This document shows, in pieces, positions 1 to 30,006 of a stretch of DNA of 30,006 nucleotides (position 1 is the stretch's first letter; each line of letters begins with the position of its first letter). The DNA lies in IMG/VR virus record IMGVR_UViG_3300032267_000660, positions 1-30,006 of that record; one strand, written 5' to 3'. Both the position numbers and the translations under genes were made by a program. The notes beneath the pieces are model-generated. The model saw nothing but the letters and a program-made list of their open reading frames with translations, did not search any database and was not told the DNA's origin. Origin of the DNA: a virus.

Positions 1-309
1 ATCAACTCTATCTTTTAGCCATGCTTTTAATGCCCAATGGTAATATGTATAGTTTGGATCTCCTTCATAATGAAAGAAAGCATGACCAAGATCATATTGA
101 ATCTGCATTAAAACTTTATTTTTAATTCCTTTTGGTACTCTACTTTCCAACATCCAAGAATCCAAAAATACTTTACATTCCATTCCAAAGTCCCATTCAA
201 AATAAGCTAGATGATTATGACGATCTACATGATATAAATCAATATAAATTGGTTCTTTAAACTTAATTAGACCAAGTTCATGTATAGATTCTGGTAATTT
301 AATTTTCAT
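1..309 (-). CDS. Partial hypothetical protein, cut by the window edge
   Basis: An open frame on the minus strand starts at the ATG at 307-309 and runs without a stop off the left edge, giving 103 residues. It begins M-K-I-K-L-P-E-S-I-H and is rich in aromatic residues and histidine (for example Y-E-G-D-P-N-Y-T-Y-Y-H-W). The ATG lies inside the last codons of the upstream gene, an 11-base overlap typical of the packed phage genes here. I do not recognise a family, and no signal peptide or membrane segment is visible in the part present. Confidence 0.7.
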   Translation of the reverse strand, partial: MKIKLPESIHELGLIKFKEPIYIDLYHVDRHNHLAYFEWDFGMECKVFLDSWMLESRVPKGIKNKVLMQIQYDLGHAFFHYEGDPNYTYYHWALKAWLKDRVD

Positions 310-499
310 TTGATGATATATCGAAAGTTGCGTTTTTATATAATTTTAATTGATCAGATCTAAAATGCAATATATTTCCACCCTTTTCCATAACAACAGT
401 CCAAATATCATTTTCAAATGTTCCTCCATGTGAAACATATATAGCATAACCCCCTCCTAATGGCGTTATTACGGGTATCGGATTTTTAAATTCTAACAT
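299..499 (-). CDS. Small conserved phage-type hypothetical protein
   Basis: A 66-residue protein starts at the ATG at 497-499, which overlaps the end of the preceding gene by 14 bases in another frame. The core P-V-I-T-P-L-G-G-G-Y-A-I-Y-V followed by W-T-V-V and a short acidic tail resembles small beta-rich proteins I associate with large phage genomes, often next to the type of gene found just upstream here. The repeated short beta-strand pattern suggests a small barrel-like fold. No catalytic motif is visible and the function is unknown. Translational coupling to both neighbours is likely because both junctions overlap. Confidence 0.7.
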   Translation of the reverse strand: MLEFKNPIPVITPLGGGYAIYVSHGGTFENDIWTVVMEKGGNILHFRSDQLKLYKNATFDISSNEN

Positions 500-746
500 T
501 CTCTAAAAATATTGGTGTGTTTTCCCCAACCCATGCAAGTTCTACATTATATTGAAAATATTCTTCGGCTTCTTCCTCGGACATATCTTCTTGTAAAATA
601 TCAATACATCTAGATCTATCATATACAGCAATAGGTCTACCGAATTGTCTACCTATACCAACAAATGCATCATCAAATCCATCTGCTAATAATACGTTTT
701 CATCTTCTCCCAACATATCTTCGATTTTTTCTTTTAGTGTTTTCAT
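486..746 (-). CDS. Conserved phage hypothetical protein (LLADGFDDAFVG type)
   Basis: This 86-residue acidic protein contains L-L-A-D-G-F-D-D-A-F-V-G-I-G-R and later P-I-A-V-Y-D, E-E-A-E-E-Y-F and Y-N-V. I recognise this pattern from small proteins of many large phages, where no function is known. It is the first gene of a short overlapping set (this gene, the 66-residue gene and the partial gene at the edge). The leader upstream contains TATAGAAGTA, similar to the late-promoter-like motif found before other genes in this half. No membrane or signal sequence is present. Confidence 0.75.
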   Translation of the reverse strand: MKTLKEKIEDMLGEDENVLLADGFDDAFVGIGRQFGRPIAVYDRSRCIDILQEDMSEEEAEEYFQYNVELAWVGENTPIFLENVRI

Positions 747-803
747 TTTAAAATTACTTCTATAAATTTTAACACGGTTTAAAAATATTTCAATATGTTT
801 TAA

Positions 804-1325
804 TTATTTTTTGTCAAACGTAGAGTTAGTTGGTTTTATATTTTTAATTTCAAAATTTATTTGTTGATTTATGGAATTGGTTAATTTATTAACATCCTGT
901 GAATTTTCCAGATTAATTCTCGCACGTTTCGCATTAACAAATTGCCTACTCATGATGTTAATTACCAATGTTTTTTTCTCTGGATCTCCCTTAATCACAT
1001 CCTTATACCTTTCCAATACATTACCTATTATGAATAAAGTAGCACGATCTTTGGAATCTTTTATATTAAAATCATCATGTATAATCGATTTAAATGTACC
1101 AGAATATAGTTCAACATAATGTTGTGTTTTTGGGTGAGAAGCAACGAACTCTTTTATATCTTTTTTTTCGCGGTCACTATAATTAACTCCGACATTAAAT
1201 GCAGTAAATCCAATTAAAGCTGCCAATATTGCATTCTTTAAAAAACCTTCTTCTAATAAATTTTCATCATCTATATAAACTCTTCTATATGCGTCTTCCA
1301 ATAAAATTAAATCTTTGTCTTTCAT
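804..1325 (-). CDS. Putative packaged protein with LLE-type N-terminal leader
   Basis: A 173-residue protein begins M-K-D-K-D-L-I-L-L-E-D-A-Y, a variant of the leader shared by many genes in this window. Around residues 27-45 is a short hydrophobic, glycine- and alanine-rich stretch (A-I-L-A-A-L-I-G-F-T-A-F). The rest is mixed-charge and probably helical. I do not recognise the body. Known for T4: internal proteins carry an N-terminal capsid-targeting peptide cut by the prohead protease after an L/I-x-E site, and L-L-E here would fit. Assignment as a packaged protein is inference from the shared leader. Confidence 0.7.
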   Translation of the reverse strand: MKDKDLILLEDAYRRVYIDDENLLEEGFLKNAILAALIGFTAFNVGVNYSDREKKDIKEFVASHPKTQHYVELYSGTFKSIIHDDFNIKDSKDRATLFIIGNVLERYKDVIKGDPEKKTLVINIMSRQFVNAKRARINLENSQDVNKLTNSINQQINFEIKNIKPTNSTFDKK

Positions 1326-1328
1326 TTT

Positions 1329-1928
1329 TTATAATATTCCCTTTATTCTGAGATATGTTGCTATTATAATTATACATATTAATAATATAATTGTAATATT
1401 TCTCTGTAAAATAGCCAAATCCTTTTCAACTAATTTCTTTTGCATTATGTTTAAATCTTTCACCATTTTATCATTATATTCCATCTGACGAATTAATTCT
1501 TGATCTACTTCCTTTTTTGCTTCAATTATATTAGCATTATCTTTTTCTATTTGTTCGTAAGTTTCTTTATCTTTTAATAATTGCTGATATTCTTCCGAGC
1601 TTACAACAATAACAGTATCGTTTTTATATTTTTCTGGTATTATTAAAACCCTTTGTTTGTTTATGATAGTGGGTTTAGCCTTACTTTGACTTGAAATGTT
1701 ATCGATATTCTTTTTATAAACTGGTTTAATATCTATTCTTTGTTTAGGGGGTTTTACTATTCTGGTTGATTCATTGGAATACGTATCTGCTAAGTCTAAT
1801 CTTGCGTTGTCTAAAGAATCTTTGGTAGCATAAACGGAACGAGATAATGCTTCGGATTGTTTTTCGGTATAAACCGTACAGCTGTTTAAGAGTAATAAAA
1901 TAGAACAAAATAAAAATAACTTTTTCAT
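1329..1928 (-). CDS. Predicted unimolecular spanin-like lipoprotein
   Basis: This 199-residue protein starts with a lipoprotein signal: two lysines, a leucine-rich core, then L-N-S-C with the acylated cysteine at residue 17. A long polar region rich in lysine, glutamate and glutamine (about 90-175) looks coiled-coil. It ends in a strong transmembrane segment (I-I-L-L-I-C-I-I-I-I-A near 178-194) and a short basic tail. Outer-membrane lipid anchor, periplasmic coiled coil and C-terminal inner-membrane helix together are the architecture of u-spanins such as phage T1 gp11, which fuse the two membranes in the last step of lysis. It is longer than T1 gp11, and no holin or endolysin lies nearby, so the role is inferred from topology alone. 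A G-T-A-A-G-T-A-T-T motif precedes the start. Confidence 0.7.
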   Translation of the reverse strand: MKKLFLFCSILLLLNSCTVYTEKQSEALSRSVYATKDSLDNARLDLADTYSNESTRIVKPPKQRIDIKPVYKKNIDNISSQSKAKPTIINKQRVLIIPEKYKNDTVIVVSSEEYQQLLKDKETYEQIEKDNANIIEAKKEVDQELIRQMEYNDKMVKDLNIMQKKLVEKDLAILQRNITIILLICIIIIATYLRIKGIL

Positions 1929-1931
1929 ATG

Positions 1932-1940
1932 AATACTTAC
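1932..1940 (-). promoter_or_regulatory. Late-promoter-like motif GTAAGTATT before the spanin-like gene
   Basis: GTAAGTATT lies 3 bases upstream of the ATG of the lipoprotein gene. It matches a family of [A/G/C]TAA[A/G]TATA sites just upstream of many region A genes, related to the T4 late -10 box TATAAATA. Function is inferred from recurrence only. Confidence 0.35.
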
Positions 1941-1952
1941 TATAAATAAAAT

Positions 1953-2402
1953 CTATTGATTCCATTTCCCATATCCATAATGATGTGTATAATGACAATT
2001 TGGACACAAAAGAATCAAGTTGTTTAAATTATCTCCACCCCCGTTACATTTTTCCAGTTTGTGGTGAACGTGTAATATATTATAGTTATCATTACCACAT
2101 TCATAGCATAAGCCATTATTATTGAGTGCTATTTTTTCCTTTAATTTTTTTCCTCTTATATACTTATTATTTGAATTTTTACCATCATATATATTTCCTA
2201 TTCTAGTTTTATTGGAGCAACCCCTAGAACAAGTTTTTTTCGAACCAGTAAATTCGATTGAACATATTGGACATATTTTAATTTTTCTTTGATCTATACC
2301 AGAACATTTAACACTACAATAAACCTTATTAATGTTTAATTGAGATGGTCTTCTATATATTAATTTTTGACATATACAGCATTTGCAATTTGGTTTTCTC
2401 AT
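1953..2402 (-). CDS. HNH homing-type endonuclease
   Basis: The protein is 149 residues from the ATG at 2400-2402; this start gives M-R-K-P-N-C-K-C-C directly before the first zinc ligands, whereas an extension would run into the terminator hairpin. The N-terminal half has several C-x2-C and C-x3-C pairs (zinc fingers). The C-terminal half holds a classic HNH core: C-Y-E-C-G, then H-V-H-H, a G-G-G-D-N-L-N-N-L loop, and C-P-N-C-H. Such enzymes nick or cut DNA and spread as free-standing homing genes in T-even-like phages. It sits just past the tRNA cluster, a common landing place. Confidence 0.85.
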   Translation of the reverse strand: MRKPNCKCCICQKLIYRRPSQLNINKVYCSVKCSGIDQRKIKICPICSIEFTGSKKTCSRGCSNKTRIGNIYDGKNSNNKYIRGKKLKEKIALNNNGLCYECGNDNYNILHVHHKLEKCNGGGDNLNNLILLCPNCHYTHHYGYGKWNQ

Positions 2403-2416
2403 AAATATAAAATAAT

Positions 2417-2449
2417 AAACCCCTTCGAGTTGGTAGCCCAAAGGGGTTT
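2417..2449 (-). terminator. Hairpin terminator after the tRNA cluster
   Basis: A 9-bp perfect stem (AAACCCCTT with AAGGGGTTT) encloses a 15-nt loop and, read on the minus strand, is followed by ATTATTTTATATTT. It lies just after tRNA-Glu and before the HNH start, so it probably ends the tmRNA-tRNA transcript. The flanking A-rich side could also make it work in the other direction. Confidence 0.7.
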
Positions 2450-2469
2450 GGTTCGACTCCGCAAAATTT

Positions 2470-2544
2470 TGGCATCTCTAAACGGATTTGAACCGATACT
2501 AATACCGTGAAAGGGTACTGTGCTAACCGTTACACTATAGAGAC
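2470..2544 (-). tRNA. tRNA-Glu (anticodon UUC)
   Basis: A full cloverleaf can be drawn by eye. The acceptor arms GTCTCTA and TAGAGAT pair with a G-U at the first position, the discriminator is G and CCA is encoded. The anticodon loop is CTTTCAC between GTACC and GGTAT, giving TTC. The T arm contains GGTTCAAATCC. It is the last of three clustered tRNAs. Confidence 0.93.
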
Positions 2545-2553
2545 TTATGAAAC

Positions 2554-2626
2554 AGCCTCGTATCCGGATCGAACGGATGACATCGATATTACAAATATCG
2601 CGCTCTACCAACTGAGCTAACGAGGC
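2554..2626 (-). tRNA. tRNA-Thr (anticodon UGU)
   Basis: The 73-nt cloverleaf has acceptor arms GCCTCGT and ACGAGGC, D arm GCTC...GAGC, anticodon stem CGATA/TATCG with loop TTTGTAA (anticodon TGT) and T arm ATCCG-TTCGATC-CGGAT. CCA is not encoded, so the host or phage enzyme must add it. UGU reads ACA, which would suit the A/T-rich codon use of region A. Confidence 0.93.
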
Positions 2627-2632
2627 ATAAAA

Positions 2633-2720
2633 TGGTGGGTGTGGTAGAACTCGAATCTACTATTCCGTTACAGAGACGGTTTTACAGACCGTTGCGACAC
2701 TCCAGCTTCGCCGCACACCC
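2633..2720 (-). tRNA. tRNA-Tyr (anticodon GUA)
   Basis: This 88-nt class II tRNA has acceptor arms GGGTGTG and CACACCC, discriminator A and encoded CCA. The anticodon loop CTGTAAA between ACGGT and ACCGT gives GTA. A long variable arm follows, as expected for bacterial tRNA-Tyr, then a T arm with TTCGAGT. It is the first of the three tRNAs after the GIY-YIG gene. Confidence 0.93.
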
Positions 2721-2761
2721 GAATATTATATAATTTATCACAATTTTAAAAAATTACAATA

Positions 2762-3562
2762 TTATTTTTCCTTTTCTTTAAATAAGAAATTACTATTTTT
2801 CATATTTATTCTTCCTTTTTTTAAATTTAATGTTTCATCACTATCTTTTTTTAAGAAAGAATTTTTATTTCCATCGTTATACCAAGAAAACCCATAACAA
2901 CCATTTTTTTTATTTTTTCTATTATCTTTCCATTCAAAAATTGTAATCCATCCTTTTGGTGGTACTAAATATGGTTTTCTTTTTGAAAGGTCTTCAGCAT
3001 TTTTTTCAACATACCATTTTTTACCATATTGTGGATTTTTATCACCGTTTATAGAATCACGTTTTTCATATCTTTTTTTATATATTATTTTTTTTTCTTC
3101 TTCGCTTTTATTTTTCAAAGATTCTATTCCTTTTTTAGATCCTTCTTTAATCTTTCTATACGATTCTTCCGTAAAGAATGAAGTTTTATCTCCACCGACT
3201 TTTATTTCTCCGTTTTTTAACTTTTCTTTATACGCCATAATATTAATTCTTTCTTCTTTTGGTTTTTTATTTATATGATCGAAACCACCATCGCCACCAT
3301 ATCTTATATTATAAGTATCATCTCTACTAACAAATTCTTCATTTACAATTTGTTTTTCTAAATCATCTAATTCTTTTTTGTTTTTTACAATATGTAAAAT
3401 TTCCTTTTTAAAATTATTTAAACCGTATTTTTTTATGGCTGCTTTAATCAATACACCAGATCCCATATAATTATCATTGATTGGATCAATATGCTCTCTT
3501 TTGCCTATATAAAGTTTACCGTTTAAGATATTTGTTATTTTGTATATATAATATTTTTTCAT
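2762..3562 (-). CDS. GIY-YIG homing endonuclease
   Basis: A 266-residue protein opens with Y-Y-I-Y-K-I-T-N and L-Y-I-G-K (residues about 3-21), the paired strands of the GIY-YIG nuclease fold. A basic K-R-E and a conserved acidic position in N-E-E-F-V-S-R-D-D-T-Y-N complete the domain by about residue 95. The lysine-rich second half contains N-P-Q-Y-G-K, the core of the NUMOD3 DNA-binding motif of seg-type endonucleases. The gene is inserted between the tmRNA and the tRNA genes, so it is probably a mobile free-standing homing gene. The ATG follows an ATAAGTATATA motif by a few bases. Confidence 0.88.
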   Translation of the reverse strand: MKKYYIYKITNILNGKLYIGKREHIDPINDNYMGSGVLIKAAIKKYGLNNFKKEILHIVKNKKELDDLEKQIVNEEFVSRDDTYNIRYGGDGGFDHINKKPKEERINIMAYKEKLKNGEIKVGGDKTSFFTEESYRKIKEGSKKGIESLKNKSEEEKKIIYKKRYEKRDSINGDKNPQYGKKWYVEKNAEDLSKRKPYLVPPKGWITIFEWKDNRKNKKNGCYGFSWYNDGNKNSFLKKDSDETLNLKKGRINMKNSNFLFKEKEK

Positions 3563-3566
3563 ATTA

Positions 3567-3577
3567 TATATACTTAT
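3567..3577 (-). promoter_or_regulatory. Late-promoter-like motif ATAAGTATATA before the GIY-YIG gene
   Basis: ATAAGTATATA lies 4 bases upstream of the start codon, between the 3' end of the tmRNA and the endonuclease gene. It belongs to the same motif family as the sites at 8789-8799 and 18555-18563. It could let the endonuclease be expressed separately from the RNA transcript. Confidence 0.35.
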
Positions 3578-3600
3578 CTTACAGTGTATTAAAAATCAAC

Positions 3601-4017
3601 AGGAGGTGAGGGGAATTGAACCCCTGTCTTTATAATATCCTCTAAAAGATACTACATGCTTTAATGTATTTGATTTATAAGGTATCTGGTACATCGACCA
3701 ACCTATATACTTCAAAGATGTATACAATCTTTCCGCAATGTATTTTACATGATTTTTAGCAGTTCGTCAAAACCTCTGCGATTCAAAACGGATTTAGAGG
3801 ATTACCGTTAGGCTTTTAAGCGGCGAGAGCGTACGACTCTTCTTCAACGCCACCGAGGAACTCGTCAGCATTGTTGAAGATGTATTCAGCTTCAGCTAAA
3901 AGACCAGAAGTATTGTCTTCTGCATTTAGTTTTTTGATAGATTATTAAAGAGGCCAACTATCATCCTCTACATGCACTCTTAGATCTCAATTATAAATCG
4001 AGAACCTGTACACCCCC
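3601..4017 (-). ncRNA. ssrA: Transfer-messenger RNA (tmRNA)
   Basis: The two ends form a tRNA-like domain: 5' GGGGGTG pairs with 3' CACCTCC (one G-U), preceded by a T arm AGGGG-TTCAATT-CCCCT. CCA is not encoded. Internal landmarks line up with bacterial tmRNA: GTGCATG near the 5' end, TTGGCCTC shortly before the resume codon, and AGCATGTAGTA near the 3' end. The tag frame opens at GCA and ends in codons for Y-A-L-A-A followed by TAA, the usual SmpB/ClpXP-type degradation tag. tmRNA rescues stalled ribosomes. The gene lies downstream of a large non-coding stretch and a strong promoter and upstream of a GIY-YIG gene. Its 417-nt length exceeds the usual 350-400 because the tag frame is unusually long. 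Confidence 0.92.
3816..3923 (-). other. tmRNA tag reading frame, 35 residues
   Basis: Reading from the GCA resume codon gives A-E-D-N-T-S-G, a middle acidic and hydrophobic portion including E-A-E-Y-I-F and D-E-F-L-G-G, and a final E-E-S-Y-A-L-A-A before TAA. The resume codon is placed by analogy with the GCA after the conserved TTGGCCTC helix. The common tag is about 10 residues, so about 25 residues appear to have been added between the start and the degradation signal. Confidence 0.82.
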
Positions 4018-4719
4018 ATAAATTTTCAAAGATCAATTCCAGAAAGCTCTTCATTGGCTACCGTGTTTTTCTCACGTTGGACGAAGATTACTTGTTACCC
4101 TCTGCCTAATCGAGTCTGGTGACAGTCTGCAACGGTGAGCTTTTTAAGAACAGCACAGCACACTATTCCCGTCCGACTTATCAAAATTAACTGGTGTGCC
4201 TTTTAAAGCTAAAGGGGTTATAGATTTTACTCTATCCTGTGAAACGCAATTCACGGTCATCTCCGTACCTATAAATAGGATGTATGGCTTATTTGAATTG
4301 TGTCCATACTAATTACCAGTTCTCCACGTCCAATCTCCCACTCCTTAGATGATGGTTTTCTAAACCAACATTCCAGTTTAAAAAAACTACCAAGACCTCT
4401 TATTCTAATCATTAGTCCTCCAAGTATCTTATGGACGCATACTTAATAATCGAAGAAGTTCCCTATGGGTTAAATGTTGATTTCGAACTCATTGCATTGT
4501 TACCCATCGCGGTAGAGCTTTGCGAGCATCTGCGCTTGGTAAAAGAAACACCCGCCAAAGTGTGCATCAATTTACTAGTTGCCGTGTACTTTAGAAACTA
4601 CTCATGTCAAATGAGAGGCATGGCGGGTCTACTAAAATAAAATGTCAAAAATCAATTTCCGATTTTGGTTTCGACCGAGTATTCCCAGTCCCGTTGGCTC
4701 ATCGGGAACCAACTATCTA
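4018..4719 (-). ncRNA. Candidate large structured non-coding RNA upstream of the tmRNA
   Basis: About 700 nt hold no convincing gene on either strand; the one longer plus-strand frame (4431-4640) has no leader or recognisable motif. A TTGACA/TATAGT promoter fires into it. It contains several plausible helices: tggcgggt (4621-4628) with acccgcca (4550-4557) closing a hairpin ctcat-gtcaa-atgag (4601-4615), gtgtgc (4194-4199) with gcacac (4158-4163), gtgaa/ttcac (4239-4254) and cctat/atagg near 4268-4279. It is less AT-rich than the surrounding coding DNA. Known phage lncRNAs of this size, such as GOLLD and ROOL, often lie next to tRNA genes, so one of these classes is possible. I cannot assign a class by eye, and the 3' boundary with the tmRNA is uncertain. 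Confidence 0.6.
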
Positions 4720-4725
4720 ATAAAT

Positions 4726-4753
4726 ACTATATATCAATTTTTGAAAATGTCAA
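4726..4753 (-). promoter_or_regulatory. Sigma70-type promoter for the ncRNA-tmRNA transcript
   Basis: On the minus strand TTGACA (4748-4753), 16 bases, then TATAGT (4726-4731). Transcription would start near 4719, just inside the non-coding block, and could run on through the tmRNA and tRNAs to the hairpin at 2417-2449. It is the best host-type promoter in region A apart from the one before the RNA ligase. Confidence 0.75.
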
Positions 4754-4759
4754 TATAAA

Positions 4760-5134
4760 TTATCCCTCGTAATCTCTACTGAAAGGATTATCCCAATTTG
4801 GATTTGTAGGATTTCTCATTTCCTCTTCTTCTCTTTGTTCATCTCTTTTTTCTATAGCAAGACTTACAACGGTGTTGTACACCTCTGGACTGTTTTCTTT
4901 TGTTATTTCTACGATATGATCTTCTGGATCGTCTCCAACGTTTACTATAACTTTTGGTGGATTGTATTCTAGGTCTACCCAGTATCCATCTCCATCATAT
5001 TCTACTTCTATTGACTCTTCTTCTGACCCTAATGTATTGGGATCTATTACATTTGGAAATTGTTCTTTTCTTAATTTTTCATTTAAGATTTTTAAGTATG
5101 CTTGTTCTAATAATAGTTGATCTTTGTTTTTCAT
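4760..5134 (-). CDS. Putative packaged protein with KDQ-LLE leader
   Basis: The 124-residue protein begins M-K-N-K-D-Q-L-L-L-E-Q-A-Y, a close match to the shared leader. The body is strongly acidic (E-E-E-S-I-E-V-E-Y-D-G-D-G-Y-W-V-D-L-E-Y) with a beta-rich middle and a Q-R-E-E-E-E-M run near the end. No known domain is recognised. If the leader is removed after L-L-E as in T4 internal proteins, the mature part would be about 115 residues. An ATAAGTAG motif lies 6 bases before the ATG. Confidence 0.75.
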   Translation of the reverse strand: MKNKDQLLLEQAYLKILNEKLRKEQFPNVIDPNTLGSEEESIEVEYDGDGYWVDLEYNPPKVIVNVGDDPEDHIVEITKENSPEVYNTVVSLAIEKRDEQREEEEMRNPTNPNWDNPFSRDYEG

Positions 5135-5140
5135 ATTAAT

Positions 5141-5148
5141 CTACTTAT
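5141..5148 (-). promoter_or_regulatory. Late-promoter-like motif ATAAGTAG
   Basis: ATAAGTAG lies 6 bases upstream of the ATG at 5134, in the short gap between two genes. It is one member of the recurrent [A/G/C]TAA[A/G]TA family before region A genes. Confidence 0.35.
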
Positions 5149-5149
5149 C

Positions 5150-5338
5150 TTAATTTATTAACAACGATTCAAAATCTTTTTCTAAATCATCTAATTCTTT
5201 ATTAAATTCGCCTAATTCAATTAAAAGTTTTTCACATTTTTTAGGATTTATATTATAAAGATCTAATATATTATCAGTCATATCCTTTAGATCATTTTGA
5301 ATATCTCCAACCTCCGCTAATTCAGAGTAAAGATTCAT
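5150..5338 (-). CDS. Small helical hypothetical protein
   Basis: A 62-residue acidic protein with regular spacing of leucine and isoleucine, likely two helices or a coiled coil (L-L-I-E-L-G-E-F-N-K-E-L-D-D-L-E-K-D-F). Its ATG overlaps the stop of the upstream gene as ATGA, so translation is probably coupled. Family and function are unknown. Confidence 0.65.
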   Translation of the reverse strand: MNLYSELAEVGDIQNDLKDMTDNILDLYNINPKKCEKLLIELGEFNKELDDLEKDFESLLIN

Positions 5339-5514
5339 CGAATAACTTTCATTCCTCCAGATTCGAGATTTGTAACTCTATACATATTTTTTGTATTGGG
5401 ATAGTATTTGCTGTACTTTGCATGATATGTTTTAATCTCTTCTCTAGTTTTAAATGGAGAAAGCATTACTTCATACCAATTACCTTCGTTTTCTTTTCTT
5501 TCGAGCTTGTACAT
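5335..5514 (-). CDS. Small hypothetical protein downstream of the RNA ligase
   Basis: I start this protein at the ATG at 5512-5514, giving 59 residues beginning M-Y-K-L-E-R-K-E-N-E-G-N-W. An upstream TTG would extend it into the end of the ligase gene and has no support. It is basic, with W-Y-E-V and K-T-R-E-E-I-K-T-Y. The ligase stop is one base upstream and the next gene overlaps its stop by four bases, so it is the middle of a coupled three-gene run. The function is unknown. Confidence 0.65.
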   Translation of the reverse strand: MYKLERKENEGNWYEVMLSPFKTREEIKTYHAKYSKYYPNTKNMYRVTNLESGGMKVIR

Positions 5515-5515
5515 A

Positions 5516-6526
5516 TTAGTCTTTATAGTTTCGGTTGATGAGTTTGAATCCAAGTGGACGGCGAGAAGTATAACTTCTTGGGTATGAAGAAGGTCTTATT
5601 ACTATTCCTTCTCCTTCCAACCCACTAGGATATTTTTGTTTGTCTGCTAATTCTTGAAGTTTCTGTAGAGGTTTTGTCCACAACTTAATCGTGGACTCTA
5701 CTTCTAAGTTAGATACTAGGGGAACAACGTTACAATGTAAAGAATTTTTACAAAAATCTTTCATCTCTTCATATGTCATGTATTTTTTATTTTCACTGAT
5801 TTGAAATACAAATATCTTAACATCTTCCAATTTAAGCTGGTTACGCTGGATTCCATTACCACAAAGCTCCCCTTGGATTGTACCAGTCCAGTTTTGAGGA
5901 ATAGTAAGTTTTCTTGCCGCTTTCCAAAATGTGTTGTTTTCTGTTTCTTTCTTAGAAAGATTTCTCGTACAAACTTGAACGAGTTCTCCATTTTCAACAA
6001 TCAATGTTATTGAGCTACCATCCAGTTTTTGGGTAATAGTAATATGGTTATCGTGATTAAGAACTCTATCGACCAACTCTGGATCATTCAGTCCATTGTC
6101 TTCATCGGTTTTTGATATAATACTTGTTGGAAAATCTCCCAATGTTTCTCCAGAAAGATTTGCAGGTATTTCTTTGATATATTTTTGGATTCCTAAATCC
6201 TCAGTGAGATCCTTTCCAACTTCAAGGTCATTTAAAAATAGTGGAAATTCTCCTAGGGGAATAACCAGACCAGAACTATACTCACCACGAAGCTTTATAT
6301 TTTTTAATCTAATAGGTTTGTCGGTATTTTTTTGATCTACCAAAAATTCTGACCATTCACAACGAGGTACAATTGTATCAATAGTAATAAAAACAACCTT
6401 GTCTCCTTCTTTATGAATACCTTTTTTAACAATCGTTTGCCACCCAAGCACCTCAGCAATTTCTAAAGAATCAGCATTTGGGTGTACTTTGATATTTTTT
6501 ATGACTTCAATTGATGCGAGTTTCAT
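5516..6526 (-). CDS. RNA ligase, Rnl5/DraRnl-like
   Basis: This 336-residue protein has the covalent nucleotidyltransferase motifs in order. Motif I is T-Q-K-L-D-G-S-S with the predicted AMP-accepting Lys167. Then come C-T-R-N (about 186-189), Q-G-E-L-C-G-N-G-I-Q (about 218-227), I-F-V-F-Q-I, E-G-E-G-I-V-I-R-P and G-F-K-L-I-N near the C-terminus. The first 130 residues (A-S-I-E-V-I-K-N-I-K-V-H-P-N-A-D-S-L-E) look like the OB-fold domain that distinguishes the Rnl5 (Deinococcus DraRnl) family. That family seals nicks with an RNA 3'-OH end; tRNA or mRNA repair after host nuclease attack would suit a phage with its own tRNAs. It has its own TTGACA promoter overlapped by an inverted repeat. Confidence 0.88.
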   Translation of the reverse strand: MKLASIEVIKNIKVHPNADSLEIAEVLGWQTIVKKGIHKEGDKVVFITIDTIVPRCEWSEFLVDQKNTDKPIRLKNIKLRGEYSSGLVIPLGEFPLFLNDLEVGKDLTEDLGIQKYIKEIPANLSGETLGDFPTSIISKTDEDNGLNDPELVDRVLNHDNHITITQKLDGSSITLIVENGELVQVCTRNLSKKETENNTFWKAARKLTIPQNWTGTIQGELCGNGIQRNQLKLEDVKIFVFQISENKKYMTYEEMKDFCKNSLHCNVVPLVSNLEVESTIKLWTKPLQKLQELADKQKYPSGLEGEGIVIRPSSYPRSYTSRRPLGFKLINRNYKD

Positions 6527-6561
6527 AATACCATATTAAATGGTATTTCTGTTAATGTCAA
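6527..6561 (-). promoter_or_regulatory. Promoter with overlapping inverted repeat before the RNA ligase
   Basis: TTGACA (6556-6561), 17 bases, TAATAT (6533-6538) on the minus strand, a near-consensus sigma70 promoter. Only six bases separate the -10 box from the ATG, so the transcript should start at or next to the start codon. The arms AATACCAT and ATGGTATT (6527-6547, 5-base centre) form an inverted repeat over the -10 box and start point, a good position for a repressor operator. Confidence 0.72.
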
Positions 6562-7047
6562 CTATAAATTTTGTCTTCCTTGATTTTGATTAACTAATTT
6601 ATTTGGATTGGATGCAAGAGTATTTTGTTCATCATTCCAAGACTTTCTCAAATCATTTATATCATCTAATCTAGTTTTTATAAATTTAAAAAGATCATCT
6701 CTAAATTTATTTGGATCTTCTAATTTAATTCCCACCAATTTAAATTCTTCTGTAATGGATATACAAACATCATTTAAATATGTATTTATTTTTTCCGATT
6801 TAACACCAGTTTTTAGTTTAGATATTTCATTTGATGTATCTTGTAAACCTTGTTGAGCATTTACATTATTATGATCTTTAAATAACTGATATGCAAATTT
6901 TATTCTTTTTGTTATTTGAGATATAAGATTTGGTAAACTAGTTAACATTTTACCACCTTGAGCCATTCTTGCACTTACAACATCACCCAAATTTTCATTT
7001 ATTTGTTTCTGTATTACATCATTATATGCGTCTTCAATTCTTTTCAT
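6562..7047 (-). CDS. Hypothetical helical protein
   Basis: A 161-residue protein begins M-K-R-I-E-D-A-Y-N-D-V-I, which keeps the E-x-A-Y end of the shared leader but lacks its K-D-Q part. The body is helical with many lysines and asparagines (for example Q-I-T-K-R-I-K-F-A-Y-Q-L-F-K-D-H-N) and an asparagine/glutamine-rich tail. No family is recognised. A CTAAGTAAT motif sits 3 bases before the start, and the gene lies 8 bases after the next one upstream. It may be another head-packaged protein, but that rests only on the short leader similarity. Confidence 0.65.
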   Translation of the reverse strand: MKRIEDAYNDVIQKQINENLGDVVSARMAQGGKMLTSLPNLISQITKRIKFAYQLFKDHNNVNAQQGLQDTSNEISKLKTGVKSEKINTYLNDVCISITEEFKLVGIKLEDPNKFRDDLFKFIKTRLDDINDLRKSWNDEQNTLASNPNKLVNQNQGRQNL

Positions 7048-7050
7048 ATT

Positions 7051-7059
7051 ATTACTTAG
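7051..7059 (-). promoter_or_regulatory. Late-promoter-like motif CTAAGTAAT
   Basis: CTAAGTAAT lies 3 bases upstream of the ATG at 7047, overlapping the stop region of the gene before it. It is a weaker member of the same motif family. Confidence 0.3.
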
Positions 7060-7913
7060 TTTTGGGGTGTTATTTTTTTGGTAGTTGCTGGTTTATTTGC
7101 TTTTGAAGCAGATGATGGTTTCTTAGTGGTGCCTACTTTTTTAGTTGCGGCTGGTGCTTTTTTAGTGGTTCCTACCTTTTTAGTGGCAACTGGTGGCTGT
7201 GGTTGAGTTTTAGCTTCTTGTTGTTTTTTTAACTCTTCTTCGGATTTCTTTTTATCATTATCTCTATCTTTTAAAAGGTTTTGTATAGCCAAATATCTGT
7301 CTCCTTCTATTTTACTAGCATCCAATTCATTATTTTTAAATGAAAAGGCTTTAGCTTTTGTAACCAAGTAATTTAACTCTTCAATATCAACACCCAAATA
7401 TTCCATTACTTCTGGTCCTGTCATTTTATTTGTATCCGGATCTTTTAATTCGTCTGGTACTTTATATCCAGATGGATCCTTGCCTTTATATATACCACTC
7501 AATTCGTTTGGTTTTACTCTTTTAAAAATAGACGTTTCTCGTTTTTTTTGTGGTGTAACCACCGGCTTAACTTCTGTTTTAGTTTGCGGATTAACTTGAG
7601 TTTTATTGATAACTGGTGGTGCATATTTTTCATCTCCACCAATTTTCACATTAGAACTAAATGGATCTAATGCGTTCGATCCTATCGATGTTGATGCTTT
7701 TTTTAATGACTGTATCACACTTTCATTATCTTCGGGTTGATCAATTTGCGTATTTTCTTCTGGTTTTTTTGCAAAAGGATTGCTCCACATACCTTTTACT
7801 TTTTCTACGCCTCTTTTGAAGAAATTACCAAAACGATTTTCTTCTAAAATTTTATCGGTATTTAAAATTCGTTTTTGATAAATTTCACTGATTAATCTGT
7901 CATCTTTTTTCAT
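7056..7913 (-). CDS. Low-complexity protein with lysine-rich C-terminal repeats
   Basis: The 285-residue protein begins M-K-K-D-D-R-L-I-S-E-I-Y, a loose form of the shared leader. A basic patch follows (F-F-K-R-G-V-E-K-V-K-G-M-W) and then a long polar, proline-rich linker. Residues about 150-215 may form the only folded domain (T-G-P-E-V-M-E-Y-L-G-V-D-I-E-E-L). The last 60 residues repeat K-K-V-G-T-T-K-K with alanine, proline and threonine, much like the tail of histone H1-like proteins, and could bind DNA. A DNA-binding head protein is a reasonable guess, but I do not recognise the family. Confidence 0.7.
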   Translation of the reverse strand: MKKDDRLISEIYQKRILNTDKILEENRFGNFFKRGVEKVKGMWSNPFAKKPEENTQIDQPEDNESVIQSLKKASTSIGSNALDPFSSNVKIGGDEKYAPPVINKTQVNPQTKTEVKPVVTPQKKRETSIFKRVKPNELSGIYKGKDPSGYKVPDELKDPDTNKMTGPEVMEYLGVDIEELNYLVTKAKAFSFKNNELDASKIEGDRYLAIQNLLKDRDNDKKKSEEELKKQQEAKTQPQPPVATKKVGTTKKAPAATKKVGTTKKPSSASKANKPATTKKITPQN

Positions 7914-7914
7914 A

Positions 7915-8361
7915 TTATATATTTAGTTTATTTTGTTTGTTTTTTGAAACATAATTACCGGATTCATTTGTCCATGTTATGTTTTTAAAATTATGATATT
8001 TTAATAAATTATCACAAGACATACATGGTTTAGATAAAACCTTTTTTCCATTTCTATCAATTCTTATATTTACCAATGTACATTTTTCAGTTTGAATGTT
8101 TGTTAATCTTTTTAATTTAAGTATTGCATTTAATTCTGAACATGTATGTTTCTGATCAGAAAAATCTTCCCCAGTTTTAATACTCTTTTTGGGGTTTTTT
8201 AAATTGGTCGGATGTGTTTTTCTTGAATTAGTACCAATTGATATTATTCTATTTTTATAAATTATAAAAGAAAAATGTCTACAGCGTAAATCATTAACAT
8301 CATGATCCAATAAACCCTTTGAAATGTCTTCTAATCTTTTTAATAAAGATTCGCTATTCAT
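7915..8361 (-). CDS. Cytidine/deoxycytidylate deaminase-like protein
   Basis: The 148-residue protein contains H-T-C-S-E-L-N-A-I (Cys74, Glu76) and K-P-C-M-S-C (Cys113, Cys116), matching the C/H-x-E plus P-C-x2-C zinc site of the cytidine deaminase superfamily. R-C-R-H-F-S-F-I-I-Y-K-N-R-I-I-S-I-G-T-N before it fits the first two strands of that fold. Catalysis would use Glu76 and a zinc-bound water. The substrate cannot be read from the sequence: free nucleotide, tRNA and nucleic acid are all possible. It lacks the clear nucleotide-recognition region of dCMP deaminases. It follows a 41-residue gene and precedes the lysine-rich protein gene by one base. Confidence 0.75.
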   Translation of the reverse strand: MNSESLLKRLEDISKGLLDHDVNDLRCRHFSFIIYKNRIISIGTNSRKTHPTNLKNPKKSIKTGEDFSDQKHTCSELNAILKLKRLTNIQTEKCTLVNIRIDRNGKKVLSKPCMSCDNLLKYHNFKNITWTNESGNYVSKNKQNKLNI

Positions 8362-8375
8362 TTAAATTATCAATT

Positions 8376-8501
8376 TCAATTATCTTCTTCTACCAATTCT
8401 GGATTTTCTTCTCTCTTTTTTCTAGCTTCTTCCAGAAGTTGTGAAAGTTCATCTTCAATTGCTGATTTTAGGTTTCCCATGTGTTTTTCTTTATTTTCCA
8501 T
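8376..8501 (-). CDS. Very small acidic helical protein, 41 residues
   Basis: A short frame fits exactly between two genes: ATG at 8499-8501, TGA at 8376-8378. It encodes a charged, helix-forming peptide with I-E-D-E-L-S-Q-L-L-E-E-A-R-K-K-R-E-E-N. A second ATG seven codons in is an alternative start. The composition matches neighbouring coding DNA and leaves gaps of only 14 and 28 bases to its neighbours, which favours a real gene. The function is unknown. Confidence 0.55.
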   Translation of the reverse strand: MENKEKHMGNLKSAIEDELSQLLEEARKKREENPELVEEDN

Positions 8502-8529
8502 AATGTCTATATAAAAAATATATCAATAA

Positions 8530-8778
8530 TTATCTCTTTTTCAAGTTTAAAATATCGGACAATGCTTTGTTTAATTTTAAAGCACAAGCAACACTAAGAT
8601 GAATTATAATACCACCAAATGAAAATTTAATAACAGTATCTTCTAAAACTTCTCCCGATTCATCTAAAACCTCCTCAACAGAAAAAGAAGATGTGACAAA
8701 GCCTTCTCCCTTTTTTCTTCTCTTTCGGGTTTCTTCGGACTTTAACCTCTTGTTCCAATTTGTTTTTTTTGGCGACAT
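8530..8778 (-). CDS. Small basic hypothetical protein
   Basis: An 82-residue protein has a very basic start (P-K-K-T-N-W-N-K-R-L-K-S-E-E-T-R-K-R-R-K-K-G) followed by a beta-rich hydrophobic part (I-K-F-S-F-G-G-I-I-I-H-L-S-V-A). The N-terminal arm could bind nucleic acid. An ATAAGTATATA motif lies 10 bases before the ATG. No family is recognised. Confidence 0.65.
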   Translation of the reverse strand: MSPKKTNWNKRLKSEETRKRRKKGEGFVTSSFSVEEVLDESGEVLEDTVIKFSFGGIIIHLSVACALKLNKALSDILNLKKR

Positions 8779-8788
8779 ATTATTATCA

Positions 8789-8799
8789 TATATACTTAT
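8789..8799 (-). promoter_or_regulatory. Late-promoter-like motif ATAAGTATATA
   Basis: This is identical over 11 bases to the motif before the GIY-YIG gene and lies 10 bases upstream of the ATG at 8778, in a short AT-rich gap. Identity at two unrelated genes supports a regulatory role, most likely a late -10 element. Confidence 0.4.
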
Positions 8800-8816
8800 T
8801 TGTTTTTGATAATAAA

Positions 8817-9473
8817 TTAATTAACCTTATAAAAATCATCCCAAACTGACTCACTAAGACCAAAATCAACCAATACTACTGTTGGAACACCTTCTCTAAG
8901 AACTTCACCATAGGAATTTACCCTCCCAAAGTCACCCGGATACTTCATTCCAAAATTCATAATCATATCCGTGAGTGATGTTAAAAATTCATTGTCGTTT
9001 ACTTTCTGACTAAATTCGTCGTGTAATTCCTTTAATTGTTGAGGGTTTAAATATTTCCTGTGCGAGATATCATTTAATGTTTTCATATCAATAAGAACAT
9101 CATAAACTTCATCTATGCCCATTCCGACTAATTGTTTAAATCTATTTGGTGTTAATTTTTTAGCCAATTCCATTTCAACCCAAAAGTGATCATCGTTTGT
9201 ATCAAATATTTTTGCAACTATATCAGACATTCTTTGCAATCCCCAATCAGATTCTATTGAATTTTGACCGATTCCCTTTTTATTCTTGGCTATTTTTAAA
9301 ACTTTTTCTTCATCAACCTTATATACAACTCTGGCACTACCGGAAGATATTTTCTGCAATCTTTCATTAGCATATTTCAATTTACCATTATATGATTTAA
9401 TGTTATTAAATTCTTCAAAAGAAAAACTTACAGGATAAGCCATTTCTTTTATATATTGTTTAAAAGATTTCAT
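8817..9473 (-). CDS. Degenerate protein-kinase-like phage protein
   Basis: The 218-residue protein begins M-K-S-F-K-Q-Y-I-K-E-M, similar to the capsid-targeting leader of T4 internal proteins. Kinase landmarks follow: a glycine-loop-like S-S-G-S-A-R-V-V-Y (residues 43-51), V-L-K-I-A with Lys60, a hinge-like W-V-E-M-E-L-A, and V-V-L-V-D-F-G-L-S with the metal-binding Asp203. I see no clear H-R-D catalytic loop, so activity may be altered or absent. Similar kinase-like proteins occur in large marine T4-like phages. Its stop abuts the gene before it, with an ATG one base after the upstream TAA. A role as a protein injected to modify host targets is inference. Confidence 0.72.
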   Translation of the reverse strand: MKSFKQYIKEMAYPVSFSFEEFNNIKSYNGKLKYANERLQKISSGSARVVYKVDEEKVLKIAKNKKGIGQNSIESDWGLQRMSDIVAKIFDTNDDHFWVEMELAKKLTPNRFKQLVGMGIDEVYDVLIDMKTLNDISHRKYLNPQQLKELHDEFSQKVNDNEFLTSLTDMIMNFGMKYPGDFGRVNSYGEVLREGVPTVVLVDFGLSESVWDDFYKVN

Positions 9474-9474
9474 A

Positions 9475-9951
9475 TTATTTAATTCTTATAACTTCTGTTT
9501 TTGGACCACCATCATCTAATTGAATTTCTTTTTTTACATATTCCATAGCATATGGAGATGGCATATTCTTTTTAACATAAGGTAAAATTATATCATTCAA
9601 TTTTAAAAAAGATTCCTTTGTCCAATACGATATATATGTGGAATCGATATCTTCTTGTTTTGGTAAAATAACACCAGAATAATTAAAATCTATTTTTTGG
9701 GGATTTCCCAAAACTTCAATGCCTTCGTTGTTTTCTATTGGATATACAACATTATAATTTTTATTTATAATTCCTCTTTGTCTAAGTTCTCTAAAAACAT
9801 ATGAATGTGACTCTCTTCCGGTATTATGTGGTGCTAAAAAAACTCCTTCCGAATCCCCTATAAAATATATAAAATCATACATCGTTCTATCATAAACACC
9901 ATCAATATATTCTGGAGATTCTAGAAGAAAATATTCTTTAAATGATATCAT
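9475..9951 (-). CDS. Hypothetical protein with SFKEYF-type leader
   Basis: A 158-residue protein begins M-I-S-F-K-E-Y-F-L-L-E-S-P, again like a T4 capsid-targeting leader with an L-L-E that could be a protease site. The body contains Y-D-F-I-Y-F-I-G-D-S-E-G and later S-P-Y-A-M-E-Y-V-K-K-E-I. No family is recognised. Its ATG overlaps the TGA of the gp88-like gene (ATGA), and the kinase-like gene follows directly, so the three are probably made together. Confidence 0.7.
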   Translation of the reverse strand: MISFKEYFLLESPEYIDGVYDRTMYDFIYFIGDSEGVFLAPHNTGRESHSYVFRELRQRGIINKNYNVVYPIENNEGIEVLGNPQKIDFNYSGVILPKQEDIDSTYISYWTKESFLKLNDIILPYVKKNMPSPYAMEYVKKEIQLDDGGPKTEVIRIK

Positions 9952-11339
9952 TTCTTTTTCTTTTTATTTGAAACACAATTTGGCACTTCTTTTCCGTTTT
10001 TCTTTTTCATACCAACTTGTTTATAATTTTTCCAACATGCTTCGGAAAAGAAAGATTTAAATGATGGCGTTTTACTTTCTTGTCTTACTTCTGTATCTGC
10101 TTCTGTTTCTGTTTGTGGTTGTTCTTGATCAACTTCAACAGTCTTTGGTTTATAATTTGGATCAAAAACTTCTGGTTTGATTTTTTTTAAATCATCGACA
10201 ATAATCTCAAAACCACCATCGGGTTGCAATAATTTACTATCTGGTTTTTGAAAATCTAAATATTCTCTTAATTTATCTCTATTGCTTAGTAGATCATTTA
10301 AACTAGAAACTCCAAAATAATCCATACAATCTCTTTTGAATTCATTTGATCCAATATATTTTAAGTTTTTTTGTTTTTTATTCCAAATTATTGATCTTCT
10401 TTTTGCTCGGAATATACTACCTCTACCTCGCAATGATCCTTTAGCGGTTAATCCAACTATTAAACCAATTGGTTTTCCGTTTTCATCAAAATCTTTTTCA
10501 TCATCATCCAAGAATCTTAAATCACTTCCATCTCCATTTAAAACTTTATAACCCAAATAATATTTTGGTAATAGACCACTCTTTTGATAAAAGACATATG
10601 CTACATTTCCACCACTTTTTAAAATATCTAATGCCAATTTATCGTTTGATGCACTCCTACTAAAAGTTTGATGTATTAGTTTATTTTCTGAATATTTTTT
10701 ATAGCGAGGAACAATCTTGGTATAATCATAAAACCTAATACCTTTTGCAACTTGTTCTCTTACAAAATCTTCCATTTTTTCACCAAAATCATAATCGGAC
10801 GTTCCATTCATTCTAATTGCAAGATTCAAACCAAAGTCATCTGCAAAATGTTTAAGTAAAACTATATCAGATTTTAATTTAGTAAAAAACAATTCCGGTT
10901 TTAAATGTAATTCTTGGGCTTTTCTAATTCTTGATTTTAATTTACCTTCAAGTCTTCTCGGATCCCCCGCAGTATTTAAACAACCAATTCTACAACATCC
11001 ATCCGATCCAATACAAACATCAATACCACCTTCTTCTGCTGGAGCAATATATAATACACCAGTAATATACTGCTTACCACTTCTTTTATCATGTAAAGAT
11101 TTTAAAGTTTTAGAATCAGCCAAAACAGATAATAAATTAAGTTTTGGTAAGTTTTTCTTTAATTCATTTTCAAATTCAATTTCTTCTGGAGTCAATTCAA
11201 GTTTAGCTTCGGTTAATATATCATCCTTACAATAATCACAAAAAGAATTTTCTGTTATGAAATCATCATATTTCAATACATTAAATGTATTTTTACTGTT
11301 TCTGTTTGTTATACTTTCCGCTAATAGTTCTAGATCCAT
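9948..11339 (-). CDS. gp88-like protein fused to a small cysteine module
   Basis: The 463-residue protein has an N-terminal part with C-D-Y-C, then a core I recognise as the mycobacteriophage gp88-like family: I-G-S-D-G-C-C-R-I-G-C-L-N-T-A-G-D-P followed by basic helices with R-I-R-K-A-Q, N-L-A-I-R-M-N-G-T-S-D, and Y-D-Y-T-K near 220. The biochemical function of the family is unknown. Near residue 425 comes P-S-F-K-S-F-F-S-E-A, then C-W-K-N-Y-K-Q-V-G-M-K-K-K and V-P-N-C-V with a polylysine end, a short module seen in many phage proteins. The leader-like motif is thus internal, as if a small packaged protein had been fused on. A second, shorter gp88-like gene is at 22386-23021. Confidence 0.75.
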   Translation of the reverse strand: MDLELLAESITNRNSKNTFNVLKYDDFITENSFCDYCKDDILTEAKLELTPEEIEFENELKKNLPKLNLLSVLADSKTLKSLHDKRSGKQYITGVLYIAPAEEGGIDVCIGSDGCCRIGCLNTAGDPRRLEGKLKSRIRKAQELHLKPELFFTKLKSDIVLLKHFADDFGLNLAIRMNGTSDYDFGEKMEDFVREQVAKGIRFYDYTKIVPRYKKYSENKLIHQTFSRSASNDKLALDILKSGGNVAYVFYQKSGLLPKYYLGYKVLNGDGSDLRFLDDDEKDFDENGKPIGLIVGLTAKGSLRGRGSIFRAKRRSIIWNKKQKNLKYIGSNEFKRDCMDYFGVSSLNDLLSNRDKLREYLDFQKPDSKLLQPDGGFEIIVDDLKKIKPEVFDPNYKPKTVEVDQEQPQTETEADTEVRQESKTPSFKSFFSEACWKNYKQVGMKKKNGKEVPNCVSNKKKKK

Positions 11340-11347
11340 GATATTAT

Positions 11348-12046
11348 TTATTGTTGGAATTCCAATACTCCACCGCTATATGTTACACCTGAAATATTTT
11401 CAGGATCTAAAATGAATCTTCTAAATCTAGAAAGTTTTGTTTTTAATTTATAATTAAGTTCTTCTGCGCTACTAAAAGATTTTGGTTTTGATGCGGGAAC
11501 AACTTCATCAACCTTACCAGAAGCAGAGCGTACATAGTTACCTTCAAAATCTCTTACGGCTTTTCCTTGCTCGTCTTTTTCTATATCATTTTGCGCATAA
11601 GCATAAATATATAAACGATATACACCGGGTTCTTTTACAGTATCTTGAATAGAAATACCATGACCAATATTTATTTTTCTATCAACCGATGGTTTTCTAT
11701 TTGATGGGGAAGGATTTAAAATCTTTTCTCCAACCTCTATGTCTGGATTCTCTGGATCAGATTCTTTTAACATCTCTACATATTTTTTAATCTCTTCGTG
11801 ACTTTCTTTTTTTGCTGTTGCATAATCAACACCAAGATCAACATAATACTTTCCTTCTCTACCGGAGAGTTTTGACCTATAATAAAAACTTGCCTTTCTT
11901 GCTCCCTTTGAAAGATATTGTATAAGAGTATTAGCAATCTCTCTTGTATGTTCTGGTAATTTATCAAGAGCTTCTTGTGAAGTCATTGCGTTTTCGTATA
12001 TGGAAACGTATAAATTTTCCAATAGCATTTGATCTTTATTTTTCAT
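11348..12046 (-). CDS. Putative packaged protein with KDQ-LLE leader, unknown body
   Basis: The 232-residue protein starts M-K-N-K-D-Q-M-L-L-E-N-L-Y-V-S-I-Y. A helical region (about 20-110, including A-R-K-A-S-F-Y-Y-R-S-K-L-S-G-R) precedes a beta-rich part with G-V-Y-R-L-Y-I-Y-A-Y-A and ends in S-G-G-V-L-E-F. No family is recognised. It overlaps the stop of the ADP-ribosyltransferase-like gene by four bases, so the leader-bearing genes here form one coupled operon. Confidence 0.75.
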   Translation of the reverse strand: MKNKDQMLLENLYVSIYENAMTSQEALDKLPEHTREIANTLIQYLSKGARKASFYYRSKLSGREGKYYVDLGVDYATAKKESHEEIKKYVEMLKESDPENPDIEVGEKILNPSPSNRKPSVDRKINIGHGISIQDTVKEPGVYRLYIYAYAQNDIEKDEQGKAVRDFEGNYVRSASGKVDEVVPASKPKSFSSAEELNYKLKTKLSRFRRFILDPENISGVTYSGGVLEFQQ

Positions 12047-12513
12047 ATAATCTTTAATATATTTACATTGTAAATTGCAAAAGCATCATTTGATCTATCA
12101 TAGATAGCATCAATTCCAAGAAATTTCATAATTGATGGAAATTCATCAAATCCCATAAAATCTCTTATCTCTCTTCCTTTATATTTTAAATTTGTATAAA
12201 AATCCCAATCATCGGAATTTCTTAAATCCAATATTTTATTAATAGGATTCATTTCAAATTTCAATACAATTCCACCTTCTTCGTCTCCAGAAAAATCGGC
12301 ATAATTACTCATTGCTAATTGTTCATCGGTAGTAACATAAAAGGCTTTTCCAAAATATCCTCGGTCACATTTACTTAAATCTAAACCATTTTGTTTAATA
12401 TCTTTTGCAGAATTCAAATCGGTTCCATGAAAAACAGTCAAAGGGTAGGAGAATTTATCATTTGATATGGAATCATACAAATTCTCCAGTAGTATTTGGT
12501 CTTTGTTTCTCAT
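12043..12513 (-). CDS. ADP-ribosyltransferase-like protein with packaging leader
   Basis: This 156-residue protein carries the leader M-R-N-K-D-Q-I-L-L-E-N-L-Y. The body begins L-T-V-F-H-G-T-D (His29) and continues A-K-D-I-K-Q-N-G-L-D-L, G-Y-F-G-K-A-F-Y-V-T-T-D (Tyr59) and near the end I-D-A-I-Y-D-R-S-N-D-A-F-A-I-Y-N. The order F-H-G-T, a helix ending in N-G-L, an aromatic strand and a final D-A-F-A-I-Y resembles compact ADP-ribosyltransferase folds of the H-Y-[E/Q] or PolyVal type. T4 packages its Alt ADP-ribosyltransferase in the head, and a packaged ART would be a direct parallel. I do not see an unambiguous catalytic glutamate, so activity is uncertain. Confidence 0.65.
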   Translation of the reverse strand: MRNKDQILLENLYDSISNDKFSYPLTVFHGTDLNSAKDIKQNGLDLSKCDRGYFGKAFYVTTDEQLAMSNYADFSGDEEGGIVLKFEMNPINKILDLRNSDDWDFYTNLKYKGREIRDFMGFDEFPSIMKFLGIDAIYDRSNDAFAIYNVNILKII

Positions 12514-12773
12514 TTAGCCTTGTCACCCCTTTTCCAAGATATTCTCTTTGAACCTTTTTTATGTCTCTTTCTGGAATTACACATAGACTTTGTTGGTCTG
12601 CAAGCAGGATAACTTTTTCTTTTTTCTCCTTCTTGTCTTCCACATGGTTTTCCGGTTTTACAGTCTATCCAACCCTTACCTTTATTTCTTGAGAACCAAC
12701 CATGCAATCCTTCTTTCTTTTCCTTCTCAAACCCCTCCATCAATATATTATATGTTTCATCGAACTTATTCAT
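12510..12773 (-). CDS. Small basic protein with KGWIDCKTGKPCGR motif
   Basis: From the ATG at 12771-12773 this is 87 residues, starting M-N-K-F-D-E-T-Y-N-I-L-M-E-G-F, which itself resembles a short packaging leader. The core is G-K-G-W-I-D-C-K-T-G-K-P-C-G-R and Y-P-A-C-R-P-T with a further C-N-S-R-K-R-H-K-K. I recognise this four-cysteine basic pattern from small proteins of phages and large algal viruses, of unknown function; zinc and nucleic-acid binding are plausible. The start overlaps the TGA of the previous gene, and its own TGA overlaps the next ATG. Confidence 0.72.
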   Translation of the reverse strand: MNKFDETYNILMEGFEKEKKEGLHGWFSRNKGKGWIDCKTGKPCGRQEGEKRKSYPACRPTKSMCNSRKRHKKGSKRISWKRGDKAK

Positions 12774-13753
12774 TTTTTCTTTTTCCAAATTTTTCCTTGT
12801 CTGCATTTTACAACCGCACCACTTTTATATGCACTTGTTTTTTTACCATAAACAGAATCCGCTTTCTTTAAACAGCGATCTCTTTTTTCTTTTTTTTCTA
12901 TCAATTGAAAATATTCTCCAAAAGATGGAATATAAGAATCACCCAATTGTCCTTTATAAAAAGAGGGTGTTTGTTCCACGTCCATTTGACGAACCTGTTG
13001 AGTAGCAGCAGTTACTGGTTGTTCTATATCTCCTCTTTCCAAACCTTCAACATTTCCACTTTGCATATCTTCTAATTTAATGGTATATCTTTTTCCGGTG
13101 TATGTAGATATATTATATTCGGATTGAGATGCGCGTAATTCTTCATCTTCTCCGTAAACACCTTCTTCTTCCAATGCACGATTTATTCCACTGGCAACAA
13201 TTTTTAATTGTTTAGGAGTTAATTCTTTTACTTCTATATGGTTTTGATGGACTCTTGACCATCCCCATTCTTTTATTGCAAATTCTCTACCATCACCACT
13301 TGATCGATCTCCACCTAAAAATACTATATCCGATATTGGACCCTTCATCTGAGTATTGGTTTTTAAATAATTTATTATAGCATCATAAGGATCGTTTTCA
13401 ATTTCTTCTTTCTTTATATCATAATCCTCGTCATCTTCGCTGATATTCAACTTATTTAAAATAATTTCGATCATTTCATCCAGATGATTTTCTAAATTAG
13501 CAGGAGATTCATCACTATGTAAATCAAACCAACTCAACACTTCTCCTGCGCAGCGATCTTGCACATACATCTCATGGTTCATATCTCCATAATCACCATC
13601 AGCATACATCGTATCTCCGTATTCATCAAACCAGTATTCTCCTCTTATATATAAAGGTTCCATTTCGTTTTCTTCTGTTTCATCATCTGTATCATCGGAA
13701 TACAATCCTTCTAGATAAAGATTCTCTAATATTATTTGGTCTTTGCTTTTCAT
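12770..13753 (-). CDS. Large acidic putative packaged protein with basic C-terminal module
   Basis: The 327-residue protein starts M-K-S-K-D-Q-I-I-L-E-N-L-Y. Residues 20-120 are very acidic. A middle region contains V-F-L-G-G-D-R-S-S-G-D-G-R. Near residue 278 comes P-S-F-G-E-Y-F-Q-L-I-E-K, followed by R-C-L-K-K-A-D-S-V-Y-G-K-K-T-S and a V-K-C-R-Q-G-K-I-W-K end. That basic tail is a small module seen in other phage proteins. As in the gp88-like protein, an S-F-x-x-Y-F motif stands just before the module. The function is unknown. Confidence 0.72.
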   Translation of the reverse strand: MKSKDQIILENLYLEGLYSDDTDDETEENEMEPLYIRGEYWFDEYGDTMYADGDYGDMNHEMYVQDRCAGEVLSWFDLHSDESPANLENHLDEMIEIILNKLNISEDDEDYDIKKEEIENDPYDAIINYLKTNTQMKGPISDIVFLGGDRSSGDGREFAIKEWGWSRVHQNHIEVKELTPKQLKIVASGINRALEEEGVYGEDEELRASQSEYNISTYTGKRYTIKLEDMQSGNVEGLERGDIEQPVTAATQQVRQMDVEQTPSFYKGQLGDSYIPSFGEYFQLIEKKEKRDRCLKKADSVYGKKTSAYKSGAVVKCRQGKIWKKKK

Positions 13754-15729
13754 TATAGTTTTGCTTTCTTTAATTTTGTATAATACTTAGGGTTTTCTGC
13801 AAGATGATCCATTGCAATTCTTTTGGCTTTTTTCATGTTTACTCCGTGTTCAGTTTCCACTTTCTTCCCCATCTTTATTTGTTTTTTTATAGTGGAAACC
13901 GGAACCTTGTCTTTCTTTGCAATATCTTCCTCGTCCATTCCAGCGGACATTCTTTTATATTTTTCTAAAAGATAATCCTTGAAAGATTCAACTTTCACTT
14001 CTTGATCTTCTGGATGGATTATTTCTAAATCTGTTTTTGTACGATTTAATATATACCAAGGTAGAACTTCCATCATTTTCTTAGGAATCACTAGTTTTTT
14101 AAGTTTAAAAATATTTATAATATTATTACATTTTTTTAACTTCGGCAAGTATAGTTCTTCCACTCCCGCTGTCCCATCAAGTTCTTCACATTCTATTAAG
14201 TTTGGTAAGTTTACTATTTTTGAAGTAACATTAATTGTTTTACATTTTTTTAACTTTGGTAAATTGAGTTGTTCATTACTACTCGCATTAAACTCTCTAC
14301 ACTCTATTAAGTTTGGTAAATTTACTATTTTTGCGTTATTAAATCTAGTGGTTTTGCATCTTTTTAAATTTGGAAGATTTATTTCTTTTACTTCTGGTAT
14401 ATAAATATCCAAACATCCTGTTAAATTTTTAAGATCAATATTTATAGCTGCAAAAAGAAGAATGTCACCACATATTTTTAAATTTGGTAAAAGTACTTCA
14501 AGTGTATTATGAATTGTAATATTACCAGATTCAATCAAATTTTTTGCAACAAAAGGTACGTATTTACTATAAAAATAAATTTTATCATCATAATAACCAT
14601 TTTCCGTTGTTATATTAAAATTTTTAATAAAATTTTGATTATATTGAATATCATCTTTTGCAAATTTTTCAAATAGTTCGGGGTCGTTTTTTACGATTTC
14701 ACGATCCAGTACGCTTTTAACATCTTGTTGTTTTATTATTGTTTTTCTTACTTTAGTATATCTTTCCTTTTCTTTGTCATCTAATTTATCAAAAATGTTT
14801 TGTTCTATAACAGGACCAACCGAGATATATTCATTTCTTAAAAATTTATCCAATGAATCAAAAACGTCTTCTGGTAGTTCCATACCAAACTTCAATACAT
14901 CAGCTTTTTCTTTATATGAAAACCCATCAAATTTTTGTTTTTTTGGTAATCTAACAAAACTTCCAAGTTTACTTTGATAATTTTTTTCTTCCTCTGTTAA
15001 AGGTTTATTAACAAACTTTTTTTCATATTTTGCAAGAATAGGATATTGTGCAATTAATTCATCCCAACCACCTTCAATAACTTGTGTTTGATTTTCTCCA
15101 AATGTCCATTCCCAACCATCTTTGGTTCTATCCAATACCATAATATGTTTTGGATTTTCTTTTGGAACTTTCTTAAAATAAATAAAGTAAAAGGTGGATT
15201 CCTTCGACAATCTATAGTTTCCATACATGTTTCCACCATAAGGTCTTGATATACAAAAACTATAACCTTTTCCATATCTTACGCATTTATGTTCGTCGTC
15301 ACCCTTTAATATCAAAACCTCTTCGTTATCTGCAATAACATTCTCTTTGTCATCTCCATGAACATCAATTGTACCAACATCTTTGTTTCTATTTTCAAAT
15401 TCCTTTTCTCCAACCTTGGCATGAACGGTTTCTGAAAAATTTAAATAATCTTTAAAATCCTTTAAATTTTTATTTGGAAAATATTTTTTAAAATCGTTAT
15501 AATCTTTTTCAATATCACTTAGATTTACTGGATTATCTTTTATCCAATTAAACATTATAATAGCTTGATCCGTTGGGAATAAAGGTTTTCCAGTAGCATC
15601 TAGCTTAGTAAAAAGCGTAATAGTATCTTGATCCGCTCCATTCTTCTGAAGATAATCAATAGTTTCTTTCTTACCTTCCGATATAAGATTATACAAATTC
15701 TCCAGTAATATTTGATCTTTGTTTCTCAT
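13753..15729 (-). CDS. Leucine-rich-repeat phage protein with DUF5661-like C-terminus
   Basis: At 658 residues this is the largest protein here. It has the leader M-R-N-K-D-Q-I-L-L-E-N-L-Y, a domain (about 110-250) with H-K-C-V-R-Y-G-K-G-Y-S-F-C-I-S-R and G-N-M-Y-G-N-Y-R-L that I have seen in large-phage proteins, then irregular repeats of the form L-x-L-P-N-L-x-x-C (about 390-560) typical of BspA-like leucine-rich repeats. After E-S-F-K-D-Y-L-L-E-K-Y comes a C-terminal part (E-H-G-V-N and A-x-x-I-A-M-D-H-L-A-E-N-P-K-Y-Y-T-K-L) that matches DUF5661. Repeats of this kind usually bind proteins or glycans. Location inside the virion is inference from the leader. Confidence 0.75.
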   Translation of the reverse strand: MRNKDQILLENLYNLISEGKKETIDYLQKNGADQDTITLFTKLDATGKPLFPTDQAIIMFNWIKDNPVNLSDIEKDYNDFKKYFPNKNLKDFKDYLNFSETVHAKVGEKEFENRNKDVGTIDVHGDDKENVIADNEEVLILKGDDEHKCVRYGKGYSFCISRPYGGNMYGNYRLSKESTFYFIYFKKVPKENPKHIMVLDRTKDGWEWTFGENQTQVIEGGWDELIAQYPILAKYEKKFVNKPLTEEEKNYQSKLGSFVRLPKKQKFDGFSYKEKADVLKFGMELPEDVFDSLDKFLRNEYISVGPVIEQNIFDKLDDKEKERYTKVRKTIIKQQDVKSVLDREIVKNDPELFEKFAKDDIQYNQNFIKNFNITTENGYYDDKIYFYSKYVPFVAKNLIESGNITIHNTLEVLLPNLKICGDILLFAAINIDLKNLTGCLDIYIPEVKEINLPNLKRCKTTRFNNAKIVNLPNLIECREFNASSNEQLNLPKLKKCKTINVTSKIVNLPNLIECEELDGTAGVEELYLPKLKKCNNIINIFKLKKLVIPKKMMEVLPWYILNRTKTDLEIIHPEDQEVKVESFKDYLLEKYKRMSAGMDEEDIAKKDKVPVSTIKKQIKMGKKVETEHGVNMKKAKRIAMDHLAENPKYYTKLKKAKL

Positions 15730-15733
15730 TATA

Positions 15734-16627
15734 TTATTTATTTGATATATCTTTCCAGTGTGGCATTCTTATTTCCATAGGATCATTCTTTTTTGGTTTT
15801 GAATATCTTTGTTCTTGTTGAAGAATACCAGAATAATCCAACATTGCACTATGGGTACTTTTTTCAGAAGGAGTTTCAACAGCAGATATAAACTTTAGGT
15901 TAGGATATATTTGTTTATTAAATTCATAAAACTTTTTAATTACATCTCCCAATATTTTAATACACTCTTTAAATGCACTTTGATCAAAGGGATACGCTAA
16001 ACTAGCTTGTTTACCCATTTGGTTCAACCAGAATTTTGATTCAACTTGACCTTGACTCGTAAAAAGACCGGGGTTATCATAAAGAGGAAAATCATCCCAA
16101 TGATCTTCTGGAACAATTCCAAGTGGTTCCGATATAGTAACCCAATATACTTTACTATTTTCTTTTCTTAATATATTATAGCACTTGTAATCTTTAGCTT
16201 TTGCATTTTCTCCCCATCTTTTACTAGCAGCACAAGAAACAAATATTACCTTTTCCTTTCCTTCTGGTATTTTAAATTTTTCTACCATTGAAAACCATTG
16301 TTTTATAATTGGATTTTGTAGAAGTTTTAATGTTTCGCCGGGTGTATAGGCGCATAAATTTGTATTAGTGTCGGGAGTTTCTTTCAATCTAGTTCTTAAA
16401 TGAAAATCTCTTATAATAATCCAATCATCTGCACTCATATAATTTTTAGCAGATTTCCCACCTTTGGCTGTTCCAAGTTGAGATCTTTCAACATCAGAAA
16501 GTTTTCCCAAAATGTTTTGTTTTTCTTCTTCACTAAATTCTGAAATGTTTCTTAGGGGAACTCTTTTACCTTCTAAAAGAATATTTTCATACAAATTCTC
16601 CAGTAGTATTTGATCTTTGTTTCTCAT
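15734..16627 (-). CDS. DUF5591/ArcS-like domain protein with packaging leader
   Basis: The 297-residue protein begins M-R-N-K-D-Q-I-L-L-E-N-L-Y-E-N-I. Its centre has V-I-F-V-S-C-A-A-S-K-R-W-G (about 127-139) and W-V-T-I-S-E-P-L-G-I-V-P-E (about 162-174) followed by P-L-Y-D-N-P. This order, S-C-x2-S-K then S-x-P-L-G-x-V-P-x-E then Y-D, is what I know from DUF5591, the domain in archaeosine synthase ArcS and relatives of tRNA-guanine transglycosylases. The domain handles 7-deazaguanine bases in archaeal tRNA, and some phages place such bases in DNA. No other deazaguanine gene is seen in this window. The assignment is by pattern memory and moderate. Confidence 0.6.
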   Translation of the reverse strand: MRNKDQILLENLYENILLEGKRVPLRNISEFSEEEKQNILGKLSDVERSQLGTAKGGKSAKNYMSADDWIIIRDFHLRTRLKETPDTNTNLCAYTPGETLKLLQNPIIKQWFSMVEKFKIPEGKEKVIFVSCAASKRWGENAKAKDYKCYNILRKENSKVYWVTISEPLGIVPEDHWDDFPLYDNPGLFTSQGQVESKFWLNQMGKQASLAYPFDQSAFKECIKILGDVIKKFYEFNKQIYPNLKFISAVETPSEKSTHSAMLDYSGILQQEQRYSKPKKNDPMEIRMPHWKDISNK

Positions 16628-16640
16628 TATAGTATTTTAA

Positions 16641-16648
16641 TATTTATA
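16641..16648 (-). promoter_or_regulatory. T4-type late promoter box TATAAATA
   Basis: An exact TATAAATA lies 13 bases upstream of the ATG at 16627, overlapping the stop of the HNH gene. TATAAATA is the T4 late -10 consensus used with sigma gp55; no -35 is needed. Short sequences like this occur by chance in AT-rich DNA, but two other gene starts nearby have the same box. Confidence 0.5.
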
Positions 16649-17225
16649 CTTGACTGAATTGTTTATAGAAATTTGCCATTTTTTGTAACTCTTCTATTGT
16701 TGCATCTTTCTTTAAAATATTAGCTCTCCTACTCACAATAACAATATTTCCTTTAATATATCCTTTCGTATTATCTATTCTATCAATTGATGGTGAATTA
16801 TTCCAATTATCTTTTTTACATCTAAATAACGGTATTCCCAAAACGGGACATTTTTCTGGAATTTTAATATCTTCTTCCGTTATAGAAAATTCTATATTGT
16901 TTAACTTTGCTCTTGCTTTACTATTCATTAACATTATTTTTGCAGCATCATATTTCCACGTTCTTGCTCTTTTTTCTCTTTCTTTTTTTGCTCTTGAACA
17001 ATTTTTACACACATCTCGTACGCCTGAAAATTTATTAGATTTGTCAATTCTTGAAAATAAGTTAAATGTTTTTTCTTTTAAACACTCTAAACATATTTTT
17101 TTATTTTTATTTAATTGGTTTACTATATTACCATTAAATATATTACTACAAGTTTTACTACAAAATTTAGAGTTTTTATTTCTAATTTTGAATTCTTTTT
17201 TACATTGCAAACATTCTTTTGTCAT
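16644..17225 (-). CDS. HNH / endonuclease VII-like homing endonuclease
   Basis: The 193-residue protein starts with zinc-finger pairs: C-L-Q-C, F-C-S-K-T-C, C-L-E-C and C-K-N-C. The C-terminal half contains C-P-V-L-G-I-P-L, S-I-D-R-I-D-N-T-K-G-Y, G-N-I-V-I-V-S-R-R-A-N and K-D-A-T-I-E-E-L, the pattern of His-Me finger endonucleases related to phage endonuclease VII-like homing enzymes. It sits between two genes bearing the packaging leader and is not part of that set, which suits a mobile insertion. A TATAAATA box is 5 bases upstream of the ATG. Confidence 0.82.
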   Translation of the reverse strand: MTKECLQCKKEFKIRNKNSKFCSKTCSNIFNGNIVNQLNKNKKICLECLKEKTFNLFSRIDKSNKFSGVRDVCKNCSRAKKEREKRARTWKYDAAKIMLMNSKARAKLNNIEFSITEEDIKIPEKCPVLGIPLFRCKKDNWNNSPSIDRIDNTKGYIKGNIVIVSRRANILKKDATIEELQKMANFYKQFSQV

Positions 17226-17230
17226 GACTA

Positions 17231-17238
17231 TATTTATA
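17231..17238 (-). promoter_or_regulatory. T4-type late promoter box TATAAATA
   Basis: An exact TATAAATA ends 5 bases before the ATG at 17225. If used as a late -10 box, transcription would begin within the first codon, so it may act for a leaderless message or be coincidental. Confidence 0.42.
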
Positions 17239-17268
17239 CCGAATGTTCACAATTACATTTAATTTTTA

Positions 17269-17316
17269 TTGACAGAATTTAAAAAATATATAGTATTTTA
17301 TATATCAGAAAGGTAG
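17269..17316 (+). promoter_or_regulatory. Plus-strand promoter region and ribosome site
   Basis: TTGACA at 17269-17274 is followed by an AT-rich stretch with TATAGT (17289-17294) and TATTTT (17294-17299) as possible -10 boxes at non-ideal spacing. AGAAAGGTAGG (17307-17317) is one of the few Shine-Dalgarno-like sequences in the window and lies 10-15 bases before the inferred ATT start. Confidence 0.45.
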
Positions 17317-17325
17317 GATAACTCT

Positions 17326-17799
17326 ATTAATATATTCATTCTCGACAAAAACCCAATAATGGCAGCAAGATATCACAATGACAAACATTGTATAAAATTA
17401 ATCCTTGAACATACCCAAATGCTTTCAACCGCAATTCGTGTTCATTCAAATGACACAGTGGAAGGAGTTTATAAGATTGCACATAAAAATCATCCTTGTA
17501 CGATTTGGACACGACAAACAAGAAGCAACTTTAATTGGTTGTGTGAAATGACCGAGGAACTATTTCAAGAATATACTCGTCGCTATGGAAAACAGCACAA
17601 ATCTTATCCTATTTTCCAAACATGCAGGAATCATGCCAATATGATTCCAGAAGGAGAATTAACACCCCATGCACAGGCAATGCCCCCCGAATATAAAGAC
17701 CAAGATCCAGTCAAGGCATATCGAACATATTATATCAAGGATAAGAAAGAATTTTCCAAGTGGAAGATGGGAAATACTCCAGAGTGGTTTATTGTTTAA
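17326..17799 (+). CDS. Conserved T4-like phage protein (NIFILDKNP type), apparent ATT start
   Basis: This is the only convincing plus-strand gene. The first ATG is at 17359, but the in-frame sequence before it reads I-N-I-F-I-L-D-K-N-P-I directly ahead of M-A-A-R-Y-H-N-D-K-H. Phage proteins of this family, as I know them, start M-N-I-F-[V/I]-L-x-x-[D/N]-P, so the ATT at 17326-17328 sits where the initiator Met should be. An in-frame TAG at 17314 rules out a longer form. Conserved features are H-N-D-K-H, H-K-N-H-P-C-x-I-W-T-R, Y-x-x-R-Y-G-K-x-H-K-S and W-K-M-G-N-T-P-E-W-F. The family has no known function. It converges on the next gene, with stops 3 bases apart. Starting at ATG 17359 would remove 11 conserved residues. 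Confidence 0.75.
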   Translation: MNIFILDKNPIMAARYHNDKHCIKLILEHTQMLSTAIRVHSNDTVEGVYKIAHKNHPCTIWTRQTRSNFNWLCEMTEELFQEYTRRYGKQHKSYPIFQTCRNHANMIPEGELTPHAQAMPPEYKDQDPVKAYRTYYIKDKKEFSKWKMGNTPEWFIV

Positions 17800-17802
17800 A
17801 GA

Positions 17803-18279
17803 TTAAACGCCGTGAGCATCTATCTCAAATTCTGTTCCATCGGGCAATAAAACAGATGTTGTATCTGATGGTATTTGTCCGGTTTCTCTTGCACCATATA
17901 AAAGTTTTGCTAAATCTATAGTATCATAATTAGGCCAACTTGCGGTTATAACATCGCCAGTTTCGTCTCTATCAACAAGTGTTAAACCTTCTCTAGCAAT
18001 ATCATCATCACCCCAATAATTTTTTATTTCATTACTAGCGACATCAAAAGGCGTATGTAATTGACCATCCATTGCTATCAATTTAATTTTTGATTGTTTG
18101 CTATTGTTATATTCGTCAGGAACAACATCTCCGTTTAAGTTAACCTTTCCACCTAATGTCATTTTATGATCTGGTTGTTTTTTATTAACATCTCCATTTA
18201 AATTCACATAATAATCGTTTTCCTTTAAAACTTTTTTGGAATATATGCTCTCTAATAGTATTTGATCTTTGCTTTTCAT
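17803..18279 (-). CDS. Putative packaged protein with KDQ-LLE leader
   Basis: The 158-residue protein begins M-K-S-K-D-Q-I-L-L-E-S-I-Y-S-K-K-V-L. Two copies of V-N-L-N-G-D-V follow within the first 55 residues. The rest is acidic and beta-rich, with V-L-L-P-D-G-T-E-F-E-I near the end. No family is recognised. Removal of the leader after L-L-E would leave about 148 residues. A TATAAATA box lies 8 bases before the ATG. Confidence 0.75.
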   Translation of the reverse strand: MKSKDQILLESIYSKKVLKENDYYVNLNGDVNKKQPDHKMTLGGKVNLNGDVVPDEYNNSKQSKIKLIAMDGQLHTPFDVASNEIKNYWGDDDIAREGLTLVDRDETGDVITASWPNYDTIDLAKLLYGARETGQIPSDTTSVLLPDGTEFEIDAHGV

Positions 18280-18287
18280 GGTTTATA

Positions 18288-18295
18288 TATTTATA
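18288..18295 (-). promoter_or_regulatory. T4-type late promoter box TATAAATA
   Basis: An exact TATAAATA lies 8 bases upstream of the ATG at 18279, in the 16-base gap between two leader-bearing genes. Transcription from it would give a leader of only one or two bases. Confidence 0.5.
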
Positions 18296-18550
18296 TTAAA
18301 GATTACCGAATTCAGTATCGGGGTGATAAATGTCATCATCATAGCAATAGTAAAAATGTTTATTGTTCTTGGAATCCCAAACATACAAATACCATTTACC
18401 ATTCTTTTTAAATGGAACCTCTTTTCCACCAGAACCAATCTTCATAGGAAATTCAAAACCTTTATCCCAATCAGCAGGGGGAACGTTTCTCTCTTCGGTT
18501 AAAATTTTGGAATATAAACTTTCCAATACTATTTGGTCTTTGTTCTTCAT
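18296..18550 (-). CDS. Small putative packaged protein with KDQ-LE leader
   Basis: An 84-residue protein begins M-K-N-K-D-Q-I-V-L-E-S-L-Y-S-K-I-L-T-E-E-R. The short remainder is rich in lysine, tryptophan and tyrosine (G-K-W-Y-L-Y-V-W-D, K-H-F-Y-Y-C-Y-D-D-D). It is the most upstream gene of region A and lies next to the repeat-rich junction. The function is unknown. GTAAGTATA precedes the ATG by 4 bases. Confidence 0.72.
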   Translation of the reverse strand: MKNKDQIVLESLYSKILTEERNVPPADWDKGFEFPMKIGSGGKEVPFKKNGKWYLYVWDSKNNKHFYYCYDDDIYHPDTEFGNL

Positions 18551-18554
18551 GTTC

Positions 18555-18563
18555 TATACTTAC
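18555..18563 (-). promoter_or_regulatory. Late-promoter-like motif GTAAGTATA
   Basis: GTAAGTATA lies 4 bases upstream of the first gene of region A. Its position at the head of the leader-bearing operon makes it one of the better candidates for a promoter in the family. Confidence 0.4.
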
Positions 18564-18694
18564 TGTTATACCCCATGGATAAAGAGTAATTTTTTTACAA
18601 TATATTATAATTTAATTGTAATAATGAATCAGTGTTTTAATACGGCGTTTTTAAATCATTGTAAAATTTTGTAATTGTTTTATATGGGGTAGGG

Positions 18695-18770
18695 TATATT
18701 GTAGGGTATTTTTAATAGTATTGTAATATATTGTAGGGTATTTTTAATAGTATTGTAGGGTAAAAATTTT
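18695..18770. repeat. 32-bp tandem repeat at the region A/B junction
   Basis: A 31-base sequence containing TTGTAGGGTATTTTTAATAG occurs at 18695-18725 and again at 18727-18757, a 32-bp period. A third partial copy (attgtagggta) follows. No gene is present. It could be a binding region or a recombination junction. Confidence 0.85.
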
Positions 18771-18791
18771 ATAGAATGTAGGAGGGCGCAT

Positions 18792-18808
18792 TGCCCCCCA
18801 AGGGGGCG
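18792..18808. other. GC-rich hairpin at the composition boundary
   Basis: GCCCCC and GGGGGC arms separated by three bases form a strong hairpin at the point where AT-rich region A gives way to GC-richer sequence. It lacks a T tract on either strand, so it is not a standard terminator. Confidence 0.55.
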
Positions 18809-18810
18809 GT

Positions 18811-18990
18811 CGGCAATTTTTGCCTATAGGCAAATTTTTCCAGAGGGGGTAGGCAATTATTGCCTGTCTAATAGGTGCAAAATCGGCAATTCTTGCCTAC
18901 CAGCAAGTGCCGTGCCAAGTGAAGTGGGTAAATTCTGCCGAGTATATTTTGCCCATCGGCAGAAGTTGCTGGGCAAGAATTACCTACCAG
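18811..18990. repeat. Cluster of GGCAA/TTGCC palindromes, operator-like
   Basis: In 180 bases there are at least five related inverted repeats: GGCAATTTTTGCC (18812-18824), the overlapping perfect TTTGCCTATAGGCAAA, AGGCAATTATTGCCT (18851-18865), GGCAATTCTTGCC (18885-18897) and a degenerate GGGCAAGAATTACC (18971-18984), plus TTGCCCATCGGCA nearby. No gene is visible. The arms recur with variable centres, which fits multiple sites for a dimeric DNA-binding protein. The nearest candidate regulator is the ribbon-helix-helix gene just to the right, but that link is inference. Confidence 0.7.
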
Positions 18991-19006
18991 TTTAATCGCA
19001 CAGAAA

Positions 19007-19032
19007 AGCCCCCCCGCTTGCGCGAGGGGGCT
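19007..19032 (-). terminator. Terminator of the ribbon-helix-helix gene
   Basis: On the minus strand AGCCCCC and GGGGGGGCT pair around a 10-nt loop, followed by TTTTC. It lies 16 bases after the stop at 19049. Confidence 0.8.
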
Positions 19033-19048
19033 GTCCGCTCTCCTGGTA

Positions 19049-19318
19049 TTACTTCGCAGGAACGAGTGCGCCAGCGGCTCCCTCGTCGCCGCCCTTCTTG
19101 CGCTTGGCTTTTGCTTTGGGAGCCTTCGCAGGAGCCTTCACCGAGGGCTTAGGGGCGGGCGGAACCATTTGAGCCAGACCCAATTTGATTGCCCGGAGGG
19201 CGATCTGGCTCATGGATCTTCCGTCGCGGATAGCTTCGGACGCGATGAGAGCCTTCGTCGCGTCATCGAGGCGCAAGTTGAGGACGGAGGTGGCGGAGGT
19301 GGTGGGTGTAGTTGACAT
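19049..19318 (-). CDS. Ribbon-helix-helix-like protein with basic tail
   Basis: The 89-residue protein has V-L-N-L-R-L-D-D-A-T-K-A-L-I-A-S-E-A (about 13-30), then D-G-R-S-M-S-Q-I-A-L-R-A-I-K-L-G-L (to about 49). A short strand followed by two helices is the ribbon-helix-helix pattern of small repressors and antitoxins. The tail is an alanine, proline and lysine run ending K-A-K-R-K-K-G-G, which may add nonspecific DNA binding. Codons are much richer in G/C than in region A. It is a candidate for binding either the GGCAA palindromes to its left or the TGTAACAC repeats to its right; nothing in the sequence shows which. No toxin gene lies beside it. Confidence 0.72.
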   Translation of the reverse strand: MSTTPTTSATSVLNLRLDDATKALIASEAIRDGRSMSQIALRAIKLGLAQMVPPAPKPSVKAPAKAPKAKAKRKKGGDEGAAGALVPAK

Positions 19319-19602
19319 AATTTTGGACTTTCTAACTGCATGGCTCGTTCGGTTCGGGTGAGCCGTTCCCCGCTCGCTGGCGTAGTTGCTGGCGATGAGT
19401 TGAAACTACACCAGAAAAATCACATTGCAATACAATTCTGAAAAATTGTTGTCAGACAATTGCGCGGCAATAGTAAGTGCTGTGCCAAGTGTGAGCGGTG
19501 CGGTTGTGTTACATGATGTTGTGTTACATTAGGGGCGCAGCCCGAAGGGAGTGGTGATGTAACACAATACATTGCGATGTAACACAATACACACAAAAGA
19601 AA
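19319..19602. other. Intergenic region upstream of the RHH gene, with promoter and first repeats
   Basis: No gene is seen. On the minus strand TTGCAA, 16 bases, TAGTTT (within 19396-19431) is a candidate promoter for the RHH gene and would give a leader of about 80 nt. The first TGTAACAC-type repeats of region B appear from about 19504 onward, in both orientations. Confidence 0.55.
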
Positions 19603-19626
19603 AGAGGGAGGCTTGCGCCTCCCTCT
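19603..19626 (-). terminator. GAAA-family cassette terminator (GCAA loop variant)
   Basis: AGAGGGAGGC and GCCTCCCTCT form a 10-bp perfect stem with a GCAA loop on the minus strand, followed by TTTCTTTTG. It ends the unit whose gene stops at 19634. Confidence 0.9.
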
Positions 19627-19633
19627 GTGGGGA

Positions 19634-19912
19634 TTACTCTGCGAACAGGGTGTCCCATTCCTCGGGCGAGATGCCAGTCTTGATGAACTCTCGTTCATCA
19701 GCCGTGAGCATGGAGAACGCCCACTGGATAGGTTCACCGATTGACTGCCAAGAGTTATAGGCGTCCATGAACGCATTGAAATCAACGCCCATGAACATCT
19801 TCGTGATGCGACCCGATAGCTGGCTGATATTCTCAACCAGAATACCGCCTGTGATTGGGTTTTCCACGACTTGGAGTTGTCCTTCGATGAAGCAGCGAGG
19901 TGTATTAAACAT
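19634..19912 (-). CDS. Small phage early-type hypothetical protein
   Basis: I start this 92-residue protein at the ATG at 19910-19912, 9 bases after the -10 box. It contains Q-W-A-F-S-M-L-T-A-D-E-R-E-F-I-K-T-G-I-S followed by P-E-E-W-D-T-L-F at the C-terminus, a motif I know from small phage proteins of unknown function. A longer frame upstream would run through the promoter and repeat region and is not credible. It is one gene in its own promoter-terminator unit. Confidence 0.75.
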   Translation of the reverse strand: MFNTPRCFIEGQLQVVENPITGGILVENISQLSGRITKMFMGVDFNAFMDAYNSWQSIGEPIQWAFSMLTADEREFIKTGISPEEWDTLFAE

Positions 19913-19921
19913 AAGGCATAC

Positions 19922-19949
19922 AGAATACTCCAAACCAATCAAAGCACAA
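19922..19949 (-). promoter_or_regulatory. Leaderless-type cassette promoter
   Basis: TTGTGC (19944-19949), 16 bases, TATTCT (19922-19927), then exactly 9 bases to the ATG at 19912. A-rich sequence and a TGTAACACAA box lie directly upstream of the -35. Confidence 0.72.
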
Positions 19950-19968
19950 GAACTATTTTTGTATACAT

Positions 19969-20142
19969 TTGTGTTACATGGATATGTATGTGCCTGTGTG
20001 GAAGTGTGTTGTATTGTGTTACACCTGGCGCGGGGGAATGCGCGGTAATGCGACACGCTGTTGCTATGTAACACAATACATTATTTTAACACACATTACT
20101 ATGTAACACAATGTATTGTAACACAATACAAGCAAAAGAAAA
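19969..20142. repeat. Intergenic TGTAACAC repeat spacer 1
   Basis: A gene-free spacer with about six copies of GTAACACA or its complement, mostly embedded in ATGTAACACAATGTATTGTA-type runs. It also shares acacatta-c-tatgtaacaca with the spacer near 22280. Confidence 0.9.
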
Positions 20143-20160
20143 GGGAGCCTTTCGGCTCCC
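20143..20160 (-). terminator. GAAA-loop cassette terminator
   Basis: GGGAGCC-GAAA-GGCTCCC on the minus strand, followed by TTTTCTTTTG. It serves the gene ending at 20172. Confidence 0.9.
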
Positions 20161-20171
20161 CAATCTCGGCA

Positions 20172-20477
20172 TCAATCCTCCGTTTGCTTGATGAGGAAAT
20201 GTCCCCACTGATCAAGCCTCATATCGTTCTGTGGGAAGAGGTGAGAGAGATGAGACATTCTGATGACATTCTCCAGATTAGCGGTTGATGCGCGATCAGC
20301 ATTCTCGCGTTCCTCACAGAGAGCATCGTGAATTTCCAGTGCCTCCTGCGTGAGAATCCCCATTGAGCGATAAACAGCACTGATCTCGTGATCCTCGATA
20401 TGACCAGTGAAGCCGTCGAGTCCCTCCATTTTGAGGGCTGTGTTCCAGATGTTTGTAGTGTTGGAGTTAATTAACAT
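20172..20477 (-). CDS. Hypothetical protein, second gene of a two-gene unit
   Basis: A 101-residue acidic protein contains G-H-I-E-D-H-E-I-S-A-V-Y-R-S-M-G-I-L-T and later N-V-I-R-M-S-H-L-S-H-L-F. No family is recognised. The ATG at 20475-20477 is preceded by repeated CAACCA units rather than a Shine-Dalgarno site. It lies 26 bases after the gene at 20504-20719 and shares its promoter and the terminator at 20143-20160. Confidence 0.7.
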   Translation of the reverse strand: MLINSNTTNIWNTALKMEGLDGFTGHIEDHEISAVYRSMGILTQEALEIHDALCEERENADRASTANLENVIRMSHLSHLFPQNDMRLDQWGHFLIKQTED

Positions 20478-20500
20478 AGTTGTGGTTGTGGTTGTGGTTG
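20478..20500 (-). promoter_or_regulatory. CAACCA-repeat leader before an internal gene
   Basis: Repeats of AACCAC stand directly before the ATG at 20477. The same kind of leader precedes the ATG at 21104 and a looser one the ATG at 26192. All three are starts without the 9-nt promoter spacing. CA-repeats can enhance translation without a Shine-Dalgarno site; that role here is inference. Confidence 0.5.
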
Positions 20501-20503
20501 CGG

Positions 20504-20719
20504 TTAGCGGAGATCACTCTCAAATCCCGAAAAGATTTCCTTTCCGTATGGATTGTAGATTCTGACCCAGCAATCAGCCCAGTTAGTGTTGTGGGAAAGC
20601 TCATAGGCATCCCATGCAGCTCGCAAGGCATTCTGAAGTGCAATCTTCACCGACTTGCTGAAGCCAGCGTTACAGATGCAGTCCCGATTGCCAATGATTG
20701 TGTAGGTAACTTTGAACAT
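20504..20719 (-). CDS. Small hypothetical protein, first gene of a two-gene unit
   Basis: A 71-residue protein from the ATG at 20717-20719 begins M-F-K-V-T-Y-T-I-I-G-N-R-D-C-I-C. It has a helix with A-L-Q-N-A-L-R-A-A-W-D-A-Y-E-L and ends G-K-E-I-F-S-G-F-E-S-D. No family is known to me. The start was chosen because the -10 box lies 9 bases upstream; a longer in-frame ATG falls inside the promoter. Confidence 0.7.
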   Translation of the reverse strand: MFKVTYTIIGNRDCICNAGFSKSVKIALQNALRAAWDAYELSHNTNWADCWVRIYNPYGKEIFSGFESDLR

Positions 20720-20728
20720 AAGGCATAC

Positions 20729-20756
20729 AGAATATTCCAATCCGATCAAAGCACAA
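20729..20756 (-). promoter_or_regulatory. Leaderless-type cassette promoter
   Basis: TTGTGC (20751-20756), 16 bases, TATTCT (20729-20734), then 9 bases to the ATG at 20719. It is nearly identical to the promoter at 21518-21545. Confidence 0.75.
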
Positions 20757-20776
20757 GAATTATTTTATGTGTTTAT

Positions 20777-20891
20777 TTGTGTTACATCCTGGTTATGTTC
20801 AGTGTATTGTGTTACATGAGCGGCGAAGCCGGTAGCCGGTGGGATTGCCATGTAACACAATGTATTGTAACACAATACAAGCAAAAGAAAA
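20777..20891. repeat. Intergenic TGTAACAC repeat spacer 2
   Basis: A short spacer with four copies of the octamer in both orientations, including two direct copies 17 bases apart just before the terminator. Confidence 0.9.
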
Positions 20892-20911
20892 GGGGAGGCT
20901 TTCGCCTCCCC
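20892..20911 (-). terminator. GAAA-loop cassette terminator
   Basis: GGGGAGGC-GAAA-GCCTCCCC on the minus strand followed by TTTTCTTTTG. It ends the unit whose last gene stops at 20919. Confidence 0.92.
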
Positions 20912-20918
20912 AATCCTT

Positions 20919-21104
20919 TTAGAATCTTTCCTCCTCATCCGCGCAGGAGTTACAGATTGCATAGTCCCTGCGGAGGAAGACTTGACGCTCGCATCGCTTG
21001 CAAGCCTTCCAGACTGAGTTTTTCTGGACATTGTGGTAGAATTCTACATCCTCTTCGGATTCAATTCTGTAATCGCCGTAGTTGTCGTCGTGGTATGATG
21101 CCAT
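20919..21104 (-). CDS. Small zinc-ribbon-like protein
   Basis: A 61-residue protein from the ATG at 21102-21104. The acidic first half (Y-H-D-D-N-Y-G-D-Y-R-I-E-S-E-E-D) is followed by W-K-A-C-K-R-C-E and A-I-C-N-S-C-A-D-E-E-E, two C-x2-C knuckles that should bind one zinc. It is the second gene after 21137-21508, separated by 32 bases of CAACCA repeats. The role is unknown; DNA or protein binding is likely for such ribbons. Confidence 0.72.
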   Translation of the reverse strand: MASYHDDNYGDYRIESEEDVEFYHNVQKNSVWKACKRCERQVFLRRDYAICNSCADEEERF

Positions 21105-21136
21105 AGTTGTGGTTGGTTGTGGTTGGTTGTGGTTGA
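21105..21136 (-). promoter_or_regulatory. CAACCA-repeat leader before the zinc-ribbon gene
   Basis: The whole 32-base gap between two genes is made of CAACCA and CCACAA units running up to the ATG. No Shine-Dalgarno sequence is present. Confidence 0.5.
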
Positions 21137-21508
21137 TTACCAGTCTCCGCAATCGTCGCCAGCATAGACCATCGTGCAAGCTGTAATCGCAGGATGGGGG
21201 GGGCGATTGCGAGCGCGAATTGCTTCGATCTTTGCTTCCCGCTCTTTGCGGTAAAACTCCAATAGTTCCTCATGACGCTGTTCAGCCAGTTCGATTAGCT
21301 GACCTAGCGTGTGGAGGCATTGGGAATCCTTTTCGGGAAGCATGACACGCATGATCATGCCCATGAAAAATGCAGTGCTTTCCTCTTGGCGAGTGTAGTT
21401 CCACAGGGAAGCAATGATCTCCTTTGAGGCTTTAATCCGCTCTTGATTGATGCAACCAAGGATGGCGGCGATTTCATTGGCGAGTGAGAGTGCAGTTGGT
21501 TTTGTCAT
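21137..21508 (-). CDS. Helical hypothetical protein
   Basis: A 123-residue protein from the ATG at 21506-21508, mostly helical, with L-I-E-L-A-E-Q-R-H-E-E-L-L-E-F and a basic stretch R-K-E-R-E-A-K-I-E-A-I-R. The end (M-V-Y-A-G-D-D-C-G-D-W) is acidic. A coiled coil is likely in the C-terminal half. No family is recognised. It is the first gene of a two-gene unit with the zinc-ribbon gene. Confidence 0.7.
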   Translation of the reverse strand: MTKPTALSLANEIAAILGCINQERIKASKEIIASLWNYTRQEESTAFFMGMIMRVMLPEKDSQCLHTLGQLIELAEQRHEELLEFYRKEREAKIEAIRARNRPPHPAITACTMVYAGDDCGDW

Positions 21509-21517
21509 AAGGCCATC

Positions 21518-21545
21518 AGAATATTCCAATCCGATCAAAGCACAA
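21518..21545 (-). promoter_or_regulatory. Leaderless-type cassette promoter
   Basis: TTGTGC (21540-21545), 16 bases, TATTCT (21518-21523), 9 bases to the ATG at 21508. The 16-base spacer is identical to that at 20735-20750, so the two promoters are recent copies. Confidence 0.75.
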
Positions 21546-21565
21546 GAATTATTTTATGTGTTTAT

Positions 21566-21824
21566 TTGTGTTACATTACGCGTGTATGCGCCTGTAATGT
21601 ATTGTGTTACATCCTGGATAAGTCCAATGTATTGTAATGTATTGTGTTACACCTGGCAGCACGGCGCACGGCGCGAAGGGATTCCTAATGTAACACAAAT
21701 CCCTGTGTTACATTGAGATAGGTATTACAATGTATTGTAATATATTGTAATGTATTGTAATGTATTGTAATATATTATAATGTAACACAACATATTGGAA
21801 TGTAACACAATAGATTGTAAAAGA
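21566..21824. repeat. Intergenic TGTAACAC repeat spacer 3 with decamer run
   Basis: Seven octamer copies, including an inverted pair near 21690-21715 with a short centre. Between 21726 and 21780 runs an almost pure decamer repeat of TGTATTGTAA and TATATTGTAA units with 10-bp period. No gene is seen. Confidence 0.9.
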
Positions 21825-21852
21825 GAAGAGGGAGTCTTTCGACTCCCTCTTC
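21825..21852 (-). terminator. GAAA-loop cassette terminator
   Basis: A 12-bp perfect stem, GAAGAGGGAGTC with GACTCCCTCTTC, and a GAAA loop on the minus strand, followed by TCTTTTAC. It ends the unit whose gene stops at 21903. Confidence 0.9.
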
Positions 21853-21902
21853 AAGGATGGCTTTTCAGCTACCAGTTCATGACTGGGATTTACGACTCCA
21901 TC

Positions 21903-22133
21903 TCAAGGTGTTTCGGTCATGAAGCCGTTGTATTTTTCATACCAAGCGGCATCGTCATTGATCTTGATGATAGGATCGACGCGGGTGTTCTGGCAAACCC
22001 TACGGAAGTTACCTTCTTGGATTCCGTATTCATCGATGAGGACTCTGGTGAGTGCTTGGGCGATGAGGGATTCGGGGATTCCCATGTTGATCATTTTCTG
22101 TGCGAGTTGGAGTTGGAGTTGGAGTGGTGTCAT
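21903..22133 (-). CDS. Small hypothetical protein
   Basis: A 76-residue protein from the ATG at 22131-22133, starting M-T-P-L-Q-L-Q-L-Q-L-A-Q-K-M. It contains I-D-E-Y-G-I-Q-E-G-N-F-R-R-V-C-Q-N-T, and the R-x-V-C-Q-N-T part recurs in the protein at 25202-25513, so the two may be distant paralogues. It stands alone in its unit. The 3' gap to the terminator is about 50 bases, larger than in most units. Confidence 0.7.
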   Translation of the reverse strand: MTPLQLQLQLAQKMINMGIPESLIAQALTRVLIDEYGIQEGNFRRVCQNTRVDPIIKINDDAAWYEKYNGFMTETP

Positions 22134-22142
22134 AAGAGCTAC

Positions 22143-22170
22143 AGAATAATCCATTCCAATTAAATGTCCA
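22143..22170 (-). promoter_or_regulatory. Leaderless-type cassette promoter
   Basis: TGGACA (22165-22170), 16 bases, TATTCT (22143-22148), 9 bases to the ATG at 22133. The TGTAACACAA box is 19 bases upstream of the -35. Confidence 0.73.
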
Positions 22171-22189
22171 GAATTATTTTTGTATTTGT

Positions 22190-22345
22190 TTGTGTTACAT
22201 ACATGCACCCGCATTCTTGCATGATAGGTGTGGAAACATGTTGCAATGTAACACACTGCGTCAATGTAACACAATGCAACATTTTAGCACACATTCTTAT
22301 GTAACACATTTCAATACATTGCAATGTAACACATCACAATACGAA
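22190..22345. repeat. Intergenic TGTAACAC repeat spacer 4
   Basis: Five or more octamer copies. The stretch gtggaaacatgttg, caatgtaacacactgc and caatgtaacacaatg is nearly duplicated in the spacer at 25075-25125, showing exchange between spacers. No gene is seen. Confidence 0.9.
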
Positions 22346-22371
22346 GAAGGGGAGGCTTTCGCCTCCCCTTC
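22346..22371 (-). terminator. GAAA-loop cassette terminator
   Basis: An 11-bp perfect stem GAAGGGGAGGC with GCCTCCCCTTC and a GAAA loop, followed by TTCGTATTG. It serves the gp88-like gene. Confidence 0.9.
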
Positions 22372-22385
22372 CCCCTATGCACCTG

Positions 22386-23021
22386 TCAATGTTTTTTATA
22401 GTTCACTTGAAAGACGCTCTTATCCCAACAATTCCTGCAATCCCCACACTTGCCCTCCTGCGAGGATGAGGGGCAATTATAGTTTGAATCACTCGCACCG
22501 CTTACGCATAAGCCAAGGCGATTAGCGGCGGCGAGGGGGGGTTGACCGTCTAACATGAAAGCCGAGAGTCGAATCGTGAGATTGTCGGGAATTTTATTTC
22601 CAGCATCAACCCAGTCGGAAACAATTGCAATCTCCCGAGTCGGAAGCCAGAATTTGATCATTGGCAAACGATTGGCGACATTGACAATCTTTTGAAGATG
22701 CCATTCTCCTTGGAGGTCGCCCGAATCATGCCAGCGGAAGAAGCCGCTCTTTTCTTTCTTTCCAATTAGAAAAACCATCGCGTCTTCCCACGCCGAGTTA
22801 AAGAGGGATTTGAAACGCCTTTCCATCGCGTCCAGAACATTAGGGAAGACATAACGCCCCTTGAGAGCATAGCAAACCGAGCAAACCGAGTTTGCCACTT
22901 TGCGGAGTTTGCTTCCCGTGATGCATCGGCTGGCAGGGATTGAATATCCGTGGCAGGGCATTTTAGAAGGGGTTGAGAGCGAGTGTGTGATAGCTTGCGC
23001 TTGTTTGGGTGTGGTGATCAT
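22386..23021 (-). CDS. gp88-like protein
   Basis: From the ATG at 23019-23021 this is 211 residues. Cysteines are arranged P-C-H-G-Y-S (Cys23), Cys33, then S-V-C-S-V-C-Y-A-L-K-G-R-Y; later come F-F-R-W-H-D-S-G-D-L-Q, F-W-L-P-T-R and, at the end, K-C-G-D-C-R-N-C-W-D. This matches the gp88 family of phage proteins, whose function is unknown; the many cysteines suggest zinc or an iron-sulfur cluster. It covers the family core without the additions seen in the larger homologue at 9948-11339. A longer frame upstream reads through promoter and repeats and is rejected. Confidence 0.82.
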   Translation of the reverse strand: MITTPKQAQAITHSLSTPSKMPCHGYSIPASRCITGSKLRKVANSVCSVCYALKGRYVFPNVLDAMERRFKSLFNSAWEDAMVFLIGKKEKSGFFRWHDSGDLQGEWHLQKIVNVANRLPMIKFWLPTREIAIVSDWVDAGNKIPDNLTIRLSAFMLDGQPPLAAANRLGLCVSGASDSNYNCPSSSQEGKCGDCRNCWDKSVFQVNYKKH

Positions 23022-23030
23022 TGGAAGCAC

Positions 23031-23058
23031 AGAATCGCACAGAATAGAAAAGACGCAA
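23031..23058 (-). promoter_or_regulatory. Leaderless-type cassette promoter
   Basis: TTGCGT (23053-23058), 16 bases, GATTCT (23031-23036), 9 bases to the ATG at 23021. The -10 is weak by consensus, but its position is exactly the same as in the other units. Confidence 0.62.
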
Positions 23059-23077
23059 GAATTATTTCTGTATTCTT

Positions 23078-23257
23078 TTGTGTTACATGGGGCGCGTAAT
23101 GAATTGTAATGTATTGTAATACATTGTGTTACTTGATGAATAGATAGAATGTATTGTAATGTATTGTAATACATTATATTACATTGCATTGTGAATAGAT
23201 AATCGATATCCATGTAACACAAGTCTATGTGTTACTTTCAAAAAATGGAAAAGAAAA
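23078..23257. repeat. Intergenic TGTAACAC repeat spacer 5
   Basis: Four octamer copies and several TGTATTGTAA decamers. At about 23213-23236 TGTAACACA and TGTGTTAC form an inverted pair with a 6-7 base centre, just before the terminator. No gene is seen. Confidence 0.9.
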
Positions 23258-23277
23258 GGGGAGGCTTTCGCCTCCCC
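23258..23277 (-). terminator. GAAA-loop cassette terminator
   Basis: GGGGAGGC-GAAA-GCCTCCCC followed by TTTTCTTTTCC on the minus strand, 5 bases after the stop at 23283. Confidence 0.92.
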
Positions 23278-23282
23278 GAATC

Positions 23283-23654
23283 TCAAGAGAGTCGGTCAAC
23301 CTCTTCCATATCGCCTCGCCGTAGGGCGCAAGCGAGATCAACTTGACGATGAGCGTCCTCGACTGCCCAAGCTGGCGATCCATATTCTGGATAGGTTTCG
23401 TTCCAATGAGAAAGATCGATCTCCCCCCGATGAAGGACTTTGATTGCCAAGGCATCAGCCTTATCCCGATCTTCACCGAAGAAATGACGATGACGAAAAC
23501 GACGACCACCCTCTGTCATCGCCAGAACATCGAAGGTATGACGATAAATATAACCTTGTGGGTTGCACATATCAGCGAACTCTGGATTCTGATCTACAAC
23601 TGCGACATCCTTACGGACATCTACTCGTTCGATTTGGATTTTTGTATTAAGCAT
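23283..23654 (-). CDS. Phage early-type hypothetical protein
   Basis: A 123-residue protein beginning M-L-N-T-K-I-Q-I-E-R-V-D. It contains R-F-R-H-R-H-F-F-G-E-D, L-S-H-W-N-E-T-Y-P-E-Y-G-S and a helical, acidic C-terminus. The H-W-x-E-x-Y-P-x-Y-G-S part is familiar from small phage proteins of unknown function. Its promoter differs: the -10 box lies 14 bases before the ATG and a GGAG occurs in between. Confidence 0.72.
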   Translation of the reverse strand: MLNTKIQIERVDVRKDVAVVDQNPEFADMCNPQGYIYRHTFDVLAMTEGGRRFRHRHFFGEDRDKADALAIKVLHRGEIDLSHWNETYPEYGSPAWAVEDAHRQVDLACALRRGDMEEVDRLS

Positions 23655-23668
23655 AGGATTGAGTCTCC

Positions 23669-23696
23669 AAGATATTCCAATCTGTTTTTATTGCAA
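23669..23696 (-). promoter_or_regulatory. Cassette promoter, longer leader
   Basis: TTGCAA (23691-23696), 16 bases, TATCTT (23669-23674). Fourteen bases separate the -10 from the ATG at 23654, so this unit departs from the 9-base rule; GGAG follows the -10 directly. Confidence 0.65.
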
Positions 23697-23716
23697 GGAT
23701 TATTTTGTGTGTTTAT

Positions 23717-23839
23717 TTGTGTTACATTTGGTTGCATCCAGCATCGTTATGTAACACAAATCCATGTGTTACATTATGGAAATTATAATGTATTGTAATT
23801 CCATGTAACACAATGTAATGTAACACAATACAATACGAA
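23717..23839. repeat. Intergenic TGTAACAC repeat spacer 6
   Basis: Five octamer copies, including an inverted pair at about 23751-23775 (TGTAACACA and TGTGTTACA with a short centre) and two direct copies before the terminator. Confidence 0.9.
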
Positions 23840-23865
23840 GAAGGGGAGGCTTTCGCCTCCCCTTC
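23840..23865 (-). terminator. GAAA-loop cassette terminator
   Basis: The same 11-bp stem and flanks as at 22346-22371, including the adjacent cccctatgc on the plus strand, so the two regions are recent copies of each other. It serves the gene ending at 23881. Confidence 0.9.
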
Positions 23866-23880
23866 CCCCTATGCCACCAC

Positions 23881-24336
23881 CTAAATCAAGATTGCCTTGA
23901 CATTCTCTGCTTTGACTGTCATCGCCAGAGGTGCGTCTTGGCGGTTCGGAAACTCACTGGCAAGGCAGAGCGGCTGAATTGTCAATTTATCGGAGAGAAC
24001 TCCGTTGAGGTAGTATTCCACCTTTGGCTCGAAAGCGAGTCCAGAAGCCGAATAGAAGCGGACATAATCAGTCCCCTTGTGTTCGATATGGAATGGGAAG
24101 TTCACCCATTGTCCCCACGGAAGACCTGCATTTTCCGATGGCAGGGAACCGTCTTCACGACCCTCTTTGACGAGTGCTTGGTTGTCATAGTCGATCCCAG
24201 CGCGGATAACGATGCTGGTGACTTTCTCCACGCAATCGGTGATACCCTTGCGAGTCTTGAGTTCCTTGCCGATGATGGCTGAGAGGTTCTGACCTTTTCG
24301 GGTGAACAGGAGGTTTGTGATGTCTGCTATTTTCAT
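23881..24336 (-). CDS. Phage early-type hypothetical protein
   Basis: A 151-residue protein from the ATG at 24334-24336: M-K-I-A-D-I-T-N-L-L-F-T-R-K-G-Q. It contains P-W-G-Q-W-V-N-F-P-F-H-I-E-H-K-G-T-D-Y-V-R-F-Y followed by a beta-rich C-terminus. I associate this pattern with small phage proteins found near DUF932 genes, of unknown function. A GTG at 24364-24366 would add 10 residues but has no family support. The promoter lies about 85 bases upstream, and a 19-codon frame fills much of that leader. Confidence 0.72.
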   Translation of the reverse strand: MKIADITNLLFTRKGQNLSAIIGKELKTRKGITDCVEKVTSIVIRAGIDYDNQALVKEGREDGSLPSENAGLPWGQWVNFPFHIEHKGTDYVRFYSASGLAFEPKVEYYLNGVLSDKLTIQPLCLASEFPNRQDAPLAMTVKAENVKAILI

Positions 24337-24411
24337 TTTAATATGGGGATTTCCGCCCCTTGCCACTTGATCGGCTGGCTTTGCTCCGTAGCCTCATTTG
24401 AGACTGGAATT

Positions 24412-24440
24412 ACTATCTCACAGGTCTTCCGATATGTCCA
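24412..24440 (-). promoter_or_regulatory. Cassette promoter with long leader
   Basis: TGGACA (24435-24440), 17 bases, GATAGT (24412-24417). The TGTAACACAA box is 19 bases upstream of the -35 as in the other units, but about 75 bases separate the -10 from the ATG. Confidence 0.6.
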
Positions 24441-24459
24441 GAATTATTTTTGTGTTTTT

Positions 24460-24660
24460 TTGTGTTACATGGAGATTGGTATTGTAATGTATTGTGTTAC
24501 CTCTTGGTGTATTGTAATGTATTATGTTATATTGTAATGTATTGTAATTTCTATTGGGATATCCCATGTAACACAAGCCTATGTGTTACTTTATAGGAAT
24601 TGTAATATATTGTGGTGTATTGTAATGTATTGTAATGTAACACAATATATTGTAAAAAAA
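24460..24660. repeat. Intergenic TGTAACAC repeat spacer 7
   Basis: Five octamer copies, several TGTATTGTAA decamers and an inverted pair near 24568-24592 (TGTAACACA / TGTGTTAC). No gene is seen. Confidence 0.9.
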
Positions 24661-24686
24661 TACAGGGAGCCTTTCGGCTCCCTGTA
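24661..24686 (-). terminator. GAAA-loop cassette terminator
   Basis: An 11-bp perfect stem TACAGGGAGCC with GGCTCCCTGTA and a GAAA loop, followed by TTTTTTTAC on the minus strand. It ends the unit whose gene stops at 24698. Confidence 0.92.
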
Positions 24687-24697
24687 TCTCCTGGGTG

Positions 24698-24973
24698 TTA
24701 TCGTTTGATGTATGGCTTGATGAGGTCGAGTTCCTCCAAGATATGGGTGATATGGTCAACCCAGTCATATCCGTAAACATCGCCCATTTCGAGGTCGTGA
24801 TAGGCTTGAAGGATTGTCTCCTTGGTTGCCCCCTCATACAATCCATCTCCGTTCATCGTGCATTCGATGTGATCATAAACCCTGTGCTTGTCTTCTGGAG
24901 TCAAGCCGATGAGGGTGTAGGCGGCGATGTTGAAGAGGACGGTGTTGTGTGGTGCTTGTGGTAGTGCTGTCAT
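24698..24973 (-). CDS. Small hypothetical protein
   Basis: A 91-residue acidic, helical protein from the ATG at 24971-24973. It contains A-A-Y-T-L-I-G-L-T-P-E-D-K-H-R-V-Y-D-H-I and L-E-M-G-D-V-Y-G-Y-D-W-V-D-H-I-T. It stands alone between its own promoter and terminator. No family is recognised. Confidence 0.7.
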   Translation of the reverse strand: MTALPQAPHNTVLFNIAAYTLIGLTPEDKHRVYDHIECTMNGDGLYEGATKETILQAYHDLEMGDVYGYDWVDHITHILEELDLIKPYIKR

Positions 24974-24982
24974 AAGGACTAA

Positions 24983-25010
24983 AGAATAATCCAATCGGAA
25001 TAATACACAA
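24983..25010 (-). promoter_or_regulatory. Leaderless-type cassette promoter
   Basis: TTGTGT (25005-25010), 16 bases, TATTCT (24983-24988), 9 bases to the ATG at 24973. The TGTAACACAA box is 20 bases upstream of the -35. Confidence 0.74.
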
Positions 25011-25030
25011 GGATTATTTTCTGTATTTAT

Positions 25031-25167
25031 TTGTGTTACATTCACCCCCGAATCCCATGTAACACAATGTATTGTGTGTGGAAACATGTTGTAATGTAAC
25101 ACACTGCTTCAATGTAACACAATGTATTATAATATATTGTAATGTAACACACAACAATACAAAAGAA
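25031..25167. repeat. Intergenic TGTAACAC repeat spacer 8
   Basis: Five octamer copies. The middle part (gtggaaacatgttg ... aatgtaacacactgc) nearly duplicates the spacer at 22228-22275. No gene is seen. Confidence 0.9.
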
Positions 25168-25193
25168 GAGAGGGAGTCTTTCGACTCCCTCTC
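25168..25193 (-). terminator. GAAA-loop cassette terminator
   Basis: An 11-bp perfect stem GAGAGGGAGTC with GACTCCCTCTC and a GAAA loop, followed by TTCTTTTG. It ends the two-gene unit at 25202-26192. Confidence 0.92.
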
Positions 25194-25201
25194 GGTTGAG
25201 G

Positions 25202-25513
25202 TTAGATTGTCAGAGCGTCGATCTCCACATTCGGGAAGACTCGACCTACTGGGTCGATTGCCTCCTGCCCATGCCACAGGGTATTCTGGCAGACTTGGCG
25301 AACATCCACATTCGAGAGGAGGTCTTGTTCCTCCTTCTTCCATGTCTTACCCCCCATCGTGTTCCATGCTTGGAAGGCGGCGATTGCTTGCCTGGGCATC
25401 ATCCACATGGTCTGGATTTCGAGGTTGGTGAATCCCTTGTCGCGCATCAGAGCGTAGTTTTGGGAGTTGATGATGTTGCGGTTTACTGCTGTTGTTGTGT
25501 TTGCTTTTGGCAT
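25202..25513 (-). CDS. Hypothetical protein, second gene of a two-gene unit
   Basis: A 103-residue protein from the ATG at 25511-25513, beginning M-P-K-A-N-T-T-T-A-V-N. It has an N-terminal helical part (G-F-T-N-L-E-I-Q-T-M-W) and D-V-R-Q-V-C-Q-N-T, shared in part with the protein at 21903-22133. It lies 22 bases after the larger gene of the unit, with AGAAAG a few bases before the start. No family is recognised. Confidence 0.68.
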   Translation of the reverse strand: MPKANTTTAVNRNIINSQNYALMRDKGFTNLEIQTMWMMPRQAIAAFQAWNTMGGKTWKKEEQDLLSNVDVRQVCQNTLWHGQEAIDPVGRVFPNVEIDALTI

Positions 25514-25535
25514 ATGGTTCTTTCTATTTTTGGGT

Positions 25536-26192
25536 TTACTGCTTGCTGATTTTGATGACTCCCATTGGGGAGTTACCATTGAGGTATACATCAAAGACTG
25601 AAAACTGGTAATTGTCAACATTAAATTTTTCGCGGATTGAATCGCATAGGGATTTTGCTCTATCCTCAAGAGAGTTTCCATATCGGTTGATGATGTTGGA
25701 AACAAACTTAACCCCTCTGGCATTGAGATAGAAGGTGAGGTAGATTTCCTCGGCGCATTCCATGTGGCTATCCTCGTGAAAGAATGAGTAGTAGAGACTA
25801 TCCAGAAGGTCTTCCGTAGGCATTCCACAGAAGTCAAGCCAGAAGTAGTTTTTCTCCTCCTCAAAGATGTTAATGAATCCCCAAACCTCATCGAAGAAGT
25901 TACCATTGGCGAAGTATCCGATTTGATTCGATTGCTTTTCTACCAGATCGTCGCCAACCCATGTAGCCTCCATGTAGTGCTTGGGAGTTTCACAGGAATC
26001 CCTCTCATATCGAACGAAGGTATTGCGAGCCATAGAGAAGTAGTTCTCAAATGGAGTCTCTTCCGATACGCCTCCAAGGTAATGTATTATCTTGGAGTGC
26101 TTTCCTGCCGCCCGAATAGAGCGAGCTATCTTGTGGCGGGATTCCATTTTGGTTTCGGCGTTTGCGACTTCTGATGTATAGAGTTTAGACAT
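25536..26192 (-). CDS. Hypothetical protein, possibly methyltransferase-like
   Basis: From the ATG at 26190-26192 this is 218 residues. It has a basic helical start, then E-T-P-F-E-N-Y-F-S-M-A-R-N-T-F-V-R-Y-E-R, and centrally N-Y-F-W-L-D-F-C-G-M-P followed by E-E-I-Y-L-T-F-Y-L-N-A-R-G. An L-D-[F/Y]-C-G strand end followed by a later T-F strand is seen in some phage and viral Rossmann methyltransferase-like proteins, but a clear SAM-binding G-x-G motif is missing. I treat the call as a weak possibility. An in-frame GTG at 26231 would add 13 proline-rich residues and is less likely. Confidence 0.6.
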   Translation of the reverse strand: MSKLYTSEVANAETKMESRHKIARSIRAAGKHSKIIHYLGGVSEETPFENYFSMARNTFVRYERDSCETPKHYMEATWVGDDLVEKQSNQIGYFANGNFFDEVWGFINIFEEEKNYFWLDFCGMPTEDLLDSLYYSFFHEDSHMECAEEIYLTFYLNARGVKFVSNIINRYGNSLEDRAKSLCDSIREKFNVDNYQFSVFDVYLNGNSPMGVIKISKQ

Positions 26193-26225
26193 AGGTAGTG
26201 GTTGGTTAGGTGGTGTCGGTTGACG

Positions 26226-26259
26226 ATTCACACCTTATTCCAATCAGAATAAACCGCAA
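26226..26259 (-). promoter_or_regulatory. Cassette promoter with CA-rich leader
   Basis: TTGCGG (about 26254-26259), 16 bases, TAAGGT (about 26232-26237). The leader to the ATG at 26192 is about 39 bases and rich in ACC and CAACC. A GTG directly after the -10 is the only start near the usual position. Confidence 0.5.
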
Positions 26260-26279
26260 GGATTATTTTCTGTATTCTT

Positions 26280-26532
26280 TTGTGTTACATTACCCAGTAG
26301 TTACTACAATGTATTGTGTTACTTCTTGGGTAATAGTATTACAATGTATTACAATGTATTGTAATACCTATTGGCAGCGCCCATGTAACACAAGTCCATG
26401 TGTTACATTAAGATATGTATTGTAATGTATTCCCCGGAATGTAACACAATACATTGTAGTATATTCTGAAGTAACACAAGGTATTGTAATAGATTATAAT
26501 ACATTGTAATGTAACACAATATATTATAAAGT
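26280..26532. repeat. Intergenic TGTAACAC repeat spacer 9
   Basis: Seven octamer copies with decamers between them, including an inverted pair near 26384-26408. No gene is seen. Confidence 0.9.
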
Positions 26533-26556
26533 AATGGGGGGCTTTCGCCCCCCATT
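26533..26556 (-). terminator. GAAA-loop cassette terminator
   Basis: A 10-bp stem AATGGGGGGC with GCCCCCCATT and a GAAA loop, followed by ACTTTATAAT, a weaker T tract than in other units. It lies 5 bases after the stop at 26561. Confidence 0.85.
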
Positions 26557-26560
26557 CTTA

Positions 26561-26845
26561 TTAGATGAACAGAGGATGGTTTCCTCCACCATCAGAATAG
26601 TATCTCAATACATAATGGGATTTGAATTGACTATCGGTGATGGCAAGCCAGAGGTTAACCAGAGCCGCCTTGAATGGAGTGTAGCGACGAGCATGGCACT
26701 TATTGGATGCCCAACCCTTACCTGTCCAGTAACCATAACCACCAACCGAATCGCCAGTCCAGCCGCCGATACAGCGGAGTTGTGCGATTCCGATTCCTGT
26801 CATGGGTTCATATTTTCCGTAGGGAGTGAATGAGTTTGGTTTCAT
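26561..26845 (-). CDS. Small aromatic-rich hypothetical protein
   Basis: A 94-residue protein from the ATG at 26843-26845. It is rich in glycine, tyrosine and tryptophan: C-I-G-G-W-T-G-D-S-V-G-G-Y-G-Y-W-T-G-K-G-W. Then comes a helix with A-A-L-V-N-L-W-L-A-I-T. The composition is unlike that of its neighbours. No family is recognised. Confidence 0.7.
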   Translation of the reverse strand: MKPNSFTPYGKYEPMTGIGIAQLRCIGGWTGDSVGGYGYWTGKGWASNKCHARRYTPFKAALVNLWLAITDSQFKSHYVLRYYSDGGGNHPLFI

Positions 26846-26854
26846 TGGACTTTC

Positions 26855-26882
26855 AATCTAATTGATTTTGATTTTATTGCAA
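26855..26882 (-). promoter_or_regulatory. Leaderless-type cassette promoter
   Basis: TTGCAA (26877-26882), 16 bases, TAGATT (26855-26860), 9 bases to the ATG at 26845. The octamer near its -35 is closer and in the opposite orientation to those at other promoters. Confidence 0.72.
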
Positions 26883-26894
26883 GCATATATTTGC

Positions 26895-27045
26895 ATGTAA
26901 CACAAATACGAATACGCGAGGGTGGGCGTGTAACACAATACAACACATGCGGCAATGCAACACCATGTTAGAATGTAACACAATGCGTTATAAAAACAAA
27001 ATTCATATGCTACCCTGGTGTAACACAATACAACATAGAGTAATA
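26895..27045. repeat. Intergenic TGTAACAC repeat spacer 10
   Basis: Four octamer copies, all in the same orientation here, with fewer decamers and more unique sequence than in other spacers. No gene is seen. Confidence 0.85.
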
Positions 27046-27050
27046 GATAA

Positions 27051-27080
27051 CAAAAAACCCCCACTCTTTCGAGTGAGGGT
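27051..27080 (-). terminator. GAAA-loop cassette terminator of the DUF932 gene
   Basis: A 10-bp stem ACCCTCACTC with GAGTGGGGGT (one G-U) and a GAAA loop, followed by TTTTTTG. Same design as the others, with a different stem sequence. Confidence 0.92.
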
Positions 27081-27096
27081 CTTGTGATACCTCTCT

Positions 27097-28131
27097 TTAC
27101 TTTGCGAGAGCGAGAGCTTGCTTGCCAAGTTTCAGAGCATCCTTCCGACGATCATCGTTCGCCAGCATTGCCACAAAGGATTCCTTGTGGGTTGCGGCAC
27201 TTCCCATGACCGAGCGGTAAGTGCGGTCAGCAGCAGAGGTCTTGCCTTTGCCTGTTCCCTCACCAGAAGTCCAGTATTCAGTCGCGCCGTTCGCCAGATC
27301 ATACAGGGACTCTCCCTTGTTACCGATGCCACGGCTGAACAGGGTAGCGATGCCTTGGGCAGCATTCATGGCGCGAGTGGAGAGTTCCGCTTTGTCAGTC
27401 TCCAAGCAGAAGTAACCTGCTGCCATCGCAAGAGCATCATTGTGGTCGCACTTGTTGTTCTCCAGATACTCCATGACTTCCTTGAGGTTTGCGCGTCCTT
27501 TGAGGATAGCGTTGAAGAGTTCGGGAAGGTTCTTCATTGCCAAGTCAGCATTTTTGGTATGATAGACCGAGAAACCAACCTCGCCAGCAGCAGATCGGGA
27601 TGCCATCAGCGTGTTCATGCAGACGATTCGGATGAGGGAATCGTAAGCAGTCATCGCCAGAGTGCCATCGTGACCAGTGATGAAGTTGACATAAGCCTTG
27701 AAGTTGTCCTTGTTGATGATGAGGTCAGAATCACCAATGTCAACCGATACGAAGAACTTCTTCGCACCTTCCAGAGTGCCAGCAGTTGTGATCTTAACAT
27801 CCAATCCCGCAAAGGATTCCTTCATGCAGTTGATTACATCGCGGTTATTGATGACCTTGTAACCTGCTTTGGGAACATGGAGAGGGACAAACTGCTGACC
27901 CGCATCCAGATCGGGACGAGACTGGCGCATATCAGCCACAAGGATTTTGTGGTTGGGAAGCTCAATCGTCTGTCCTTCGACTTGACAGGTGACAGGAGAC
28001 TCGATGATCTCATGGGAGAGGGAGTCAAATTCCGTTTCGGTGATTTCCTCGCGGACTTGCGCCAGCCCATGCCATTCGGTTCCTTCGATGGAATAAACGA
28101 GGTCGATGTTTTCTTCAATCATGTGTGCCAT
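27097..28131 (-). CDS. DUF932 family phage protein
   Basis: From the ATG at 28129-28131 this is 344 residues, M-A-H-M-I-E-E, close to the usual length of this family. The start region E-G-T-E-W-H-G-L-A, the centre F-V-S-V-D-I-G-D-S-D, then G-H-D-G-T-L-A and S-L-I-R-I-V-C-M-N-T-L, and a helical C-terminus match the DUF932 / phage-plasmid-like family. Members are common in phages and plasmids; their biochemical role is not established, though a link to DNA metabolism or recombination has been suggested. An upstream in-frame ATG at 28203 would add 24 residues not typical of the family. It is the only large gene of region B. Confidence 0.85.
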   Translation of the reverse strand: MAHMIEENIDLVYSIEGTEWHGLAQVREEITETEFDSLSHEIIESPVTCQVEGQTIELPNHKILVADMRQSRPDLDAGQQFVPLHVPKAGYKVINNRDVINCMKESFAGLDVKITTAGTLEGAKKFFVSVDIGDSDLIINKDNFKAYVNFITGHDGTLAMTAYDSLIRIVCMNTLMASRSAAGEVGFSVYHTKNADLAMKNLPELFNAILKGRANLKEVMEYLENNKCDHNDALAMAAGYFCLETDKAELSTRAMNAAQGIATLFSRGIGNKGESLYDLANGATEYWTSGEGTGKGKTSAADRTYRSVMGSAATHKESFVAMLANDDRRKDALKLGKQALALAK

Positions 28132-28238
28132 AGTAGTAGTGCCAGTTTTATAGAGTAGGCATCTCTGTTCCTGCATTGCCGTTATGTGGGAGGCATTGCC
28201 CATGTATCAGTCGGAACATAGGAACCGCTGATGAATCC

Positions 28239-28266
28239 AATCTAAACAATCTTATTCTGATTGCAA
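28239..28266 (-). promoter_or_regulatory. Promoter of the DUF932 gene
   Basis: TTGCAA (28261-28266), 16 bases, TAGATT (28239-28244). The TGTAACACAA box is 20 bases upstream of the -35. About 107 bases lie between the -10 and the ATG at 28131, so this unit has a long leader, unlike the leaderless ones. Confidence 0.72.
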
Positions 28267-28286
28267 GAATTATTTTCTGTATTCTT

Positions 28287-28545
28287 TTGTGTTACATGGA
28301 AAGCAAAATTGTATTGTAATGTATTGTGTTACTTGGAATGGTATTGTAATATCTTGTGTTACATTCCGGGGTATTGTATTAGAATGTATTGTGTTACACC
28401 AGGTTGTATTGTAATGTATTGTAATACCGGGGGGGTATCCCCAATGTAACACAATACACTACAAATTATTGTGTTACATAAAATACATTACAATATATTG
28501 GAATAGATTCCAATATAATTGAAATACATTCCAATACAAAACAAT
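28287..28545. repeat. Intergenic TGTAACAC repeat spacer 11
   Basis: Six octamer copies, four of them in the same direction at nearly regular distances, separated by TGTATTGTAA decamers. Towards 28500 the pattern decays into related sequence with ATTCCAATA units. No gene is seen in 28204-28632. Confidence 0.9.
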
Positions 28546-28577
28546 CCAACCCGATACATTTTATTGTATCGGGTTGG
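28546..28577 (-). terminator. Terminator of the gene ending at 28633
   Basis: A 13-bp perfect stem CCAACCCGATACA with TGTATCGGGTTGG around a 6-base loop, followed on the minus strand by ATTGTTTTG. Unlike the others it lacks the GAAA loop and lies about 55 bases after the stop. Confidence 0.85.
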
Positions 28578-28632
28578 TTGCATGAAAACTTTCTTCTAAC
28601 TATATGAAAATATAAACATCAACTATTCTATT

Positions 28633-28884
28633 CTAATTCAAATACATTATCCAATCACCTCCTTCATATTGTTTGCTTTCCAATCCCATTATTTGTCTGG
28701 CGCAATCAATCAACATTTGACTTCTGTTGAATAAAGCATCGGAATAGTTTGTTTTAGGTGCAGAGAATATCCACGAACTCAAATCATCCACCCAAACAAG
28801 GAATTTCCATTCGTCTTCAATCTGAACCAATCTTCCAATTCGTTCTTTTGCGGTTTCTACTGCGAAGTTCTTTAGTTTGCTCAT
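28633..28884 (-). CDS. Small hypothetical protein
   Basis: An 83-residue protein starts at 28884 with M-S-K-L-K-N-F-A-V-E-T-A-K-E-R-I-G-R-L-V. It contains E-W-K-F-L-V-W-V-D-D-L-S-S-W-I and a helix with A-L-F-N-R-S-Q-M-L-I-D-C-A. The gene is more AT-rich than the other region B genes. No family is recognised. Confidence 0.72.
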   Translation of the reverse strand: MSKLKNFAVETAKERIGRLVQIEDEWKFLVWVDDLSSWIFSAPKTNYSDALFNRSQMLIDCARQIMGLESKQYEGGDWIMYLN

Positions 28885-28893
28885 AAGGTTTTC

Positions 28894-28922
28894 AATCTAT
28901 TTCAATACTTTTTCATTGTCAA
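28894..28922 (-). promoter_or_regulatory. Near-consensus leaderless-type promoter
   Basis: TTGACA (28917-28922), 17 bases, TAGATT (28894-28899), 9 bases to the ATG at 28884. It has a perfect -35 and no TGTAACACAA box upstream. Confidence 0.78.
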
Positions 28923-29016
28923 CATTTATTTTCAATGCGAGTATCTGTGGATACAAGTGTGTGGGAGTATAATGTGTGTGGTAATAAAACACGCTTTATT
29001 GTAACACGCTGTTGCA

Positions 29017-29172
29017 TTACAACACTTCCTCGGATTCAAAGTCATCTTCTGATGCTATTAGATGCCATCCCAATTCATTGAGTGCTTCTTGTTGGGCTTC
29101 CTGTAATGTTTCTGCTTCCACCATAAAGGGGTCTTCTGTATCCAGAGTGCAATATACCATGTATGTTTTCAT
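29017..29172 (-). CDS. Small hypothetical protein, 51 residues
   Basis: The ATG at 29170-29172 overlaps the TGA of the papain-like gene as ATGA, and the frame ends at TAA 29017-29019. The product begins M-K-T-Y-M-V-Y-C-T-L-D-T-E-D and continues with a helix E-T-L-Q-E-A-Q-Q-E-A-L-N-E-L-G-W. A short strand, helix and acidic end resemble small phage proteins of unknown role. It is probably translated by coupling to the gene before it. Confidence 0.68.
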   Translation of the reverse strand: MKTYMVYCTLDTEDPFMVEAETLQEAQQEALNELGWHLIASEDDFESEEVL

Positions 29173-29579
29173 AGTTTGTAGTATCCGTAGTATTCTAAAT
29201 CAGAACAATCATGGGTGTCAAGCAAAATTCCATCTCTAATACAGGTCATGTGTTCGGCAAGTAAAACCAAATAGTTTTTTCCTTTGAGTTTTCCCACCTC
29301 ACCCACCCTTGCCTTGAACTTCAATCCAAAATGATCTGCAATCTTTCTAATTGTTTTAGGATATACACCACCTCTTGCAGAGGAAACATCCTTCTTTTTC
29401 TTTCCAATTCCTTTTATCTTTATGGAATTTAATTCTAATTGAGATTTTTTGTTGACAAGTTCATATATTTCCAAATAGGATTTATTCAATCCAAGGGAAA
29501 ATGCTCTTGTTACACAATCTCCTTCTGCTGTTCCAGAGAAATACATGGATCGTCCTCCATCAGAGTATTGGAATTTCAT
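29169..29579 (-). CDS. Papain-like phage protein (GDCVTRAF type)
   Basis: A 136-residue protein begins M-K-F-Q-Y-S-D-G-G-R. It has G-D-C-V-T-R-A-F (Cys22), S-A-R-G-G-V-Y-P-K-T (about 67-76), and A-E-H-M-T-C-I-R-D-G-I-L-L-D-T-H-D (His110, Asp121). I recognise the family from many phages: Y-S-D-G-G-R, G-D-C-[V/A]-x-R-A and H-[L/M]-x-x-[V/I]-x-D-G. The Cys-His-Asp order fits a papain-like cysteine peptidase or transglutaminase fold. The substrate is unknown. It heads a two-gene unit. Confidence 0.78.
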   Translation of the reverse strand: MKFQYSDGGRSMYFSGTAEGDCVTRAFSLGLNKSYLEIYELVNKKSQLELNSIKIKGIGKKKKDVSSARGGVYPKTIRKIADHFGLKFKARVGEVGKLKGKNYLVLLAEHMTCIRDGILLDTHDCSDLEYYGYYKL

Positions 29580-29588
29580 AAGCGACGA

Positions 29589-29617
29589 ACTCTATTCGAT
29601 TCCCCCCAAGATGTCAA
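29589..29617 (-). promoter_or_regulatory. Near-consensus leaderless-type promoter
   Basis: TTGACA (29612-29617), 17 bases, TAGAGT (29589-29594), 9 bases to the ATG at 29579. Confidence 0.76.
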
Positions 29618-29647
29618 ATTCTTTTTTCTTCTTTTTTTGGTATTCCC

Positions 29648-30006
29648 AATGTAACACAATCCCCTGTGTTACATGATAATTGTATTACAATGTATTATAA
29701 TATACTCGGTATAAGCCGTGTAACACAATATATTACAATATATTACAATGTATTGTGTTGTATTGCAATATATTACAATATATTACAATGTAATTTGTTG
29801 CGTTTTATTGTAATACATTGTAATTTTTTGTAATTTTTTGTAATACAAATCGAGTGTAATAAAGTAAAATGAATTAAAATGTATTAAAATAAAGTAAAAT
29901 GTATTAAAATAAAGTAAAATGTATTAAAATGTAACACAATGTATTGTAATATAATCACAAACAACCCAACATGGTTGATTATATTGTAATGTAACACAAT
30001 ACAACA
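29648..30006. repeat. Intergenic TGTAACAC repeat spacer 12, continuing past the window
   Basis: About five octamer copies, an inverted pair at the left end (TGTAACACA and TGTGTTACA near 29649-29674), many TATTACAATA units, and seven consecutive decamers of the types AAAGTAAAAT and GTATTAAAAT at 29861-29930. No gene is seen. The repeat runs to the end of the window. Confidence 0.9.

Follow-up and report, generated by a model that had tools for sequence, protein, structure and literature searches.

Repeat array, promoters and terminators of the early region

The stretch of DNA analysed here (the window) is the whole 30,006-base viral record IMGVR_UViG_3300032267_000660, and all counts given for it are limited to that span. 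GC content jumps at 19 kb, where low-GC region A meets the early region; a chimeric assembly was considered on account of this jump and rejected, as relatives share both the gene order and the GC step. A first-pass annotation, made from the letters alone, had estimated about 65 copies of an octamer in both orientations, lying between genes from about 19.5 kb onward and absent from region A. Counting bore this out: GTAACACA/TGTGTTAC occurs 66 times (37 on the plus and 29 on the minus strand), TGTAACAC 60 times (37 + 23) and the 9-mer TGTAACACA 59 times (36 + 23), with the first array copy at 19505 and none in 1–19500. The checks proposed in that annotation, intergenic enrichment and a comparison with shuffled sequence, were clearly positive, with 59 of 59 nine-mers intergenic, none within or overlapping a called gene, and a mean of 0.23 (maximum 2) when that intergenic DNA was dinucleotide-shuffled 300 times. 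Its statement that every gap is filled held for all 13 gaps of at least 199 bp, which carry 4–7 eight-mers each, but not for four gaps of at most 132 bp (20478–20503, 21105–21136, 25514–25535 and 28885–29016), from which the nine-mer is absent. The nine-mer forms a dyad of 9 bp, TGT-NNN-ACA, whose centre is asymmetric, and sites of the same orientation are spaced 15–69 bp apart, mostly in multiples of 5. The features are as follows.

19049–19318, minus strand: candidate regulator, an 89-aa ribbon-helix-helix (RHH) protein with a Lys/Ala-rich C-terminal tail
19403–19458, minus strand: predicted promoter of the RHH gene, TTGCAA-N16-TAGTTT
19505–19586: cluster 1, 4 copies
19970–20125: cluster 2, 5 copies; predicted promoter (-35 19949–19944, -10 19927–19922) of gene 19634–19912
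20778–20874: cluster 3, 4 copies; predicted promoter (-35 20756–20751, -10 20734–20729) of gene 20504–20719
21567–21809: cluster 4, 7 copies, with an inverted site pair at 21689–21712; predicted promoter (-35 21545–21540, -10 21523–21518) of gene 21137–21508
22191–22333: cluster 5, 5 copies; predicted promoter (-35 22170–22165, -10 22148–22143) of gene 21903–22133
23079–23235: cluster 6, 4 eight-mers and 2 nine-mers; upstream of GP88-family gene 22386–23021
23718–23827: cluster 7, 5 copies; predicted promoter (-35 23696–23691, -10 23674–23669) of gene 23283–23654
24461–24644: cluster 8, 5 eight-mers; upstream of gene 23881–24336
25032–25151: cluster 9, 5 copies; predicted promoter (-35 25010–25005, -10 24988–24983) of gene 24698–24973
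26281–26518: cluster 10, 7 eight-mers; predicted promoter (-35 26259–26254, -10 26237–26232) of gene 25536–26192
26896–27027: cluster 11, 4 copies; upstream of gene 26561–26845
28288–28478: cluster 12, 6 eight-mers; predicted promoter (-35 28266–28261, -10 28244–28239) of DUF932 gene 27097–28131
29650–29998: cluster 13, 5 copies; reaches the record end
19007–28577, minus strand: intrinsic terminators closing units, stems 19032–19007, 19626–19603, 20161–20142, 20911–20892, 21852–21825, 23277–23258
Further terminator stems, minus strand: 23868–23837, 25193–25168, 26556–26533, 27083–27054, 28577–28546

Most clusters have a terminator on one side and the following promoter on the other, and such terminator-repeats-promoter units recur between the small early genes. 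The promoter core is sigma70-like, TTGNNN-N16-TANNNT, preceded by an A-rich tract. An earlier model in which the motif overlapped the -35, with an AATAAT string taken as the -10, was dropped, as this core gave a constant motif spacing in several genomes. The motif ends 20–21 bp from the -35 at eight promoters of the window; pooled over eight genomes, 28 promoter-like strings lie at 20–23 bp, none at 24–29 bp and 14 at 30–34 bp. The promoter-proximal copy falls on one helical face.

An RHH gene at the array edge and the motif classes of relatives

The gene at 19049–19318 is the last gene of the early region and adjoins region A. Its product is assigned by profile and predicted fold to the RHH type, whose members have a beta-alpha-alpha fold of about 45 residues and bind operators as dimers by way of the beta ribbon. 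The window protein alone matches PF01402 with an E of 0.016, under the curated cut-off, while four of seven family members match, the best with an E of 3.1e-5. PDB profile matches are mostly RHH chains, and Foldseek matches comprise PutA RHH, AtaR, CdbA, AmrZ, Arc and CopG (probability 0.5–0.98 but E > 0.2), with MatP also among the fold matches. AlphaFold2 (AF2) modelling of the window protein predicted two helices at residues 19–51 with high pLDDT after an N-terminal extended stretch; the models of both RHH types have two helices at moderate confidence (pTM 0.41–0.42). No close homologue was detectable in Pfam or PHROGs, which gave weak matches only, and RHH-based scans for further members recovered only those already known. 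A variant dyad, TGT-CTG-ACA (19450–19458), lies 19 bp upstream of the predicted promoter of the RHH gene; it also stands before the RHH gene of relatives G001 and G002, though not of G003.

Relatives were found by protein, with the DUF932-family early gene (27097–28131, minus strand) as query, and belong to a T4-superfamily lineage. Megablast against cultured phages gave no match, a scan of bacterial genomes found no relative, and an exact search of IMG/VR for TGTAACACA-N6-TGTGTTACA gave none. Equivalent arrays lie over the same early region in the relatives, each genome with a single dominant centre. The dominant dyads, counted by genome of the TGT/CGT class, have the centres AAC (59, 32 and 8 copies), ATG (31 and 39), AAA (19), AAG (21) and AAT (29), together with CGT-AAG-ACG (28). 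Centre AAC is that of the window and G003, a 64.6-kb record in which 32 of 33 nine-mers fall within the initial 10 kb, which corresponds to this early region; G001 and G002 share centre ATG. An RHH-like gene with a Lys/Ala tail stands at the array end in all seven TGT-class records with that end covered. Longer dyads occupy similar places in G045/G046/G052/G055 and in G047/G048, where no RHH gene was found at the array edge, and G043 has a weak RHH-like ORF and no detected array.

Distant GP88 or DUF932 relatives have other repeats, namely tandem 11-mers in L053, repeats of 13 bp in L055 and GGGTAAACC in L081; these seem to be of another kind and were set aside, as were the intergenic motifs published for JG004 and Loki. 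Five cultured phages, Citromicrobium phage RXM and four larger ones, have no arrays of this kind in their rII regions.

The first-pass annotation had advised looking for relatives in which the motif and an adjacent regulator have both changed; such phages were found on comparing the window and G003 with G001 and G002. The window is nearer to G001/G002 than to G003 in all six genes common to the four: its DUF932 protein is 94% identical in G001/G002 and 89% in G003, and gene 9475–9951 is 96/94% identical to G001/G002 versus 77% to G003. Among these three relatives, however, a homologue of the window RHH protein occurs in G003 only (64–67%), and a different RHH gene takes the same place in G001/G002; gene 29169–29579 also sorts with G003 (71 versus 26–27%). 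At gene 23881–24336, the leader of 103 bases matches that of G002 at 100 positions (97%), but the motif immediately upstream of it is replaced, being TGTAACACA in the window and TGTATGACA in G002. Since the backbone is nearer to G001/G002 while the RHH gene and the motif are common with G003, lock and key switched together. That relatives carry another signal and another small DNA-binding gene suggests a phage-made on/off switch whose two parts would change jointly.

A putative RHH regulon and its alternatives

We consider it likely that the array consists of operators for the RHH regulator encoded by the phage at 19049–19318, probably a repressor, and that this regulator governs the early genes as one unit. 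An RHH dimer would recognise the dyad TGT-NNN-ACA, the centre (AAC here) setting the specificity. One site lies at about -60 of each predicted early promoter, on a fixed helical face upstream of the A-rich tract and the core, and the other phased and inverted sites occupy the rest of the gap, back to the preceding terminator. The accumulating RHH protein would bind these sites and cover the promoter upstream regions, most likely shutting off the whole early region as one regulon; a resident copy might likewise silence any incoming phage that belongs to its motif class. By comparison with PMC6550527, an immunity-type repressor would suit dyads that are short and close to promoters and a specificity that changes rapidly. 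The first-pass suggestion that a phage- or host-encoded protein could coat the region and switch it as a unit fares well in that repressor-type sites fit and a phage- rather than host-encoded candidate, the RHH protein, is favoured; the binding, coating and switching themselves we infer. The true partner could be another DNA-binding gene beyond the 30-kb window.

Activators, too, bind at sites centred on -60, and an unlikely alternative is that the RHH protein contacts RNA polymerase from there (class I type) and raises early or delayed-early promoters as the phage's own regulon. RHH proteins both activate and repress, as PMC3325190 describes for AmrZ. The helical phasing at 20–23 and 32–34 bp from the -35 would suit an activator, as would the weak sigma70 matches of many core promoters. 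However, host polymerase could apparently work unaided from the A-rich upstream tracts and TTG/TA cores, and T4-type early genes are read before any phage protein is made. About 50 of the 59 copies moreover lie off the -60 position, in both orientations and back to the upstream terminator, which exceeds the need of an activator.

That a host-encoded regulator reads the motif, relatives with other motifs infecting other hosts, is improbable. Phage promoters can be under host factor control, which leaves room for this reading, but motifs are completely different between phages whose proteins are 94% identical, while an RHH gene switches along, and host regulators would hardly account for a single dominant centre per phage genome.

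We give similarly little credence to a role of the sites in partition, as a centromere-like element, or in nucleoid-type packing, through a ParB- or NAP-like RHH protein and in place of transcription control. Omega, the RHH ParB protein of pSM19035, does bind short repeats in arrays that overlap promoters (PMC9499535), the fold matches include CdbA and MatP, and the Lys/Ala tails resemble DNA-packing tails. Against this, no ParA was found in 10 records, the sites are dispersed across 10–20 kb rather than contiguous, and fixed promoter phasing would be unneeded.

It is also improbable that the motif travels as a passenger on an intergenic cassette of terminator and early promoter, similar to PeSL, that is mobile or spreads passively. 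Although the recurrent terminator-repeats-promoter units would suit such a cassette, the motif is precisely replaced upstream of gene 23881–24336 while the core promoter and leader remain, the spacing is phased and inverted copies are maintained. Packaging signals, uptake signals and a parasitic repeat, listed in the first-pass annotation, are unlikely, given that the sites keep a constant phase to the promoters and that the classes switch cleanly.

Comparison with known systems and implications

L5-clade (Cluster A) mycobacteriophages, the precedent first invoked, are temperate, with an integrase or parABS, and carry 20–30 asymmetric stoperators/operators oriented with transcription, whose motif divergence follows genome distance (PMC6550527, PMC9283540). 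At L5 stoperators the repressor halts transcription elongation. The window resembles these phages in its many short, putatively repressor-type sites, a consensus that differs among related phages and a phage-encoded candidate regulator. It differs in having 59 nine-bp dyads in 30 kb, confined to the early region, in place of an asymmetric 13-bp site; in their two orientations (23 versus 36 relative to transcription) in place of one-way sites; in its RHH candidate; and in a switch decoupled from the backbone. Neither a tyrosine integrase (PF00589) nor ParA (PF13614) was found in 10 records of the lineage, most of them incomplete, and a conventional lysogeny repressor is therefore not to be expected. 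The label "stoperator" in the strict L5 sense was not upheld because the short dyads lie in both orientations, the candidate is an RHH protein and those records yielded neither a tyrosine integrase nor ParA.

Repressors of the Arc/CopG/MetJ type share the RHH fold, and cooperative binding to short sites would be expected, but these examples serve one or a few operators rather than a putative whole early region of a large phage. The parS heptads of Omega, short repeats in both orientations overlapping promoters, are contiguous, 7–10 per site, with a ParA partner (PMC9499535), whereas the 9-bp dyads of the window lie 15–60 bp apart; an RHH ParB/parS centromere, with at least four contiguous repeats and ParA, is not what the array presents. 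MotA boxes of T4 are likewise sites for a phage transcription factor, at middle promoters of T4-superfamily phages, but a MotA box at -30 replaces the -35, whereas the motif here ends 20–23 bp upstream of an intact -35-like hexamer, near -60. PeSL regulatory cassettes of T4-type phages, reportedly described by Arbiol et al. in 2010 (cited in PMC4177764), place near-identical pairs of an early promoter and a stem-loop between small genes, as terminator and promoter stand between most units of the window; we know of no operator array or switching specificity in PeSLs.

Building on the favoured RHH repressor, we tentatively propose, as a possibility we hold at somewhat less than even, a heteroimmunity-like system in T4-superfamily phages that have no recognisable integrase. 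A small RHH repressor and some 20–60 TGT-NNN-ACA operators would silence the entire early region, and the central three bases (AAC, ATG, AAA, AAG, AAT) would form a specificity code that switches with the RHH recognition strand, splitting close relatives into mutually insensitive groups.

Temperate phages, L5 among them, are known to have operator arrays whose specificity can be exchanged; in the lineage of the window a similar design appears within the T4 superfamily, without detected lysogeny genes and with another protein fold. Its dyad is very compact, and the centre differs between relatives more than 90% identical in some proteins. If the proposal is true, these phages would offer natural pairs of RHH protein and motif for reading the specificity code of RHH-DNA recognition and an instance of some sixty sites changing in concert, and it could be tested whether such phages block superinfection through transcriptional silencing.

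An intergenic repeat array and its setting

Within the 30,006-base virus record, which rather than the whole genome is the scope of the motif counts, GTAACACA/TGTGTTAC occurs 66 times (37 + 29 by strand); TGTAACAC has 60 occurrences and the 9-mer TGTAACACA has 59 (36 + 23). The first copy lies at 19505 and none precedes it in the window, in agreement with the first-pass annotation, which had placed about 65 copies from about 19.5 kb onward and none in the low-GC region A. All 59 nine-mers are intergenic and none falls in coding DNA, as called from ATG starts, while dinucleotide-shuffled versions of the intergenic DNA gave a mean of 0.23 (maximum 2), bearing out both the proposed enrichment and its excess over shuffled sequence. 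The claim that every gap is filled held for gaps of at least 199 bp (13/13 with motif copies) and failed for those of at most 132 bp (0/4 with a nine-mer). Many near-10-bp-phased TGTATTGTAA/TTACAATACA units, present in the window and the related record G003 and absent from G001/G002, occupy the gaps at 21720-21770, 28400-28430 and 29720-29800; these may be weak or decayed sites.

GC content is ~0.29 over 1-19 kb, 0.41-0.52 over 19-28 kb and 0.32-0.36 in the last 2 kb. T4-like genes (RNA ligase and endonuclease VII) occupy the first part, together with two tRNAs and one tmRNA. Small genes follow from 19 kb, on the minus strand throughout, and terminators separate most units. Three related records, G001 (87 kb), G002 (96 kb) and G003 (65 kb), were located through a DUF932 protein (94, 94 and 89% identity to the window) and keep its gene order and GC step. 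They encode rIIA/rIIB, tail sheath, terminase and ribonucleotide reductase, which places them in the T4 superfamily, with terminases at most ~35% identical to those of cultured phages. Further relatives were obtained by an rIIB scan; the lineage records are metagenomic and partial.

Region A meets the early region in a sharp GC step (~0.29 to ~0.45-0.5) at about 19000, likewise in relatives. The phage-encoded tmRNA (3601-4017, minus strand, tag EAEYIFNNADEFLGGVEEESYALAA) lies near tRNA-Glu and tRNA-Thr. Nine dissimilar window proteins open with a common leader, ~M[KR][NSD]KDQ(I/L/M)LLE.[LIA]Y, also found in G001 (five), G002 (five) and G003 (three). It looks like a capsid-targeting leader cleaved by a T4-type prohead protease, and region A may thus encode packaged internal proteins.

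Shared-leader genes, minus strand, low ends 804, 4760, 11348, 12043, 12770, 13753, 15734, 17803 and 18296 (span 804-18550)

Motif classes and the ribbon-helix-helix candidate

TGTAACACA and TGTATGACA are both dyads of the form TGT-NNN-ACA. TGTAACACA has 32-33 copies in G003, one in G001 and none in G002; TGTATGACA has 31 in G001 and 39-40 in G002, in the same region as the window's array. In every TGT-type genome a single centre (NNN) predominates.

Copies of each dyad class by record
Centre AAC: window 59, G003 32-33, G053 8
Centre ATG: G001 31, G002 39-40
Centre AAA: G006 19
Centre AAG: G049 21
Centre AAT: G054 29
CGT-AAG-ACG dyad: G005 28

A candidate regulator is encoded beside the array.

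19049-19318, minus strand: RHH-like (ribbon-helix-helix) protein, 89 aa, Lys/Ala tail, last gene of the early region

Alone, this protein matched PF01402 with an E-value of 0.016, below the curated cut-off. The family of seven RHH-like proteins matched RHH_1 (best 3e-5) and Arc/CopG-like PHROGs, and its PDB profile search returned mostly RHH chains. Foldseek gave AtaR, CdbA, AmrZ, Arc and CopG at high probability with E >0.2, and AF2 predicted, for both RHH types, an extended N-terminus followed by two helices (pTM ~0.4, monomer only). The G003 homolog matches at 64-67%; G001 (34961-35188) and G002 (36708-36929) carry another RHH (MARPLKTK..MNSVRFALS..) at the same position, which shares only 25-27% identity with that of the window. 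With those of G006, G049 and G054, at the array end or within ~2 kb, an RHH is encoded in seven of seven TGT-class records with the array end covered. A variant site, TGTCTGACA, lies at the usual distance in the RHH gene's own predicted promoter in the window, G001 and G002 and is absent there in G003; it may reflect weak autoregulation.

Putative outward recognition-strand residues, taken from RHH alignment A5, read N-x-R for AAC, T-x-R for both AAA and AAG, C-x-R for AAT, and R-x-A for ATG. The sole class lacking AA at centre positions 1-2 (ATG) is also the sole class lacking the second Arg, and it is possible, judging from few cases and independent classes, that these residues form a code for the motif centre.

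Longer dyads stand at similar places in G055 (ACAAGAAAA..TTTTCTTGT) and G047 (AGAAGATT..AATCTTCT). Such relatives fall into two groups (G055, G045, G046 and G052; G047 and G048); no RHH was found at the array edge in these six, which probably use another regulator type. G043 and G044 have no clear array, and in five cultured phages the rII region likewise holds no comparable one. The rII region of Pseudomonas phage Astolliot (L177) has eight copies of CCTGTATAC/AGTATACAG, possibly an unrelated operator of that cultured phage. Another phage, L053, carries ten tandem copies of the 11-bp unit CTTGGCCCGTG at 8216-8326, directly after a GP88-family gene.

Joint change of motif and candidate regulator

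Six genes match at near full length in each of the three relatives, and in all six the window is nearer G001/G002 than G003. Against this backbone kinship, its RHH and motif are both of the G003 type, providing the pairing of changed motif with changed regulator that the first-pass annotation had suggested seeking: G001/G002 differ from the window in both and G003 shares both. Upstream of gene 23881-24336, the leader is identical to that of G002 at 100 of 103 bases, and the -35 and the AAAAATAATT tract differ little from those of G002, with TGTAACACA replacing TGTATGACA of G002 just upstream; no TGTATGACA remains in the window. The non-regulatory gene 29169-29579 also groups with G003, suggesting that local recombination probably took part in the switch.

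Promoter geometry and the proposed role

Eight motif copies in the window lie 20-21 bp upstream of TTGNNN-N16-TANNNT strings (one with TGGACA as -35), before eight different genes. The distance is 20-21 bp in G003, 22-23 bp in G001/G002 and mostly 21-22 bp in G005. Pooled over eight genomes, 28 promoter-like strings fall at 20-23 bp, none at 24-29 bp and 14 at 30-34 bp, the last group being one turn beyond the first; the pattern was set by eye on the window prior to counting, so a fairer test comes from the other genomes. These distances put the motif centre near -60 of the predicted promoters, with an A-rich tract between. Of 24 same-orientation spacings in the window, 17 are divisible by 5, and terminator-side sites are mostly opposite in orientation to promoter-side sites. 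CA/AC-repeat leaders (CAACCACAACCACAACTATG, CTACTACTACTATGG) abut start codons with no obvious Shine-Dalgarno.

CA/AC-repeat leaders, window, upstream of 20477, 21104 and 26192; also before the RHH gene in G001 and G002

The chief alternative to repression is activation from -60. Repression is judged most likely because the predicted cores look usable by host polymerase, the sites exceed promoters several fold and occupy the gap behind each predicted promoter, and specificities diversify fast among close relatives, a trait shared with phage immunity systems (PMC6550527). Ten records, mostly incomplete, yielded neither a tyrosine integrase nor ParA, which favours early shut-off over lysogeny. 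The better guess is thus that the candidate RHH regulator would shut off the early genes and also exclude superinfection by phages of the same class.
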